From: Rhodocyclaceae bacterium
Lineage (GTDB): Bacteria; Pseudomonadota; Gammaproteobacteria; Burkholderiales; Rhodocyclaceae
Length of the DNA stretch: 64,000 bases
Assembly (NCBI GenBank): GCA_013388985.1
Contig: JACAEF010000022.1
Location: 1-64,000, forward strand
Direction of reading: 5' to 3'
A model generated the notes under the pieces. The model was not told the origin of the DNA. It saw nothing but the letters and a program-made list of their open reading frames with translations, and did no database searches. The position numbers and the translations under genes are program-made. Positions 1 to 64,000 of the stretch are shown in pieces. The first letter of the stretch is position 1, and every line of letters starts with the position of its first letter.

Positions 1-591
1 AAGCCGATCGACATCTATTTCCACACCTACATTGCCACCAAGCCCGAGGGCCTCAAGTCGCTCGAAGAGGTGTTTTCCTGGGCGCTCCAACAGGAGACCA
101 CGCCGGTATTCGCCTCGGAATACGCCCGCAAGGCGCTCGATTTCCGTCGCGTGGTCATTGCCCGTAGCGCCACCGGCTGGCGCGTGCGCGGCGCCGAGCA
201 TCTGCGCACCCTGCGCTGGCCGCGCAGCCTGGGCGTGCCGGCCTTGAGCCGCAGCAGCGGCGTGGCCGGCTACGTCGAAAAAGGCGAAGGGGGATATCTG
301 CATCTGTCGGCCAACCAGGCAGAACTGGTGTTCTCGCCGCAGGTCGAAGCGCTGCCGCGCCTCGTCTCTGCCAATGGGCAGATCATCGACTATCGACGCG
401 GACGTGATGGCAATGTCCGCTGGCGGCTGCAGGCCCACGTGCCGCTCGTCTTCAGCCTCGCCAATTCCGGCAGCTGCCGCATCGAGGCCGATGGCCGGCC
501 GCTCGAACCGTCGCGCCGTGACGGCGGGATCACCCATTACCGCTTGACCGACCATGCTGCCGCCACGATCGAAGCGTTATGCCGGCGCTGA
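1..591 (+). CDS. pelA: PelA, C-terminal part (Pel deacetylase/hydrolase), 5' end outside window
   Basis: The open frame enters from the left edge and runs 196 codons to TGA. It starts at KPIDIYFHTY, which I read as the end of the polysaccharide deacetylase domain followed by a C-terminal beta-rich region. PelA is the periplasmic enzyme that partially deacetylates and can cleave the cationic Pel exopolysaccharide. The call rests mainly on position: pelB, C, D, E, F and G follow in canonical order. The catalytic residues lie outside the window. The next gene starts inside this one (38-nt overlap), so the operon is translationally coupled. Confidence 0.8.
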   Translation, partial: KPIDIYFHTYIATKPEGLKSLEEVFSWALQQETTPVFASEYARKALDFRRVVIARSATGWRVRGAEHLRTLRWPRSLGVPALSRSSGVAGYVEKGEGGYLHLSANQAELVFSPQVEALPRLVSANGQIIDYRRGRDGNVRWRLQAHVPLVFSLANSGSCRIEADGRPLEPSRRDGGITHYRLTDHAAATIEALCRR

Positions 592-1579
592 TGCGCCCAT
601 TCCGCGCCTGCGCCTGATCCATCCGGCGCAGCTCGGCATCGCCGTGGTGCTGCTGGCGATCCTGTTCGCGCTGATCTTCCCGCGCCGCTCATTGCTCGAA
701 GCCCTGCACCGGCAGGAGCATTTCGATGATCTGACGCTCGCCTACATCGACAACCTGAAGCGCGTGAATACCGGCGATGACGATCTGACGCTCTTGCTCA
801 CCCGCGCCCGCCTCGATCGCATGAGTCATGCGGAAGTCGAAGCCGCATTGCAGCCCATCCTCGAAGGCCGCGATGAGCGCTTGCGCGTTCTGGCGCAACG
901 CACCCTGGCGGCTGCCAGCCTGCGCGAAATGGGCCGGCTGCTCGGCGACTATCATGGCGAGGCACCCGTATTCGCGCAGTTGCAGGATCACCACGAGCGT
1001 ATACGCGCCTGGGGTGACCTGGATAGCCGCGCCAAGGCAGATTCGTTGTGGATCGAGACCCTGCTGCGCACCCCGGCCGAACGCCTGCGCACCGATGCCG
1101 CATTGCGAGCGCAGATCGCCGCGCAGGTAGACGAACGAGCTCAGGCACAGCGGGCGATCTCAGACCGACTGACCCTGGCTTCCCTGGCCATGCATGCCGG
1201 CCTGGAAACCGAGGCGAACCATCTGCTGTCGTCTGTCGGGAACGATGTGCTGCGGGCGGAGCTGCCTCTCGCCGCCGAAAAAGCCTTGGGCCAGGGCCAT
1301 TACGAGACGGCGGGCAGGCTGTATCTGATGGCGCGCGAGCATGCCGTGACGGTGGCGGAGGCGCGGGAACGCTTCCTCCAGGGCATCGGCGCCTTCATGG
1401 CGGGCGGGCTCCATGCCGCCGCGCTGCAGGCCGCCGAGCGCCATCTCGGCGACCTCGGCGACGACATCGACACGCTGCGTTTCCTGACCCGCACCGCGCT
1501 GGCGGCCGGCGATCCACGACGCGCGGCCGACTATGCCCGCCGTCTCGTGTTTCTGCCAGCAGGCCGGGAGGCACGATGA
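554..1579 (+). CDS. pelB: PelB N-terminal half: membrane-anchored TPR protein
   Basis: This 341-residue protein has one hydrophobic segment at about residues 28-45 (GIAVVLLAILFALIF) and then an all-helical, TPR-like region rich in Ala/Leu/Arg. In Pseudomonas, PelB is one chain of about 1190 residues: an N-terminal membrane helix, many TPRs and a C-terminal outer-membrane barrel. Here the helix and first TPRs form a separate gene that ends in an ATGA overlap with the gene for the remaining TPRs and barrel. ATG 554 lies inside pelA and is the only in-frame start before the membrane helix. The split is seen directly; its function is inferred from PelB. Confidence 0.75.
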   Translation: MLPPRSKRYAGADAPIPRLRLIHPAQLGIAVVLLAILFALIFPRRSLLEALHRQEHFDDLTLAYIDNLKRVNTGDDDLTLLLTRARLDRMSHAEVEAALQPILEGRDERLRVLAQRTLAAASLREMGRLLGDYHGEAPVFAQLQDHHERIRAWGDLDSRAKADSLWIETLLRTPAERLRTDAALRAQIAAQVDERAQAQRAISDRLTLASLAMHAGLETEANHLLSSVGNDVLRAELPLAAEKALGQGHYETAGRLYLMAREHAVTVAEARERFLQGIGAFMAGGLHAAALQAAERHLGDLGDDIDTLRFLTRTALAAGDPRRAADYARRLVFLPAGREAR

Positions 1580-4479
1580 AACGCCTGCTGCTCCTGGCCG
1601 TTTGCGCCCTGCCTCTGCCCGTCATCGCCGCATCGGCCGTCTCCGTGGCCATGCCGCTGACGGCTGGTGAACTGCGCCCCTATGACGCCGCGGATTTCTC
1701 GCTGGCGTTCGATGCCCTGGTCGGCGCTGGCGATCTCGCCAATGCCTTGCGTGTGGCCAGGCAGGCGGTGAAACACGAGCCGGCGAATCTCGACTGGCGC
1801 GAAAAGCTGGCCCGCGTGGCGGAGTGGACCGGCCAGCTCGAACTGGCCTGGGAGCAGCGCGACCATCTTTACCGCCACGGCCGCCGCGACGAAGAGACGA
1901 TCGGCGCCCTGCTGCGGCTCGGTGCGCTCTATGGCACGCCGGAGACGATGCTCGACCTGTGGCTGACGCAAGCGCGGCACAAGACGCCGACGGCTGCCCA
2001 ATGGGAAGAGATCCGCCGCCTCTTCGAAAGGACGGTGCGGCTGGCGGACGGGATGCGCTTTTTCGAGCAGCAATACCGCCGTCATGGCGACGTCCGGATG
2101 CTCGGTTGGGCCGCCGAATTCGCCGAAGCCGCCGGGCTGGACGAAGAGGCATTGCGCCTTTATCTCGAACGCGCCGCGCTGGAGCCGTTTTCGGTGGCAG
2201 CCGTGCTGTCGGCGACGACCTTCCTGGTGCGCCACGACCGGCTGCGCGAAGCCTATCGGTTACTGGAGCAGCATAGCCAGCGCGTGCCGGATAGCGAGCG
2301 CGACTATTGGAGGGCACTGGGCGACGTGGCATGGGAGCTGATGGAATCCGCGTCTGCCGAGCAGGCTTACCGGCGTTACCTCGCCCAGGAGGGCAGCGAT
2401 CCGAGCCTGATGTCGCGCCTGATCTATCTCGTGCAGCAGAAAGACCCGCGCGAGGCGGCTCTTTTGGCCTTGTCGGCCTACCGCCGCCAGGGTGACACCC
2501 GTCAGCTCATGCTGGCGCTCACCCTGCTCGACAACGCGCGCGACCGGCCGCGGCAGGCAGAGGTGTTTTCCGCCATACGCAGCGAGGATCTGCCGGCCTT
2601 GGAGGCCGATGCGCACTTTCTGCTCCTGCGCGCCCAATTTCACCAGCGTCGGCAGGAAACGTCGCACGCCGCGCAGGATCTGCAACGCGCGCTCGCCCTC
2701 GCGCCCGAAGATGTCGATGTCGCGGTCGCCGCGCTGTGGTTCCTGATCGACCGACACGACGGCCCCGCGCTGAGTCCCTTGCTGGCACGCTGGAGCGCCC
2801 TTGGCAAAAAGCATGCGGCATTGTGGCTGCCCCTTGCCGCGGCCTACCACGCGCTCGATCGCTATCGCGAAGCGCTGCCCTGGTATCGCCGGGAAATCGC
2901 CCGCCAGCCGCAAGACGTGCTGCTGCTTCTCAACTATGCCGATCTCCTCGATCGCCTGCAAATGCCCGGGATGGCCCTGCGCATCCGTCGTCATGCCTGG
3001 CATCTGCTGCGCGACAAGCCGGCGCTCGATCTCGACCGGCTGACGGCCACGCATGACGCGGAGCTGCTCGCGCAAGCGCGCCTTGCGCTGCTCGACCGTC
3101 CCGGCGACCCTGCTCAGCGGATCGCCTACCAGATCGCCAACCGGCTGCGCGATTTGGCGAACGGCCAGGATACGGATGCGCAGGTCAAGGACCTGGTGCT
3201 GGCCTGGGCGATCGGCAGCGAGCAGTACCTGAATGCCAAAAGCTGGATGTGGCGCAACACCCTGCGTCGGCAGGGTGGCGGCAACAGCGGTGCGCCGGTC
3301 TGGGCGGAAAGCCAAGTCGCCCTGCAGCTGAACGACACCGGAACCCTGCAGCGCCTGCTGACGACCCGTGCCGAGGCGATGCCGATCTACAACCGCTATG
3401 ACGCCGCATATTCACTCGAAGACGGGCAGCAGGCACTCGACATCGCCTTCCACGGCCTTGCCGACAATCCGGTCGACGCCGACCTGTATGACCGTTATCG
3501 CCTGCATGCACCGCTTCACGGCCATCATCTGCAACTGGGCTGGCGGCATGACCGGCTGGGCGACTACCGCGCGAGCCAGACGGATGCCACGCTGCATCTG
3601 AATCTGTCGCAGCGCTGGTCGCTCGACCTGTCGTGGACGCGTCCAACCCAGTCTTCGCGCGAACCGCAGCTCGATCAGCTCGCGCCCGAAACGGATCGGC
3701 TGATGCAGCTTCAAGCCCATTGGCGCGGCACGCAGGGCGCGACGCGGCTGGCGCTGTTCCGGCGCGATGAGCTGGACCGTTTCAACGGCTGGCGCATCCA
3801 GCAGGACTGGCGCCTGAGCCACCGCCTCGATCTCCAGGGCAGCTGGGAGCAGCGGGCGGAAGCCACCGACAGCCTGCCCTTGCGCGTCGCCGGATGGCAA
3901 AGCGGATGGCGAGTGGGCATGACCTACAACCTCGCGAAACGCGAGGCGTTGCACGTCGGCCTGCGCCGCTCGCTTTATGCGACGCAATTCGGCGACGCGC
4001 TCGGCACGGGGCGGTTCTACGATCTCGACTTCACCCACCGGCTGCGCACCGAATACCCGGACTGGCGGCTGCGGGCCTACGTGAGCGTGGCCCGCTATCG
4101 CTATGGCAGCGATCTCGGGGCGCACAGCCTCGCCGCGCTGGCGCCGGACATTCAGGCTGCGATCGCGGCAGGCACCCAGGAGGGCGTGCGTTATTTCCTG
4201 CCGGAAAACAGCCGGACTTTCGGGCTGTGTTTCGGGATGGGAGAAAATCTCGCCGGCCAGAGCCTTCGCGAGGTCTATTCGCGGGGCTGGCGGCATTTCT
4301 ATGAGCTGTGCGCCACCCACAACGACGTCACCGGCCGTGGCTACAGCGGTGGGCTGGGGATGGTCGGCTCGCTCAGCGGTGAAGACCATCTGCTGCTGAC
4401 GCTGGGTCAATCGGCCGGCGGCACTGCCAACCAGGGCATCAACCGCCATTTGCAGTTACGCTATCGCCATTATTTCTAG
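1576..4479 (+). CDS. pelB: PelB C-terminal half: TPR region plus outer-membrane export barrel
   Basis: 967 residues starting at ATG 1576, preceded by GGGAGG at 1567-1571 and overlapping the upstream stop as ATGA. The N-terminus is a clear signal peptide (MKRLLLLAVCALPLPVIAASA), so this half is exported on its own. TPR-like repeats fill roughly residues 30-650. The last 300 or so residues alternate polar and aromatic residues as in a transmembrane beta-barrel and end in RYRHYF, an outer-membrane-protein terminal Phe. The barrel exports Pel; the TPRs bind PelA and steer the polymer. An open frame extends upstream to 1048 but is out of register with the real start. Confidence 0.85.
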   Translation: MKRLLLLAVCALPLPVIAASAVSVAMPLTAGELRPYDAADFSLAFDALVGAGDLANALRVARQAVKHEPANLDWREKLARVAEWTGQLELAWEQRDHLYRHGRRDEETIGALLRLGALYGTPETMLDLWLTQARHKTPTAAQWEEIRRLFERTVRLADGMRFFEQQYRRHGDVRMLGWAAEFAEAAGLDEEALRLYLERAALEPFSVAAVLSATTFLVRHDRLREAYRLLEQHSQRVPDSERDYWRALGDVAWELMESASAEQAYRRYLAQEGSDPSLMSRLIYLVQQKDPREAALLALSAYRRQGDTRQLMLALTLLDNARDRPRQAEVFSAIRSEDLPALEADAHFLLLRAQFHQRRQETSHAAQDLQRALALAPEDVDVAVAALWFLIDRHDGPALSPLLARWSALGKKHAALWLPLAAAYHALDRYREALPWYRREIARQPQDVLLLLNYADLLDRLQMPGMALRIRRHAWHLLRDKPALDLDRLTATHDAELLAQARLALLDRPGDPAQRIAYQIANRLRDLANGQDTDAQVKDLVLAWAIGSEQYLNAKSWMWRNTLRRQGGGNSGAPVWAESQVALQLNDTGTLQRLLTTRAEAMPIYNRYDAAYSLEDGQQALDIAFHGLADNPVDADLYDRYRLHAPLHGHHLQLGWRHDRLGDYRASQTDATLHLNLSQRWSLDLSWTRPTQSSREPQLDQLAPETDRLMQLQAHWRGTQGATRLALFRRDELDRFNGWRIQQDWRLSHRLDLQGSWEQRAEATDSLPLRVAGWQSGWRVGMTYNLAKREALHVGLRRSLYATQFGDALGTGRFYDLDFTHRLRTEYPDWRLRAYVSVARYRYGSDLGAHSLAALAPDIQAAIAAGTQEGVRYFLPENSRTFGLCFGMGENLAGQSLREVYSRGWRHFYELCATHNDVTGRGYSGGLGMVGSLSGEDHLLLTLGQSAGGTANQGINRHLQLRYRHYF

Positions 4480-4489
4480 GGAGGCTTCC

Positions 4490-5020
4490 ATGTTGCGCAT
4501 CGTCCTGATTCTCAGCACCCTGTGGCTCGCGGCATGTTCGACCACTTCGTCGATGACCGGGGCCGGCACATCCTTGGCCGCCGGGCGCTGGGCGCTGTTG
4601 CCGTTCGTCAACCACACCGATACGCCGCAGGCCGGCCTCGCGGCGGAAGCCGTCGTCGATCACCTGGTGCGCGCGCGCGGTCAGGCAGCGCTCGAGCGTT
4701 ACCCCGTCACGCTCTCCAAGGACACCCTGTTCGATCCTGCCGAGCGCAAGGTCGTCGAGGAGGCCCAAGCCTGGGCGAAAAAACAGGGTATCCGCTATGG
4801 GCTGGGCGGCAGCGTGCAGGAGTGGCGCTACAAGGTCGGCATCGACGGCGAGCCTGCGGTGGGCGTAACCCTGGAACTTGTCGATCTGGACACCGGCGCC
4901 ATCGTCTGGAGCGCCGCCGGCGCCAGGAGCGGCTGGAGCCGCGAGGCGCTTTCCGCCGTCGCGCAGAAGCTGCTGGCCGACCTGCTGACGACGCTTCCTG
5001 CTCCTGCGCCGGACAAATAA
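4490..5020 (+). CDS. pelC: PelC outer-membrane lipoprotein
   Basis: 176 residues with a lipoprotein signal peptide and lipobox LAAC (Cys16). The mature part (WALLPFVNHTDTPQAGL..., GLGGSVQEWRYKVG) matches the PelC/DUF799-like alpha-beta fold. PelC forms a ring at the periplasmic face of the outer membrane that funnels positively charged Pel to the PelB barrel. The gene lies 10 nt after pelB, preceded by an AGGGAGG ribosome site, and 9 nt before pelD. Confidence 0.88.
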   Translation: MLRIVLILSTLWLAACSTTSSMTGAGTSLAAGRWALLPFVNHTDTPQAGLAAEAVVDHLVRARGQAALERYPVTLSKDTLFDPAERKVVEEAQAWAKKQGIRYGLGGSVQEWRYKVGIDGEPAVGVTLELVDLDTGAIVWSAAGARSGWSREALSAVAQKLLADLLTTLPAPAPDK

Positions 5021-5029
5021 GCCATCATC

Positions 5030-6388
5030 ATGGCCGCCGCGCACGAAACGCCTACCTCGAAACCCGCCCGGTTCCTGCCCTGGCAGGCCAGCGTCGCACC
5101 ACGGGAGGTGTCGCCGCGCCTGCTCTGGCTGGAAACGTTCGCCATTCCGCTCATCGGCATCGGCCTGGCGTGGTGGCTGCGCCCGGCCGATCCGACGCTC
5201 CTGCACGCCAGCTTCCCCTGGCTGTGGTTCGCCCCGGCGCTGGTCGCCCTGCGCTACGGCGTGCTGCCCGGACTGCTGGCCATCGCGCCGCTGCTCGGCA
5301 ACTGGTTCCTGACCGCTCAACTGCTGGGCGACGCCGGGCCGTTTCCACAAGGGCATTTTTTCGGCGGCATCCTGCTCACCCTGCTGTGTGGCGAATTCGC
5401 CGATGTCTGGCGCGAGCGCAACGCGCGCATCGAGGAAACCAACCTCTACATGGCCGAGCGCGTCTCGCGCCTGACGCGCCGCCATCTGCTGCTCAACCTC
5501 TCGCACGACCGGCTCGAACAGGAAATGCTGACACGGCCGGGATCGATCCGCGACGCCTTGGTCGGTTTGCGTGACAGCGTATTCAAGGGGCAGGGCAGCG
5601 AGGAGCTGCCCGCGACAGCCGAGCTGCTGGAAATCCTCGCGCAATACACCAACATCCAGGCCGCCGCACTTCATCCGGTGGCGACCACGCACGGTGGCCG
5701 CATCGGCCCGCCGCTGCGAACGATCGGCGAACCCGAACCCCTGGCGGAGGATGACGAATTGCTGCAGACGGCGCTGGAACGCGGCGAGCTGGCCCATGTG
5801 GCGGAATCCTCCGTAGCGCAACCGCATGCCAGCAACCAGCTGGTGGTCGCGCCGGTGGTGAGCAGCGACGGGGCTTTGCTCGCCGTCCTGGCGGTCAGCA
5901 AGCTGCCGTTCTTCTCGCTGAACGTCGAGAACCTGCAATTGCTGTCGGTGATCCTCGGCTACTACGCCGACAGCGTGCGTGGCGCGCCGGCACTGGCGGA
6001 GATCCGCCGTCTCCTGCCGACCATCCCGCCGATGTATGCCGAGGAACTGGGTCGCTTGCTGGCGCTCCAGCAGCGCTTCGGCATCGACAGCCACATCGTC
6101 GTGTTGAGGTTCAAAGGCGCCCAAGGCGAACAGATCGTCGAGCAGTTTCTCCACATCAAGCGCGGCCTCGATCTGTATTGGCAGACCGAGGTCGAAGGCG
6201 TGCCGACGATCGCCCTGCTGATGCCGTTCGCGACACCGGCAGGCAAGGAAGGCTTCCTGCTGCGCATCGAGAAGTGGTTGCAGTCGCGCTTCGGCGGCGA
6301 TTTCGAGACGCTGGACGTCAGCTGGTACGCCATCGACTTCGCCTCGCACGACCCCTTGACCGAATTGCAAAGGCAGATGGGCCGCTGA
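5030..6388 (+). CDS. pelD: PelD, c-di-GMP receptor of the Pel synthase
   Basis: 452 residues, the usual PelD length. Membrane helices lie at about residues 35-130, a short coiled segment follows, then a GAF region and a degenerate GGDEF domain with no active-site motif. The inhibitory-site motif RxxD is present as R378-G-L-D381, with a further Arg at about 412, the arrangement PelD uses to bind c-di-GMP and switch on Pel synthesis. The stop and the pelE start share bases (TGATG). Binding is inferred from the motif. Confidence 0.92.
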   Translation: MAAAHETPTSKPARFLPWQASVAPREVSPRLLWLETFAIPLIGIGLAWWLRPADPTLLHASFPWLWFAPALVALRYGVLPGLLAIAPLLGNWFLTAQLLGDAGPFPQGHFFGGILLTLLCGEFADVWRERNARIEETNLYMAERVSRLTRRHLLLNLSHDRLEQEMLTRPGSIRDALVGLRDSVFKGQGSEELPATAELLEILAQYTNIQAAALHPVATTHGGRIGPPLRTIGEPEPLAEDDELLQTALERGELAHVAESSVAQPHASNQLVVAPVVSSDGALLAVLAVSKLPFFSLNVENLQLLSVILGYYADSVRGAPALAEIRRLLPTIPPMYAEELGRLLALQQRFGIDSHIVVLRFKGAQGEQIVEQFLHIKRGLDLYWQTEVEGVPTIALLMPFATPAGKEGFLLRIEKWLQSRFGGDFETLDVSWYAIDFASHDPLTELQRQMGR

Positions 6389-7422
6389 TGCAGGCGCACT
6401 GGTTCTATCCGGCCCTCGTCACCGACATCGGGGCATTCTTCTCGCCGCTGGCGATGTCGCCGCAGCCCGCGGCGCTGTGGGCCCTGCTCGGCATGCATGG
6501 TCTCGCTTCGGCCTTGCTGGCGCTCTCGCTGCTTCCCGTTCTGCCGAAACATTATCGCCAGCAGAAAACCTTCGCCCTGCTGTTGCTCTTCGCGCTGGCC
6601 TTCATGGCGCCGGTGCTGGGGCCGCTCGCCGTCGCGCTGATGCTGCGGCTGAGCTTTCCGAAAGGCGGGAGGAGGAAAAGCGAGCCGCAAACGATCGCCC
6701 TGCCGGAATTCGATCCGCGCGCGAAAGACATCGGGCGCACCGCCCAGGGAGCGATCCGCTCGCGCCTGGGCCGGCATGTGCCGGAGCAACTGCGCCTGCA
6801 GTCCTTGCTGACCCTGCAGGCCGTGCCGAATCCGGTCGCCAATCCGATCCTCGAAGGCCTGCTCTCGGACGACACCGACGACATCCGCCTGGTGGCCTTC
6901 GGCATGCTCGATGCGAAGGAAAAGGCCTTGTCACAGCTGATCCAGCGCGAACGCGCCCGCCTCGATGCGGCAGCCAGCGACCGGCAGCGCTACGAAGCCT
7001 TGCGCAATCTCGCCGAGCTGCATTGGGAGATGATCTACGCCTGCCTCGTCCAGGGCGAACTACGCCAATACATGCTGGAGACGGCATGGTCCTATGTCCA
7101 ACAAGCCCGGCAATATCCGGAGGCTGCGCAGGATGCGCCGCTGGCGCTGCTCGCCGGCCGTATCCAGATGGCATTGGGGCATCCGGCCGAAGCCCAGGCC
7201 GCTTTCGAGCGCAGCCTCCAGCTCGGCCAGCCTCCTGCCTCGGTGCTGCCCTATCTGGCCGAGCTGGCCTACCTGCGCCACGATCATGCCGAAGTGCGTC
7301 GCCGGATGGAGGCGCTTTCCGCGTATCAACTCGCGCCGCGCGTGCGCGCCCTGGTCGAGCTCTGGACCGGGCGTCGTTCGGCCCGGACGTTTCGTGACCG
7401 CCGCATGCTGCCCCATCTGTGA
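6388..7422 (+). CDS. pelE: PelE, inner-membrane TPR partner
   Basis: 344 residues from ATG 6388, which overlaps the last base of pelD. Two hydrophobic segments (about residues 28-48 and 57-75) are followed by a basic linker (KGGRRKSEPQ) and a helical, TPR-like cytoplasmic domain. PelE has no known catalytic role and is thought to scaffold the PelD-PelE-PelF-PelG synthase complex. The frame is open upstream to 6178, but the pelD overlap and the typical PelE N-terminus (MQAHWFYPALVTDIG) fix the start. Confidence 0.85.
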   Translation: MQAHWFYPALVTDIGAFFSPLAMSPQPAALWALLGMHGLASALLALSLLPVLPKHYRQQKTFALLLLFALAFMAPVLGPLAVALMLRLSFPKGGRRKSEPQTIALPEFDPRAKDIGRTAQGAIRSRLGRHVPEQLRLQSLLTLQAVPNPVANPILEGLLSDDTDDIRLVAFGMLDAKEKALSQLIQRERARLDAAASDRQRYEALRNLAELHWEMIYACLVQGELRQYMLETAWSYVQQARQYPEAAQDAPLALLAGRIQMALGHPAEAQAAFERSLQLGQPPASVLPYLAELAYLRHDHAEVRRRMEALSAYQLAPRVRALVELWTGRRSARTFRDRRMLPHL

Positions 7423-7426
7423 CGCC

Positions 7427-8944
7427 ATGACCCGCAAGGCCCCGGAACTGGATGTCCTGCTGCTGCTCGAAGGCACCTACCCCTATGTCGCCGGGGGGGT
7501 GTCGAGCTGGGTGCATGCCCTGATCCAGGGCTATCCGCAGTTGCGCTTCGGCGCGGTGTTCATCGGCAGCCGGCGCGAAGATTACGGCGCGAGGCGCTAC
7601 ACGCTGCCGGAGAACTTCGTCTTTCTCGAAGAGCTCTATCTTTTCGCAACCGAGGCCCAGCCGCCCGTCGCGCCGGTCAAGGCCGATCCGCAGGTCATCG
7701 AGAACATCCGCCAGCTGCACGCCTGCTATGTGCGCGACAGGCGCAGCGATCAACTACCACGGCATTTCGCACGGGCGATCGAGGCGATCGGCCCCGGCGG
7801 CCGGCTCGACCATGCCACCTTCCTCTACAGCGAAGGCGCCTGGGAGATCATCAAGGATTTCTACCGCGCCCACTGCACCGACCCCTCCTTCGTCGATTAT
7901 TTCTGGACGGTGCGCACGCTGCACACGCCCTTCTGGCAGCTGCGCACGGTGATCGAACGCCTGCCGCCCGCGCGGATCTACCACGCGGTGTCGACCGGCT
8001 ATGCCGGGCTGCTCGGCCTGATGCTCAAGCAGGTCCGGCCACACCCGTTTCTGCTCTCCGAGCATGGCATCTATGTCAAGGAGCGCAAGATCGACCTCTT
8101 TCAGGCGCAGTGGATCAAGGACAACCGCGGCGCGTTCGAGCGCGATCCCGGCCAGATCAGCTACTTTCGCCAGCTGTGGATCCGCTTCTTCGAGACGCTG
8201 GGCTATCTGACCTATCAGGCGGCCGACGAGATCGTCGCGCTGTATGAGGCCAACCGTCAGCGCCAGATACACGACGGTGCCCCGCCCGAGCGCACCCAAT
8301 GCATCCCCAATGGCATCGACATCGCCCGCTACGCTCCGTTGCGCAGCCAGCGTCCCGCCGCGCCGCCGCCGATCCTGTGCCTGATCGGCCGCGTCGTCAC
8401 CATCAAGGACGTGAAAACCTACATCCGTGCCCTGCCGGCCATCCTCGAAAAGCTGCCGCAGGCGGAAGCCTGGATCGCCGGCCCGGAAGACGAAGATCCG
8501 GCCTATGCCGAAGAGTGCCGCGCGCTGGCCAAGAGCCTCGAAGTCGCGGACAAGGTGAAATTCCTCGGCTTCCAGAAGCTGACGGACCTCTTGCCGAAAA
8601 TCGGCCTCGTCGTATTGAGCTCGATCAGCGAGGCGCTGCCGCTGGTGGTGCTCGAAGGCTATGCCGCCGGGATTCCTGCGGTGTGCACCGACGTCGGCTC
8701 CTGCCGTCAGCTGGTCTATGGCCTGCCCGGCGAGGACGCGGCGCTCGGCGCCTCCGGCCGCATCGTGCGCATCGCCGATCCCGAGGGGCTGGCGCAGGCG
8801 GCGCTGGAGTTGCTGACCGACCACGCCGCCTGGCAGGCCGCCAGCATGGCAGCGATCCAGCGCGTCGAGCGCTATTACGACCAGGACATGATGTTCGCGC
8901 GCTACCGCGAACTCTACCGGAAGCACGGCGCATGGCAGGCATAG
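7427..8944 (+). CDS. pelF: PelF, Pel-specific GT4 glycosyltransferase
   Basis: 505 residues (Pseudomonas PelF is about 507) beginning MTRKAPELDVLLLLEGTYPY at ATG 7427, 4 nt after pelE. A cytosolic GT-B enzyme: the GGVSSWVH loop near residue 25 and the C-terminal CIPNGID, ISEALPLVVLEG and GIPAVCTDVG blocks are diagnostic of GT4. PelF is the Pel polymerising transferase and uses UDP-linked N-acetylhexosamines. The 3' end overlaps pelG by 13 nt. Confidence 0.92.
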   Translation: MTRKAPELDVLLLLEGTYPYVAGGVSSWVHALIQGYPQLRFGAVFIGSRREDYGARRYTLPENFVFLEELYLFATEAQPPVAPVKADPQVIENIRQLHACYVRDRRSDQLPRHFARAIEAIGPGGRLDHATFLYSEGAWEIIKDFYRAHCTDPSFVDYFWTVRTLHTPFWQLRTVIERLPPARIYHAVSTGYAGLLGLMLKQVRPHPFLLSEHGIYVKERKIDLFQAQWIKDNRGAFERDPGQISYFRQLWIRFFETLGYLTYQAADEIVALYEANRQRQIHDGAPPERTQCIPNGIDIARYAPLRSQRPAAPPPILCLIGRVVTIKDVKTYIRALPAILEKLPQAEAWIAGPEDEDPAYAEECRALAKSLEVADKVKFLGFQKLTDLLPKIGLVVLSSISEALPLVVLEGYAAGIPAVCTDVGSCRQLVYGLPGEDAALGASGRIVRIADPEGLAQAALELLTDHAAWQAASMAAIQRVERYYDQDMMFARYRELYRKHGAWQA

Positions 8945-10305
8945 GCTTCGAGCTGCGCAAGCTGCTGAAAAAGCGCTCCTATGCAGGGCTGCTGCAGGCC
9001 TATTTCTATGCCGGCATGATCGGCGCGGGGCCGTGGATCCTATCGATCGTCGGCATCCTCTTCATCGGCATCCTCAGCCTCGGCGTCGTGATCCCGGACA
9101 TCCTGATCAGCCAGTTCCAGGTCACGGTCACCTACCTGATCATGGGCTCGCTGATCCTCACCGGCTTCGTGCAGCTGGCGTTCACCCGCTTCGTCGCCGA
9201 CCGCCTGTTCGTCAAGGACGACGAGGCCATCCTGCCGAACTTCAACGGCCTGTTGCTGGTCGTCTGCGCCCTGGCCACGGCTGTCTCCCTGCCGCTGGCC
9301 GCGCTCTTCTTCCCCGGGCAGACCGCGCTGTATCGCAGCCTGCTGATCATGGGGCTGGCCGTGATGTCGAGCATCTGGGTGGCGACGATCTTCTTGACCG
9401 GTCTCAAGCACTACAAGGCCATCGTGCTGATCTTCGCCATCGGTTACGGCGTGACCGTAGTGCTGGCGCTCATGCTGCGCCGCTGGCTGCAGATGGAAGG
9501 GCTGCTGCTCGGCTTCGTGCTCGGCCAGTTCGTTCTGCTCGCCGGCATGCTCTGGCTGATCTACCGCACCTATCGCGCCTCACGCCTGGTGGCCTTCGAC
9601 ATCTGGCGCCCGAAGCAGATGTATCGCAGCCTGATGGCGACCGGTCTCTTGATCAATCTCGGCGTCTGGCTCGACAAGCTGATGTTCTGGTATCACCCCG
9701 CGACCGGGCACCCGGTGATCGGCCTCTTCCATGCCTCGGTGATCTACGACTTTCCGATCTTTCTCGCCTATCTCTCGGTGATCCCCGGCATGGCGGTGTT
9801 TCTGGTGCGCCTGGAGACCGATTTCGTCGAGTATTACGGCAAGTTCTATGATGCCGTGCGCGAAGGCGCGACGCTCGACTACATCGAGCGCATGCGCAAC
9901 CAAATGGTGTATTACGCGCGGCGCGGCCTGCTCGACATCGCCAAGATCCAGGGCATCGCGGTGCTGGTGGTCTTTTTGCTCGGCGCCGACCTGCTGCGCT
10001 GGCTGGGGATTTCCACTCTCTATCTGCCGCTCCTGTATGTCGATGTGGTCGGCGCGGCGCTGCAGGTGCTGTTTCTCGGCATCGCCAACGTCCTCTATTA
10101 CCTCGACGAGCGCAAGGCGGTGCTCGGCCTGTGCGTCGTGCTGACGCTCGCCAACGCGCTTTTGACCGCTCTCTCGCTGGCCGGGGGCGCGGCGTGGTTC
10201 GGCTATGGCTTCGCCGGCGCGATGGCGCTGGCGGTGGTCGTCGGCCTCGCCCAGCTCGACCGCAAGTTCGAGAAGCTCGAATACAAGACCTTCATGCTGC
10301 AATGA
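8932..10305 (+). CDS. pelG: PelG, Wzx/MATE-like membrane protein of Pel synthase
   Basis: 457 residues, beginning MAGIGFELRKLLKKRSYAGL, the conserved PelG start, at ATG 8932 inside the end of pelF. About twelve hydrophobic helices cover the chain. PelG moves the nascent polymer across the inner membrane together with PelD/PelE/PelF. It is the last pel gene; the stop is followed after 3 nt by a copy of the dispersed 23-bp element (10309-10333) and no obvious terminator. Confidence 0.92.
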   Translation: MAGIGFELRKLLKKRSYAGLLQAYFYAGMIGAGPWILSIVGILFIGILSLGVVIPDILISQFQVTVTYLIMGSLILTGFVQLAFTRFVADRLFVKDDEAILPNFNGLLLVVCALATAVSLPLAALFFPGQTALYRSLLIMGLAVMSSIWVATIFLTGLKHYKAIVLIFAIGYGVTVVLALMLRRWLQMEGLLLGFVLGQFVLLAGMLWLIYRTYRASRLVAFDIWRPKQMYRSLMATGLLINLGVWLDKLMFWYHPATGHPVIGLFHASVIYDFPIFLAYLSVIPGMAVFLVRLETDFVEYYGKFYDAVREGATLDYIERMRNQMVYYARRGLLDIAKIQGIAVLVVFLLGADLLRWLGISTLYLPLLYVDVVGAALQVLFLGIANVLYYLDERKAVLGLCVVLTLANALLTALSLAGGAAWFGYGFAGAMALAVVVGLAQLDRKFEKLEYKTFMLQ

Positions 10306-10308
10306 GGG

Positions 10309-10333
10309 GTGCCGTCCCGCCAGCGCCGATTTT
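10309..10333 (+). repeat. Dispersed 23-bp element, copy 1 (intergenic)
   Basis: Reads GTGCCGTCCCGCCAGCGCC then GATTTT. It starts 3 nt after the pelG stop, in the pelG-ftsY gap. One difference from the consensus (GAC to GAT). Confidence 0.9.
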
Positions 10334-10389
10334 GCCCCTGGCTTAAAATTCGCGTTTGCTCAAGCCCCCTCGATCGAGACCGATTCCCC

Positions 10390-11358
10390 ATGTTTGGTTT
10401 CCTGAAAAAGAAGCCGGCCGAGGCCGAAACGCCACCTGCCGAGCCGAAACGCTCCTGGACCGAGCGCCTCAAGGCCGGCCTGGCGAAGACGCGCGCCGCG
10501 CTGACCACCCCGCTTTCCGAGCTGTTCTCGCGCGCGAAGATCGACGAGGAGCTGCTCGAAGAGCTCGAATCGACGCTGCTGATGGCCGATTGCGGCGTCG
10601 AGGCGACGGCTTGGCTGCTGGCGGAACTGCGCGCGAAGGTGAAGAAAGAGAAACTCGAATCGCCGGCGCAACTGCGCGCCGCCTTGATCGAGCTCATGAC
10701 CGAACTGTTGCAGCCGCTCGAACAGCCGCTCGACGTCGGCGGCCATCGCCCCTTCATCATCATGATCGCCGGCGTCAATGGCGCCGGCAAGACCACCTCG
10801 ATCGGCAAGCTCGCCCACCAGTTCCGGAAGGAGGGCCGGAGCGTGCTGCTCGCCGCCGGCGATACCTTCCGCGCCGCGGCGCGCGAGCAGCTCGCCGAAT
10901 GGGGGCGCCGCAACGACGTCACCGTGGTCAGCCAGGAAGGGGGCGATCCGGCCGCGGTGGTGTTCGATGCGATCGCCGCGGCACGCGCTCGTGGCATCGA
11001 CATCGTGATGGCGGATACGGCCGGACGCCTGCCCACACAGCTCCATTTGATGGAAGAAATCGCCAAGGTGCGCCGCGTGATCCAGAAGGCCGAGTCCTCC
11101 GGCCCGCACGAGGTCTTGCTGGTGCTCGACGCCAACATCGGCCAGAACGCGATCGCGCAGGTGAAAGCCTTCGACAGGGCGATCGACGTCACCGGGCTGA
11201 TCGTCACCAAGCTCGACGGCACCGCGAAAGGCGGCGTGCTCGCCGCGATCGCGCGGCAATGCCCGAAGCCGGTGCGCTACATCGGCGTCGGCGAGGGCAT
11301 CGACGATCTGCAGCCCTTCAAGGCGCGCGAGTTCGTCGAGGCGCTGTTCGGCGCCTGA
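10390..11358 (+). CDS. ftsY: Signal recognition particle receptor FtsY
   Basis: 322 residues starting MFGFLKKK at ATG 10390. The short acidic A domain is followed by the four-helix N domain and the G domain. Walker A GVNGAGKTTS lies at residues 128-137; DTFRAAAREQL, DTAGRLPTQ, TKLDGTAKGG and GVGEGIDDLQPF are the other SRP-GTPase motifs. FtsY docks ribosome-SRP complexes at the membrane for co-translational insertion. The usual ftsY-ftsE-ftsX order is broken: an FAD dehydrogenase and a chemoreceptor separate ftsY from ftsX, and no ftsE is present. Confidence 0.97.
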   Translation: MFGFLKKKPAEAETPPAEPKRSWTERLKAGLAKTRAALTTPLSELFSRAKIDEELLEELESTLLMADCGVEATAWLLAELRAKVKKEKLESPAQLRAALIELMTELLQPLEQPLDVGGHRPFIIMIAGVNGAGKTTSIGKLAHQFRKEGRSVLLAAGDTFRAAAREQLAEWGRRNDVTVVSQEGGDPAAVVFDAIAAARARGIDIVMADTAGRLPTQLHLMEEIAKVRRVIQKAESSGPHEVLLVLDANIGQNAIAQVKAFDRAIDVTGLIVTKLDGTAKGGVLAAIARQCPKPVRYIGVGEGIDDLQPFKAREFVEALFGA

Positions 11359-11368
11359 GCGCTCTCTC

Positions 11369-11394
11369 CTGCCGTCCCGCCAGCGCCGAGTTTT
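11369..11394 (+). repeat. Dispersed 23-bp element, copy 2 (intergenic)
   Basis: GCCGTCCCGCCAGCGCCGAG then TTTT. It fills most of the ftsY to dehydrogenase gap and ends 3 nt before the downstream ATG, so it occupies the place of the ribosome-binding site. Confidence 0.9.
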
Positions 11395-11397
11395 CGC

Positions 11398-12999
11398 ATG
11401 ATCCGTCTCACCGAACTCCGGCTGCCACTGGAACATTCGCCGGAAGAACTCACCGCCGCCGTGCTGCAACGGCTCGGCCTCGAGCCCGCCGAGCTGCGTG
11501 CGCTGCAGATTTTCAAGCGCAGCCCGGATGCGCGGAAGAAGAACACGCTGCAGTTCGTCTATAGCGTCGATGTCGAGGTGGCCGACGAGGCCGCCGTGCT
11601 GATGCGTTTCAAGGACGATCCGCACGTCCGGCCGACGCCGGACATGGAATACCGGTTCGTCGCCAGGGCGCCGCAAGGAAATTTCCTGCGTCCGGTCGTC
11701 GTCGGCTTCGGCCCGGCGGGCATCTTCGCCGCGCTGATCCTCGCGCAGATGGGTTTCAAGCCGCTGGTGCTCGAACGCGGCAAACGAGTGCGCGAGCGCA
11801 CCAAGGACACCTGGGACCTCTGGCGCCGGCACACGCTGCATCCCGAATCGAACGTGCAGTTCGGCGAAGGTGGTGCCGGCACGTTCTCGGACGGCAAGCT
11901 CTACACGCAGATCCGCGATCCGCGCCATCTCGGCCGCAAGGTGCTCACCGAGTTCGTCAAGGCCGGCGCGCCAGAGGAAATCCTCACCGTCAATCGGCCG
12001 CACATCGGCACCTTCCGGCTGGTGAGCATGGTCGAGAAGATGCGTGCCGAGATCGAGGCTTTGGGTGGCGAGATCCGCTTCGAAGCGCGTGTCGATGATC
12101 TGATCATCGAAGCCGGCCATCTGCGTTATCTGGTATTGGCCAATGGCGAGACGATCCGCGCCGACCACGTCGTGCTGGCCTTGGGCCACAGCGCGCGCGA
12201 CACCTTCGCGATGCTCGCCCGGCGCGGCGTGTTCATGGAGGCCAAGCCCTTCGCCATCGGCCTGCGCATCGAGCATCCACAGTGGCTCATCGACCAGGCG
12301 CGCTACGGCAAGCATGCCGGCCACCCGCTCCTGGGCGCCGCCGACTACAAGCTGGTGCACCATGCGAAGAACGGACGTGACGTCTATAGCTTCTGCATGT
12401 GTCCCGGCGGTCAGGTCGTCGCCGCCACGTCCGAGCCCGGTTGTGTCGTCACCAACGGCATGAGCCAGTATTCGCGCGCCGAGCGCAACGCCAACAGCGC
12501 ACTGGTCGTCAATGTCGCTCCCGCCGATTTCGGGGGCGGTGACGTGCTCGCCGGGGTCGAGTTCCAGCGCCGCTGGGAACGGCGCGCCTTCGAACTAGGC
12601 GGCGGCAACTACGACGCGCCGGCGCAACGCGTCGGCGACTTCCTCGCCGGCCACCCCTCAGAACAGCTCGGCGAGGTCATCCCCTCCTACCAGCCGGCGG
12701 TGAAGCCCGCCGATCTTTCCAGCGCGCTGCCGGATTTCGCGATCGCCGCGCTCAGGGAGGCGATTCCCGTCTTCGACCGGCGGATCCGCGGCTTCGCATT
12801 GCCCGATGCAGTGCTCACCGGCGTCGAGACGCGCACCTCGTCGCCGCTGCGCATCACCCGTGGTGAGGATTACCAAAGCCTCAACGTCAAGGGCCTGTTT
12901 CCCGCCGGCGAGGGCGCCGGTTACGCCGGCGGCATCCTTTCGGCCGCGGTCGATGGCATCGAAGTAGCCGAGGCATTGGCCCTTATTGCCACTTCTTGA
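11398..12999 (+). CDS. FAD-dependent dehydrogenase, uncharacterised (COG2509 type)
   Basis: 533 residues. A small N-terminal domain (about residues 1-95) precedes a Rossmann FAD-binding motif, GFGPAGIFAALILAQMG, near residue 102. FGEGGAGTFSDGKLYT, HIGTFRL, YSFCMCPGGQVV and the C-terminal FPAGEGAGYAGGI are typical of this dehydrogenase family, whose substrate is unknown. The cytosolic protein has no signal peptide or membrane helix. The start follows directly after a dispersed-element copy and shows no clear Shine-Dalgarno site. Confidence 0.82.
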   Translation: MIRLTELRLPLEHSPEELTAAVLQRLGLEPAELRALQIFKRSPDARKKNTLQFVYSVDVEVADEAAVLMRFKDDPHVRPTPDMEYRFVARAPQGNFLRPVVVGFGPAGIFAALILAQMGFKPLVLERGKRVRERTKDTWDLWRRHTLHPESNVQFGEGGAGTFSDGKLYTQIRDPRHLGRKVLTEFVKAGAPEEILTVNRPHIGTFRLVSMVEKMRAEIEALGGEIRFEARVDDLIIEAGHLRYLVLANGETIRADHVVLALGHSARDTFAMLARRGVFMEAKPFAIGLRIEHPQWLIDQARYGKHAGHPLLGAADYKLVHHAKNGRDVYSFCMCPGGQVVAATSEPGCVVTNGMSQYSRAERNANSALVVNVAPADFGGGDVLAGVEFQRRWERRAFELGGGNYDAPAQRVGDFLAGHPSEQLGEVIPSYQPAVKPADLSSALPDFAIAALREAIPVFDRRIRGFALPDAVLTGVETRTSSPLRITRGEDYQSLNVKGLFPAGEGAGYAGGILSAAVDGIEVAEALALIATS

Positions 13000-13056
13000 A
13001 CCCCGGGGCCGCTGGCAAAATGCTCGGCGATAACCATCCCGTCGTGAGGAACAGCC

Positions 13057-15117
13057 ATGCGCAACAACCAGCCTGTCACCGGGCGCGAGCTCGACTACCC
13101 CGGCGACATCGCGATCATCTCGCACACCGACGAGAAGGGACTCATCACCTTCGTCAATGAGGATTTCTGCGCGGTCAGCGGCTTCACGCAGGAAGAGCTG
13201 ATCGGCCAGCCGCACAACATCGTGCGCCACCCGGACATGCCGCCGGAGGCCTTCCGCGACCTGTGGGCGACGATCAAGGCCGGCCGCCCGTGGGCGGGAC
13301 TGGTCAAGAACCGCTGCAAGAACGGCGACCACTATTGGGTGCGTGCGTCGGTGACGCCCCGTCCCGGCGGGGGTTACACCTCGGTGCGCGTCAAACCGAG
13401 CCGCGAGGAAATCGCCGCCGCCGAGGCGCTCTATGCGCGCATGCGCCAGGATCCGTCGATCCGCCTGCACGAAGGCCGGGAAGCCAAGACCAATTTCTGG
13501 AGCTGGATCGACAACATGAAGATCGGCAACCGGCTGGCGCTGGTGATGGTGCTGGTGATGGCACTGCTCGTCGGCGCGCTGATCGAGAGCCGTCTCGCCT
13601 CGGGCCGCATCGAAACCGCCTATCGCGGCTACATCGACCAGGACGTGGCACGGCGAGCCGATTTCTACAACATGTACGCCCAGGGGCTGCAGATGGGTCA
13701 GGCGCTGCGCAACGTGATGCTCGACCCCGAAAATACCAAGGCCTACGACAACTACCAGAATGCCGCGGCGAGCTTCGAGAAGGCTGCCGCGCAGGCGCGC
13801 GAGCTGGACCAGAGAACCGTCAAGTCCGGCCTGCCCGATCGCCTCCTCGCCCTGCGCGCCGAGCAGAAGAAGCTGCACGAACGGATTTTCGAAGCCGTCA
13901 AGGCGAAGCAGGGCGAGGAGGCGAAGATCCTGCTCAACAAGGAAGAAACCCCCAAGTGGCGCGAAATGCGCACGCTGCTGCTGGAGGAAATCAAGCGTCA
14001 AGACGAAGCGATACCCAGGCTGCTCGCCGACCTGCAGGCATCTTCCGAGGCCGCGAGTCAGCGCAGTCTGATCTTCGCCATCGTCACCGTGCTGCTCGGC
14101 ATCACGCTCGCCGAGATCCTGCTCGCCCGTATCGCACGCCAGGCACGGGAAGCCGAGATGCTCGTCTCGGCCGTGGCCGGCGGCGATCTCGCCCAGGTGA
14201 TCCGCGCCGGCGGTCATGACGAATTCGGCACCATCCTGACGCGCGTCGCGATGCTGAGAAACCGGCTGCACGAGGCGATCAGCCTGATCCACCAGACCGC
14301 GCGCGCGCTCGACAGGTCGAGTCACGAGCTGGCCGAGGCGAGCGACGCCACGGTGGGGGCGGCCGAGACGCAATCCACCGCGATCTCGGGGATCGCCAAG
14401 ACCGTCGAGGAGCTTTCCGTCTCTACCGAAGCTATGAGCGGCAACGCGCGCGAGGCGCTGGACGCCACCGCCAAGTCGGCGCAGGCCACGCGCGAGAGCG
14501 CCGCGACCAGCCGCGCGGCGGCCGAGCGCATCCTGAACGCCGCCCGGGTCGTCGCCGATACCGAGCAGCGCATCGCCGAACTGGCGACGGTGTCGGAAGA
14601 AATCAGCCGCGTCGTGCTGGTGATCAAGGAAATCGCCGACCAGACCAACCTGCTCGCGCTCAACGCCGCGATCGAAGCCGCGCGCGCCGGCGAGCAGGGA
14701 CGCGGCTTCGCGGTGGTCGCCGACGAAGTGCGCAAGCTCGCCGAGCGCACCGGCAATTCGACCCAGGAAATCGCCGCGATGATTCAACGCATCCAGGAGG
14801 TGAGCCGCTCGGTGGCCACCGAGGTGGCAGCCAGCAGCCAGGGCGTCTCGGAAGGGGCGAAGAGCGCGGCGCAGGCCGGCGAGATGGCCGCCGCGGTCGA
14901 GCGCACGGTGCACAAGGCCAGCCAGGCAGTCCAGATGATCGGCACCGCGCTCGCCGAGAGCAGCGCCGCGACGCGCGAGATCGCCAACAACATGGAACGC
15001 ATCTCGCAGAGCGCGGCGAACAACGCCCAGGTCGCGCAGGGATCGAGCCGGGAGGCGCGCAAGGTCGGTGAATTGTCGGCAAAACTGAAGGTGCTGGCGG
15101 CCCAGTTCCACGTCTGA
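13057..15117 (+). CDS. Methyl-accepting chemoreceptor with N-terminal Aer-type PAS domain
   Basis: 686 residues. An Aer-like PAS domain ([35 protein letters not shown], residues about 20-110) suggests FAD-based redox or energy sensing. Two membrane helices (about 160-178 and 345-362) enclose a helical periplasmic domain, then comes a HAMP-like segment and the signalling domain. The conserved hairpin tip [20 protein letters not shown] starts near residue 525. It should feed CheA/CheW. Unlike E. coli Aer it has a large periplasmic region, so it may sense both sides of the membrane. No C-terminal NWETF-type CheR tether is seen. Confidence 0.9.
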
Positions 15118-15134
15118 GCCGATACCGATGCGGG

Positions 15135-15995
15135 ATGGATGAGAGTGCTCTCAAGCGGGCGCTGCGCCGGCTGTTTGCGGCGCCCATCGCCACCTTGCTG
15201 TCCGGCTTCGGCATCGGCGTGCTGCTCGCGCTGCCGGCCGCCGGCTACCTGTTGCTCGGCCATCTCGCCGGGCTGGCGCAAGGCGCGGCGGCCACGCCCG
15301 AGTTGACGGCGTTTCTGCCGGTCGGCGCCGAGCGCAAGACGGCGCTCGCCGTCGAGCAAAAGCTCAAGGTTCTGCCCGGCGTGGCGAAAACCCGGTTGCT
15401 CGCCCGCGAAGACACGCTCGCGCGCATGAAGGCTTCCGGCGCCGGCGGCCTTGCCGATGCGCTCGCCGTCCTGCCGGCCAATCCCTTTCCCGATGCGATC
15501 GTCGTCACGCCCGCCGACGACGAGCCGGCGACGCTCGAATCACTGGCCGCGACGGTGCGCCAGTGGCGCGAAGTGGAGCACGTCCAGGTCGATGCCGACT
15601 GGGCCCGCCGTCTCGCCGCGCTCAATCGTCTTTTGAAGACTGCCGCCTTGCTGCTCGCCGGCCTGCTCGGCCTGGCGCTGATCGCACTCGTCTTCGGCAC
15701 CCTGCGCCTGCAGGCGGTGATGCAGCGCACCGCCGCCGATGGCCCGGATCGCCCGGCATTCCTCTGGCAGGGCGTGCTGTTGGGGCTTTTCGGCGGCCTG
15801 ACCGCCTGGCTGATCGTCGTCGCCACGATCTTCTGGTTGCGGCTGCCGGTCGCGGAACTCGCCGGCCTGTATGGCCTCGAGCTCACGCTCGCCCTGCCGA
15901 GCGCGCGCGAGGTCGCCGCGTTGCTGGGCGTATCCGCGCTGCTCGGCGGCTGCGGCGCGCTGCTGGCGGGCGGCTGGACGGGCCGTCGCCCATGA
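15135..15995 (+). CDS. ftsX: Cell-division ABC-type membrane protein FtsX
   Basis: 286 residues with four membrane helices: one near residues 16-40, three in the C-terminal half, and a large periplasmic loop between. The loop (ELTAFLPVGAERKTALAVEQ, VVTPADDEPATLESLA) resembles FtsX periplasmic domains that activate amidase regulators. FtsX normally works with the ATPase FtsE, encoded just upstream; no ftsE is in this window. The stop overlaps the next start (ATGA). Confidence 0.85.
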   Translation: MDESALKRALRRLFAAPIATLLSGFGIGVLLALPAAGYLLLGHLAGLAQGAAATPELTAFLPVGAERKTALAVEQKLKVLPGVAKTRLLAREDTLARMKASGAGGLADALAVLPANPFPDAIVVTPADDEPATLESLAATVRQWREVEHVQVDADWARRLAALNRLLKTAALLLAGLLGLALIALVFGTLRLQAVMQRTAADGPDRPAFLWQGVLLGLFGGLTAWLIVVATIFWLRLPVAELAGLYGLELTLALPSAREVAALLGVSALLGGCGALLAGGWTGRRP

Positions 15996-17122
15996 GCGGC
16001 GACTTCGTTCCCGCCCCCGATTCGCTGCGCTGGCGCAAATATGCGGGCCGCGACGTCATCCCGCTGTGGGTCGCCGACATGGACTTCCCCGCGCCGCCCG
16101 CGGTCGTCGCCGCCTTGCAATCACGCGTCGCCAGCGGTCTGTTCGGCTATGGCGAGCCCTGGCCGTCGCTCATCGAGGCCGTCATCGAGCACTGCCAGCG
16201 GGAATATGGCTGGCGGATCGAAGCGGAGTGGCTCGTCTGGCTGCCGGGCCTGGTGCCCGGCCTGCATCTCGCCTGCCGCGCCGTCGGCGCAGCCGGCGAC
16301 GGCGTGTTCACCGCCACGCCGGTCTATCCGCCTTTCCTGTCCGCGCCGGATGCCGAGCAGCGCCGGCTGCTGACGCTACCCTTGGTGCGCCATGAGGGCG
16401 GCTGGGGCTGGGATTTCGCCGCCGCCGACGCGATCCTGCGCGCCGCGCGGCTGTTGCTGCTCTGCCACCCGCACAACCCGGTCGGGCGTGCCTGGCGCGA
16501 GGATGAGCTCTGGCAGCTCGCCGCACTCGCGCAGAAGCACGATCTCGTCGTCTGCTCGGACGAGATCCATTGCGATCTGACCCTGAACGGCCGGCACACG
16601 CCGTTCGCCATGCTCTCTCCGGAAATCGCCGCGCGCACGATCACGCTGATGGCGCCGTCGAAAACCTTCAATCTCGCCGGCCTGGGCTGCGCCTACGCGA
16701 TCATCCCGGATGCCGGCCTGCGTCGCGCCTTCCGCGCAGCGGGACACGGCATCGTGCCGCATCCGAACGTGCTCGGGCTCACCGCCTGCGAGGCCGCACT
16801 GCGCGAAGGCGGCGCCTGGCGGCTGCAATTGCTCGACACCTTGCGCGCCCATGCCGCGCGCGTGGAGCAGGTCGTCAATGCCCTGCCCGGCCTGTCGATG
16901 GAACGGGTGGAAGCCACTTTCCTCGCCTGGATCGATTGCCGCGAGCTGGGTCTCGCGCAGCCGGCCGCGTTCTTCGAGCAAGCCGGCGTGGGCCTTTCCG
17001 ACGGCGCCGCCTTCGGGTCGGGATCGGCCTATGCGCAGTATGTGCGGCTCAACTTCGGCACCACGCGCCCCCTGCTCGATGCGGCGCTGGAGCGCATCCG
17101 CGAAGCTTGCGCCCGGCTCTGA
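15992..17122 (+). CDS. patB: PatB/MalY-type aminotransferase (cystathionine beta-lyase family)
   Basis: 376 residues from ATG 15992, overlapping the ftsX stop. Fold-type I PLP enzyme: IPLWVADMDFPAP is the MalY/PatB signature, HPHNPVG and SDEIHCDL line the cofactor pocket, and the Schiff-base lysine is K224 in APSKTFNLAGL. The family cleaves C-S bonds of cystathionine or cysteine conjugates. Cytosolic. The final TGA runs straight into a dispersed-element copy (17122-17146). Confidence 0.87.
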   Translation: MSGDFVPAPDSLRWRKYAGRDVIPLWVADMDFPAPPAVVAALQSRVASGLFGYGEPWPSLIEAVIEHCQREYGWRIEAEWLVWLPGLVPGLHLACRAVGAAGDGVFTATPVYPPFLSAPDAEQRRLLTLPLVRHEGGWGWDFAAADAILRAARLLLLCHPHNPVGRAWREDELWQLAALAQKHDLVVCSDEIHCDLTLNGRHTPFAMLSPEIAARTITLMAPSKTFNLAGLGCAYAIIPDAGLRRAFRAAGHGIVPHPNVLGLTACEAALREGGAWRLQLLDTLRAHAARVEQVVNALPGLSMERVEATFLAWIDCRELGLAQPAAFFEQAGVGLSDGAAFGSGSAYAQYVRLNFGTTRPLLDAALERIREACARL

Positions 17123-17146
17123 AAGTCGGCGCTGACGGGACGGCAC
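17122..17146 (-). repeat. Dispersed 23-bp element, copy 3 (gene-end)
   Basis: The top strand reads AAAGTCGGCGCTGACGGGAC then GGCAC. It begins on the last base of the patB stop codon and fills the convergent gap before the GGDEF-EAL gene. Confidence 0.9.
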
Positions 17147-17150
17147 CCGT

Positions 17151-19292
17151 TCAACGCGGCTGCAAGGTCAGGCCGGCTTTCAGCATCGCCGCGAAGGTCG
17201 CGGGCGGGACCGGCGGCGAGAAATGGTAGCCCTGGATTTCCTGACAGCCGAGCCGGCTGAGGAACTCCAGCTGCGCTTGCGTTTCGACGCCTTCGGCGAC
17301 GACGTGCAGGCCGAGGGTTTGCGCCAGGCTGACGATCGCCCGGGCGATCGCGCAGTCGTTCTCGTCTTCGGGAATGCCCTTGACGAACGAGCGGTCGATC
17401 TTCAGCGTGTCGATCGGAAAGCGCTTCAGGTAGGCGAGGCTCGAATAGCCGGTGCCGAAATCGTCGAGCGCCAGCGAGACGCCGAGCGCGGCGAGGCTTT
17501 CGATCAGCCCGGTCACTTGGGCATTGCCTTGCGTCAGCAGGCTTTCGGTGATCTCCAGCTGCACCCGGTCCGGCGCCACGCGGTGGCGTTCGAGCAGGCC
17601 TTGCAGTCGTTCGGGCAGGTCGGGCAGGAAATCGCGCGCCGAGAGATTGATCGCGATCCTGAACGCCGGCAGGCCGGCCTCGTTCCAGGCGCGCACCTGT
17701 TGCAAGGCCGCGTCCAGCACCCAGCCGGTCAGGTCGGTGATCAGGTCGGTTTCTTCGGCGATCGGAATGAAGGTATCGGGCGGCAGCAGGCCGAGGTCGG
17801 CATGCTGCCAGCGCACCAGCGCCTCGGCGCCGACGATGCGCCCGGAAGCGACATCGATCTTGGGCTGATAGACGAGGCGCAGCTCGTTTTGCGCGATGCC
17901 CTGGCGCAGGCCGGATTCGAGGCGCAGGCGCTCGAGCGCCTGGCGGTTCATCTCGCGGCTGAAGAACATGTAGCCGGTCTGGCCGGCTTCCTTGCTGCGA
18001 TACATCGCGATGTCGGCCATGCGCAGCAGGGTTTCCGGCGTGTTGCCATCGCGCGGATAGATGCTGATGCCGATCGCGGCGCCGACGCGCAGGGTATGGC
18101 CTTCGATGCGAAACGGCGGCTCGAGCGCGTCGATCACCTTCTGCGCCACGCGCGCCGCATGCTCGCGGCGCGCGATGTCGAAGAGCGCGATGACGAATTC
18201 ATCGCCACCGAGCCGCGCGACGACATCCTCGGTGCGCACCGCGGCGCGCAGCCGTTCGGCCACCTGCTGCAGCAGCCGGTCGCCGGCGGCATGGCCGAGG
18301 CTGTCGTTGATCGGCTTGAAGCGGTTCAGATCGATGAACAGCAGGGCGCCGCTGCGACGGTAGCGGCGCGCGGCGGCGAGCGCCTGCTCGAGCAGGCGGT
18401 GGAGCAGCGCGCGATTGGGCAGGCCGGTCAGGTTGTCGTAATAGGCCAGATGATGGATGCGCTCCTCGGCCGCCTTGCGCTCGGTGATGTCGGCGAAGAT
18501 CGAGAAATAATTGCAGATGCGGCCTTCGCGGTTGCGCACCAGGCTGATCGAGGCCCAGCTCGGGAAGTCCTCGCCGCTCTTGCGCCGCGTCCAGATCTCG
18601 CCGTGCCAGCTGCCGGTTTCCTCGACGCAGCGCCAGAGCTCTTCGTAGAAATGCAGCGGATGCCGCGCCGAGCGCAGCAGTGTCGGCAACCGGCCGATCA
18701 CCTCTTCCTCGGTGTAGCCGGTCATCTTCGTGAAAGCGGGATTCGCCGACAGGATGCGCCGGTCGGGCCCGGTGATCAGGATGCTCTCCTGGCTGAACTC
18801 GAAGATGCGCGCGTGCAGGCGCAGCGTCTTCTCGGTTTCCACGCGCGCGGTGATGTCGGACAGATAGCCGATGATGCCCACCGGCCGGCCGGTCTCGTCA
18901 TGGCTCAGCGAGAGCTGCAGACTCGCCCAGAACACCTCGCCCGACTTGCGGCGGCGGCGCACTTCCATTTCGTGCCCCGTCTCGCCGAGGAAGGCGGTGT
19001 CGCGGAATTCCGCATCTTCCTCGGCATCGGGATCGGCGTAGAGGAACAGGATGTGCTTGCCGATGGCTTCCTCGGCGGTGTAGCCGAACATCTTTTCGGC
19101 ATTCTTGTTCCAGCCGGTGATATGGCCGGACAGATCCATCGTGATGATCGACTCATGGACCTGATCGAGCATCTTGACCTGGCTGGAAAGCTGGCAGGCG
19201 CCGGGCACGGCGCGGGCCGCCGCGCACATCGCGCGCGCCTGTTCCAGGCTGGGCAGGGCCGGGAGAGGAAATGCGTTCTCGTGCTCGGCCAT
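17151..19292 (-). CDS. PAS-PAS-GGDEF-EAL cyclic-di-GMP enzyme
   Basis: 713 residues with no membrane helix. Two PAS domains (about 45-165 and 170-290) precede a GGDEF domain with intact GGDEF near residue 362 and a canonical inhibitory site RTED five residues before it. An EAL domain follows with EALVRW near residue 489, plus ITESLL and DDFGTGYSSL. Both diguanylate cyclase and phosphodiesterase motifs look intact, so PAS input could tip the balance. It lies 10 nt downstream of the HDOD gene and is probably co-transcribed with it. It could influence PelD, encoded 7 kb away; that link is inference. Confidence 0.93.
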   Translation of the reverse strand: MAEHENAFPLPALPSLEQARAMCAAARAVPGACQLSSQVKMLDQVHESIITMDLSGHITGWNKNAEKMFGYTAEEAIGKHILFLYADPDAEEDAEFRDTAFLGETGHEMEVRRRRKSGEVFWASLQLSLSHDETGRPVGIIGYLSDITARVETEKTLRLHARIFEFSQESILITGPDRRILSANPAFTKMTGYTEEEVIGRLPTLLRSARHPLHFYEELWRCVEETGSWHGEIWTRRKSGEDFPSWASISLVRNREGRICNYFSIFADITERKAAEERIHHLAYYDNLTGLPNRALLHRLLEQALAAARRYRRSGALLFIDLNRFKPINDSLGHAAGDRLLQQVAERLRAAVRTEDVVARLGGDEFVIALFDIARREHAARVAQKVIDALEPPFRIEGHTLRVGAAIGISIYPRDGNTPETLLRMADIAMYRSKEAGQTGYMFFSREMNRQALERLRLESGLRQGIAQNELRLVYQPKIDVASGRIVGAEALVRWQHADLGLLPPDTFIPIAEETDLITDLTGWVLDAALQQVRAWNEAGLPAFRIAINLSARDFLPDLPERLQGLLERHRVAPDRVQLEITESLLTQGNAQVTGLIESLAALGVSLALDDFGTGYSSLAYLKRFPIDTLKIDRSFVKGIPEDENDCAIARAIVSLAQTLGLHVVAEGVETQAQLEFLSRLGCQEIQGYHFSPPVPPATFAAMLKAGLTLQPR

Positions 19293-19302
19293 GCCCCTCC
19301 CG

Positions 19303-20490
19303 TCAGGCTTCCTTGCCGACCAGCGTCGCCCAGTGAGCTGCGTCGATCAGCATCGCGGCCCAGCTTTCGGGATCGATCCCCGACTCGCCAAGCGCCCCGG
19401 CCAGCGCCGGGAATGCGTCCTGCTCGGCCAGCTCGACGGTTCTCAGGAAGGCACCGAAATCGCCATGCCGGCCCAGCAGCGCCTGGACGACCTCGTCGGC
19501 CAGATTGAGCGGGGCGAGGATTTCCGCCAGGGGCTGGCCGAACAGTTGGTCGAGCAGCGAGAACATGCCCGTCATGAACGCCAGATCACGCCGATCGCGC
19601 GTCGAGCCCTGATGCCGGGCGAGCGCTTCGAGCAGGCTGCCGCGCAGCGCGGCCTGCGGCAGCAAGGGGCTCGCGGAGTCGTTGCCTGCGGGTCGGGCGA
19701 ACAACAGCAACGTCACCCAGCGCTGAAGCTGACGCCGACCGAGGATGATCAGCGCCTGGGAAAAATTCTCGATGCGCCGCCCCGGCATGTAGGAGACTGA
19801 ATTGACGAGCCTCAACAGTTTGTAGGAAAGGCCCGCGTCGCGTTTAAACACGGCTTCGAGCTCCGCCAGTTCGGCATCGGCGGTGACCAGCGCCAGCAGA
19901 CGAAGCAGCTGGCTACGCGCGGAGGGATCGCCCTGCAGCGCGGGCGAAATCATTCCCGCATAGTGTCCGGAGAGCCAGTGGAAGCGGCAGAATCCGGGAC
20001 AGACCTTCTCGCTGGTGCCCAGCGCCAGATGCGGGCCGGGACGTTCGAGCAGCAACCTGATGAGGTGCTCCGGTGCCGCACTGCCGGGACAGGCCACCGC
20101 GAGGGCGGTGACCGCCGGCGCCAGCACGGCATTCTCCTCCGGCACGCCGGCAGCCATCAGGCCGAACCCCGCCTCATGCAAGGCCTGCAGCGCCGCGCGA
20201 TTGGCCCCCTCGGCGCCCGCTTCCCAAGGAAAGAGCAGGATCAGGCGGTGGCGCGGCAGCCCGTCCGCCAGCGCCGGGTCGATGCGTAGCGGATCGGCGG
20301 GCACGATACAGGGGATCTCGCCGAGCAGGCCGGCCACGGCGCAATCCTCGATCAGCCGTCGCATGCCGGAACTCTCAAAGGGCCGCTCGGACGTCAGCCG
20401 CAAGGCGACCCAGGCATGCCGGGCATCGAAGACCGGCTGCAGGGCGATGAGGGGAAAATCACTCGGCGCATTCATGGGATCGAATTGCAT
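19303..20490 (-). CDS. HDOD-domain signalling protein with degenerate EAL region (YuxH-like)
   Basis: 395 residues. The first 190 residues resemble an EAL domain without the EAL or DDFGTG motifs (LQPVFDARHAWVALRL at the start). Residues about 195-390 form an HDOD domain (AVFKRDAGLSYKLLRLVNS, FSQALIILGRRQLQRWV). The EAL-like plus HDOD layout is typical of YuxH-type proteins, regulatory proteins without nucleotide hydrolysis. A second ATG at 20475 is possible. It is first in a probable two-gene operon with the GGDEF-EAL enzyme. Confidence 0.85.
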   Translation of the reverse strand: MQFDPMNAPSDFPLIALQPVFDARHAWVALRLTSERPFESSGMRRLIEDCAVAGLLGEIPCIVPADPLRIDPALADGLPRHRLILLFPWEAGAEGANRAALQALHEAGFGLMAAGVPEENAVLAPAVTALAVACPGSAAPEHLIRLLLERPGPHLALGTSEKVCPGFCRFHWLSGHYAGMISPALQGDPSARSQLLRLLALVTADAELAELEAVFKRDAGLSYKLLRLVNSVSYMPGRRIENFSQALIILGRRQLQRWVTLLLFARPAGNDSASPLLPQAALRGSLLEALARHQGSTRDRRDLAFMTGMFSLLDQLFGQPLAEILAPLNLADEVVQALLGRHGDFGAFLRTVELAEQDAFPALAGALGESGIDPESWAAMLIDAAHWATLVGKEA

Positions 20491-20523
20491 TGTCTATGAC
20501 TTTCTGGCTAGACAGTAGCCCGA

Positions 20524-21123
20524 TCAGGGATGGTGGATGCTGCGTATTCCGCTTTCCGTCGCGATCAGGTCGAGCGGGATGTCGTGCGGTTGGGGATGAA
20601 GATCGGCCACCGCGCCGAGATCGAAACCGACGCCGATCGAAAGCGGCCGCGCGGACATCGCCGCCAGGGTGCGGTCGAAATAGCCGCCGCCATAACCGAG
20701 GCGATAGCCCGCCGCATCGAAGGCGACCAGCGGCAGCAGGACGACATCCGGATCGCGGCAGCGATGCGTGGCCGGCACGGGGATGCCGTAAGGATCGACG
20801 CCCATCGGCGCCGCCGGCCACCAGGCGCGGAATTCCATCGGCGCATTGAGCGCGCGCACCACCGGCATCGCCGCTTGCCAGCCCGCCTGTAACAAGCGTT
20901 CGATCAGCGCCCGGCAATCGACCTCGGCGCGCATCGGCATGCAAAACGCGATCATTCCAGCCGGCCGCGCCAGCAGAAACTCGCCGAGGTGGTGACAGAC
21001 CGCCATGCTGGCGGCGCGGTGCGCCGATGCCGGCAGCGCCTGCCGCGCGGCGATCTTCTCGCGCCGCAGGGCGGCGCGAGAAGATGCCGGATCAATGGGG
21101 GTTTGGGGGATTTGATCGGTCAT
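20524..21123 (-). CDS. ygfA: 5-formyltetrahydrofolate cyclo-ligase
   Basis: 199 residues. RREKIAARQALP at the N-terminus, PLVAFDAAGYRLGYGGGYFDR in the middle and IGVGFD are the family motifs, with GYGGGYFDR forming the ATP/folate site. The enzyme converts 5-formyl-THF to 5,10-methenyl-THF using ATP. The gene is divergent from slt with a 54-bp shared promoter gap. E. coli has 6S RNA beside this gene, but the gap here is too short for it. Confidence 0.93.
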   Translation of the reverse strand: MTDQIPQTPIDPASSRAALRREKIAARQALPASAHRAASMAVCHHLGEFLLARPAGMIAFCMPMRAEVDCRALIERLLQAGWQAAMPVVRALNAPMEFRAWWPAAPMGVDPYGIPVPATHRCRDPDVVLLPLVAFDAAGYRLGYGGGYFDRTLAAMSARPLSIGVGFDLGAVADLHPQPHDIPLDLIATESGIRSIHHP

Positions 21124-21177
21124 GGCGGTGAATTTGCACTATGCTAATCTGAAAAAAGTTCAGATCGACCGCGCCCC

Positions 21178-23145
21178 ATGAAACGTCTTCTCGCAATTGC
21201 TTTACTGATCACCTTGCCGGGATGGGCGCAGGCAGCCACCGGGGAGGAGGATGCGGCATTCGCCGCCGCGCGTGAAGCTTATGCCAAAAACGATCGCGCG
21301 GCGCTGGCGCGCGCAATGGCGAATCTGGGCGACTCTGTCTTGGCGCCGTGGGCGCGTTACTTCCAGCTGAGCCTGCAACTGCGCGATGCGCGGAATCCGT
21401 CGGATGCGGGGGTCGCGGAATTCGTCGAGCGCGAGACCGGCACCTGGCTGGGCGAGAAGATGCGCGGCGAATGGCTCAAATGGCTGGTCGAGCAACAGGA
21501 CTGGGAGCGCGCGCGCGAACAGTTCTCGCGCCTGCAACGGCCCGACGCGGAAGCCGTCTGCCGCGGTCTGGAAGCCCGTCTGCGGCTCGGCGAGGCCGGC
21601 GCCGCGAAGGATGCGGCTGTGATCCTCTCCGCGCCGCAGCCGCTCGCCACGAGCTGCCTACCGCCTTTGGCGCGCCTTTCTGAAACGAGAGAACTTCCCG
21701 CCGGCCTGCTGTGGGAACGCCTCTTCCGGCAATGGGCCGGCGGCAGGCTCAAGGAAGCGAAGCTCCTCGCCAGCTGGCTGCCGGCCAGCGAGGCGCCCGC
21801 GCCGCGCGAGCTGGAGAACATCGCCGAGCATCCGGCGCAGGCGCTGGTGAAGCTGGCCGATTCGGGGAAAAGCGGCGCACTAGCCGATTCGGGGAAAAGC
21901 GGCGCACTAGCCGCTTTGGCGATCCTGCGCATGGCCCGCGCCGAACCGCACGTCGCCGCGGCGCGCTGGCAGGAAATCGAGGCGGGGCAGCCTGCCGAGC
22001 TGCGCGGGCTCGTCTGGGGGCGTCTGGCGCTCGCGGCCGCGCTGGCCCACCAGCCCGAGGCAGGCGACTGGTTCGCCCGCGCCGAAAAGCTCGGCGCGCG
22101 CTTCGACGAGGAGCAGCATGCCTGGCGCGTCCGTGCTAGCCTGCGCGCCGGCGACTGGCCCGCAGTGTTGCGGGCGATTGCTGCGCTGCCCGAGACCTTG
22201 GCGGCCCAGCCGGAATGGCTCTACTGGCGCGCCCGCGCTCTCGCCGCGCTCGGCAGGCCCGAGGATGCGCAGACGCTCTACCGGCAGATCGCCGGTCAGC
22301 CGCATTTTTACGGCATCCTTGCCAGCGAGGCGCTGGGGCAGCGGCCGAGTCTGCCACCACGCCCGGCGCCGCCGACCGTCGAAGAGCGTCGCGCCGCCGA
22401 GACCCATCCCGTGCTCGCGCGCGCGCTGGCCCTGATCCGCGCCGAGCTGCGCACGGATGGCGTGCGCGAATGGAACTGGGCACTCGCCGGCATGAACGAT
22501 CGGCAGCTTCTCGCGGCCGCCGATTTCGCGCGCCGCAGCGACGTCATCGACCGGGCGATCAACACCGCCGAACGCACGCAGACGGAGCACGATTTCGCCC
22601 TGCGTTACCCGACGCCGTTCTTCGAACGGGTCGCGCCGCGCGTGCGCGAAGTCGATCTCGATCCCGCCTGGGTGTATGGCCTGATGCGGCAGGAGAGCCG
22701 CTTCATCCTGGACGCCAAGTCGAGCGCCGGCGCGAAGGGTCTGATGCAGCTGATGCCCGCGACGGCGAAATGGGTGGCGAAGAAGATCGGTCTGGCCAGC
22801 TACCATCCGGGCCGGGTCACCGACATGGACACCAACGTGACGCTCGGCACGAACTACCTGCGCATGGTGATGGACAACCTCGACGGCCACCCGGTGCTCG
22901 CCACCGCCGCCTACAATGCCGGTCCCGGGCGCGCGCGCAAGTGGCGCGCCGAAACGCCGCTCGAAGGCGCGATCTACGCCGAGACCATTCCCTTCAACGA
23001 GACGCGCGACTACGTGAAGAAGGTGATGGCCAATGCGGTGCACTACGCGATGCTGATGGGCCTGCCGGCGCCCGCACTGACGCAGCGGCTCGGCACCATC
23101 CGCCCGCGTGGTTTCGCCGACGACAGCGCGGGAAACCTGCCGTGA
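21178..23145 (+). CDS. slt: Soluble lytic murein transglycosylase Slt
   Basis: 655 residues with a signal peptide (MKRLLAIALLITLPGWAQAA). A long helical superhelix (about 20-460) precedes the lysozyme-like SLT domain. Catalytic Glu506 lies in RQESRF, followed by SSAGAKGLMQLMP and ATAAYNAGPGRARKW. It cleaves the MurNAc-GlcNAc bond with 1,6-anhydro formation in the periplasm. A perfect 27-bp tandem duplication lies inside the helical region (21856-21909). The stop overlaps the next start as GTGA. Confidence 0.95.
   Translation: MKRLLAIALLITLPGWAQAATGEEDAAFAAAREAYAKNDRAALARAMANLGDSVLAPWARYFQLSLQLRDARNPSDAGVAEFVERETGTWLGEKMRGEWLKWLVEQQDWERAREQFSRLQRPDAEAVCRGLEARLRLGEAGAAKDAAVILSAPQPLATSCLPPLARLSETRELPAGLLWERLFRQWAGGRLKEAKLLASWLPASEAPAPRELENIAEHPAQALVKLADSGKSGALADSGKSGALAALAILRMARAEPHVAAARWQEIEAGQPAELRGLVWGRLALAAALAHQPEAGDWFARAEKLGARFDEEQHAWRVRASLRAGDWPAVLRAIAALPETLAAQPEWLYWRARALAALGRPEDAQTLYRQIAGQPHFYGILASEALGQRPSLPPRPAPPTVEERRAAETHPVLARALALIRAELRTDGVREWNWALAGMNDRQLLAAADFARRSDVIDRAINTAERTQTEHDFALRYPTPFFERVAPRVREVDLDPAWVYGLMRQESRFILDAKSSAGAKGLMQLMPATAKWVAKKIGLASYHPGRVTDMDTNVTLGTNYLRMVMDNLDGHPVLATAAYNAGPGRARKWRAETPLEGAIYAETIPFNETRDYVKKVMANAVHYAMLMGLPAPALTQRLGTIRPRGFADDSAGNLP
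21856..21909 (+). repeat. Perfect 27-bp tandem duplication inside slt
   Basis: Two identical adjacent 27-nt units (21856-21882 and 21883-21909) each encode A-D-S-G-K-S-G-A-L, in frame. Units contain CTA, a codon rarely used by the neighbouring genes. Absence of any mismatch suggests a recent duplication. Confidence 0.97.
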
Positions 23146-24017
23146 AGAACGCATTGCTGATCGGCGGCACCGGCTTTTTGGGCAGCGCGCTGGCGTGCCG
23201 TCTCGCCAGCGCCGACTTTGCGCTGACCCTGCCGACGCGCCGCCGCGAGCGCGCCAAGCCTCTCACCGTGCTGCCGACGGCGAGCGTCGTCGAGGCCGAC
23301 GTGCATGACGAAGCCACACTCGCCCGGCTGATGGCCGGACAGGATCTGGTCGTCAATCTCGTCGGCATCCTGAAAGGGGATTTCCAGCGCACCCACGTCG
23401 AGCTGCCCGGCAAGGTTGCGCGCGCCGCCGCCCAGGCCGGCGTGCCGCGGCTGATCCACGTCTCGGCGCTGGCCGCCGCAACGGACGCGCCTTCGCACTA
23501 CCTGCGCTCCAAGGCGGCCGGCGAGGCGGCGGTGAAGGCCGCCTATCCCGAGGCCACGATCTTCCGGCCCTCGGTGATCTTCGGGCGCGGCGACAGTTTC
23601 CTGACGCTGTTCGCCGACTTGCTCAGACTGGCGCCGGTGGTGCCGCTCGCCTGTCCCGAGGCGCGCTTCCAGCCGGTCTGGGTCGAGGATGTCGTCGCCG
23701 CGATCATTGCCAGCCTCGCCCACCCGGAAAGCAAGGGGCAGACTCATTCCCTGTGCGGCCCGCGCGTCTATACGCTGCGCGAGCTGATCGCCTACACCGG
23801 CTGGCTTTCCGGCCATCCGCGTCCAATCATCGGCCTGCCGCGCGCGCTCTCCTACCTCCAAGCCTGGCTGATGGAGCTCGTCGGCGGGCCGATGACGCGC
23901 GACAACCTGCGCTCGATGCAGGTGCCCAACGTCTGCCCGGCCGGCTGCACGCTGCCCTTCGGCCTGCACGCCACGCCGCTCGAAGCCGTGGCACCGGGCT
24001 ATCTCGTCACCCATTGA
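23142..24017 (+). CDS. NDUFA9-like NAD(P)-binding epimerase/reductase
   Basis: 291 residues, starting at GTG 23142, which overlaps the slt stop (GTGA). Atypical SDR with N-terminal GGTGFLGSAL nucleotide-binding loop, VEADVHDEATL and VSALAA. The family includes the complex I assembly subunit NDUFA9 and bacterial paralogues of unsettled role. A degenerate copy of the dispersed 23-bp element encodes residues 18-26 (CRLASADFA) at the end of the first helix without changing expected domain length. Confidence 0.82.
   Translation: MKNALLIGGTGFLGSALACRLASADFALTLPTRRRERAKPLTVLPTASVVEADVHDEATLARLMAGQDLVVNLVGILKGDFQRTHVELPGKVARAAAQAGVPRLIHVSALAAATDAPSHYLRSKAAGEAAVKAAYPEATIFRPSVIFGRGDSFLTLFADLLRLAPVVPLACPEARFQPVWVEDVVAAIIASLAHPESKGQTHSLCGPRVYTLRELIAYTGWLSGHPRPIIGLPRALSYLQAWLMELVGGPMTRDNLRSMQVPNVCPAGCTLPFGLHATPLEAVAPGYLVTH
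23195..23219 (+). repeat. Dispersed 23-bp element, copy 4 (in CDS)
   Basis: GTGCCGTCTCGCCAGCGCCG then ACTTT; one mismatch in the core. In frame within the NDUFA9-like gene, encoding part of CRLASADFA. Confidence 0.8.
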
Positions 24018-24060
24018 ACACGCGTTTCCAACCTTGTCCCGCGCATGGCCGTTTGATAGA

Positions 24061-24086
24061 GTAATACCGTTCGTTTCAAGTATTAC
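24061..24086. promoter_or_regulatory. Inverted repeat, candidate VapBC operator
   Basis: GTAATAC (24061-24067) and GTATTAC (24080-24086) are perfect inverted arms 12 nt apart, ending 15 nt before the vapB start. AbrB-type antitoxins bind such palindromes to repress their own operon. Confidence 0.65.
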
Positions 24087-24101
24087 CCGAAGAGGTTCGT
24101 C

Positions 24102-24344
24102 GTGCTGACTTCATCCGTCACCAGCAAGGGGCAGGTCACCATTCCAGCAGAGCTGCGCGCCAAGCTTGGCATCCAGCCTGGCGATCGCGTCGGCTTTCTC
24201 GAAGAGAATGGCCGCATCGTGCTGCAGCGTCAGGAAACGGCCATCAGCTCGGTGTTCGGCATGATCAAAGCCAAGCGTGGCGTCAGTCAGGAAGAAATGG
24301 ACGCTGCAGTGGCAGCCGGATGGAAGCGTCGTGCTCGCCCTTGA
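24102..24344 (+). CDS. vapB: AbrB/SpoVT-type antitoxin VapB
   Basis: 80 residues starting at GTG 24102 after a GAAGAGG ribosome site. The N-terminus LTSSVTSKGQVTIPAELRAK is the classic swapped-hairpin AbrB DNA-binding fold; the C-terminal tail (SQEEMDAAVAAGWKRRARP) should thread into the toxin. It neutralises the VapC ribonuclease encoded just downstream and represses the operon, probably through the palindrome upstream. Its last codons overlap the toxin start. Confidence 0.9.
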   Translation: MLTSSVTSKGQVTIPAELRAKLGIQPGDRVGFLEENGRIVLQRQETAISSVFGMIKAKRGVSQEEMDAAVAAGWKRRARP

Positions 24345-24720
24345 TACCAATGCGCTGGTGCGCGTGCTGATCGACGACCCCGCCGCCGCGGCGCAATGCC
24401 AGGCGGCGCGCGCGGCGGTCGCGGCGGCAGGCGAGGTCCATGTCTGCCAGATCGTACAGGTCGAAGCCGTCTGGGTGCTGACCAGCGCCTATGGCCTGGG
24501 CAAGGCGGATTTGTTGCGCGTTCTCGAAACCATTGCCCATCACCCTGCCTTCCACCTGCAACGCCCGGAAATCTTTCTGGCGGCATTGCAGCATTATCGG
24601 GAAGGCCATGCGGATTTCGCGGACTGCCTGATTCTGGCCGAAAGCGCGGCGGCCGGATGCCCATTGGCGACATTCGATCGCAAGTTGGGCAAACTGCCTG
24701 GCACGCAGCGCATCGATTAG
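24331..24720 (+). CDS. vapC: PIN-domain toxin VapC
   Basis: 129 residues from GTG 24331, overlapping vapB by 14 nt. The frame stays open to 24277, but a PIN protein should begin close to its first catalytic Asp, here LALDTNALVR (D5). Further acidic residues: E in VQVEAVW, D in HADFADCLIL and D in ATFDRKLG. VapC toxins cut tRNA or rRNA. It lies only 3 nt before cca, so a tRNA-cutting candidate is co-transcribed with the enzyme that repairs tRNA 3' ends. The target is not known. Confidence 0.88.
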   Translation: MLALDTNALVRVLIDDPAAAAQCQAARAAVAAAGEVHVCQIVQVEAVWVLTSAYGLGKADLLRVLETIAHHPAFHLQRPEIFLAALQHYREGHADFADCLILAESAAAGCPLATFDRKLGKLPGTQRID

Positions 24721-24723
24721 TCC

Positions 24724-25935
24724 ATGCGCTTCTATCGAGTCGGCGGCGCGGTGCGCGATCAGCTCCTCGGCCTGCCGGTGCAGGACCGCGACTGGGTGGT
24801 GGTCGGCGCCACGCCCGAGGAAATGCTCGCGCGCGGCTTCACGCCGGTGGGCAAGGATTTCCCGGTCTTCCTCCATCCGCACACCCACGAGGAATACGCG
24901 CTGGCGCGCACCGAGCGCAAGAGCGGCCGCGGCTACCACGGCTTCACCTTCCACACCGCGCCCGATGTCACGCTCGAAGCGGATCTCGCCCGCCGCGACC
25001 TGACGATCAACGCGATCGCGCAGGCCGAGGACGGCACGCTGATCGATCCCTACGGCGGCCGCGCCGATCTGGAGAAGAAAATCCTGCGCCATGTCTCGCC
25101 GGCCTTCGCCGAGGACCCGGTGCGCATCCTGCGCGTGGCGCGCTTCGCCGCACGCTTCGCCGATTTCGCCGTCGCGCCGGAAACGCTGGAACTGATGCGC
25201 GCGATGGTGGAAAACGGCGAGGTCGATGCGCTGGTGCCCAAGCGCGTCTGGCAGGAATTCGCGCGCGGCCTGATGGAGGCGAAGCCATCACGCATGTTCG
25301 AGACCCTGCGGGCATGCGGCGCCTTGAGGAAGCTGCTGCCGGAACTCGACCGGCTCTGGGGTGTGCCGCAGCGCGCCGACTTTCACCCGGAGGTCGATAC
25401 CGGCCTTCATGTGATGATGGTGATCGACATGGCGGCGCGGCTCGGGCTTTCCCTGCCGGCGCGCTTCGCCGCCCTCACCCACGATCTGGGCAAGGGTGAG
25501 ACGCCCGCCGAGATCCTGCCGCGCCACATCGGCCACGAACAGAAGAGCGTCGCGCTCCTGGAACCGCTGTGCGAAAGGCTGCGCGTGCCGACGCAGTGCC
25601 GCGATCTCGCGCGGCTGGTCGCGCGTTACCACGGCGACATCCACAAGGTCGCCGAACTGCGGCCGGAGACGCGGCTCACGATTCTGGAACGCTGCGACGC
25701 GCTCAGGCGTCCGGCACGCTTCGAAGAGATTCTCGCCGCCTGCGAGGCCGACTATCGCGGCCGGCTCGGCTGGGAGGAGAAGGATTACGCAGCCGCCCGC
25801 GCCTGGCGGCAGGCGCTCGCCGCGGTACAGGCCGTCGATGCCGGCGCGATCGCGAAATCCTGCGCCGACAAGGCGCAGATTCCCGCGCGCATCCACGAGG
25901 CTCGCGTCAGGGCGATTGCTTCAATAACGCCTTGA
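24724..25935 (+). CDS. cca: Multifunctional CCA tRNA nucleotidyltransferase
   Basis: 403 residues. Class II nucleotidyltransferase head with GGAVRD (residues 7-12), [10 protein letters not shown] and the template helix [16 protein letters not shown]. The C-terminal half carries an HD phosphohydrolase motif (LTHDLGKG), the bacterial bifunctional form. It adds or repairs the 3' CCA of tRNA. The start follows the vapC stop by 3 nt. The 3' end overlaps the convergent rep gene by 29 nt. Confidence 0.96.
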
Positions 25936-27901
25936 AGCTCGCCAGCCGCGCATTGCCGGCAGCCTTCTCCGCGGCCTTGTCTGCAAAAGTCGGCGCTGAC
26001 GGGACGGCACCCTCGTGCTTGATGTCATCGCCCATCTCGGCGATGAAGCGCGAGGCGGCCCGCTCGACGATCTCCTTGCCCTGCTTGCGCCTCATGCACC
26101 AGCTGATGTTGAGGCTCATCTGCGCGCGCGTGATGCCGACGTACATCAGCCGGCGCTCTTCCTCGACATTGCCGGCCTCGATCGACTCGCGGTGCGGCAA
26201 CGAGCCCTCCTCGACGCCGACGAGGAATACATGGCGGAATTCGAGCCCCTTCGCCGCGTGGAGTGTCGCGAGCTGCACGGCATCGACGTTCTCGTCCCGT
26301 TTGTCGAGCATCGTGATCAGCGCGACGGTCTGCGCGAGTTCCAGCAGGTTCTTTTTCTCCTCCTCGCCCTTCGCCGAGAGCCAGCCGACGAACTCGCGCA
26401 CGTTGGCCCAGCGGGCCTCGGCATCGCGCGCATCCATCGACTCGAACAGCCAGGCTTCATAACCGATGGCCTTGAGCAGGTCGTCGAGCACCTGGCCGGC
26501 GGGCTCCTTCTGCGCCCGCCATGCCATGCGATTGACGAAGCCGCCGAACTCGCGCAACAGCGCGAGCTGCGGCGCCTTGATCTCGAGCTCCAGCCCTGGC
26601 GCGAAGATCGCGGCGAACAGGCCGATGTGGCGCCGGCCCGCCGCGTGGCCGAGCGCTTCGAGCGTCGTACCGCCGATACCGCGCTTCGGGGTCGTGGCGG
26701 CGCGGATGAAGGCCGGATCGTCGTCCGGATTCGCCAAGAGGCGCAGGTAGCTGACGACGTCCTTGATCTCGCTCCTGTCGAAGAACGACTGCCCGCCCGA
26801 GAGCACATAGGGCACCTTGTGGGCGCGCAGCTGCTGCTCGAACAGTCGCGCCTGGTGGTTGCCGCGGTAGAGGATCGCGTAGTCGCGCCAATGGCCGCGC
26901 GTCTCGAACTTGTGCGCCATCAGGCGCGTCACCACCCACTCGGCCTCGTGCTGATCGTCGCGGCAGGCCATCACGCGGATCGGGTCGCCATGGCCCTTGT
27001 CCGACCACAGCCTTTTTTCGAACAGCTTCGGGTTGTGGCGGATCACGCTGTTGGCCGCCTTGAGGATGCGCGTCGTCGAGCGGTAGTTCTGCTCGAGCTT
27101 GATCACCTTGAGGCGCGGATAGTCGGCGGCGAGCTGGCGCAGGTTGTCGACGTCGGCGCCGCGCCAGGCATAGATCGACTGGTCGTCGTCGCCGACCGCG
27201 GTGAAGGCGGCGCGCTCGCCGGTAAGGAGCCGCATCAGCCGGTTCTGGCAGCGGTTGGTGTCCTGGTATTCGTCGACCAACAGATGCCAGATGCGCGTGC
27301 GCCAGCGCCGCGCAACCTCTTCGTCCCGTTCGAGCAGCTGTACCGGCTTCATGATCAGGTCATCGAAATCGACGGCCTGATAGGCCTTCAACGTCCGCTC
27401 GTACTCGGCATAGACGCGGGCCGCGCCGGCTTCGAGGTCGTCGGCGGGCGAGACGTCCTCCGGGCCGAGCAGCGCGTTCTTCCACAGTGAAATGCGCTGC
27501 TGGATCCACTTCACGCGCGACTTGTCCGCGTCCTTGAGCATCTCCTGAAAGAGCGCCGCCGTGTCGCTGGCGTCGAGGATCGAGAAGCCAGGCTTCAAGC
27601 CCACCGCCTGCGCCTCCATGCGCAAAAACTTCGCGCCGAGGGCGTGAAAGGTGCTGATATTCACTTCGCCGGCGCGCTCGCCGACCCGTTTGGCAACGCG
27701 TTCCTTCATCTCGCGCGCCGCCTTGTTGGTGAAGGTGATCGCGGTGACATGCGCAGGCTGCATGCCGCATTCGCCGATCAGATAGGCAATCTTCTCGGTG
27801 ATCACGCGCGTCTTGCCGCTGCCCGCGCCGGCGAGCACCAAGAGCGGGCCATCGAGATAGCGGATCGCCTCCCGCTGCGGCGGGTTCAATCCCTGCTGCA
27901 T
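25907..27901 (-). CDS. rep: ATP-dependent DNA helicase Rep (UvrD family)
   Basis: 664 residues of SF1A helicase: Walker [11 protein letters not shown] near residue 25, [41 protein letters not shown], and C-terminal [12 protein letters not shown] and VGITRA. 3'-to-5' translocase that restarts stalled replication forks. The extreme C-terminus, poorly conserved in the family, holds a dispersed-element copy read as AVPSAPTF. It sits 6 nt behind higA and may be co-transcribed with the HigBA pair. Confidence 0.94.
25986..26010 (-). repeat. Dispersed 23-bp element, copy 5 (C-terminal coding)
   Basis: The top strand reads AAAGTCGGCGCTGACGGGAC then GGCAC. It lies inside rep 27-35 codons before its stop and is translated as VPSAPTF. 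Confidence 0.88.
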
Positions 27902-27907
27902 CGAGGT

Positions 27908-28219
27908 TCAGACAATCGCGCGATCCAGGCGCCGGATGCGAGCCAATGCATCGTTGGCGGTGCGCTCGGCGATACGTAGATCGTAATCGGCTTGCAATCC
28001 CATCCAGAATTCCGCACTGGTACCGAAATAACGCGCCAGCCGCAGAGCCGTATCGGCCGTGATGCCGCGCCGCTCGCGGACGATGTCGTTGATGCGCGGC
28101 GCAGGCACGCCGAGTGCGATGGCCAGCGCATTCGCTGACAGATGGAGCGGCAAGAGGAATTCCTCGCGCAGGATCTCGCCCGGATGGATTGGCCGCATGC
28201 CGTTATGAACTTCGCTCAT
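27908..28219 (-). CDS. higA: HigA-type antitoxin (XRE helix-turn-helix)
   Basis: 103 residues. RPIHPGEILREEFLLPL and SANALAIALGVPAPRINDIV form the HigA/VapI helix-turn-helix; FGTSAEFWMGLQ is the conserved C-terminal helix. It binds HigB and represses the operon. It lies 9 nt downstream of higB, the toxin-first order typical of Hig systems, and 6 nt before rep. Confidence 0.92.
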   Translation of the reverse strand: MSEVHNGMRPIHPGEILREEFLLPLHLSANALAIALGVPAPRINDIVRERRGITADTALRLARYFGTSAEFWMGLQADYDLRIAERTANDALARIRRLDRAIV

Positions 28220-28228
28220 TCCGTTTCC

Positions 28229-28510
28229 TCAGTGGTAATCCACGATCTCCACATCGAACGCCTGCCCGTCGTTCCAGACGAAGCACACGCGCCACTGATC
28301 GTTGATGCGGATACTCCATTGTCCTTTCCGGTCGCCCTTCAACATCTCCAGCCGGTTCTGCGGCGGAATGCGCAGATCGTCAAGACGCACGGCCCGATGC
28401 AACATCGCCAACTTGCGCTCTGCTACAGCGCGGAAAGCCTGCCAACGGCGGTGGCAACGCTGTCCAGCGAATAGCGCCTCGGTGTCCTCACACTTGAACG
28501 ACCGGATCAT
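28229..28510 (-). CDS. higB: HigB-type mRNA interferase toxin
   Basis: 93 residues of the RelE/HigB fold: MIRSFKCEDTEALF at the start, LDDLRIPPQNRLEMLKGDRKGQWSIRINDQWRVCFVW, and a C-terminal VEIVDYH. It is expected to cut mRNA on the ribosome. The start lies 10 nt after a perfect inverted repeat, so the leader is very short. Confidence 0.92.
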   Translation of the reverse strand: MIRSFKCEDTEALFAGQRCHRRWQAFRAVAERKLAMLHRAVRLDDLRIPPQNRLEMLKGDRKGQWSIRINDQWRVCFVWNDGQAFDVEIVDYH

Positions 28511-28520
28511 AGCGTCAAGA

Positions 28521-28553
28521 TATAACGCCTGACGTTAAATATCAAGCGTTATA
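28521..28553. promoter_or_regulatory. Inverted repeat, candidate HigBA operator
   Basis: TATAACGC (28521-28528) and GCGTTATA (28546-28553) are perfect 8-bp arms around an AT-rich centre, the most AT-rich patch nearby. A TTGATA-like -35 on the minus strand lies within it. HigA probably binds here. Confidence 0.7.
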
Positions 28554-28563
28554 TTGGAAGAGG

Positions 28564-28588
28564 GTGCCGTCCCGCCAGCGCCGACTTT
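28564..28588 (+). repeat. Dispersed 23-bp element, copy 6 (gene-end)
   Basis: GTGCCGTCCCGCCAGCGCCG then ACTTT, matching the consensus exactly. It abuts the stop codon (28588-28590) of the DUF4197 gene. Confidence 0.92.
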
Positions 28589-29286
28589 CACTTCAGTGCG
28601 CCGAACACCTTCTTCGCCAGATTGCCCGCGGCGCCGACCGGGTTTTCACGGATCGCCTTTTCTTCCTCGGCGATCATCAGGTAGAGGCCGTCGAGCGCCT
28701 TCTCTGTGACGTAGTTCTCCAGATGGGCATCCTTTTCCTTGACGAGGCCGAACTTAGCTCCCTTGCTGGCGAATTTCTCATAGGCGTCTTTCAATTTCAC
28801 CTTGTCGATGGCCTTCTTGACGATCGGCAGGAACTTCTGGGTGAGCGGCCCTTGGGTCTTCTGCCTGAAATATCGCGTGCCGGCATCCTCCCCGCCGGTG
28901 AGAATGGATTTCGCATCCTCGACGCTCATCTGCTTCACGGCGTCGATCAGCAGCCTCTTCGCTTCCGGCACCGCCGCTTCGGCGGCGCGGTTCATCGCCA
29001 AGACCAGTTCGTCCGCCTGCTTGCCCATGCCCATGGCACGCATCAGCCCCTCGGCCTGCTCCAGATAGCCCGGCAGTGGAATCCTCACCTTCGGGTTGCC
29101 GAGAAAACCATCGGGCCGGCCGAGCAGATCGACGGCCTTGGCCGCGCCCTGCGTCAGGGCCTCCTTCAGGCCACCGCCCGCTTCCTGGGAAGAGACATCG
29201 GCCAACGACAACGCGTGGGCGCCGGCGACGAATCCCCAGCTGACGAAGAAGATCAGGAAATTTTTGAGCATCCCTATGGTTCGCAT
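28588..29286 (-). CDS. DUF4197 exported protein
   Basis: About 232 residues from ATG 29286 (ATG 29271 is also possible). The signal peptide LKNFLIFFVSWGFVAGAHA is followed by LSLADVSSQEAGGGLKEALTQGAAKAV, and PLPGYLEQAEGLMRAMGMG and RYFRQKTQGPLTQKFLPIV are characteristic of DUF4197. Function unknown; the mature protein is helical and probably periplasmic. The gene is divergent from pstS. The longer frame up to 29370 would put non-signal sequence ahead of the signal peptide. Confidence 0.82.
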   Translation of the reverse strand: MRTIGMLKNFLIFFVSWGFVAGAHALSLADVSSQEAGGGLKEALTQGAAKAVDLLGRPDGFLGNPKVRIPLPGYLEQAEGLMRAMGMGKQADELVLAMNRAAEAAVPEAKRLLIDAVKQMSVEDAKSILTGGEDAGTRYFRQKTQGPLTQKFLPIVKKAIDKVKLKDAYEKFASKGAKFGLVKEKDAHLENYVTEKALDGLYLMIAEEEKAIRENPVGAAGNLAKKVFGALK

Positions 29287-29320
29287 GATGTCATCGGCTC
29301 GGCGGCGCGGCTGTGTGGAC

Positions 29321-29354
29321 TTGTCACAAAAATGAAATCTGGCAGAAATAGTAT
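29321..29354 (+). promoter_or_regulatory. Candidate Pho box and -10 of pstS
   Basis: TTGTCAC-AAAA-ATGAAAT (29321-29338) has the 7+4+7 spacing of a PhoB site, the second half degenerate. A -10-like TAGTAT (29349-29354) follows after exactly 10 nt, the usual PhoB-promoter geometry. Weakest of the boxes I report. Confidence 0.45.
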
Positions 29355-29424
29355 TCGAGTGGTTTCCCATGGCTTACCCGTAAGACGCCACATCCCCACT
29401 CACCAGAACTGACAGGAGCACCCC

Positions 29425-30411
29425 ATGATCGTCAAGAAAATCCTTTCGGCGCTTGGCATCGTCGCCACGACCACGTTCATCGCACAGACCGCGTGCGCCC
29501 AGGCCGTGCAGGTCGATCCCGCGCTGCCCAGCTACACCAAGGCCAGCGGTGTATCCGGCAACTTTACCAGCGTCGGCTCGGATACGCTGAACAACCTGAT
29601 GACGCTGTGGGCCGAAACCTACAAGCGTTTTTACCCCAACGTCAACATCCAGATCCAGGGCGCCGGCTCCTCCACCGCACCGCCCGCACTGATCGAGGGC
29701 GCCTCGAATTTCGGCCCGATGAGCCGCGTCATGAACGCCAAGGAAATCGAATCGTTCGAAAAGAAATATGGCTACAAGCCGACCGCCGTGCCCGTCGCCA
29801 TCGACGCCTTGGCCGTGTATGTCAACAAGGACAACCCCATCAAGGGCCTGACGATGCCTGAGGTGGATGCGATCTTCTCGCCGACCCGCAAGTGCGGCCA
29901 TCCCAATGACATCACCAAATGGGGCCAGGTCGGCCTGACCGGCGAATGGGCCGACCGGGCGATCGCGCTCTATGGCCGCAATTCGGTTTCCGGCACCTAT
30001 GGCTACTTCAAGGAGCATGCGTTGTGCAAGGGCGACTTCAAGAAAACCGTCGCCGAACAGCCGGGCTCGGCATCCGTGGTGCAGAGCGTCAGCGGCCAGT
30101 TGAATGCCATCGGCTACTCGGGCATCGGCTACAAGACCTCGGGGGTGCGCGCCCTGCCGCTCGCCAAGAAGCCCGGCGCCCCTTACGTCGAAGCCGATCC
30201 CAAACACGCGCTCGATGGCAGCTACCCGCTGGCGCGCGTGCTCTACGTCTATGTGAACAAGCGCCCCAACACCGAGCTGCCGCCGCTCGAACGCGAGTTC
30301 TTCAAGATGGTGCTCTCCAAGGAGGGCCAGCAGGTCGTCGTCAAGGATGGATTCGTGCCGCTGCCCGCCAGCATGGCGTCGAAGGCCCTGGCCGATCTGG
30401 GTATCCACTGA
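29425..30411 (+). CDS. pstS: Phosphate ABC transporter substrate-binding protein PstS
   Basis: 328 residues with a signal peptide ending [34 protein letters not shown] and [17 protein letters not shown] are PstS phosphate-binding loops. It captures Pi in the periplasm for PstCAB. Ribosome site GACAGGAG. A candidate Pho box lies 70-105 nt upstream, and a strong hairpin (30432-30454) follows the stop, which would favour PstS over downstream products. Confidence 0.95.
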
Positions 30412-30431
30412 ACCGCGCCTGCGCTGCGTAT

Positions 30432-30454
30432 CCGGCCGCCGTGCTGGCGGCCGG
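30432..30454 (+). terminator. Hairpin after pstS (leaky terminator or mRNA-stability stem)
   Basis: CCGGCCGCC / GGCGGCCGG, a perfect 9-bp stem with loop GTGCT, followed by TTT. The next gene starts 30 nt later, so it is probably partial termination or protection of the pstS message. Confidence 0.65.
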
Positions 30455-30483
30455 TTTGACCTGAAGAATACGGAGTCATCACC

Positions 30484-31086
30484 ATGAACATCAAAGCACG
30501 CTCCTCTGCCCGCCTGTTGGCCGCCGCGCTGGCGCTCGGCGCGCTGGGCCTTGCCGGTTGCGCCACGCAGCACACCACGGCGGTATCGGCCGACACGAAG
30601 GCAGTCCAGCCGGCGCCTGCCGAACGAGCCCACTATTTCCTCGTCTTCCATGAAAATGGCCGGCTTTATGCCTTCAGCGACCCGGCGCTCTATCTGCTCT
30701 TCCTGGAACACGACGAAGTCCCGCTGACGCGCACCCGCATCGGCGGAGGCCCGGAAGGGCAGACCGTGATCTTCGGCCTCACCAAGAAGGAAGCCGAGAT
30801 CCCGCTCAATGTACCGATCGCCGCCGAGAAGTTCTTCGACGACAAGGCTGGCGAGGTCGGCGCATTCTATGGCGAGGTCATCCATAACGGCCGCTACTAT
30901 GTCTTCGGCGAATGGCAGGACCTGAAGGATTTCCTGCAGCACAAGGAAGTTGCCTGGACATACACGGAAATCGGTGCCGGTCCGAAAGGCGAAACGGTGA
31001 TCTACGCGCTGAACAAGAAAACCAAGGATGCCGGCCGCCCCGTCGTACTCGTCGAATCCTTCAAAAAGCTGCACCAGAAGAAATAA
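30484..31086 (+). CDS. Lipoprotein with two tandem ~60-residue domains, pst-linked
   Basis: 200 residues, lipobox LAGC (Cys26). The mature part is a duplicated unit: HYFLVFHENGRLYAFSD...TVIFGLTKKEAE (about 50-105) and FYGEVIHNGRYYVFGEW...TVIYALNKKTKD (about 122-180) align closely, each with an aromatic start, an HENGR/HNGRYY turn, a GPxGxTVI strand and a KK end. I do not recognise the family. It lies between pstS and pstC, flanked by hairpins, so it is probably made in quantity under Pi starvation. A role in Pi capture or in docking PstS to the outer membrane is conjecture. Confidence 0.8.
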   Translation: MNIKARSSARLLAAALALGALGLAGCATQHTTAVSADTKAVQPAPAERAHYFLVFHENGRLYAFSDPALYLLFLEHDEVPLTRTRIGGGPEGQTVIFGLTKKEAEIPLNVPIAAEKFFDDKAGEVGAFYGEVIHNGRYYVFGEWQDLKDFLQHKEVAWTYTEIGAGPKGETVIYALNKKTKDAGRPVVLVESFKKLHQKK

Positions 31087-31090
31087 CGCC

Positions 31091-31113
31091 GCGTTGGCCA
31101 TTCTCGCCAACGC
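31091..31113 (+). terminator. Hairpin 1 between lipoprotein gene and pstC
   Basis: GCGTTGGC / GCCAACGC, a perfect 8-bp stem with a 7-nt loop, starting 4 nt after the lipoprotein stop. No T-run follows, so message protection or attenuation is more likely than full termination. Confidence 0.6.
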
Positions 31114-31122
31114 CAAGCGGGG

Positions 31123-31153
31123 CGCAGGGGCTTTCCGTCGGAATGCCCCTGCG
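31123..31153 (+). terminator. Hairpin 2 between lipoprotein gene and pstC
   Basis: CGCAGGGGC / GCCCCTGCG, a perfect 9-bp stem with a 13-nt loop, in tandem with hairpin 1. Together they separate the highly expressed binding proteins from the membrane components. Confidence 0.6.
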
Positions 31154-31208
31154 TCGTGCTGCAATGTATAGACTGCACGGCATCTCATTCTCTGCCAACC
31201 GGTGAATC

Positions 31209-33479
31209 ATGGAAAAGATCGAGGCCAACATCAGCAAGGTCGGAGGGTTGACCGGCCGGCGCATGACCAAGGACAAGATATTCAAGCATGTGATGACCTT
31301 CGGCGGGCTGAGTGTCATCGTCGCGATCAGCCTGATCTTTTTCTATCTCGCCAGCGTGGTCGTGCCGGTTTTCATGCCCCCCAGCCTGGGCAAGCCCGCG
31401 ACGTTCCGGTTTGCGGAAAGCGGCGCCGATACCGTCTATCTGACCAGCGAAGAACAAGCCGAGATCGGCGTACGCATGACCCTTCACGGGGAAGTGCGCT
31501 TCTTCGGCATGCAAGACGGCCACGAGATCGCCATCGACAAGGTGACTGCCGATGGCACGCCCGTCAGCTTCGCTGCGGGCGATCCGGCCAAAGGCGTGGT
31601 CGCCTATGGACTGGCGGATGGCAGGCTCGTGCTCGTCAAACCCGCCTTCGAGGTCCGCTACACGAAGGATCCGGCCCATCCCGGCAAGGATATCCGCACC
31701 ATCACGCCGCATCTGGAATATCCTCTTGGCAAGGCGCCGATCGTCATCGACCCGGAACGGCGGGCGCTGAAACGGATCGCCGTGCAATATGACGACAACG
31801 AAACCAGCGTCGCCGCGCTGACGGCGGATGGGCGCCTGTTGCTGACCAGCATCGGCAGCAAGACCAATCTGATCACCGGCGAAACGAGCGTCGAGCAGAA
31901 CACGGTCGTCCTGCCGCCGGTTCCGCATGGCGAAATCACGCAACTGTTGCTCGAAGTCAAGCAGCGCGAACTGTATGTGCTGCACGATGGCCGCTTCGTG
32001 ACCCACTACGACGTGATGGACAAGGCCAATCCCCGCCTGGTGCAGACCGTCGAGCTCTTTCCCGCGGGCGAAACGGTCGGCGCCGCGACGATGCTCTCCG
32101 GCGGCTATTCGCTGATCATCGGCTCGGACAAGGGCAACATTGCCCAATGGTTCCTGGTCCGCGATCAGGACAACAACTATCACCTCACACACATCCGCTC
32201 GTTCCCGCCGCTCGACGGCAAGATAACGGTTCTCGTGCCCGAATATTTCCGCAAGGGTTTCCTGGCCGGCGACGAACGGGGCGAACTCGGCCTCTATTAC
32301 GCCACTTCACAACGTCAGTTGCTCACCTACAGCACTGGGTCCCAGCCGGTCGTCCAGGCCGGCATCGCGCCGCGCGGCAACGCGCTGCTGGCGGAAAGCG
32401 CCGATGGCCGCCTGACCACCGCACATGTCCATAACGAATACCCGGAGGTTTCCTTCTCCGCGCTGTGGCAAAAGGTCTGGTACGAAAGCTACAGCGAGCC
32501 GGAATACGTCTGGCAATCGACCGCGGCCAACTCCGACTTCGAGCCGAAATTCAGCCTCGCGCCGCTCACGCTCGGCACGTTGAAGGCCGCCTTCTACGCG
32601 ATGCTGGTCGCCGTGCCACTGGCGGTGCTCGGCGCGATTTTCGCCGCCTATTTCATGTCGCCGAAGATGCGCGGCATCGTCAAACCGTCGATCGAGATCA
32701 TGCAGGCCCTGCCGACCGTGGTGCTTGGTTTCCTCGCCGGGCTGTGGCTGGCGCCCTACATCGACAACAATCTGGCCGGCACCCTGCTCGCCATCTTCCT
32801 GCTGCCGGTCACCTTCCTGCTCGCGGCCTGGCTCTGGCATCGGCTGCCGCAAAAGCTGACGCAACGCGTGGGGCCCGGCTGGGAAGCCGCGTTGCTGATC
32901 CCCGTGATCCTGACCGTCATGGCGGGTGCCTTGGAAATCGGCCATCCGCTCGAGGCGGTGCTGTTCGACGGCGACCTGCCCCACTGGCTCCATCATCGGC
33001 TCGGCTGGTCCTACGAGCAACGCAACTCGCTGGTGGTCGGCATCGCGATGGGGTTTGCCGTCATCCCGACGATCTTCTCGATCGCCGAGGACGCGGTATT
33101 CAGCGTGCCCAAGCATCTGACCTCCGGTTCGCTGGCCCTGGGCGCCACTCCTTGGCAGACGCTCTATCACGTCGTGCTGCTGACCGCCAGTCCCGGCATC
33201 TTCTCCGCGATCCTGATCGGGCTCGGGCGCGCCATCGGCGAGACCATGATCGTGCTGATGGCCACCGGCAACACGGCGGTGATGGATCTGTCGATCTTCA
33301 CCGGCTTTCGCACCCTGTCGGCCAACGTCGGCGTGGAAATGGGCGAAGCCGCCGTCGGCACCACCCATTACCGCCTGCTGTTCTTCTCCGCCCTGGTGCT
33401 GTTTTTGATCACCTTCGTCGCGAACACGCTGGGCGAACTGGTGCGCCAGCGGCTGCGCGAGAAATACAGTTCATTGTAA
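31209..33479 (+). CDS. pstC: Phosphate ABC permease PstC, long form
   Basis: 756 residues, twice a typical E. coli PstC. One membrane helix (about 30-52) leads into a 380-residue periplasmic domain with beta-propeller-like repeats (GLADGRLVLVK, LTADGRLLLTSIG, GSDKGNIAQWFL, ESADGRLTTAHV). The permease core follows from about 450, with EIMQALPTVVLGFLAGLW, the EAA-like loop SGSLALGATPWQTLYHVVLLTASPGIFS, and GRAIGETMIVLMATG. Long PstC with this domain is known in Pseudomonas and betaproteobacteria; its extra role is unknown. Confidence 0.94.
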   Translation: MEKIEANISKVGGLTGRRMTKDKIFKHVMTFGGLSVIVAISLIFFYLASVVVPVFMPPSLGKPATFRFAESGADTVYLTSEEQAEIGVRMTLHGEVRFFGMQDGHEIAIDKVTADGTPVSFAAGDPAKGVVAYGLADGRLVLVKPAFEVRYTKDPAHPGKDIRTITPHLEYPLGKAPIVIDPERRALKRIAVQYDDNETSVAALTADGRLLLTSIGSKTNLITGETSVEQNTVVLPPVPHGEITQLLLEVKQRELYVLHDGRFVTHYDVMDKANPRLVQTVELFPAGETVGAATMLSGGYSLIIGSDKGNIAQWFLVRDQDNNYHLTHIRSFPPLDGKITVLVPEYFRKGFLAGDERGELGLYYATSQRQLLTYSTGSQPVVQAGIAPRGNALLAESADGRLTTAHVHNEYPEVSFSALWQKVWYESYSEPEYVWQSTAANSDFEPKFSLAPLTLGTLKAAFYAMLVAVPLAVLGAIFAAYFMSPKMRGIVKPSIEIMQALPTVVLGFLAGLWLAPYIDNNLAGTLLAIFLLPVTFLLAAWLWHRLPQKLTQRVGPGWEAALLIPVILTVMAGALEIGHPLEAVLFDGDLPHWLHHRLGWSYEQRNSLVVGIAMGFAVIPTIFSIAEDAVFSVPKHLTSGSLALGATPWQTLYHVVLLTASPGIFSAILIGLGRAIGETMIVLMATGNTAVMDLSIFTGFRTLSANVGVEMGEAAVGTTHYRLLFFSALVLFLITFVANTLGELVRQRLREKYSSL

Positions 33480-33491
33480 GGATGCCTCGTC

Positions 33492-35147
33492 ATGCGTAAC
33501 TGGTTCAAGAGCGGAGAACCCTGGATCTGGATGACGGCCGGCGCGGTCGCGCTCTCGCTCGTCATGGTCTATGCGGTCGTCTGGCTCACCGCCGCCCGCG
33601 GCCTGACTCACTTCTGGCCCCATCCGGTGGTGCAAACGACTTTCACCGACAGCGATGGCAAAGCGGTGCGCGTGATCGGCGAGCTCCACGACGAAGAGGA
33701 GGTCTCGCTGCTGCGGCTGCGCGAGGCGGGCTTCAAGATCGACGGCAAGGACAAGTTCACCACGCGCTATCTCTTCAAGCTCGGCAACCGCGACATCACG
33801 GGGAACGATTTCAAATGGCTTCCGCTGCCGCTGCTCGGCAAGTTTGAGTATCCGCAGGATGTGCTGACGCTCGAACGACGCGAATGGGGCAACTTCTACG
33901 GCCATTTGAAGGAGGTCAAGGAGGAAGGCAAGGTCGTCGCCGCGGGTGCGGATGCCTGGCCCGAGCTGCAAAAACGGCTGGCACGCTCCAGCGCGCTGTT
34001 CAAGCAGATCTACCATCTGGAGAAAGTCGAGATCGGCAATGTCAATTACGCACTCGAGAAGTTGCGCCTCAAGGAGCGCAAGCTCGAACTGCAGCAGCGC
34101 CTCACCGAGGCCGACAAAGCAGCGATCGCCGCGCAGCGCGCCCAGCTTCAGGCGGAATTCCTCGCCCTGCAGGAAAAGCTGGAAAAACTGCGCCACGAAA
34201 TCAAGCGCGACAGCCTCACCGCCGAGATCGCCGACGGCCGCAGCATCGACATCCCCCTCGCCAACGTCGCCGACGCCTATCTCGCCAACGCCATGACCAC
34301 GCCCCAGAAGGTGCAGCATTATGGGCGCAAGCTGTGGGAGTTCATCTCCGACGACCCACGCGAGGCGAATACCGAAGGCGGCATCTTTCCGGCGATCTTC
34401 GGCACCGTGCTGATGGTGATCTTGATGGCGGTGCTGGTCACGCCGCTGGGCATCATGGCGGCCATCTACATGCGCGAATATGCCAAGCAGGGACCGCTGA
34501 TCCGCATCATCCGCATTTCCGTCAACAATCTCGCCGGCGTGCCATCGATCGTCTATGGTGTGTTCGGCCTCGGCTTCTTCGTCTATTTCCTCGGCCACAA
34601 CATCGACCAGCTCTTCTATCCCGAAGCAGCGCCCGCCCCGGTGTTCGGCAGCCCGGGAATTCTCTGGGCATCCCTGACGCTCGCCCTGCTCACGCTGCCG
34701 GTGGTGATCGTCGCCACCGAGGAGGGGCTGGCACGCGTGCCGCGCAGCATCCGCGAGGGCAGCCTGGCGCTCGGTGCGACCAAGGCGGAAACACTGTGGC
34801 GCACCGTGCTGCCGATCGCCAGTCCGGCGATGATGACCGGCCTGATCCTCGCCGTGGCGCGCGCCGCCGGCGAGGTGGCGCCGCTGATGCTGGTCGGCGT
34901 CGTCAAGCTGGCCCCCAGCCTGCCGCTCGACGGCAACTTTCCTTTCCTGCATCTCGAACGCAAGTTCATGCATCTGGGCTTTCATATCTACGACGTCGGC
35001 TTCCAGAGCCCCAACATCGAAGCCGCGCGGCCGCTCGTCTATGCCACGGCCTTGCTGCTGGTGCTGATCATCGTCGTGCTCAACCTGTTTGCCATCCGCC
35101 TGCGTCATCGCCTGCGCGAGAAGATGCGCGGACTCGAAGGCGTCTGA
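33492..35147 (+). CDS. pstA: Phosphate ABC permease PstA, long form
   Basis: 551 residues. After an N-terminal helix (about 17-37) comes a periplasmic insert of some 240 residues with a coiled coil rich in Glu/Lys/Leu (EKLRLKERKLELQQRL, ALQEKLEKLRHEIKRD). The permease core follows with YMREYAKQG, SVNNLAGVPSIVYGVFGLGFF and the EAA loop EGSLALGATKAETLWRTVLP. It forms the channel with PstC; both carry matching periplasmic additions that may contact each other. Starts 12 nt after pstC. Confidence 0.94.
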   Translation: MRNWFKSGEPWIWMTAGAVALSLVMVYAVVWLTAARGLTHFWPHPVVQTTFTDSDGKAVRVIGELHDEEEVSLLRLREAGFKIDGKDKFTTRYLFKLGNRDITGNDFKWLPLPLLGKFEYPQDVLTLERREWGNFYGHLKEVKEEGKVVAAGADAWPELQKRLARSSALFKQIYHLEKVEIGNVNYALEKLRLKERKLELQQRLTEADKAAIAAQRAQLQAEFLALQEKLEKLRHEIKRDSLTAEIADGRSIDIPLANVADAYLANAMTTPQKVQHYGRKLWEFISDDPREANTEGGIFPAIFGTVLMVILMAVLVTPLGIMAAIYMREYAKQGPLIRIIRISVNNLAGVPSIVYGVFGLGFFVYFLGHNIDQLFYPEAAPAPVFGSPGILWASLTLALLTLPVVIVATEEGLARVPRSIREGSLALGATKAETLWRTVLPIASPAMMTGLILAVARAAGEVAPLMLVGVVKLAPSLPLDGNFPFLHLERKFMHLGFHIYDVGFQSPNIEAARPLVYATALLLVLIIVVLNLFAIRLRHRLREKMRGLEGV

Positions 35148-35186
35148 CCCGCCAATGCTCCATACTTCGTCCGAAGGACCGACAAG

Positions 35187-36014
35187 ATGAATGCCAATCC
35201 CGACAAGACCCATGCGATGCAGTTCGGCGATCTCGGCCGCGCGCCGCTGGAACCGACGAACGACCATGTCCTGCACGTCGAGAGACTGAATCTGTTCTAT
35301 GGTGACAATCACGCGCTCAAGAACGTCGATCTGCAGATTCCCCGCAATCGCGTCACGGCCTTCATCGGCCCGAGCGGCTGTGGCAAATCGACACTGTTGC
35401 GCTGCTTCAACCGCATGAACGATCTGGTCGACAACTGCCGCATCGAAGGCCGGATCCTGCTCGACGGCAAGAACATCTACGACCATGACGTGAATGTCGC
35501 GCTGCTCCGCCGCCGCGTCGGCATGGTGTTCCAGAAGCCCAATCCGTTTCCCAAGTCGATCTACGAGAATGTCGCCTATGGCCTGCGTATCATGGGTGTG
35601 AATGACCGGGCCACCCTCGACGAGGCCGTCGAACGCGCGCTGCGCGGTGCGGCGCTGTGGGACGAAGTCAAGGATCGCCTCGATGAAAGTGGCATGAGCC
35701 TGTCCGGCGGCCAGCAGCAACGCCTGGTGATCGCCCGCGCCATCGCCCTGCAACCGGAAGTGCTGCTGCTCGACGAGCCCTGCTCCGCGCTCGATCCGAT
35801 CTCCACCGCGAAAATCGAAGAGTTGATCGACGAGCTGAAAAGCACATTCACGATCATCATCGTCACCCACAACATGCAGCAGGCAGCGCGCATTTCCGAC
35901 GTCACCGCCTATATGTATCTGGGCGAGCTGATCGAATTCGGTGCGACCGACACCATCTTCATCAAACCTGCGGACAAGCGCACCGAGGATTACATCACCG
36001 GCCGCTTCGGCTAG
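35187..36014 (+). CDS. pstB: Phosphate ABC transporter ATPase PstB
   Basis: 275 residues. Walker [10 protein letters not shown] at residues 61-69, signature [16 protein letters not shown], Walker [14 protein letters not shown] and switch His in [33 protein letters not shown] is PstB-specific. It powers Pi import and, with PhoU and PhoR, reports external Pi. The gene lies 39 nt after pstA and 13 nt before phoU. Confidence 0.97.
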
Positions 36015-36027
36015 AGAGGAGAAGCAT

Positions 36028-36738
36028 ATGCACGAGCACATTTTCAAGCGTTTCGATGCCGAGCTCGACGATATCCGCGCCCGCATCACCCAGATGGGCG
36101 GCCTGGTCGAGGAGCAGATGCGCGCCGCGATGACCGCCCTGGGCGGCGAGGACCGCGAACTCATCGAACTGGTCATCGCCCGCGATGCCGGGGTCGATCA
36201 GATGGAACTCTCCATCGACGCTGCCTGCGCGCACATCATCGCGCGCCGGCAGCCCACGGCGATCGACCTGCGCATGATCATGGCGGTGAGCAAGATCGTC
36301 ACCGACCTGGAGCGCATCGGCGACGAAGTGAAAAAGATCGCCAAGGGTGCACGCAAGATTTTCGAACAGGGCATGGGCGGTTGCCTGACGCAGGTCACCG
36401 AGATCCGCTATGTCGGCGAGCGCGTCCTGGACATGCTGCACGACGTGCTCGATGCCTTCGTGCGCGTGGATGCGGATGCCGCTCTGGCGATCATCAGGCG
36501 CGACAAGGAGGTAGACGAGAGTTTCCGCTCCATCGTGCGCCAGCTGGTCACCTTCATGATGGAGGATCCACGCACGATCAGCACCGCGCTCGACATCATT
36601 TTCATCGCCCGCTCCGTCGAGCGTATCGGCGACCACACCAAGAACATCGCCCGCGACGTCATTTTCATCGCCAAAGGGGAGGACGTGCGACACACCGTCC
36701 TGGGCAAGCAGGGAATGGAGGGAGAAAACGCGCAATGA
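36028..36738 (+). CDS. phoU: PhoU, phosphate signalling regulator
   Basis: 236 residues from ATG 36028 with ribosome site AGAGGAG. Two three-helix PhoU repeats, each with the metal-binding E/DxxxD pattern (KIVTDLERIGDEVKKIA and ARSVERIGDHTKNIA). It couples Pst activity to PhoR and keeps PhoB off when Pi is plentiful. The stop overlaps the phoB start (ATGA). Confidence 0.95.
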   Translation: MHEHIFKRFDAELDDIRARITQMGGLVEEQMRAAMTALGGEDRELIELVIARDAGVDQMELSIDAACAHIIARRQPTAIDLRMIMAVSKIVTDLERIGDEVKKIAKGARKIFEQGMGGCLTQVTEIRYVGERVLDMLHDVLDAFVRVDADAALAIIRRDKEVDESFRSIVRQLVTFMMEDPRTISTALDIIFIARSVERIGDHTKNIARDVIFIAKGEDVRHTVLGKQGMEGENAQ

Positions 36739-37430
36739 GTGGTCAGCCACGCATTCTGGTGGTCGAGGACGAAGCCGCGATCCAGGAGCTGCTGCGTTAT
36801 TCCCTGGAACAGGCGTCATTCGAGGTCGTCGTGCTCGGTAGCGCCGAAGCCGCGCTCGAGGAAATCCGCCAACGCCTGCCCGCGCTGGTCCTGCTCGACC
36901 TGATGCTGCCCGGCATGTCGGGCAGCGCCCTGGCGAAACGCCTGCGCAGCGAAGCGCGCACGCGCGAATTGCCGATCATCATGGTCACGGCGCGCGCCGA
37001 CGAGACCGACCGCATCCAGGGCCTCGACCTCGGCGCCGACGACTATGTCAGCAAACCTTTCTCACCGAAGGAGCTGATCGCCCGCATTCGTGCCGTATTG
37101 CGCCGGCGCGCGCCGCACCTCGCCGGCGACCCCGTGGAGATCGGCCCGGTGCGTCTCGATCCCGCCTCGCGCACGGTCACCTGCAATGGCCAACCCATCG
37201 CGCTGGGCCCGACGGAATTCGAACTGCTGCAATATCTGATGACCCACCCGAACCGGGCCCTGACGCGCGACCAGCTGCTGAATGCCTTGCGCGGCGACCA
37301 TCGCTTTCTCGAGGATCGCACCATCGACGTCTATATCCGGCGCCTGCGCGCCGGGCTCGGCCCGGTCGGCGACGCGTTGATCGAGACGGTGCGTGGCGTC
37401 GGCTACAAACTGACGAGCCCGGCAGGATGA
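36735..37430 (+). CDS. phoB: PhoB response regulator
   Basis: 231 residues. Receiver domain with phospho-acceptor D55 in LLDLMLPG, plus ILVVEDE and KPFSPKEL; OmpR-type winged helix with LGPTEFELLQYLMTHPNR and RTIDVYIRRLR. Phosphorylated PhoB binds Pho boxes made of 7-bp repeats with 11-bp period, of which several candidates occur in this window. Overlaps phoU and phoR by ATGA at both ends. Confidence 0.96.
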   Translation: MSGQPRILVVEDEAAIQELLRYSLEQASFEVVVLGSAEAALEEIRQRLPALVLLDLMLPGMSGSALAKRLRSEARTRELPIIMVTARADETDRIQGLDLGADDYVSKPFSPKELIARIRAVLRRRAPHLAGDPVEIGPVRLDPASRTVTCNGQPIALGPTEFELLQYLMTHPNRALTRDQLLNALRGDHRFLEDRTIDVYIRRLRAGLGPVGDALIETVRGVGYKLTSPAG

Positions 37431-38665
37431 ACGCCGCGGCGCTGGCGCTGTTGCTGCTGGCGCTCGCTGGCGCGCTCGCCATCGCTCTGGCGCTGCAGAT
37501 CCGCCAGCGCAACGCGCTGCGCGACTGGCTCATCGCCCCCGATCTGCACCCGCTGCCCGATGGCCGTGGCGTCTGGTATGAAATCTTTTCGCGCCTGCGC
37601 AAAACACGCAAGCAGGAACAGTTGCGGCGTGCCGAGCTTGGCAATGCGCTGGAACGCTTTCGTCTCGCGGTCCAGTCCCTGCCCGAAGGCGTCATGCTGC
37701 TCGACACGCAGATGCACATCGAATGGCTGAACGATGCCGCTTGCCGCCAGTTCGCTCTCGATGCGGTGCGCGATCCCGGCACGCTGGCGGTGCAACTGAT
37801 CCGCCAGAGCGAATTCCGTCAGCTGATCGACAGCTATCGCGCCCGTCCCGTCAAGCAGTCGACCTTGCTCCGTGCAGGCAGCAATGGCGAGGAGCGGGTT
37901 CTCTCGGTGACGTTGCTGCCTTTTGCGGCGACGGGAACCCTGCTCGTCGCCACCGACGTCACCGAACAGGTGCGCAGCGAGCTCGGACAGCGTGATTTCA
38001 TCGCCAACGTCTCGCACGAGCTGCGCACGCCGCTGACCGTGATCACCGGCTTTCTCGAGCAGTTCAATGGCGACGACCCGCCCACGGGCGAGATGGCGCG
38101 CAGGTTTCACCGCCTGATGGCCGAACAGGCGGAGCGCATGAACCGGCTGATCGCCGATCTGCTGACCTTGTCCAGTCTCGAAAGCAGCGGCCAGCCGCCG
38201 CGCGACGAGGTGATCGATGTGCCAGCGCTGCTCGAAACCCTGCGCAACGAGGCGCTCGCGCTCTCCGCCGGCAGACATGCCATCGACATTACCGATTCTT
38301 CGGCCGGCAAACTGCGCGGCAGCGCCGACGAATTGCGCAGCGCCTTCGGCAACCTGGTGTTCAACGCCGTGCGCTACACGCCGGCGGGCGGCAAGATCAC
38401 AATGGCCTGGCGCCTGATCGACGGCCAACCGACCTTTGCCGTGACCGATACCGGCATCGGCATCCCGCCCGAGCACATCCCGCGCCTGACGGAGCGTTTC
38501 TACCGCGTCGACAAGGGCCGTTCGACCGCGGTCGGCGGCACCGGGCTCGGCCTGGCGATCGTCAAGCACGTGCTCGTCCGCCATGGCGGCATGCTGAAAA
38601 TCGATTCGGTCCCGGGCAAGGGCAGCATCTTCACCGTGGCCCTGCCAGCCGACCGGCGGGCCTGA
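37427..38665 (+). CDS. phoR: PhoR sensor histidine kinase
   Basis: 412 residues. A short N-terminal membrane segment (1-23), a basic linker, a PAS domain (about 85-185) and the kinase core. The H box is FIANVSHELRTPLTVITGF with H197; N box GNLVFNAVRYTP; G boxes DTGIGIPPEHIP and GGTGLGLAIVKH. It phosphorylates PhoB when Pst signals Pi shortage. Only one clear membrane helix, as in PhoR types with no real periplasmic sensor. Confidence 0.94.
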   Translation: MNAAALALLLLALAGALAIALALQIRQRNALRDWLIAPDLHPLPDGRGVWYEIFSRLRKTRKQEQLRRAELGNALERFRLAVQSLPEGVMLLDTQMHIEWLNDAACRQFALDAVRDPGTLAVQLIRQSEFRQLIDSYRARPVKQSTLLRAGSNGEERVLSVTLLPFAATGTLLVATDVTEQVRSELGQRDFIANVSHELRTPLTVITGFLEQFNGDDPPTGEMARRFHRLMAEQAERMNRLIADLLTLSSLESSGQPPRDEVIDVPALLETLRNEALALSAGRHAIDITDSSAGKLRGSADELRSAFGNLVFNAVRYTPAGGKITMAWRLIDGQPTFAVTDTGIGIPPEHIPRLTERFYRVDKGRSTAVGGTGLGLAIVKHVLVRHGGMLKIDSVPGKGSIFTVALPADRRA

Positions 38666-38741
38666 GGCAGCGCAGAGAGCGGCGAAGGACGCCACCGACA
38701 GGCCCTGTTCTCTGCCAATGGATCGAAGGCAGGGTGTCCAG

Positions 38742-38775
38742 TTGTCATCCATTTGTCAACTTCCCGGCCTAAGCT
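38742..38775 (+). promoter_or_regulatory. Pho box and -10 before the EAL-CBS-GGDEF gene
   Basis: TTGTCAT-CCAT-TTGTCAA (38742-38759) is a close match to two PhoB half-sites with 11-bp period. TAAGCT (38770-38775) follows after exactly 10 nt, and the gene starts 21 nt later. Confidence 0.65.
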
Positions 38776-38796
38776 GCAGGCTCGGTCAATGCCCGT

Positions 38797-40716
38797 ATGC
38801 TCATGTCGAATCGAAACAGCCTCAGCCCTTTTCCCGCCGAGGCCCGCCTCGCGCCTCATCATGGCGGCCTGGCCCGGCAAATCATCGCGGCGGCAGCGCA
38901 GGAATCGCTGTGCGAAGAGTCCCCCGCCTATCGGCTCGAATGGCGGAACCGGATCAGTGCGGAAGACCTGCACGCGTTTTCCCGAGTTTTCGAGCGTCAG
39001 CAACTGCATGCGGTGTTCCAGCCCATTCTCGACCTGTCACAGCGGCGTTTCCTCGGCTATGAGGGCCTGATCCGCGGTCCTGCGGATACGCCCTTGCACA
39101 GCCCGCAGCTATTGCTCGAGCTCGCCGCGGCCAGCCAGTTGACAGTCGAATTCGAGCGCCTGTGCCGGGAGACGATCCTGCGCGATTTCGCGGCCCGAAA
39201 GCTCGATGGCCTGCTGTTCCTCAACGTCAGCGCCGGCGCCCTCGCCGATCCACGCTTCCTGGATGGCGCGACCACGCGCTTGTTTCAGGAGCTGCGCCTG
39301 CGGCCTGGTCAGATCGTCATCGAGATCACCGAAAACCAGCAGGTCGACGACTTGGCCGCCTTGCAAGAAGTGTTGCAACACTACCGCGGCCAGGGCTTCC
39401 AGATCGCGATCGACGACCTCGGCGAAGGTTTTTCCAATCTGCGCATGTGGTCCGAGATCCACCCGGAATACGTCAAGATCGACCAGCACTTCATCCGCAA
39501 CATCGCCAACGACCCGATCAAGTTCCGTCTGGTGCGGGCCATGCGCGACATCGCCGAGGCGACCCATGCGCGCCTGATCGCCGAGGGCATCGAAACCGAA
39601 AGCGAATTGATCACGATCCGCGACCTGGGCATCGCGCATGGCCAAGGATTTCTGATCAGCCGGCCCGCCATCCAACCCGAAACGGCCCCTGGCAGCGAGG
39701 TTCGTCGCCTGCTCGACCAGTCCCGGCTGATCGTCTTCCCGAACCAGCCCGGCCAAGCGGGCGCCAAAGTGCGCCAGCTCTTGCAAGCCGTCGAGCCGGT
39801 GCTGCCCTCCACCTGCAATCAACGAGTGCTCGAGCGTTTCGAGGCCTCCCCCAGCCTGATCGCGTTGCCCGTCGTCACCGCGGAAGGCATACCGGTCGGC
39901 CTGATCAATCGCTACACCTTGACCGACCGCTTCGCCCGCCCTTACCGACGCGAGATCTACGGCAAGCAGCCCTGCACCCGCTTCATGAACGATGCGCCGA
40001 TCAAGGTCGATCATGCCCTGCCGATCCAGGAACTCGGCCAGCTGCTCGGCCGCGCGCAGCCGCAGCAACTGATCGACGGCTTCATCATCACCGAAGACGG
40101 TCGTTATCTGGGCGTCGGCAGCACCCAGGCGCTGATGGGTCTGATCACCGAGTTGCAAATCCGCGCGGCACGCTATGCCAATCCGCTCACCCAACTGCCG
40201 GGCAACGTCCCGATCAATGAGCACATCGACCGTCTGCTGCACAACGAGGTGGGCTTCACCGCGTGTTATTGCGACATCGACCACTTCAAGCCGTTCAACG
40301 ACAGCTACGGTTATCGCACCGGCGACCAGATCATCCAGCAAGTCGCCCTGCTGCTGAGCCGCCACTGCGATCCCCAGCTCGATTTCGTCGGCCATATCGG
40401 CGGCGATGATTTCATCTTGCTGATGCAAAGTAGCGACTGGGAAGCGCGTTGCCGCGCCATCATCGCCGACTTCGATCAGGCGCGCATCGCCTACCTGATG
40501 CCCGAACACGTGGATCAATCAGGCTATTTCGCCGAGAACCGCCGCGGCGAAAAGGTGTTCCATGCCTTGCCCTCCCTGTCGATCGGGGCGTTGACGGTCG
40601 TGCCGCACCATTTCGAGAGCCACCGCGAGCTTTCCGTCGCCTTGACCGCCGCGAAGAAAGAAGCCAAGAAGATTCCTGGCAGCGCACTGTTCATCGAACG
40701 CCGCCGCCAACCCTGA
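38797..40716 (+). CDS. EAL-CBS-GGDEF cyclic-di-GMP protein, probably Pho-regulated
   Basis: 639 residues with no membrane helix. The EAL domain comes first (motif variant EGL at residue 89, then NVSAGAL, EITENQQ, IDDLGEGFSNL). A CBS-like region follows (about 300-460), then a GGDEF domain with variant GGDDF at residue 535. The inhibitory-site Arg is absent (PQLD where RxxD is expected). Core EAL residues look largely kept, so phosphodiesterase activity is more likely than cyclase. CBS domains often bind adenine nucleotides. A Pho box upstream puts it under PhoB. A second start, ATG 38803, is possible. Confidence 0.88.
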   Translation: MLMSNRNSLSPFPAEARLAPHHGGLARQIIAAAAQESLCEESPAYRLEWRNRISAEDLHAFSRVFERQQLHAVFQPILDLSQRRFLGYEGLIRGPADTPLHSPQLLLELAAASQLTVEFERLCRETILRDFAARKLDGLLFLNVSAGALADPRFLDGATTRLFQELRLRPGQIVIEITENQQVDDLAALQEVLQHYRGQGFQIAIDDLGEGFSNLRMWSEIHPEYVKIDQHFIRNIANDPIKFRLVRAMRDIAEATHARLIAEGIETESELITIRDLGIAHGQGFLISRPAIQPETAPGSEVRRLLDQSRLIVFPNQPGQAGAKVRQLLQAVEPVLPSTCNQRVLERFEASPSLIALPVVTAEGIPVGLINRYTLTDRFARPYRREIYGKQPCTRFMNDAPIKVDHALPIQELGQLLGRAQPQQLIDGFIITEDGRYLGVGSTQALMGLITELQIRAARYANPLTQLPGNVPINEHIDRLLHNEVGFTACYCDIDHFKPFNDSYGYRTGDQIIQQVALLLSRHCDPQLDFVGHIGGDDFILLMQSSDWEARCRAIIADFDQARIAYLMPEHVDQSGYFAENRRGEKVFHALPSLSIGALTVVPHHFESHRELSVALTAAKKEAKKIPGSALFIERRRQP

Positions 40717-40721
40717 CTCGA

Positions 40722-40744
40722 AAAGTCGGCGCTGGCGGGACGGC
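40722..40744 (-). repeat. Dispersed 23-bp element, copy 7 (intergenic)
   Basis: The top strand reads AAAGTCGGCGCTGGCGGGAC then GGC. It fills the convergent gap between the EAL-CBS-GGDEF gene and phnW, touching the phnW stop at 40746. Confidence 0.92.
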
Positions 40745-40745
40745 C

Positions 40746-41864
40746 CTATTGCTTGTCCGGCGCGAAATTGGTAACACCCATCTCCGCAAATGTCGCCTCG
40801 ATGGCCGCGACGGCCTGCCGGATCGTCGCCGCGCCGATCACGCCGATGCAGCCGACGCGGAAGGTCTCCACCGTCGTCAGCTTGCCGGGATAGAGGATGA
40901 AACCCTTCTCCCGCACCTTGCGGTAGAAGATCTTGAAGTCGTAGGCCGCATCGGCCGGCGCATGGAAGGTGACGATGATCGGCGCCTGCACGGCGTCGGC
41001 GAGGAAAGTCTGGAAGCCCAGCGCGCGCATTCCAGCCACGAGGGTCGCGCAGTTCTCGGCATAGCGCGCCAGACGCGCCGGCTGGCCGCCCTCCTCGCGA
41101 TACTGGTCGATGGCGGCGCGCAGCGCAGCGACGACGTGGGTCGGCGGCGTGAAGCGCCACTGGCCGGTCTTCTGCATATAGATCCACTGGTCGTGTAGAT
41201 CCATCGCAAGCGAATGGCAGTTGCCCGCCGCCGCTGCCAGCGCTTCGCGGCGGACAACAACGAAACCCATGCCGGGCACGCCTTCAAGGCACTTGCCCGA
41301 GGCGGCGATCAGCGCGTCGAAGGGCATGCTCTGCGCATCGATGGGAATCGCGCCGAAGGAGCTCATCGCATCGACGATCAGCCGGCGGCCGCGCCGTGCA
41401 ACCGTGTAGGCGATCTCGGGCAGCGGATTGAGGATGCCGGTGCCGGTCTCGCAATGCACCTGGGCGACGTGGGTGATCGCCGGATCGGCGGCGAGCGCCG
41501 CGTCGATGCACGCCGGATCGGCCGGTTCGTCCTCGCGGAAATCGAGCGCCACGGCCGGACGGCCGAGATAGTCGAGGATGCGCAGGATGCGCTGGCAGTA
41601 GGCGCCGTTGTTCGGCACCAGCACCTTGCCGTCCTTCGGCACCAGGGTGCCCAAGGCCGCCTCGACGGAGAACGTGCCCCTGCCCTGCAGCGGCACGCAG
41701 ACATGCGTTTCGCCCGCGCCGGCGATCTCGGCGATGTCGCGGCAGACCGAGGCGGTCAGCTCGTTGAAGGCGCCATCCCACGAACCCCAGTCGCGCAGCA
41801 TGGCCTGCTTGGTCGCTGCGGAGGTCGTCAGCGGTCCGGGGGTCAGCAAAACGGGATCGTTCAT
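40746..41864 (-). CDS. phnW: 2-aminoethylphosphonate:pyruvate aminotransferase PhnW
   Basis: 372 residues from ATG 41864 (ribosome site GGAGA). [14 protein letters not shown] is the PhnW N-terminus; [12 protein letters not shown] and the PLP lysine K191 in [12 protein letters not shown] mark the class V aminotransferase. It converts 2-aminoethylphosphonate plus pyruvate to phosphonoacetaldehyde and alanine. It is last in the phnC-D-E-A-dehydrogenase-phnW operon, 19 nt after the dehydrogenase gene. No phnX is seen, so phosphonoacetaldehyde should go through PhnY and PhnA. Confidence 0.95.
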
Positions 41865-41883
41865 GTTGGTCTCCAAACGGTTT

Positions 41884-42975
41884 TCAGGGCACGATGGCGG
41901 CGCGCAGCACGCGGCGGGCGGCGGCATCGGCCATCGCCTCGTTCGCGGCGTCGAGCGGATACTTGCCATCGACGAGGGCGTGGAAGGGGAAGCGCGTGCG
42001 GTGTGCCGCGACGAATTCGAGCGCCTCGACGAGATGGCGCGGGTGGTAGTTATGCACGCCGCGCAGGCAGAGGAGTTTCTTGAGGATCAGGTTGGCGTCG
42101 ATGATTGCCATCGCGCGCGGATTGACCACACCGCCGAGCACATAGGTGCCGCCGATGCGCAGCATCTCGAGCCCGGCCGGGATGACCGCGGGTGTGCCGC
42201 AGACCTCGATGACCGCGTCGGCGCCGGCGGGCGGGCACTGCGCGCGGATTTCCGCCGGGTCGGCGGCGGCATCGAAAGCCAAATCGACACCGAAACGGTA
42301 GGCCATCTCGCGCCGCGCCGGATCGGGATCGAGGCCGATCACGCGACGGGCGCCGCGCGCCTTGGCGATGGCGGCGCCGTAAAGTCCCAACAGGCCAAGC
42401 CCCTGCACGACGACGGTGTGACCGATGCGGATGTTCGCCGCCTCGGTGACTGCGATCATCGTCGCCACGCCGCAGTTGAGCGGCGTCGCCTCCTCGTCGG
42501 TGAGTTCGTCCGGCAGGCGCAGGATCCACGAGCGCGGCAGGATGTAGCAGTAATCGCCGAAACCGCCGTGATGGTGCGGCGGCTCGGCGACCGCTCGATG
42601 GCCGTATTTGTCGACGCCGGCCGCCTTCTGCGGCAGATCGAGCACTGCGCCGAAATAGTCTCCTTCGGGGGGGATGAAATATTCGCTCCAGGTCACGCGG
42701 TCGCCGAGGGCAAGCGGATCGCCGCGCATGTCCTGCGTGACGCCTTCGCCGAGCGCTACGATGTCGCCGATGATCTCGTGCCCCAACACGCCGGGGCACG
42801 GGTTCGGCCGCTGCCCCTGCCAGGAATGGATGTCCGAGCGGCAGATCGTCGCCATGCGAATCTTGACGAGCGCTTCGCCAGGCGCGGGCGGCCGCAACGG
42901 GTAAGACTCGATGCGAAACGGCGCATTCGGCGCGTCATAGACGGCCAGACGGCCGATGGCGGGAAGGGCAGCCAT
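41884..42975 (-). CDS. Zinc alcohol dehydrogenase linked to phosphonate catabolism
   Basis: 363 residues of the medium-chain dehydrogenase family: catalytic-zinc residues in [11 protein letters not shown] and [11 protein letters not shown], Rossmann loop [10 protein letters not shown], then GLDPDP. It matches the family annotated as phosphonate-catabolism-associated alcohol dehydrogenase (the HpnZ-type family, named from gene neighbourhood). I do not know a demonstrated substrate. Placed 1 nt after phnA and before phnW, it could oxidise a hydroxylated phosphonate to an aldehyde entering the PhnY-PhnA route; that is inference. The usual four-Cys structural zinc cluster is not obvious. Confidence 0.85.
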
Positions 42976-42976
42976 T

Positions 42977-44221
42977 TCAAACGACTCCGTTGATCGCGTA
43001 GTCGAAGATCTGGTGGCTTTTCAGCCCGCCAGCCGCGCGCTGCGCAAAGTCGGCGCTGACGGGACGGCTCAGGATGAAGGGCACGCGCGCCTCGGTCACC
43101 GCGCCGTGGCTGCGCAGCCGCGCGTCGGCGAGGTTCGAGAGGTCGTGGTCGGCTTGCGAGGCGCCGATCACCGTGCCGATGTCGCCAATCACCGCGACGT
43201 CGCCCTCGCGGTCGGGCGGCAGCTCGAAGCGCGCGCAGACCTCCTCTTTCGTGAGCGCCAGCTCAATGCCTGGGATGCCCTTGACGAGGTCGATGATCGC
43301 CGCCGGGCTCGCCCTGCCGCCGCGGCACCAGACGCGCACGAAGCCGCCCAGCGCACCGTGGTGACGCACGAAGGCGTCGGTGATCGGGCAGATGACTTTC
43401 GTGTCGCCGGCGCCGAAGGCGCGGTCGAGGATGTCCTGCAGGAAGATCACGTTCGGCGTGCCATCCGGCTTCGACTTGTCGTTCATGCCGTGGTCGGCCG
43501 TCAGCGCGACCGTGGCGCCAAGCGAAGCGAGCCGGCCGAAGCAGTCGTCGATGCGGCGATAGAACTCGCTGGAGACCGGGTCGCCCGGCGCGTGCTTGTG
43601 CTGGATGTAATCGGTCAGCGACAGGAACATCAGGTCGGGCCGCCGCGTCTCCAGCAGCTTGATGCCAGCTTCCAGCACGAAGAGCGACAGATCCATCGAA
43701 TACATGTCCGGCTGCGGCATGCCGACGAGCGCCAGCACGTTCTCGATGCCGTTCTCGGTCAGCGTGCAGCGGTCGGCGAACTCGGACGAGAAACTCACGT
43801 TGCCACGCTGAAGATCGAGGTCCTTGCCGAGCTGCTTGCGCAGCTTGTCCTTGGCGGTGATCGACACGACCTTCGCGCCGGCATCGGCGAAGGTGGCGAG
43901 GATCGTGCGGCTCCTCAACAGTTCCGGGCCGGTCATGACGACCGCTTCGCCCGCCTCGTTGAGGTAGAAGTTGCCGGAGATGCCATGCACCGATGGCGGC
44001 GCACCGGTGATGATCGACATGTTGTTCGGGCAGGTGAAGCTCGGCACCGTGCCCTCGGCGATGGTCGAGAACCCTTCGCGCATGAAACGTGCGATGTTGG
44101 GAATGATGCCGTCTCGGAGCCCTTGTTCGATGTAGGCAGGATCGCCGCCGTCGATGCAGACGACGACGGTAGGACGCGACGGCCAGCGGTATTGAACGCC
44201 GTTGAGTGAAAGCATGTTCAT
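42977..44221 (-). CDS. phnA: Phosphonoacetate hydrolase PhnA
   Basis: 414 residues of the alkaline-phosphatase superfamily. Two-zinc site: CIDGGDPAYI, nucleophile Thr in VPSFTCPNN, SLTDYIQHKHAPGD, TADHGMNDK and LRSHGAV. It splits phosphonoacetate into acetate and phosphate, the final C-P cleavage. The start is 7 nt after phnE; ATG 44215 is an alternative. The C-terminal 60 or so residues include a dispersed-element copy translated as RPVSADFA. Confidence 0.92.
   Translation of the reverse strand: MNMLSLNGVQYRWPSRPTVVVCIDGGDPAYIEQGLRDGIIPNIARFMREGFSTIAEGTVPSFTCPNNMSIITGAPPSVHGISGNFYLNEAGEAVVMTGPELLRSRTILATFADAGAKVVSITAKDKLRKQLGKDLDLQRGNVSFSSEFADRCTLTENGIENVLALVGMPQPDMYSMDLSLFVLEAGIKLLETRRPDLMFLSLTDYIQHKHAPGDPVSSEFYRRIDDCFGRLASLGATVALTADHGMNDKSKPDGTPNVIFLQDILDRAFGAGDTKVICPITDAFVRHHGALGGFVRVWCRGGRASPAAIIDLVKGIPGIELALTKEEVCARFELPPDREGDVAVIGDIGTVIGASQADHDLSNLADARLRSHGAVTEARVPFILSRPVSADFAQRAAGGLKSHQIFDYAINGVV
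43046..43068 (-). repeat. Dispersed 23-bp element, copy 8 (C-terminal coding)
   Basis: The top strand reads AAAGTCGGCGCTGACGGGAC then GGC. Inside phnA about 25-30 codons before its stop, translated within SRPVSADFA. Confidence 0.88.
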
Positions 44222-44228
44222 GTAAGGT

Positions 44229-45026
44229 TCAGATCGCCCATTGACGGATGCGGGCGGAGACGAGGTCGATCAGGGTGACCGAGACGATGATGATGATGAG
44301 CACGGCGGCGGTCTGCGCGTATTCGAAGCCGCGGATCACCTCGTGCAGGACGACGCCGATGCCGCCCGCGCCGACGATGCCGAGCACGGAGGCCGAGCGC
44401 ACGTTCGACTCGAAGCGGTAAAGCGAGTAGGAAATCCACAGCGGCAGCACCTGCGGAATCACGCCGTAGAGGATTTCCTCGAGCGCGTTCGCACCGGTGG
44501 CGCGCACGCCCTCGACGGGACGCGGGTCGATAGCCTCGACCGCCTCGGCGAAGAGCTTGGCAAGTACACCGGTCGTATGCACCCAGAGCGCCAGCACGCC
44601 AGCGAAGGGCCCGAGGCCGACCGCGACGATGAAGAGCATCGCGAACACCATTTCGTTGATGGCGCGGCACGCGTCCATCAGGCGGCGCATCGGCTGATAG
44701 ACCCAGACCGGGGCGAGGTTCTCGGCGGACATCAGGCCGCAGGGAATCGCGCAGACGATGGCAAGCACCGTGCCCCAAATGGCGATATGCACGGTGACGA
44801 CCATCTCCTCGAGATAGATGCGCCACTCGTGAAAGTCCGGCGGAAAGAATTCCCGGGCGAAGACGCGCATGTTGTCCGAATCCTTGAGCAGGTCGAACGG
44901 CCGCATGTCGGCACCTTGCCACGACCAGATCAGGACGAGGAAAAAGACGCCCCAGGCGAGGGTCGCACCGATGCCGGCGGGCGGCGGACGCAGCGAGACT
45001 TCTTGGACGGAAGGTACGGTAGCCAT
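44229..45026 (-). CDS. phnE: Phosphonate ABC permease PhnE
   Basis: 265 residues with about six membrane helices. [20 protein letters not shown], the EAA loop [21 protein letters not shown] and [14 protein letters not shown] match PhnE. It imports phosphonate with PhnC/PhnD. ATG 45026 stands directly after a terminator-like hairpin with a T-run and no recognisable Shine-Dalgarno site, so expression is probably much lower than phnD. Confidence 0.92.
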
Positions 45027-45031
45027 GATCG

Positions 45032-45064
45032 AAAAAGCGCCGGCAGACGCGAGCCCGCCGGCGC
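45032..45064 (-). terminator. Intrinsic-terminator-like hairpin between phnD and phnE
   Basis: On the minus strand GCGCCGGC / GCCGGCGC (8-bp stem, 12-nt loop) is followed at once by TTTTT. It sits inside the operon 5 nt before the phnE start, so it should act as a partial terminator. Confidence 0.7.
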
Positions 45065-45075
45065 ACGAGGGAGGA

Positions 45076-46044
45076 TCACTTCATCTGCTTGGCGAGCTCG
45101 GCGAGCTTGGCGTCGATCTCGGCGAGCTTCGCTTTCTTGTCGGCCTCGGACATATTGGCGTCGTTCTCGAACTTCTTGCGATCCTTGAACAGCTCGAGCT
45201 GGCGGATCGGCAAGAGCTGCGCGTCGGTCGAGGCCTTGAAGCCGGCGAGGCGATACATGTTCTTGAGGATCTCCTTCTCGCGCTCGTTCTTGCCGTAATT
45301 GACGCAGAAGTCCTGGATCTTCTTCTTGAGATCGGCCGGCAGATCCTTGCGATAGACGAGCGGGTCGCGCGGGATCAGCGGCGAAGTCCAGAGGATGCGA
45401 ATCTGTTCGAGCTTCTCGGGCGCCTTTTCCTTCATCTTCTGCGTCATCTCGCTGTTGCTGGTCGCGACATCGACCTGCTTGTTCAGCACGGCGAGGAAGT
45501 TGCCCTCGTGGTTGGCCGAGCGCACCACCTTGAAGTGCGTCTTCGGATCGAGGTTGTTGAGCGTGAAGACGTAATAGGTCGGCACCAGCGTGCCGGAGGT
45601 CGAGGACGGATCGCCGATGCCGAAGCTCATGTCCTTGCCGTTTTTCAGCACCTGGTCGAGCGAGGTGATGCCGCTATCTTTGTGGGTGATGAGGTAGGAG
45701 TAGTAGCCCGGCGTACCGTCGAGATCGACGAACTGCACGAAGACCTCGCCGTTGGCTCGATCCACGGCCTCGATGGCCGACTTGTTGCCATACCAGGCGA
45801 TCTGCACCTTGTTGAAGCGCTGCGCCTCGATGATGCCGGCGTAGTCGGTGGCGTAGAAGCCATTGACCTTGACGCCGATGGCCTTCGACATGTCTTCGAG
45901 GAAGGGTTCCCACATCTGCTTCAAGGCGCCCGCCTTCTCGGTGGCGATGATGCCGAAGTTGAGTTCCTTGATTTCCTGGGCCTGAACGTTCAGGCCCAGG
46001 ACGACGGCCGCGGCCGCCAGCAGGGTTTTCAGATTGCGCAACAT
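45076..46044 (-). CDS. phnD: Phosphonate-binding periplasmic protein PhnD
   Basis: 322 residues. Signal peptide [21 protein letters not shown]; mature [54 protein letters not shown] and VATSNSEM are PhnD-family ligand loops. The C-terminus is a charged helix ([19 protein letters not shown]). It binds 2-aminoethylphosphonate or a relative. A 28-bp perfect palindrome lies in the end of its signal-peptide coding region. Ribosome site AAGGAGAA. Confidence 0.93.
45974..46001. promoter_or_regulatory. Perfect 28-bp palindrome in the phnD signal-peptide codons
   Basis: Arms TCCTGGGCCTGAAC (45974-45987) and GTTCAGGCCCAGGA (45988-46001) are exact reverse complements with no spacer. In mRNA this would form a very stable stem 40-70 nt into phnD; as DNA it is a symmetric site. 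Confidence 0.9.
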
Positions 46045-46077
46045 GGATTCTCCTTGGGTGAAGGGTTGAGAGGGGAT

Positions 46078-46929
46078 TCAGGCCGCCAGGAGCGGCGCCA
46101 TGCCTTTGTCGGCGGGTATCTTCAGGGCGGGACTGTCGAGCATCATGCCGAACAGCTCCTCGGCGTCGGCGCCATAGAGCTCGCCGAGCAATTGCGGCGT
46201 CAGCGCCGCGGAAGGGCCGTCATAGACCACGCGGCCCCGGTGCAAGGCGACGGTGCGCCGGCAATACTTGATCGCGAATTCGACCTGGTGCAGCGAAACG
46301 ACGACGGTGCAGCCGCGCTCGCGGTTCATCTGCGCCAGCAACTCCATCACGTTTCGCGCCGATTCCGGGTCGAGCGAGGCGATCGGCTCGTCGGCGAGAA
46401 TCACCTTGGCTTCCTGCACCAGGCAGCGCGCCAGCGCCGCGCGCTGCTGCTGGCCGCCGGAAAGCGTGGCGGCGCGCTGCCAGGCGAACTTCTCGATGCC
46501 GACCGCGGCCAAGGCCTCCAGCGCCCGCTGGCGCTCGCTCACCGTGAAACGCATCAGCAAGCTGCGCCAGACGGGCACGCGATAGAGCAGCCCGACCAGC
46601 ACATTGGTGACGACCGGCAGGCGATTGACGAGATTGAACTGCTGGAAGACAAAGCCAATCTGGGCGCGCAAGGCGCGGATGTCGGGCGCGATGCTGCCAT
46701 CCTGTTGCACGACGCGATCGAGCACGGCGATCTCGCCGGCATCGGCGGCGACGAAGCCGGCGATATGGCGCAGCAGCGTCGACTTGCCGGAACCCGATGC
46801 GCCGATCAGGGCGACCATCTCGCCCGTCGCGACGGTCAGATTGACGTCGTCGAGCGCCTTGCAGCTAGGAAACGTCTTGCCGAGGCGGCGAATCTCGATG
46901 GCGGGCGGCGTCGGCTGCGAATTCATCAT
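46078..46929 (-). CDS. phnC: Phosphonate ABC transporter ATPase PhnC
   Basis: 283 residues from ATG 46929 (ATG 46926 or TTG 46947 possible). Walker [10 protein letters not shown], signature [15 protein letters not shown], Walker [14 protein letters not shown], switch His in [29 protein letters not shown] is typical of PhnC. First gene of the operon, reading away from phnR across a shared regulatory gap that holds a candidate Pho box and a GntR-type palindrome. Confidence 0.94.
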
Positions 46930-46962
46930 TTGGCTTTCGTCAATCAAACTGCAACATTCACG

Positions 46963-46996
46963 AATCTATAATCGGGCCGTTACAGATTGTTGACAA
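46963..46996 (-). promoter_or_regulatory. Candidate Pho box and -10 of the phnC operon
   Basis: On the minus strand TTGTCAA-CAAT-CTGTAAC (46996-46979) has PhoB spacing; CTGTAAC fits the E. coli Pho half-site consensus fully. TAGATT (46968-46963) follows after exactly 10 nt. An alternative sigma-70 reading is TTGTCA, 17 nt, GATTAT. Confidence 0.6.
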
Positions 46997-47000
46997 TCTG
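46983..47000. promoter_or_regulatory. GntR-type operator in the phnC-phnR gap
   Basis: CAGATTGT-TG-ACAATCTG is a perfect inverted repeat with the TTGT-n2-ACAA core common to FadR/FCD-type GntR regulators. It overlaps the candidate Pho box, so PhnR and PhoB may compete here. Confidence 0.75.
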
Positions 47001-47055
47001 CAATCTAGCCAGACCCGATTGTTCGCCGCCGACGTTGCAGGACGATGAAACAAAT

Positions 47056-47739
47056 ATGAACGCCCACGCCTCCGCCATCGCGCTCTTGCAGAGCCGCTCC
47101 CTGCCCGGACTGATCCAGCAGCAACTCGAAAGGATGATTCTCGACGGCGAGCTGCCGCCCGGCAGCCAGCTCACCGAAATTCCGCTCGCCGCCCGCCTCG
47201 GCGTCTCGCGCGGCCCCGTGCGCGAGGCGTTTCGCGGCCTTGAGGAGAAGGGCCTCGTGCGCGTCGAGAAGAACCGCGGCGTCTTCGTGCGCACCATCGC
47301 GCCCGACGAAGCCGATGCGATCTACGAGGTGCGCCTCGCGCTCGAGGAACTGATCGTCAGGAAACTCGCCGCCGTGCCGGATGCGGTACGCGCCGCCGGT
47401 CTCGAGAAGCTGCTCGCCGAAGCGGAAAAGTTCGCAAAGAAGGCCAACTTCGCCGCCTGTCACGAGTGCAACGTCGCCTTTCACGACCGCCTCGTCTGCC
47501 TGACCGGCAATCCCGCGCTGATCGACAGCTACCGGCGGCTCGTCGGCGAACTATCCCTCTTTCGCCACCAGGCGCACGCCAGCATCCCCGACGCATCGAG
47601 CCTGCGCGCCTCGGTCGCCGACCATCGCGCGATCCTCGCCGCGCTGTGCGCGGGCGAACGCGCCATGGCCGCGCGGCTGCTACGCCGCCACGTCGAGGCG
47701 AGCCGCAAGCGGCTGCAACGCCTGCTCAAAAACCAATAG
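47056..47739 (+). CDS. phnR: GntR-family (FCD type) regulator of phosphonate use
   Basis: 227 residues from ATG 47056. Winged helix at the N-terminus (GSQLTEIPLAARLGVSRGPVR) and an FCD ligand domain with metal-binding pattern (EVRLALEELIVR, HECNVAFHDRLV, VADHRAILAAL, RRHVEAS). Placement between phnC and phnY matches the regulator family associated with phosphonate utilisation in betaproteobacteria. Likely effectors are 2-aminoethylphosphonate or phosphonoacetaldehyde. An upstream frame to 46987 runs through the operator and is not used. Confidence 0.9.
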   Translation: MNAHASAIALLQSRSLPGLIQQQLERMILDGELPPGSQLTEIPLAARLGVSRGPVREAFRGLEEKGLVRVEKNRGVFVRTIAPDEADAIYEVRLALEELIVRKLAAVPDAVRAAGLEKLLAEAEKFAKKANFAACHECNVAFHDRLVCLTGNPALIDSYRRLVGELSLFRHQAHASIPDASSLRASVADHRAILAALCAGERAMAARLLRRHVEASRKRLQRLLKNQ

Positions 47740-47748
47740 GAGAAACCC

Positions 47749-49182
47749 ATGGAATTCCGTCAGGAAACCCTGCGCATCGGCGGCGAACGCCTCGCCCGCG
47801 AGCGCGTCATCGAAGTCATGAACCCCTACACGAACGAGTGCATCGGCGCCGTGCCGAAGGCGAGCGTCGAAGACGTACGCCGCGCCTTCGAGATCGCGCG
47901 CGCCTACCGGCCGAAACTCTCGCGCTACGAGCGCCACCGCATCCTTCTCAAGGCGGCCGATATCGTCGTCGCCCGCGCGGAAGAAATCGCCGATCTCATC
48001 ACCGCGGAATCCGGCCTGTGCAAGAAGGACAGCCGCTACGAAGCGGGCCGCGTGCGCGACGTGCTCATCTTCGGCGCCCACGCGGCGCTTAACGACGACG
48101 GACAGATTTTCAGTTGCGACATCACGCCGCACGGCCGCGAACGGCGCGTGTATACCCAGCGCGAGCCGCTCTTGGGCGTCATTTCCGCCATCACGCCCTT
48201 CAACCACCCGATGAACCAGGTCGCGCACAAGGTCGTGCCATCCGTCGCCACCAACAACCGCATGGTGCTCAAACCCTCGGAAAAGGTGCCGCTCTCGGCC
48301 CTGCTGTTCGCCGACATCCTTTATGAAGCCGGCCTGCCGCCCGAGATGTTCCAGGTCGTCACCGGCGATCCGGCCGAGATCGCCGACGAATTGCTGACGA
48401 ATCCGGCCGTCGAACTCGTCACTTTCACCGGCGGCGTCGCCATCGGCAAGCACATCGCGGCGAAAATCGGCTACCGCCGCACCGTGCTCGAACTGGGCGG
48501 CAACGACCCGTTGATCGTCCTCGACGATGCCGATCTCGACAAGGCCACCGATCTCGCCGTCGCCGGTTCCTACAAGAACTCCGGCCAGCGCTGCACCGCC
48601 GTCAAACGCATGATCGTTCAGGAAAGCGTCGCCGACCGCTTCGTCGAACTGCTCGTCGAAAAAAGTCGGCGCTGGCGGTACGGCGACCCGATGGACGAGA
48701 CGATGGACATGGGCACCGTCATCGACGAAGCGGCCGCGAAGTTGTTCGAAGCGCGCGTCAACGAGGCCGTCGCCCAGGGCGCGAAACTGCTTTACGGCAA
48801 CGTACGGCGCGGCGCGCTCTACTCGCCCACCGTGCTCGATCGGGTGCGCCCGGAAATGAATGTCGTGCGCGAGGAAACCTTCGGCCCGGTCTCGCCGGTG
48901 ATCCGCTTCAAGACCCTCGACGAAGCCATCGCCCTCGTCAATGGCACGGCCTTCGGTCTCTCCTCGGGCCTATGCACGAACCGCCTCGACGCCATCGCGC
49001 GCTTCGTCAATGAACTCCACGTCGGCAGCGTCAATGTCTGGGAAGTGCCCGGTTACCGGCTGGAACTGACGCCCTTCGGCGGCATCAAGGATTCGGGGCT
49101 CGGTTACAAGGAAGGCGTGCTGGAGGCGATCAAAAGCTTCACCAACGTCAAGACCTATTCGCTGCCCTGGCCCGCGGCGTGA
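47749..49182 (+). CDS. phnY: Phosphonoacetaldehyde dehydrogenase PhnY
   Basis: 477 residues of the NAD(P)-aldehyde dehydrogenase family: general base E248 in VLELGGNDP, nucleophile C282 in NSGQRCTAVKR, and C-terminal GGIKDSGLGYKEG. It oxidises phosphonoacetaldehyde to phosphonoacetate, which PhnA hydrolyses. It starts 9 nt after phnR. A degenerate dispersed element lies at codons 305-312 (KSRRWRYG) where the family has a variable charged helix before GDP; no length change is apparent. Confidence 0.93.
   Translation: MEFRQETLRIGGERLARERVIEVMNPYTNECIGAVPKASVEDVRRAFEIARAYRPKLSRYERHRILLKAADIVVARAEEIADLITAESGLCKKDSRYEAGRVRDVLIFGAHAALNDDGQIFSCDITPHGRERRVYTQREPLLGVISAITPFNHPMNQVAHKVVPSVATNNRMVLKPSEKVPLSALLFADILYEAGLPPEMFQVVTGDPAEIADELLTNPAVELVTFTGGVAIGKHIAAKIGYRRTVLELGGNDPLIVLDDADLDKATDLAVAGSYKNSGQRCTAVKRMIVQESVADRFVELLVEKSRRWRYGDPMDETMDMGTVIDEAAAKLFEARVNEAVAQGAKLLYGNVRRGALYSPTVLDRVRPEMNVVREETFGPVSPVIRFKTLDEAIALVNGTAFGLSSGLCTNRLDAIARFVNELHVGSVNVWEVPGYRLELTPFGGIKDSGLGYKEGVLEAIKSFTNVKTYSLPWPAA
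48662..48684 (-). repeat. Dispersed 23-bp element, copy 9 (in CDS)
   Basis: The top strand reads AAAGTCGGCGCTGGCGGTAC then GGC; one core mismatch. In frame in phnY, translated as KSRRWRYG. Confidence 0.8.
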
Positions 49183-50021
49183 TCTCCACGCCCGTCACCC
49201 TGCTGGTGCTGCTGTCGGCGGCGATGCACGCCGGCTGGAACTTCGTCGTCAAGGCGAGCGCCGACCGCTTCCTCGACTACACCGGCCTTGCTGTCGCCGG
49301 CGCGGCGGTCGCCGCCTGCGTGCTGCCCTGGCTGCCTATGCCTGCAGTGGCGGCCTGGCCTTGGCTGGCGACGACCACTTTCATTCACGTCGGCTACTAC
49401 CTGCTGCTGATGCAGGCCTACCGGCACGCCGACCTGTCGATCGCCTATCCGCTGATGCGCGGCTCGGCGCCGGTGTTGGTCGCGCTGGCCGCGCCGCTCG
49501 CCGGCGACGCGATCAATCCCGCGCTGATGCTCGGCATCGCGCTGGTGGCCGCCGGCATTGCCCTGCCCGTCGGCATCGGTTTCCGGCGCGGCGGCATCGC
49601 GCCCGCCGGTCTGGCGTACGGCTTCGCCACCGCGGCCGTCATCGCGCTCTACACGATCGTCGACGGCATCGGCGCGCGCCGCTCGGGACACGCCCTTTCC
49701 TACACGCTGTGGCTGTTTTTCCTCAACGCCTGGCTGGTATTGGGCGTCGCGCTCCGGCAGCGCGGCCGCCGCGCCCTCGTTCATTTGAGAAAGCGCTGGC
49801 TGTTCTCGCTCGCCGGTTCGACGCTGACCGTCGGCTCCTATGGTCTCGTGCTCTGGGCGATGACCGTGGCCTCGATACCGGCCGTCGCCGCGCTGCGCGA
49901 GACCTCGGTGATCTTCGCGGCGATCTTCGGCGCCTGGCTGCTCAAGGAGCGCATGGGCCGCTGGCGCATCGCCGGCGCCGTGCTCGTGGCGCTCGGCGCC
50001 ATCGCGATCCGCTGGAGCTGA
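49179..50021 (+). CDS. EamA/DMT-family permease of the phosphonate cluster
   Basis: 280 residues starting at GTG 49179, overlapping the phnY stop (GTGA). About ten membrane helices in two EamA halves; LSAAMHAGWNFVVKAS and AYRHADLSIAYPLMRGSAPV fit the membrane-protein family repeatedly found next to 2-aminoethylphosphonate genes. It could export a toxic intermediate or import a substrate; no transport activity is established to my knowledge. A bidirectional terminator follows. Confidence 0.85.
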   Translation: MISTPVTLLVLLSAAMHAGWNFVVKASADRFLDYTGLAVAGAAVAACVLPWLPMPAVAAWPWLATTTFIHVGYYLLLMQAYRHADLSIAYPLMRGSAPVLVALAAPLAGDAINPALMLGIALVAAGIALPVGIGFRRGGIAPAGLAYGFATAAVIALYTIVDGIGARRSGHALSYTLWLFFLNAWLVLGVALRQRGRRALVHLRKRWLFSLAGSTLTVGSYGLVLWAMTVASIPAVAALRETSVIFAAIFGAWLLKERMGRWRIAGAVLVALGAIAIRWS

Positions 50022-50026
50022 AACGA

Positions 50027-50050
50027 AAAGCGCCGCGAATGCGGCGCTTT
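50027..50050. terminator. Bidirectional intrinsic terminator
   Basis: AAAGCGCCGC-GAAT-GCGGCGCTTT: perfect 10-bp stem with a tetraloop and A/T-flanked on both sides. It separates the convergent EamA gene and small lipoprotein gene. Confidence 0.88.
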
Positions 50051-50078
50051 GTTGCGGGAGAGCGGATCGCGCTCAGTG

Positions 50079-50327
50079 CTACGCGCCCATCCACTGCGCC
50101 GACTTGCCGTCGGCCGTCGGCTTGCACTCGACCTTCACGTCGGAAATGGTCGCCTTGGTGCCGAGATCCTGGAAGGCGCCGACGTCGCCATTCCAGCACT
50201 GCGGCGCTTTCTGGGCCGGCGCGGGCGCGGCGGCGGCCGGAGCGGGCGCAGGCGCTTTTTCCTGGCTGGCGCAGGCCGACAGGAGCGCGGCGGTGGCGAC
50301 AAATGAAACGGCGAGGATGGAACGCAG
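50079..50327 (-). CDS. Small lipoprotein, apparent CTG start
   Basis: 82 codons read from CTG 50327: a signal sequence (LRSILAVSFVATAALLSAC), lipobox Cys19, an Ala/Pro linker (APAPAPAAAAPAPAQKAP) and a 40-residue tail with two further cysteines (QCWNGDVGAFQDLG, ISDVKVECKPTADG) that could form a disulfide. No ATG, GTG or TTG lies in frame near the start, but GGAGG stands 8 nt before the CTG. Codon use and the perfect lipoprotein layout argue it is real. A 7-base C run beside the start leaves room for a sequence error. Function unknown. Confidence 0.75.
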   Translation of the reverse strand: MRSILAVSFVATAALLSACASQEKAPAPAPAAAAPAPAQKAPQCWNGDVGAFQDLGTKATISDVKVECKPTADGKSAQWMGA

Positions 50328-50399
50328 GGGGGGAACCTCCGATGAAGTGTGGACGAAATGAACATGCCCATTCTCGCCGTCGCGTGTTACGGCAGTGTT

Positions 50400-51566
50400 T
50401 CAGTCCGCTCGATCGGCCATTTCGAAGGCGAGAAACTGCGTCTCTTGCAGCGGACTGAAATTGTCGTCGGCGACGAGCACGAGGCTCGGCCTACCCGCCG
50501 CCGTGCGCGGTCCCCAGCTCATTCCTTCCAGATTGTCGAGCCGGACGCCCAGCGTCCCGAGATCGAGCAGCAGCGTTTTGCGCACGGGCTGGAAGGTCGC
50601 GCCCGCGAGCGACGCGATGCCCGAAACGTCGGTCGCGTCCTCCAGATCGAGGCGGTAGATGCGAACGCTGTTGCCGACGCCCTGCACGTAGGCGCGCTCG
50701 AGCGCGAGCAGCATGCCCTCGCCCGCCAAGAGTTCGACCAGCCCGTTGGTGCGGAACATCAACGGCAAGGGCGGCGCCTGCGGCACGGCTTCGACGATAT
50801 AAACGTACTCCGCCAGAAGCTTGCCGCTTGCCAGCTCAAAGGCGAGGATGCGGGCCGGGCTCGGTTGCCCGACGTCGGCCTCGGGCCCGTCCTGCTGCAA
50901 GGCGTTCTCGGTGCCGACGTAGAGCCGGCCGGCGGCGCGGTCGAGGGCGAGGCTTTCGAAGGCGAGGTTGTCGCGCACGCCGCGCTTTTTGCCCGGCAGG
51001 ACATGCGCCGGCACGTCGAGGCTGCGCCATGCCGTCCCGCTAGCGCCGACTTCCGTGATGGCGGGCGGAATGCCCCGGCGCGCGTCGCCTTCGCTCGCCC
51101 ACCACAACGAGTCCGGAGCAAGGCCGAAGCGGACCGCTTCCGGATCGACCGCGCGCGGTTCGTATAGCCGCTCCGCCTCGTCGCGCAGATAGGTCATGTC
51201 GAGCAGCTCGACGCCCGCATGCCCAGGTGCTGCCCCGGTATTGAAGCGCGCCAGATCGAGCCTCAGCAGATAAAAGCGCGCCGGCTGGCGCCGCGAGCGG
51301 TCGTCGGAAATGGCGACGAAGCGCCGGCTCGCCGGGTCGTAATCCAGCCCCGAGAGGCCGCCGACGTCGGTGCCGCGAAACGTGTAGCCATGTGGCAGGA
51401 TCTGCTGGCCGAGATAGCGTAACGTCTGCGCCTCTGCAGGCAACAGCCAGAACAGCCAGACCAGCAGGAAAGCGCGCGCGGCGAGCTCGTCAGGCTTAAG
51501 CCGTCTCGAAACGCGCCGCGCCGATGGGGCCGCGCAATTGCCGGAACAGCGCCGGCCACCAAGCAT
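50400..51566 (-). CDS. Phytase-like esterase domain protein, exported
   Basis: About 388 residues; start uncertain. A hydrophobic stretch FLLVWLFWLLPAEA is followed by a mature region with GGLSGLDYDPASRRFVAISDD, FESLALDRAAGRLYVGTENAL and DNLEGMSWGP, the six-bladed-propeller pattern of the esterase-like-activity-of-phytase family. ATG 51566 gives a long Arg-rich leader overlapping the desaturase by 71 nt; no ATG/GTG/TTG lies closer. Near PhoX, release of Pi from organic esters is a reasonable guess. A dispersed-element copy encodes VGASGTAW. Confidence 0.78.
   Translation of the reverse strand: MLGGRRCSGNCAAPSARRVSRRLKPDELAARAFLLVWLFWLLPAEAQTLRYLGQQILPHGYTFRGTDVGGLSGLDYDPASRRFVAISDDRSRRQPARFYLLRLDLARFNTGAAPGHAGVELLDMTYLRDEAERLYEPRAVDPEAVRFGLAPDSLWWASEGDARRGIPPAITEVGASGTAWRSLDVPAHVLPGKKRGVRDNLAFESLALDRAAGRLYVGTENALQQDGPEADVGQPSPARILAFELASGKLLAEYVYIVEAVPQAPPLPLMFRTNGLVELLAGEGMLLALERAYVQGVGNSVRIYRLDLEDATDVSGIASLAGATFQPVRKTLLLDLGTLGVRLDNLEGMSWGPRTAAGRPSLVLVADDNFSPLQETQFLAFEMADRAD
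51029..51052 (+). repeat. Dispersed 23-bp element, copy 10 (in CDS)
   Basis: GCCGTCCCGCTAGCGCCGAC then TT; one core mismatch. In frame on the opposite strand of the phytase-like gene, giving EVGASGTAW. Confidence 0.82.
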
Positions 51567-52425
51567 GCTGATAACCCAAATCATGCGCGCGATGATAGCT
51601 GGGCAGTTGCCACCAGGGCAGACCGGGGCGCAGGTGATGCGCGCCATGCAGGTTGAAATGCAGGATCAGCGCCGACAGCGGCGGCGGGAGGGCGAGGTTC
51701 ATCGCCCGGCGCGGCTCGTCGAGTGCGGTCCCATAATGGAAAGCATTGTCGACGAAACTGACGGCCAGCGCGCGACCGGCCAGTGCCAGAGCGTACATCC
51801 AGGCATACTCACCATAAAACCAGAACACACCGGTATGGAAGAGCAGCACGCACAGCGCATCGATGCGCGCGGCACGCAAGACCGGGGCTTCGAGCAGGCG
51901 TACGCCCAGTTCGCCGACGACGTTGTCGGGACGATCGAGATAGCCCACCAGCCTGACGAGCACCGCGCGTGGCAGGAGCAGCACAAGCGTGCCGATCACC
52001 TCGGCGAGATAGAGCCCGCCGCCGATGCGCAGGTAGTAGGCGACGACGAATCCCACACTCGGCCGCTCGCCCTCATGCACCTCGCTGCGTTCGCGTATCG
52101 TGCGGCTGTGCGCGTGGTGCAGCAGATGCCCCCAGCGCAGGAGATCGAAGGAGGCGCCGAAGGCGATGGCGTGCAGACGACCGATGAGCCGGTTCGCGCG
52201 CTTGTCGTGCAGGAGCGTGCCGTGCATCGCCTCGTGCTGGAACGCCCACCAGCTGTTGGTGAGTAGGACAAGCGGCACGAGCAGCCCGCCCCAGGCCGGC
52301 GAGAGCGGCAAGAGCATGAGCGGCACGACGAGCGTCGGTAGCAGCGCATAGAGCGAAAAGACGAGTATCAGGCGGCGATTGAGGCAATCGCCGCGGCGCG
52401 CTTCGTCATTCGAGCAGCGGAACAT
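51496..52425 (-). CDS. Membrane fatty-acid desaturase family protein
   Basis: 309 residues with several membrane helices and the three His boxes of di-iron desaturases/hydroxylases: QHEAMHG, WGHLLHHAHS and HFNLHGAHH. It acts on an acyl chain or carotenoid-like lipid in the inner membrane; the substrate cannot be told. In a lipid-remodelling neighbourhood it may modify acyl chains of ornithine lipids or glycolipids (inference). It overlaps the di-haem gene by 20 nt and the phytase-like gene downstream. Confidence 0.85.
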   Translation of the reverse strand: MFRCSNDEARRGDCLNRRLILVFSLYALLPTLVVPLMLLPLSPAWGGLLVPLVLLTNSWWAFQHEAMHGTLLHDKRANRLIGRLHAIAFGASFDLLRWGHLLHHAHSRTIRERSEVHEGERPSVGFVVAYYLRIGGGLYLAEVIGTLVLLLPRAVLVRLVGYLDRPDNVVGELGVRLLEAPVLRAARIDALCVLLFHTGVFWFYGEYAWMYALALAGRALAVSFVDNAFHYGTALDEPRRAMNLALPPPLSALILHFNLHGAHHLRPGLPWWQLPSYHRAHDLGYQHAWWPALFRQLRGPIGAARFETA

Positions 52426-54331
52426 AGTCCTTGATCGCGTCCGCGCCGATCAGGGTCGGCGTCACCCCCATACCGTAAGTGAATTCGCCGACGTTCGGAT
52501 TGACCGGCCGGTCGGTGATGACCTCGCCGACGGCATAGGGCCGGCCGTCCTGATGCGCAAAGCCTTCCGCCGGGCGGCGGTAGTAGCGCAGGGTGAAGGG
52601 CGTGGCGGGAAAGACGTCCTTGCCGAAATCGTAGCTTTGCGTCGCCACCACCATCCGGTAGCGACGCGCGGCCTCCAATGCATCGGCTTCCGGCGGGATG
52701 AAGAGTTCGGCACGGATGCGGCCCTCGGCGTCGAGATGGCCGCCCTTCGCGGTGAAGGCGCGCATGAGCGCCTGGCGCGCTTTCTGCGCCGCGAGCAGGC
52801 TCTCGACGTCGCCGCGCTCGACATGTGGCGCGAGTGCCGGCCAGCCGGAAATCTCGCGGGCGAAGAAGGCTTCGAGCGCAGCGGGCATGTCGCCGTAGAG
52901 CGAGGCGCCGACGACGTGGTCGAGAAACACGGCGAACTCGCCGCGGCCGAGCTGGCGGTTTTTCGGCTCGGGCAGCGACAGGGTTTTCGTCGCCGCCCGG
53001 TAGCCGAGGTAATCCATCTCGCGCCAGCCGGCGCTGCCTTTCAGCTGGCGCGGGAAGGCCCAGGTCGAATCGATGGTGTTGCCGGTGCCGGAAGTCCAGG
53101 TCGGATAGCCGCCGACTTCGGACTGGCGCACGTTGCCCGAATGGCAGCCGACGCACTGCACGAGCTCGGACGGCTTCTGCGGCCGCAGCCGGCCCTGGGC
53201 GTCCTCGATCCAGCCGGCGAGCAGCCAGCCGACGCCGTTCTCGATCCAGCCCTGTTTGGAATGGGCGATAGCGGGCGCCGATTCTTCCTTCAGGGCAAGG
53301 CCGAATTCGTCCGGCTCCCACGGCTGCCGCTTCATCATCCAGCGAATTTCCTTGACGCGCGTCGCGCGCGCGCCGTCCTTCGCCACATCGACGTAGTGCA
53401 GCGGATGCGCGAACTCGGTGCCGAGCGGATACTGACCGCGCACGCGCTCGATCTTTCTCGCCATGCCCAGGTAGTGCGGCGGATCGTCGGGGCGCGCGCG
53501 TTCCTGGATGTGGCGCGCGAGCAGGTCGAGATTGGCCGCGTAGGTCGAAAGATCGAAGCGCCCGGCCTCGTCCTTCATGAACTCGACGGGCAGGCGGATA
53601 TAGACGCCCGAGACGCTGCCGGAGAACGGCGTGAAGATGCCGTAGGGCATGAAGTTGATCGCGCGCCAGCCGGTGTTCCAGCCCCGGCCGTCGTGCCAGA
53701 TCGCATGGGGACCGCGCGTTTTCGCGCGCACGAAGCCGTCTTCCTGCGCCGGCAGGTCGGTAGGATTGAGCGCAGGGAAGAGCCGGAATGGATGTTCGAT
53801 GCCGCTATCCCAGTCCGGGGTTTTCTTCGGCCGCCGGGCATAGGCCGCGCGCCAGTTGTCTTCCTCGATCCAATGCGCCATGTCCCAGCGGGCGGGATCG
53901 ATGCGGCGCTTCGCCAGCTCGGCGCGCAGCTTTTCCGGGAACAGCGTGTTGCGCCAGGGATTGATGCTGGCATTGGGCGTGAAGGGCAGATTGAACGAAC
54001 CGAAGGCGTATTCGGCCTGCAGGTCGCCGACGTTCGGATTCGCGCCGGCCTGCGGGTTGTTGTTGCCAAGCTTCCTCTTCCAGACGCCGTCGGTGTGGCA
54101 GAACAGGCAGGCGTTTTGCGTGCCGCCGCTCGTCTCGATATAGCACTGCGCCGGAATGTGGGCGTGCGGGTTGGGAAAGCGCGCGCGGTCGAAGACCTCG
54201 CCGCGCAGGGGTTTGTATTCGCCGGCTTGAACGGTACCGACAAGCCAGACCAAGGACCACGGTAGGCAATGGCGAAGGACCGTGGCGAACGGACGCAGGG
54301 CAAGGCGCACGGAGCGCAGGAGGCGAGACAT
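52406..54331 (-). CDS. Exported di-haem cytochrome c-like protein, unknown function
   Basis: About 641 residues from ATG 54331 (frame open to 54376). A basic leader and hydrophobic PWSLVWLVGTVQAG form the signal peptide. Two CxxCH haem sites are present: CLFCH near residue 75 and CVGCH near the middle. The rest is not a family I can name, although WDSGIEHPFRLFPALN, MPYGIFTPFSGSVSGVYIR and TGTGNTIDSTWAFPRQL look like conserved blocks. It lies between phoX and the desaturase on the same strand; it could pass electrons in the periplasm. Confidence 0.78.
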   Translation of the reverse strand: MSRLLRSVRLALRPFATVLRHCLPWSLVWLVGTVQAGEYKPLRGEVFDRARFPNPHAHIPAQCYIETSGGTQNACLFCHTDGVWKRKLGNNNPQAGANPNVGDLQAEYAFGSFNLPFTPNASINPWRNTLFPEKLRAELAKRRIDPARWDMAHWIEEDNWRAAYARRPKKTPDWDSGIEHPFRLFPALNPTDLPAQEDGFVRAKTRGPHAIWHDGRGWNTGWRAINFMPYGIFTPFSGSVSGVYIRLPVEFMKDEAGRFDLSTYAANLDLLARHIQERARPDDPPHYLGMARKIERVRGQYPLGTEFAHPLHYVDVAKDGARATRVKEIRWMMKRQPWEPDEFGLALKEESAPAIAHSKQGWIENGVGWLLAGWIEDAQGRLRPQKPSELVQCVGCHSGNVRQSEVGGYPTWTSGTGNTIDSTWAFPRQLKGSAGWREMDYLGYRAATKTLSLPEPKNRQLGRGEFAVFLDHVVGASLYGDMPAALEAFFAREISGWPALAPHVERGDVESLLAAQKARQALMRAFTAKGGHLDAEGRIRAELFIPPEADALEAARRYRMVVATQSYDFGKDVFPATPFTLRYYRRPAEGFAHQDGRPYAVGEVITDRPVNPNVGEFTYGMGVTPTLIGADAIKDYVPLLE

Positions 54332-54406
54332 ACCTGTCAGGTAGGCGAGCCTACGAGCACCGCGCAACGCTGCCATGCGTTCGCGCAGCAGGTCGTTCGC
54401 CGTTGT

Positions 54407-56326
54407 CTAGAACGCCGGCAAGCCGCTGATATAGCCGACATGCGCTTCGAGCCGCCAGTTGTTCGTACCGTGGCGGTTCTTGCCGAAGACCTCGCCGGCA
54501 CGCGCCTCCAGTCGCGCCTTCAGATCGGCCGGTGCCGACTTGACCCAGTCGCCGCCCTGGTGCTGCGTGTTGCCGAGGATGTAGGCATGGCCACCGATGT
54601 CCTCGTAGACCTTGAGACCCGTCGCCTCGGCGCCGGCGGCCACACTCATGATGCGCGCGAGCTTTTGCGTGTCGATGTTGTAGGCCCAGACGAAGTTGTT
54701 CATGTGCGTGCCGGAATCCTCGCCGATGAACAGCGTGCGCATCTTTTCCGAATAGAACAGGTTGTCCGGGTTGGCGATGAACTCGGGATCGGCGGTGTTG
54801 CCCTTGGCGTCGACCGGAATCGGCCGGCCGAGCAGCATCGGCTCGACGTAGGCGCGCACCGGCACGAACTCCGAGGCGATCGGATTGCCCTCGGTGTCCT
54901 TCTGGCCGCCGGCCATGTCGAAGGTGTAGGTCGCGCCGGCGAGGTTTTCCTTGAGGCGGATGTCATCATGCGGGCCGCCATCCTTGCCGCGCATCGAGCT
55001 CTGGATGTAGCTGATCGCGTAGTAGAGCTTCTTGTCCGGATGGTTGATCGCCAGGCCCTCGCCCTTGGTGAATTCGGTCGTCGCGCCCAAGTAGGCCGCG
55101 TAACGACGCGTCTCCAAGAAGGCCGCCGCCGTCTCCATGCCGGGCTTCAACTTGAGCCAGACGGTCTCGGCGGAGCCGGCGCGCGTCGGCACAAAGCCGG
55201 GCTTCTCGGTAAGCGAGAATTCGAAGATATCGTCGATCGTGATGCCGCGGTCGATGAGCGCCTTGATCTCGTCGTAATGGCTGCTGCCCAGGCGCACCCA
55301 GCGGATGTCGGCCTTGCCGCCGTCCGCGCCGTCCTCGGCGGTCTGCTGCCACTTGGCGGCGTAGAGCGTGCCGCCGGCCTTGGGATCGTTGGCCCGGTTG
55401 GCGACGAACATGAAGAAGCCCGCGTAGGTGCCGTCGTCGCCAAGGAAGGCGGTCTTGCCGTCGTTGGCGAACTGGGCGAGTTCCCAGGTGCCGCGGCCCA
55501 TCTCGTAGTGCTTGGTGACATCAAAGCCGCCGTCCGGCTTGACCGCGACCTCGGTCGCGTAACCGTAGTGGTAGGGGTTGGCTTCCTTCTTGCTGCGGAA
55601 ATAGACCTCGCTCATCGCCTTGAGACCAGCCTTCTGTTTCTTGAACTCCTTCTCGCCCGGCACGAACTGCAGGTCGTAATCCTCCTCGCCCGCGAGATGC
55701 GTGTTCCACGGCGTGTGCGAGGCGTTGCAGAAGATCCAGCCGCCGTGCACCGACGAGAAGTCGATGGGCCGCTGGCTTTTCACCTTGAGCTGGCCGGTCT
55801 TCTTGTCCTGGACGAGCTCCGAGAGGTTCATCGTCATCGGCATGCGCGACTGCCAGCCCTCGGCCTTGTTGGCGACCTGGCCGTCGGCGAGCACGTCGTC
55901 GTATTCCCAGTGCGTGACCAGGAACAGTTTGCCGCCGGTCTGGATCAGCGTGTTGGCGTCGGCCGTTTCGGAGAGCGCCGGGTCGCCCTTGGGCTCGATG
56001 ATCGGGTTCATGTCGACATCGAACAACTGACCGGCGGCGTAGCGCTTGCCCTTGTGCGTGGCGATCACGTCGGTGTTCTTGTAGAGCGTGTGGTAGGCGA
56101 GCGGATAGACGCGCTCCTTGCCGTTGGAGAAGGTGACCTTGGCCTTGGCCGTCGTGTAGTTGCGGATCATCTCGTCGTCGGTCTGCGGCGCCGGCATGGC
56201 GATGAATTCGACCTTGACGGCCTTGACCCGATGCGCGTCTTTGGACCGATCCTCGGCCTGAGCGGCCACCGGCGCGGCAAGCGCCAACGTCAGCACCAGA
56301 GCGAATTTGCGTCGTTGCATGTTCAT
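54407..56326 (-). CDS. phoX: PhoX-type alkaline phosphatase (DUF839)
   Basis: 639 residues from ATG 56326, after GGAGG. The signal peptide NMQRRKFALVLTLALAAPVAAQA contains RR but not a full Tat consensus. GGWIFCNASHTPWNTHLAGEEDY, RGTWELAQF, GEGLAINHPDKKLYYAIS and FIGEDSGTHMNNFVWAYN are PhoX/DUF839 blocks; PhoX uses Ca and Fe and releases Pi from phosphomonoesters outside the cell. Overlaps the small zinc-ribbon gene as ATGA. Only an isolated CTGTCAT half-site (56380-56374) is seen upstream. Confidence 0.88.
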   Translation of the reverse strand: MNMQRRKFALVLTLALAAPVAAQAEDRSKDAHRVKAVKVEFIAMPAPQTDDEMIRNYTTAKAKVTFSNGKERVYPLAYHTLYKNTDVIATHKGKRYAAGQLFDVDMNPIIEPKGDPALSETADANTLIQTGGKLFLVTHWEYDDVLADGQVANKAEGWQSRMPMTMNLSELVQDKKTGQLKVKSQRPIDFSSVHGGWIFCNASHTPWNTHLAGEEDYDLQFVPGEKEFKKQKAGLKAMSEVYFRSKKEANPYHYGYATEVAVKPDGGFDVTKHYEMGRGTWELAQFANDGKTAFLGDDGTYAGFFMFVANRANDPKAGGTLYAAKWQQTAEDGADGGKADIRWVRLGSSHYDEIKALIDRGITIDDIFEFSLTEKPGFVPTRAGSAETVWLKLKPGMETAAAFLETRRYAAYLGATTEFTKGEGLAINHPDKKLYYAISYIQSSMRGKDGGPHDDIRLKENLAGATYTFDMAGGQKDTEGNPIASEFVPVRAYVEPMLLGRPIPVDAKGNTADPEFIANPDNLFYSEKMRTLFIGEDSGTHMNNFVWAYNIDTQKLARIMSVAAGAEATGLKVYEDIGGHAYILGNTQHQGGDWVKSAPADLKARLEARAGEVFGKNRHGTNNWRLEAHVGYISGLPAF

Positions 56327-56547
56327 GAAGCCTCCATTCGGTCGGAACCGGTTACGGATTGTCCTGGACAAAGATGACAGTTTCGTTGCGTGCCATCACC
56401 GTGCGGGTTGAACGTCAGGTTGGGATCGGGCAGCATGCCGTGATATGCGGTCAGCACCTGCTCACAGGCGGCGCATAGCAGTGAATCGAACAGACGCTCG
56501 CGTCGGGACAGGGGCACGCCGCAGCGGCAACAATATCTCGGTGTCAT
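56323..56547 (-). CDS. Small cysteine-rich (zinc-ribbon-like) protein between olsA and phoX
   Basis: 74 residues starting MTPRYCCRCGVPLSRRERLF. Cysteine pairs C6/C7-x-C9 and C25-x2-C28 look like a zinc ribbon; a further CHLC lies near residue 55. Its ATG overlaps the olsA stop (ATGA) and its TGA overlaps the phoX start (ATGA), so three genes are chained. The family is not recognised. The overlaps and low chance of ordered Cys pairs support it as a gene. Confidence 0.65.
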   Translation of the reverse strand: MTPRYCCRCGVPLSRRERLFDSLLCAACEQVLTAYHGMLPDPNLTFNPHGDGTQRNCHLCPGQSVTGSDRMEAS

Positions 56548-57374
56548 GACTGCCCGGCGAGCACGACGTCCGGCTCGATGACAGCGGGCGCTTCGTCGGT
56601 TGGTGCTTCGGCCTGCGGTCTGCCGCCATGCTGGCCGAGATGCCATTCGATCGCGGCATGGCAGTGCCGCGCCAGTTCGCGCCGCTCGCAGCGCGCGGCG
56701 TCGAGCGCGGCGAGCACGCGCACTTCCGCGGTCAATCCCCCCGCACAGGCGACGGCGCGCAGGCATTGCCACAGCGTCGTGTCGCCCTCGTAGGCCGGCG
56801 CGCGGCTTGCATCGCCACGACGATCGAGATAGCGCAAGGCAAGCGGAATCACTGTCCGCCGGGCGTCGATCGCGCTCTGGAACAACGCGGCATGGAACGG
56901 CAGCACGCGCTCGCCGCAGGTGGTCGTGCCCTCGGGAAACACGGCGACATGCGCGCCGGTCTGTAAATGATCGATCATCCTCTCGCGCGTGCGCTGCGCG
57001 GCGGCACGTGATCCGCGTTCGAGGAAGATCGTCTCGGTACGCGCGCACAGCCAGCCGATCAGCGGCCAGTCGCGCACCTCGGCCTTGCTGACGAAGGCGG
57101 CGGGCGCCAGCGCGTTGATGACGAAGATGTCGAGCCAGGAGATGTGGTTGCAGACCACCAGCCCCGCTGGCAGTGCCGCCTTGCCAGCGCCGGTTTTCAG
57201 GCGGATGCCGAGCATCTCGAGCAGCTGGCGCGACCAGCGCTGCTTGAGCGCGCGTCGCCAGCGCAGGCTGATCCAGGGGTAGACCGCCGCGACCGTCGCC
57301 ATGCCCCAGAGGAGATGCACGCCGACACGCGCCAGACGAAAGGCGGCGCGGATTTCGCTCAGCCAGGTCTTCAG
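56544..57374 (-). CDS. olsA: 1-acyl-glycerol-3-phosphate/lyso-ornithine-lipid acyltransferase (PlsC/OlsA type)
   Basis: 276 residues if read from CTG 57374, which overlaps the olsB stop as CTGA. No ATG/GTG/TTG gives a full N-terminus; GTG within GVHLLWG is the next option. LPAGLVVCNHISWLDIFVINAL has the HX4D acyltransferase motif and FPEGTTTCGERVLPFHAALFQ the acceptor motif. Directly behind olsB, it should O-acylate lyso-ornithine lipid to ornithine lipid, although PlsC activity cannot be excluded. Confidence 0.87.
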   Translation of the reverse strand: MKTWLSEIRAAFRLARVGVHLLWGMATVAAVYPWISLRWRRALKQRWSRQLLEMLGIRLKTGAGKAALPAGLVVCNHISWLDIFVINALAPAAFVSKAEVRDWPLIGWLCARTETIFLERGSRAAAQRTRERMIDHLQTGAHVAVFPEGTTTCGERVLPFHAALFQSAIDARRTVIPLALRYLDRRGDASRAPAYEGDTTLWQCLRAVACAGGLTAEVRVLAALDAARCERRELARHCHAAIEWHLGQHGGRPQAEAPTDEAPAVIEPDVVLAGQS

Positions 57375-58141
57375 CTTTGCCGCTCCACGAAGTGCCGGGC
57401 ATAGCGCGCATCGACGCGGCTCATCGGCAGCAGCAGCAACAGGTCGGCGGTGTTGAAATCCGGATCCCAGGCCGGCTCGCCGCACACCCAGGCGCCGGCA
57501 CGCAGATAGCCTTTGATCAACGGCGGCACCTCGGGATCCGGCAATGCCCAGATGCGGTCGAGCGGCAGCGGATGGCGCGGGAAAACGTGGTATTCGGGCG
57601 GCGCCATATGCGCGGCGAGGGCATGATAGATGCCGACTGCATTGTGGCCGCCATCCTGCATGCCGATGCTGGCGCAGCCGATCAGGTATTCGTAGCCGTT
57701 CTCGCACATGTAGCGCGCCAAACCGGACCACAGCAGCGCGATCGTCGCGCCGGTGCGATATTCCGGATCGATGCAGGAGCGGCCGACCTCGACGATGCGC
57801 GGACGCAGATGGGCCAGGCGCGTGAGATCGAATTCGTTTTCCGAGTAATAGCTGCCGACCTTGCGCGCCGCCTGCGGCGAGAGGATGCGATAAGTGCCGA
57901 CGATGCGGCCGTTGGCTTCGTCGCGCACGATCAGATGCTCGCAGTAGGGATCGTAGAAGTCCTGATCGACGCCGGGCATGCGCGTCGGCAGCGTGGCGCC
58001 GAGTTCTTCGGCGAAGACGCGCCAGCGCAGCTTCTGCGCGGCGAGGATTTCGCTGTCGCATTGCGCCAGGGCGACATGCAGCCGGGGGCGCGCCGGGCGC
58101 AGCAGGCTGGCGCGTTCTCGCAGTTCATTCCGGTTTTCCAT
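57371..58141 (-). CDS. olsB: Ornithine N-acyltransferase OlsB (GNAT/hemolysin-like)
   Basis: 256 residues from ATG 58141 with ribosome site AAAGGAGA. QCDSEILAAQKLRWRVFAEELGA, FDLTRLAHLRPRIVEVGRSCI and YEYLIGCASIGMQDGG match the OlsB family, which transfers a 3-hydroxyacyl chain to ornithine, the first step of the phosphorus-free ornithine lipid. A four-unit Pho-box array with a correctly placed -10 lies just upstream. Confidence 0.88.
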   Translation of the reverse strand: MENRNELRERASLLRPARPRLHVALAQCDSEILAAQKLRWRVFAEELGATLPTRMPGVDQDFYDPYCEHLIVRDEANGRIVGTYRILSPQAARKVGSYYSENEFDLTRLAHLRPRIVEVGRSCIDPEYRTGATIALLWSGLARYMCENGYEYLIGCASIGMQDGGHNAVGIYHALAAHMAPPEYHVFPRHPLPLDRIWALPDPEVPPLIKGYLRAGAWVCGEPAWDPDFNTADLLLLLPMSRVDARYARHFVERQS

Positions 58142-58175
58142 GGCCGGTCTCCTTTTCTCACGTTGGGATGCGCGC

Positions 58176-58231
58176 ACTCTAGGCACCGGCGATGACGGGA
58201 TTTTGACGCCGCGGTGACGAAGCGATGACGC
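58176..58231 (-). promoter_or_regulatory. Four-unit Pho-box array and -10 of olsB
   Basis: Minus strand half-sites GCGTCAT, TCGTCAC, GCGTCAA and CCGTCAT begin at 58231, 58220, 58209 and 58198, an exact 11-bp period. TAGAGT (58181-58176) follows after 10 nt and the olsB ATG lies 35 nt further. Confidence 0.72.
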
Positions 58232-58284
58232 CGCCGGCGGGTTTGCCATCGTTTTGTAACGCACCCGCGCGATGATGATTCGTC

Positions 58285-59487
58285 ATGCGCGTGCTGATGA
58301 TCTCCGACGTCTTTTTTCCCCGCATCAACGGCGTTTCGACTTCCATCGACTCCTTCCGCCATGCCCTCGCGCATCGAGGCATCGAGGTGCGCGTGATCGC
58401 GCCGGCCTATCCCGCGCCCCACGCCGACGACGAACGCATCCTGCGCGTGCCGGCCCGGCGCGTGCCGCTCGATCCCGAGGACCGCCTGATGCGCGGCTCG
58501 GCACTGGACGAAACGCTCTCTCGCCTCGCTGCCGAACGCTTCGACCTCGTCCATGTGCAGACGCCCTTCGCCGCGCACTATGCCGGTCTGCGCTTCGCGC
58601 GGCAGAAACGGCTGCCATGCCTGGCCACCTATCACACGCATTTCGAGGAATATCTCCATAACTATGTCCCGCTGATGCCGAAGGCGGCGCTGCGCGCTTT
58701 CGCCCGCGCCCTCGCCCGGCGCCAGTGCAATGCGCTCGACGGCGTCGTCGTGCCTTCCAGCGCGATGGAGGAAACGCTGGTGTCTTATGGCGTGACGACG
58801 CCGCTCTACCGCGTGCCGACCGGCATCCCGGTCGAGCATTTCGCGCTGGCGTGCCGTTCCGCCAGCGCCGACTTTCGCCGCCGCTTCGACATTCCGGCAC
58901 GGGCGCCGCTGGCCTTGTATGTCGGGCGCGCCGCGCACGAGAAGAACATCGGCTTCCTGCTCGAAGCCCTGCCGCATGCACATGCGCGCATCCCCGGCCT
59001 GATGCTGGTCATCGCCGGCGAGGGGCCGGCGCTGCCCGCCTTGAGACGCCAGGCGGCGGCGCTCGGCATCGTCGAGAACGTGCGCTTCGTCGGCTATCTC
59101 GACCGCATGCGCGAACTGCCCGCCTGTTATGCGGCCGCCGATGTGTTCGTGTTCGCCTCGCGCACCGAGACGCAGGGCCTCGTGCTGCTCGAGGCGATGG
59201 CGGCCGGTCTGCCGGTGCTGGCGTTTTCCGCGCTCGGCACGCGCGAGATCGTCGAGCCGCGCCGCGGCGCGATGCCGGCACCACAGGAGACGCGGGCTTT
59301 CGGCGCCGCGCTGGCCGAGCTGATCGAGGATGTGCCGCGGCGCCGGGCGATGGCGCACGAGGCGCGCACCTTCGCGCAGGAATGGACCACCGAGGCCTGC
59401 GCGCGGCGACTCGCCGAGGCGTATCGCTCGGTCCATGCCCGGCATGCATCGTCACAGCCGCGTCATGAAAGATTCATCACCCCGTAG
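58285..59487 (+). CDS. GT4 glycosyltransferase, likely glycolipid synthesis (first of two)
   Basis: 400 residues, GT-B fold. SDVFFPRINGVSTSIDSFRHAL is the N-terminal acceptor loop, HTHFEEYLHNYVP and VPTGIPVEHF are central, and RTETQGLVLLEAMAAGLPV is the donor motif with paired Glu. Similar to diacylglycerol glucosyl/mannosyltransferases. Next to plcP it is expected to glycosylate diacylglycerol. The 3' end contains the plcP Pho box, and a degenerate dispersed element encodes CRSASADF mid-protein. Confidence 0.85.
   Translation: MRVLMISDVFFPRINGVSTSIDSFRHALAHRGIEVRVIAPAYPAPHADDERILRVPARRVPLDPEDRLMRGSALDETLSRLAAERFDLVHVQTPFAAHYAGLRFARQKRLPCLATYHTHFEEYLHNYVPLMPKAALRAFARALARRQCNALDGVVVPSSAMEETLVSYGVTTPLYRVPTGIPVEHFALACRSASADFRRRFDIPARAPLALYVGRAAHEKNIGFLLEALPHAHARIPGLMLVIAGEGPALPALRRQAAALGIVENVRFVGYLDRMRELPACYAAADVFVFASRTETQGLVLLEAMAAGLPVLAFSALGTREIVEPRRGAMPAPQETRAFGAALAELIEDVPRRRAMAHEARTFAQEWTTEACARRLAEAYRSVHARHASSQPRHERFITP
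58851..58875 (+). repeat. Dispersed 23-bp element, copy 11 (in CDS)
   Basis: GTGCCGTTCCGCCAGCGCCG then ACTTT; one core mismatch. In frame in the first glycosyltransferase, translated CRSASADF. Confidence 0.82.
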
Positions 59488-59490
59488 CAT
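59449..59490 (+). promoter_or_regulatory. Pho-box array and -10 of plcP, inside the preceding gene
   Basis: TCGTCAC-AGCC-GCGTCAT-GAAA-GATTCAT: three half-sites with exact 11-bp period (59449-59477), then TAGCAT (59485-59490) after 7 nt. It overlaps the last codons of the first glycosyltransferase gene. Confidence 0.6.
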
Positions 59491-59511
59491 TGCCGTCGCA
59501 TGCTGCGCGGC

Positions 59512-60288
59512 ATGAAGGTACGCAGCATTTTTCTCTCCGATCTCCATCTCGGCACGCGCGGCTGCCAGGCCGACAGCCTGATCGCCTTCCTGCGTCACTA
59601 CGAGGCCGAGTTCCTGTTCCTGCTCGGCGACATCGTCGATTTCTGGGCGATGAAGCGCGGCATCCACTGGACGGCCGCGCAGAACACCGTGGTGCAGAAG
59701 ATCCTGCGCCGCGCGCGCCACGGCGAGAAGGTGATGCTGATTCCCGGCAATCACGACGAGGCGCTGCGCGAATACGTCGGCGCCCGCTTCGGCGACATCC
59801 AGATCGCCGCCGAACACATCCACGAAACCGCGGCAGGCCGCCGTCTGCTGCTCTTGCACGGCGACGAATTCGATCAGGTGACCAAGCATCACCGCTGGCT
59901 CGCCATCCTCGGCGACATCGGCTACAACCTGCTGGTACGCGCCAACGCTTACCTGTCGTGGCTGCGCCGCAGCCTGCGCATCTCCGGCTACTGGTCGCTC
60001 GCCGGGTATGCCAAGCGCCGGGTCAAGCGGGCCGTCTCGTTCATCTGCGATTTCGAGGACGCCGTCATCCGCATGGTGCGCGAACGCGGCCTCGACGGCA
60101 TCGTCTGCGGCCACATCCACAGCGCCAGCCTGTGCGACAAGGAGGGGGTGCTCTACGTCAATTGCGGCGACTGGGTCGATAGCTGCACGGCGATCGTCGA
60201 ACATCTCGACGGCCGCCTCGAACTGATCGAATGGCGCCAAGCCGCCAGCAACGTCGTCCCGCTGCACGCGACGCGCGCGGCGGCATGA
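59512..60288 (+). CDS. plcP: PlcP-type metallophosphoesterase (phospholipase C for lipid remodelling)
   Basis: 258 residues from ATG 59512 (ATG 59500 possible; 59512 fits the predicted transcription start better). Calcineurin-like metal ligands in order: SDLHLG, LLGDIVDFWAMK, IPGNHDE, LHGDEFD and CGHIHSA. It resembles LpxH, but the context (two GT4 genes, ornithine-lipid genes, Pho boxes) matches PlcP, which removes the phosphate head group from phosphatidyl lipids to give diacylglycerol under Pi starvation. LpxH-like hydrolase remains an alternative. Confidence 0.83.
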   Translation: MKVRSIFLSDLHLGTRGCQADSLIAFLRHYEAEFLFLLGDIVDFWAMKRGIHWTAAQNTVVQKILRRARHGEKVMLIPGNHDEALREYVGARFGDIQIAAEHIHETAAGRRLLLLHGDEFDQVTKHHRWLAILGDIGYNLLVRANAYLSWLRRSLRISGYWSLAGYAKRRVKRAVSFICDFEDAVIRMVRERGLDGIVCGHIHSASLCDKEGVLYVNCGDWVDSCTAIVEHLDGRLELIEWRQAASNVVPLHATRAAA

Positions 60289-60289
60289 A

Positions 60290-61477
60290 ATGGCTCCTCG
60301 CCGCCTCGATCTCGCGCTCGTCACCGAAACCTTCCCGCCGGAAGTGAATGGGGTGGCGATGACCCTGGGACGGCTGGCGCAGGGCATGGCCGAGCGTGGC
60401 CATCATGTGCGTCTGGTGCGACCGCGTCAGCCGGTCGAGAAGCGCGGCCTGCTAGCCAATGGCGATCTGCTCACGGCCGGTCTGCCGATCCCGCGCTATC
60501 CCGAATTGCGCTTCGGCCTGCCGGCCACCGGCCAGCTCTGGAAAGCCTGGCGCGAGCGGCGGCCCGACATCGTCCATGTCGCCACCGAAGGGCCGCTGGG
60601 CTACTCGGCCCTGTCGGCCGCGCGCCGCCTCGGCATCGCGACGATTTCCAGCTTTCACACCAACTTCCACAGCTACAGCCGGCACTACGGCCTCGGCTGG
60701 CTGCGGCGCGGCATCGTCCGCTATCTGCGCGGCTTCCACAACCGCACCGCCGCGACGCTGGCGCCGACGGCCACGCTGGCGGAAGAACTGGCCGCGCAGG
60801 GATTCCGCAATGTGCGGCTGCTCGCGCGCGGCGTCGATACGGCCCTGTTCAACCCTGCCCGCCGCTCACCCGCGCTGCGCCTGCGCTGGGAAGCGCGGCC
60901 CAAAGAGCCGGTCTGCCTCGTCGTCAGCCGGCTTGCCCCCGAGAAGAATCTGGAGCTGGCGTTCGAGGCCTTTGCCGCGATCCGCGCCGAATGGCCGGAC
61001 GCACGCATGGTCTGCGTCGGCGACGGCCCGTCCGCCGCGACGCTTTCCCGCCGCCATCCGGAAGTGCTGTTTTGCGGCATGCGCACTGGCGAGGAGCTGG
61101 CGGCCCACTATGCCAGCGCCGACCTGTTTCTCTTTCCGAGCCTCACCGAGACCTTCGGCAACGTCGTCGCCGAGGCGTTGGCGAGCGGTTTGCCCGTAGT
61201 AGCCTTCGACCTGGCCGCCGCCGGCCAGCTGATCGTCGATGGCCGCAACGGCTGGCGCGTGCCGCCGGCCGACGAACGGCGTTTCATCGAATTGGCCCGT
61301 CTTGCGCTGCGCAGGGTTGCCGAAGGTCGCATCGAGCGCGGCGAGTGCGCCGCCAGCGTGCGGCAGCTGAGCTGGGAGCAGGTGCTCGACCGATACGAGA
61401 ACCTGCTCCAGCAAGCCGTCGCGGAGCACGACAGGACCGCGGATGCCGTCCTGCCAGCGCCGACTTTCGGCATCTAG
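60290..61477 (+). CDS. GT4 glycosyltransferase, likely diacylglycerol glycosyltransferase (Agt type)
   Basis: 395 residues starting 1 nt after the plcP stop. [53 protein letters not shown] and [21 protein letters not shown] are GT4 motifs shared with the Agt enzyme paired with PlcP in Pi-starved marine bacteria. The last eight codons consist of a dispersed-element copy ([11 protein letters not shown]). Its TAG stop shares CTAG with the convergent lipA stop. Confidence 0.86.
61443..61467 (+). repeat. Dispersed 23-bp element, copy 12 (gene-end, coding)
   Basis: GCCGTCCTGCCAGCGCCGAC then TTT; one core mismatch. Forms the C-terminal codons of the second glycosyltransferase. Confidence 0.85.
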
Positions 61478-62406
61478 GCGACTCCCGCCTCGTGCGCCTG
61501 CAAATCGGCGTGATAGCTCGATCGCACCAGCGGCGCGCTGGCACAATTCGTGAAGCCCATCTTCCCGGCTTTGGCCGCATACATCGCGAACACTTCCGGA
61601 TGCACATAGCGCACCACCGGCAGATGATGGGCGGAAGGCGCGAGATACTGGCCGATCGTCAGCATCTCGACCTCGTGCGCGCGCAGGTCGCGCATCACCT
61701 GCAGGATCTCGTCGTCAGTCTCGCCCAGGCCCACCATCAGGCCGGATTTGGTCGGAATCTGCGGCAGGCGACGCTTGAATTCCCGCAAGAGCCTGAGCGA
61801 ATGCGCGTAGTCGGCGCCGGGCCGCGCCTGCTTGTAAAGACGCGGCACGGTCTCCAGATTGTGGTTCATCACGTCCGGCGGATCACGAGCGAGGAGGTCG
61901 AGCGCGATCTCCAGCCGGCCGCGGAAGTCCGGCACGAGGATCTCGATCTTCGTCGCCGGCGCGGTGGCGCGGATCGCACGGATGCAGGCGGCGAAGTGGC
62001 CGGCGCCGCCATCCCTGAGATCGTCGCGGTCGACGCTGGTGATGACGACGTATTTGAGTTTCATCGCCGCGATGGTCGCCGCGAGCTTGGCAGGCTCTTC
62101 GGGATCGGGCGGCAGTGGCACGCCATGGCCGACATCGCAGAACGGGCAGCGGCGCGTGCACAGATCGCCCAAGATCATGAAGGTGGCCGTGCCCTTGCCG
62201 AAGCATTCGCCGATGTTCGGGCAGGTGGCTTCCTCGCAGACGGTATGCAGGCCGTGGCTGCGCAGGATCGACTTCACCTCGCCATAGCGCGCCGCCGAAT
62301 TGCCGGCTTTGACGCGGATCCATTCCGGCTTCTTCAAGGGCGCCGCCGGCACGATCTTGATCGGAATCCGGGCGGTCTTGGCTTCGCCTTTCTGTTTTTC
62401 GCTCAT
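61474..62406 (-). CDS. lipA: Lipoyl synthase LipA
   Basis: 310 residues of radical-SAM type. Auxiliary cluster cysteines [12 protein letters not shown] and SAM cluster CTRRCPFC, then [13 protein letters not shown] and the C-terminal RSSYHAD with the cluster-ligating serine. It inserts sulfur into octanoyl-protein made by LipB. lipB is encoded upstream on the same strand, but a CcdAB pair and a structured gap come between. Confidence 0.97.
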
Positions 62407-62424
62407 GTTTTACGGTTAGCGTGG

Positions 62425-62487
62425 AACGCCTTACTTGCCGACCGCCACCTTCGAGCGTGGGTGGCCCGAGGTCGGCGATGCGGCGTT
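62425..62487 (-). other. Compound stem-loop between ccdB and lipA
   Basis: Three nested pairs of exact arms: AACGCC/GGCGTT (62425-62430 with 62482-62487), GCCGACC/GGTCGGC (62437-62443 with 62470-62476) and CCACC/GGTGG (62445-62449 with 62460-62464), apical loop 10 nt. It fills the gap and ends 18 nt before the lipA start. No T-run. Role unknown. Confidence 0.6.
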
Positions 62488-62824
62488 AATACAAGGCGCG
62501 GGAGAGCAGCTCGTCCAGCGCGGCGATGATGGTATCACTGGCGTCGCGCAGCGAAGCGACCGTTTCTCCCAGCGCCTCGACGGGCACCGAAACGATTTCC
62601 AGCGGGTTGAGCACGACCTCGACATTCTCGATGCGGAACGACGGATTGAGCGGCGAAGCCGGCAAGGGCGCGAGCCTGTCGATGGCGTCACGCAGCACCA
62701 AGGGCACGACGACCCGCCGCCGCGCTTTTTCATAATAAGAAGACTGGACGATGACGACATACGGAATGCTCGCCCGATGCTTCCCGGTATTGCGGCAGAC
62801 ATCGAACTGGGCGAAGCGTCTCAT
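62486..62824 (-). CDS. ccdB: CcdB-family toxin
   Basis: 112 residues. RRFAQFDVCRN, YVVIVQSSYYE, RRVVVPLVLRDAI, LNPSFRIENVEVVLNPLEI and SLRDASDTIIAALDELLSRALY follow the CcdB fold; family members poison DNA gyrase. F-plasmid CcdB ends in W-G-I, which contacts GyrA; here the end is SRALY, so the exact target is uncertain. The start overlaps the ccdA stop (ATGA). Confidence 0.9.
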   Translation of the reverse strand: MRRFAQFDVCRNTGKHRASIPYVVIVQSSYYEKARRRVVVPLVLRDAIDRLAPLPASPLNPSFRIENVEVVLNPLEIVSVPVEALGETVASLRDASDTIIAALDELLSRALY

Positions 62825-63072
62825 AGCGTCGAATGTTCGTCGGCAAAACTCCCATGCGCTTCGTGGAAGCGGTTCCAGGCATCGGCGACGGCATCGCCTC
62901 GCTGCTGGCGCGCCTGTTGCGCCTCGTTTTGCCGCGCGATGTAATCGACCAGCAAACCATCGACCGTCGCGGAAAGATTGTCGGTGAATTGCCGTGCCCG
63001 GCGCACGTTCTCTTCGCTCAGCAGCAGATTGACGGGGCGTTTCGCCGGGGCGGCTTGGGCAGTGGTTTTCAT
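62821..63072 (-). CDS. ccdA: CcdA-family antitoxin
   Basis: 83 residues. The N-terminal half (KRPVNLLLSEENVRRARQF) is a ribbon-helix-helix DNA-binding region and the C-terminal tail (GDAVADAWNRFHEAHGSFADEH) is the flexible toxin-binding segment. A perfect palindrome lies 14-30 nt upstream, as expected for autoregulation. Confidence 0.92.
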   Translation of the reverse strand: MKTTAQAAPAKRPVNLLLSEENVRRARQFTDNLSATVDGLLVDYIARQNEAQQARQQRGDAVADAWNRFHEAHGSFADEHSTL

Positions 63073-63085
63073 TTCTCACCTCCAG

Positions 63086-63102
63086 TGCGCATGGTATGCG
63101 CA
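63086..63102. promoter_or_regulatory. Inverted repeat, candidate CcdAB operator
   Basis: TGCGCAT-GGT-ATGCGCA, perfect 7-bp arms, ending 14 nt before the ccdA start. Confidence 0.7.
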
Positions 63103-63118
63103 TTCCCGGATAAAAGCA

Positions 63119-63143
63119 AAAGTCGGCGCTGGTGGGACGGCAC
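63119..63143 (-). repeat. Dispersed 23-bp element, copy 13 (gene-end)
   Basis: The top strand reads AAAGTCGGCGCTGGTGGGAC then GGCAC; one core mismatch. It lies 1 nt beyond the lipB stop, in the gap before ccdA. Confidence 0.9.
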
Positions 63144-63144
63144 C

Positions 63145-63756
63145 TCAAAGCCGGGCCTGCAATGCCTCGACGAGCCGGTCGGCGACCACATCGACGCCGA
63201 TGCCCGGATGAAACGCCGCGAGCTGTGTGACCGCCATGCCCGCGTAACCGCAGGGATTGATCGCCGCGAAGGGCGAAAGGTCCATAGCGACGTTGAGGGC
63301 GAGACCGTGGTAGCAGCAGCCGTTCTTGATGCGCAGGCCGAGCGCGGCGATCTTGGCTCCCCTGACATAGACACCGGGAGCACCGGAGAGCCGCTCGCCT
63401 TGCACACCGTATTCCGCCAGCAGGTCGATCACCGCCTGTTCGATGCGATGGACCAGCGTCTTCACCGTGAGGCCGCGGCGCTTGAGGTCGAGCAGCAGGT
63501 AGCAGACGAGCTGGCCGGGGCCGTGATAGGTGATCTGGCCGCCGCGATCGATCTTCACCACGGGAATACCGATGTCCCGGAGCAGGTGCTCCGGCTTGCC
63601 GGCGAGTCCGAGCGTGAACACTGGTGGATGCTCGCACAACCACAGCTCGTCGGGCGTGTGTTCATCGCGCGCGGCGGTGAAGGCCTGCATCGCGCGCCAG
63701 GTCGGCTCGTAGTCGGCCCGACCGAGCCGGCGCACTACAAAACGACTTTCACCCAC
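63145..63756 (-). CDS. lipB: Octanoyltransferase LipB
   Basis: 203 residues. [34 protein letters not shown] and the catalytic [21 protein letters not shown] (Lys and Cys) define LipB, which moves octanoate from acyl carrier protein to lipoate-dependent enzymes. The start overlaps the end of ybeD by 22 nt. A dispersed element follows the stop. Confidence 0.96.
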
Positions 63757-63998
63757 GGATGCGCGACGAGTTCGCGATAGAGCGCATCGAGCTGCGGCTT
63801 CGAGGTGGCGCGCACGACGCAGGTGACGGAAAGGTAGTGGCCGGCGCGCGAAGGCCGCATCTCGACCGTTCTTGGGTCGAAGTCGGGCGCATGTCTCATG
63901 ACGACCTCGACGATGGCCTGCGCGAAGCCCTCCCGCGTCGCGCCCATGATCTTGAGCGGGAAGTCGCAGGGGAATTCGAGCAGTGTCTCCTCTTCAGC
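63735..63998 (-). CDS. ybeD: YbeD/DUF493 protein, 5' end outside window
   Basis: 88 codons visible, entering from the right edge as [24 protein letters not shown], the DUF493 N-terminal signature, and ending [11 protein letters not shown] 63947 is internal to the conserved region, so the true start lies at or just past the window end. YbeD is a small ACT-like protein encoded before lipB in many proteobacteria; the role is not settled. Confidence 0.9.
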
Positions 63999-64000
63999 CA

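Follow-up and report, generated by a model that had tools for sequence, protein, structure and literature searches.

The window, by which we mean the whole stretch of 64,000 nucleotides of Rhodocyclaceae DNA that was analysed, carries a gene for a protein with an EAL domain, a CBS pair and a GGDEF domain immediately behind phoR (Table 1). The genes upstream of it are, in order, a PstS-like gene, two permease genes, pstB, phoU, phoB and phoR. The spacer between the end of phoR and the start of the EAL-CBS-GGDEF gene is 131 bases long and contains, in order, the direct repeat TTGTCATCCATTTGTCAA, the ten bases CTTCCCGGCC and the hexamer TAAGCT. The first-pass annotation had described a Pho box with a -10-like hexamer ten nucleotides on between these two genes, and both elements were confirmed at the positions it gave. 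The hexamer at -10 in pstS promoters of the family is mostly TAGACT; TAAGCT occurs in the pstS promoter of locus L177. No clear Shine-Dalgarno sequence was seen by eye before the ATG at 38797.

Table 1. Features of the window that bear on the EAL-CBS-GGDEF gene and its predicted promoter
Feature	Position	Strand	Basis
PelD, candidate c-di-GMP receptor, RxxD (RGLD)	5030-6388	+	PelD_GGDEF, 4e-24
Pho promoter match of the window's own pstS-like gene	29321-29356	+	pstS-trained matrix, 15.6 bits
PstS-like phosphate-binding protein	29425-30411	+	PF12849
Two pst operon permeases (pstC 31209-33479, pstA 33531-35147)	31209-35147	+	BPD_transp_1
pstB	35187-36014	+	Domain match; named by context
phoU	35941-36738	+	Pfam match; codon model favours start at 36028
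phoB	36735-37430	+	Pfam Response_reg, Trans_reg_C; named by context
phoR	37427-38665	+	Pfam PF11808, HisKA, HATPase_c
Pho box TTGTCAT-CCAT-TTGTCAA	38742-38759	+	Two TTGTCAW half-sites, 11 bp apart
-10 hexamer TAAGCT	38770-38775	+	10 nt past the box
EAL-CBS pair-GGDEF protein, 639 aa, RapA/PA3258 type	38797-40716	+	Pfam, alignment, predicted fold

The Pho-box consensus of Escherichia coli was used in the scans, and the site at 38742 departs from this consensus, which is that of E. coli and not of the window's family, at three positions. When up to three mismatches were allowed, one site was found in the window against 2.9 expected in shuffled sequence, and 74 sites were found in the genome against 31 for a reversed control pattern. 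The consensus is too loose and proves nothing alone, and a local motif was therefore learned from pstS promoters of the family. The best consensus match of the genome (one mismatch) was rejected as a candidate; it lies on a 4.7-kb contig inside a reading frame for which no link to phosphate was found.

The training set consisted of 40 PstS-like genes from other genomes of the family, hand-picked by span and length, and a pstC match was present in the fetched stretch for 38 of them. Expectation maximisation on the 40 upstream regions yielded, in the 8 best of 150 random starts, the motif TGTcACa...cTGTAACA, a Pho box, in three phases. A 36-column matrix was built from the sites of 37 of the 40 regions, with TAgACT ten bases past the box; the EAL-CBS-GGDEF gene was absent from the training. 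When both strands of the window were scanned with this box-plus-hexamer matrix, the site at 38742 was the top match (21.3 bits), followed by a minus-strand site at 50403 (19.2 bits) and the window's own pstS promoter, and lower-ranked matches stood before phosphonate, PhoX and lipid genes. With the 18-column box alone, 38742 dropped to sixth in the window. The second-ranked site, at 50403, has no obvious target gene just downstream. In the 2.9-Mb genome, a box-plus-hexamer pattern, one position of which had been widened so that the site at 38742 fits, matched exactly once, at 38742, and three times with at most one mismatch, compared with no match for the control.

Promoter conservation was examined upstream of homologs, which are encoded by 68 of 150 genomes of the family (E 1e-60), with a threshold of 10 bits on the 36-column matrix. 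A site at or above this threshold precedes 33 of the 40 orthologs with at least 48% identity, compared with 2 of 1040 sequences obtained by dinucleotide shuffling of the family regions. Such sites were also present before 5 of 11 family homologs below 48% identity and, at class level, before 14 of 29 homologs (0/580 shuffles); the box alone was found before 17 of these 29, against about 17 of 580 shuffles. Seven of the 40 orthologs lack a 10-bit site (L006, L008, L017, L021, L026, L203 with 7.8 bits, and L208), as does a group of five rows, L217-L221. Box scoring covered 10 of the 33 family rows below 48% identity, two of the seven other rows of the genus search (L036-L040 being set aside, as was the partial L072) and 29 of the 32 other class-level genomes. 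Of the 33 accepted sites, two (L206 and L211) are located 434-438 nt before the gene. In L206, L211, L073, L075 and L076, all Sulfuritalea-like, box-like repeats were seen about 410-440 nt before the conserved start, from which perhaps a long leader or an intervening gene separates them.

Sixteen named records were inspected as well, at least three of which (L071, L079, L081) are not independent of the other set. With one or the other matrix, eleven of the 16 score at least 10 bits, including Rhodocyclus gracilis, Gallionella, Sterolibacterium, Paludibacterium and Mitsuaria; those below 10 bits are L075 (Sulfuritalea), L078 (Burkholderiales), L281 (Pseudomonas aeruginosa, 9.9 bits), L283 (Caballeronia) and L284 (Comamonadaceae). 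On the protein tree, the presence of the box needs 12 changes, compared with 19.5 for shuffled labels, and none of 500 shuffles was as low by this quick method.

Genes elsewhere served as controls. None of 41 called genes that have 150 bases or more in front of them, taken from 30 EAL loci elsewhere whose flanks of at most 1500 bases often miss the gene start, reached 10 bits, and neither did any of 58 internal pstC, pstA, pstB, phoU and phoR genes. In the pho-linked loci, phoB (3/14) and a GNAT gene (5/6) also carried 10-bit sites, as did 16 of 152 genes without a match to window proteins, at least some of which are pstS, so that the pho-linked neighbourhood is no clean background. The box could be a coincidental fit to a loose consensus, as the counts obtained with the E. 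coli pattern would allow. Against this stand the independently learned pstS matrix, the conservation before orthologs and the gene controls, together with the single exact genomic match, albeit to a pattern partly fitted to the site. We regard such a coincidence as extremely improbable; on the sequence evidence, the box at 38742 is more than a chance match.

The genomic surroundings of the orthologs also point towards phosphate. Among orthologs with at least 48% identity from the 150 genomes, 22 of 39 have a listed pstB no more than 25 kb away, compared with 3 of 148 other EAL genes, the latter being the best 150 listed places in a 61-genome subset after two places in a genome without a listed pstB had been dropped. 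The remaining orthologs are on another contig than pstB (11), farther away on the same contig (5) or in a genome without a listed pstB (1). Below 48% identity, 6 of 33 homologs have a listed pstB at 25 kb or less. Direct adjacency to phoR was rejected as a conserved feature, as it is absent in all 12 other phoR loci that were read; in the nearest other arrangement (L118), the gene is 1.4 kb from phoR on the other strand. In the closest relative, a member of the same genus whose protein is 67% identical, the gene is located elsewhere in the genome and a site of 18.6 bits is kept. An ortholog with at least 60% identity is present in only 2 of 19 genomes of the genus, including the window's own. 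The window protein pairs with that of the 67% relative inside the family clade of the tree, so the gene looks vertically inherited.

These loci also bear on how the gene is transcribed. Expression might come mainly from read-through of phoU, phoB and phoR, the box being a minor or silent promoter; the genes share a strand, the spacer has 131 bases, and no intrinsic terminator was found in 38600-38860. However, the box is kept before 33 of the 40 orthologs even though the gene does not directly follow phoR in the 12 other loci, and the spacing from box to -10 hexamer here is typical of pstS promoters. We therefore consider predominant read-through improbable. The earlier proposal that PhoB controls this c-di-GMP enzyme gene is strongly supported by the promoter conservation (33/40), the linkage to pst genes and the precedent of RapA.

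The protein has the domain order of the RapA/PA3258 type, with EAL at about residues 61-290, the CBS pair at about 318-450 and GGDEF at about 463-635. Pfam recognised the EAL (7.9e-51) and GGDEF (1.1e-15) domains, and the CBS match was below threshold (19.9 against a cut-off of 24 bits). Because EAL-containing chains were among the 50 best rows of a fold search with the whole protein, residues 318-462 were folded alone. The resulting model had a mean pLDDT of 89 and its best PDB matches were CBS pairs, first AcuB (AMP/ADP/ATP) and then CBSX2, so that the predicted fold supports a CBS pair in the middle region. The full-length model (pTM 0.41) gives no domain packing.

Ten residues that we take to be those of metal binding, substrate binding and catalysis in EAL domains are all present (E89, N143, E176, E179, D206, D207, K227, E263, E266 and Q283). 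D206 is found in 78 of 78 homologs and each of the other nine in 77 of 78, the sole exception being L270; this count drops L001 (the window's own gene, identical to P0001), L211 (partial) and L269 (which stops inside). L270, from a class-level genome, is the only homolog with degenerate EAL residues, and it likewise lacks a Pho box. At the second position of the EAL motif, 44 of the 78 homologs have A, 32 have G and 2 have S, so EGL is ordinary. GGDDF is invariant in all 78, as are D493, F497, K498, N501 and D502, and is therefore a family signature rather than decay. The first-pass annotation had read EGL and GGDDF as variants that made the activity uncertain; the motifs are there as described, and neither is unusual among the homologs. 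The conserved GGDDF suggests that the GGDEF domain has a function, and with the GTP-site residues kept, the protein may also have diguanylate cyclase activity.

The direction of the net activity was weighed against the known homologs. PA3258 is an EAL-CBS-GGDEF protein homologous to RapA, which showed apparent phosphodiesterase activity in a heterologous host and, once that activity was disabled, apparent diguanylate cyclase activity (PMC12900916). A lowering of c-di-GMP is likelier here, judging by sequence and analogy, because the EAL residues are intact in the window protein and in 77 of 78 homologs and because PA3258 appears to be a phosphodiesterase. The gene could instead be Pho-controlled and encode a net maker of c-di-GMP, or a switchable enzyme in which the GGDDF cyclase works and the CBS pair decides which activity wins. 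The invariant GGDDF and GTP-site residues and the apparent cyclase activity of disabled PA3258 fit such an enzyme, but the EAL catalytic residues are kept almost throughout, intact PA3258 acted as a phosphodiesterase, and RapA is described as lowering c-di-GMP in vivo (PMC3032545). We judge a net synthesising or switchable enzyme unlikely, though less so than read-through. Thus, of the earlier suggestion that phosphate shortage lowers c-di-GMP, the Pho promoter stands and the lowering is the likelier direction, with the apparent cyclase activity of disabled PA3258 as a caveat.

Taken together, we hold it highly probable that this gene encodes a Pho-controlled c-di-GMP enzyme of the RapA/PA3258 type, predicted to hydrolyse c-di-GMP when phosphate is short. 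In the proposed sequence of events, PhoR would phosphorylate PhoB at low phosphate, and PhoB~P would bind the direct repeat, which takes the place of a -35 element. Sigma-70 polymerase would thereby be brought to TAAGCT and the EAL-CBS-GGDEF protein would be made. Its EAL domain would then hydrolyse c-di-GMP, and the smaller pool would favour loss of sessility. The CBS pair between the two domains probably tunes the activity to an adenine nucleotide.

Several outputs are conceivable, and Pel, acting through PelD, is one candidate. PelD had been placed in the same window as the EAL-CBS-GGDEF gene, and it is indeed there; the link between Pel and this gene is their co-location in the window, in which nothing joining the two was found. 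PelD belongs to a Pel gene cluster at 70-10305 that also includes PelB, PelG and a DUF3492 glycosyltransferase, which would be PelF. Another c-di-GMP enzyme of the window, a PAS-GGDEF-EAL protein, is encoded at 17151-19292 on the minus strand.

Further genes related to phosphate were observed in the window. Behind the EAL-CBS-GGDEF gene, positions 40746-50021 hold a cluster for utilisation of 2-aminoethylphosphonate and phosphonoacetate, with genes for PhnW, an alcohol dehydrogenase, phosphonoacetate hydrolase, a permease, PhnD, PhnC, a GntR regulator, phosphonoacetaldehyde dehydrogenase and a TIGR03340-like protein; this cluster also occurs near phoR in a relative (L117). Two Pho-box matches (box 16.1 and 15.1 bits) at 46961-47051 on the minus strand, in the space separating phnC from the divergent GntR gene, suggest that phosphonate use is under PhoB control. 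Positions 54407-61477 encode a PhoX-like phosphatase, an acyltransferase, a GNAT protein, two glycosyltransferases and a metallophosphoesterase. The Pho box is matched in this stretch at 56391(-), 58209(-), 58243(+) and 59471(+). By its gene content, this set looks like phosphate-saving lipid remodelling, and parts of it are also found beside phoR in other members of the genus.

The Rhodocyclaceae include bacteria of phosphate-removing water treatment. The wiring from phosphate to c-di-GMP established with RapA in a single pseudomonad may be general, given that sites precede 33 of the 40 orthologs in the family and 14 of the 29 homologs from the class, and for many organisms it predicts that phosphate starvation changes c-di-GMP and attachment. 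The CBS pair is a possible second input and, with the breadth of conservation, the part most worth following. A further, rather speculative proposal, to which we give about the same low credence as to a switchable enzyme, is that membership of RapA-type EAL-CBS-GGDEF proteins in the Pho regulon is widely conserved among Beta- and Gammaproteobacteria, and that these proteins act as two-input gates. PhoB would cause the protein to be made at low phosphate, and the CBS pair, reading AMP, ADP or ATP, would set hydrolysis or synthesis of c-di-GMP. If this were true, phosphate supply and energy charge would jointly decide attachment. A search of the open-licence literature, outside which most subscription journals lie, found no paper on the breadth of conserved Pho control.

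The closest comparisons are with proteins of Pseudomonas. Aligned with a P. aeruginosa protein (L281), the window protein is identical in 225 of 585 columns (38%; 58% similarity; residues 55-633; E 6e-140). The gene of this protein is preceded by one for a C-terminal processing peptidase, presumably PA3257, and the protein is very probably PA3258. The two proteins have the same domain order, homology along their full length and the sequence GHIGGDDF in common, whereas the motif EAL in PA3258 is EGL in the window protein. The PA3258 gene also differs in its surroundings, with no pho gene among nine features of a 7.8-kb stretch. Upstream of it, GCGTCAT-AAAA-CAGTCAT-GGGA-CTGTCGT presents three TGTCAT-like half-sites in 11-bp steps, a region that the two matrices score modestly (9.9 and 5.6 bits). 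PA3258 has been called a putative orthologue of RapA (PMC9394441), and the likeness of the window protein to RapA by sequence runs through the published homology between PA3258 and RapA.

RapA of P. fluorescens Pf0-1 is described as being made at low phosphate through PhoB acting on an upstream Pho box, and as depleting c-di-GMP, which leads to release of LapA through LapD and LapG (PMC3032545). The window gene likewise encodes a c-di-GMP enzyme with intact EAL catalytic residues behind an upstream Pho box, and control by PhoB is predicted. The two differ in that the target of RapA is the adhesin LapA, reached through LapD-LapG, whereas the genome of the window had no match to LapG (PF06035) at E 0.001, and LapG was rejected as the output here; in addition, the RapA-type gene here adjoins phoR. 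AcgA-AcgB of Vibrio cholerae are c-di-GMP enzymes that PhoB may regulate (PMC12351708), a possible likeness in control. The promoter resembles Pho promoters of pstS in its two TGTCA-type half-sites, its 11-bp steps and its -10 hexamer ten nucleotides on, and differs in the second half-site, which is TTGTCAA here and CTGTAAC in the pstS consensus of the family. The window gene belongs to a known kind, and the wiring from Pho to c-di-GMP is already known from RapA; what is new here is the breadth of conserved Pho control and the place of the gene next to phoR.
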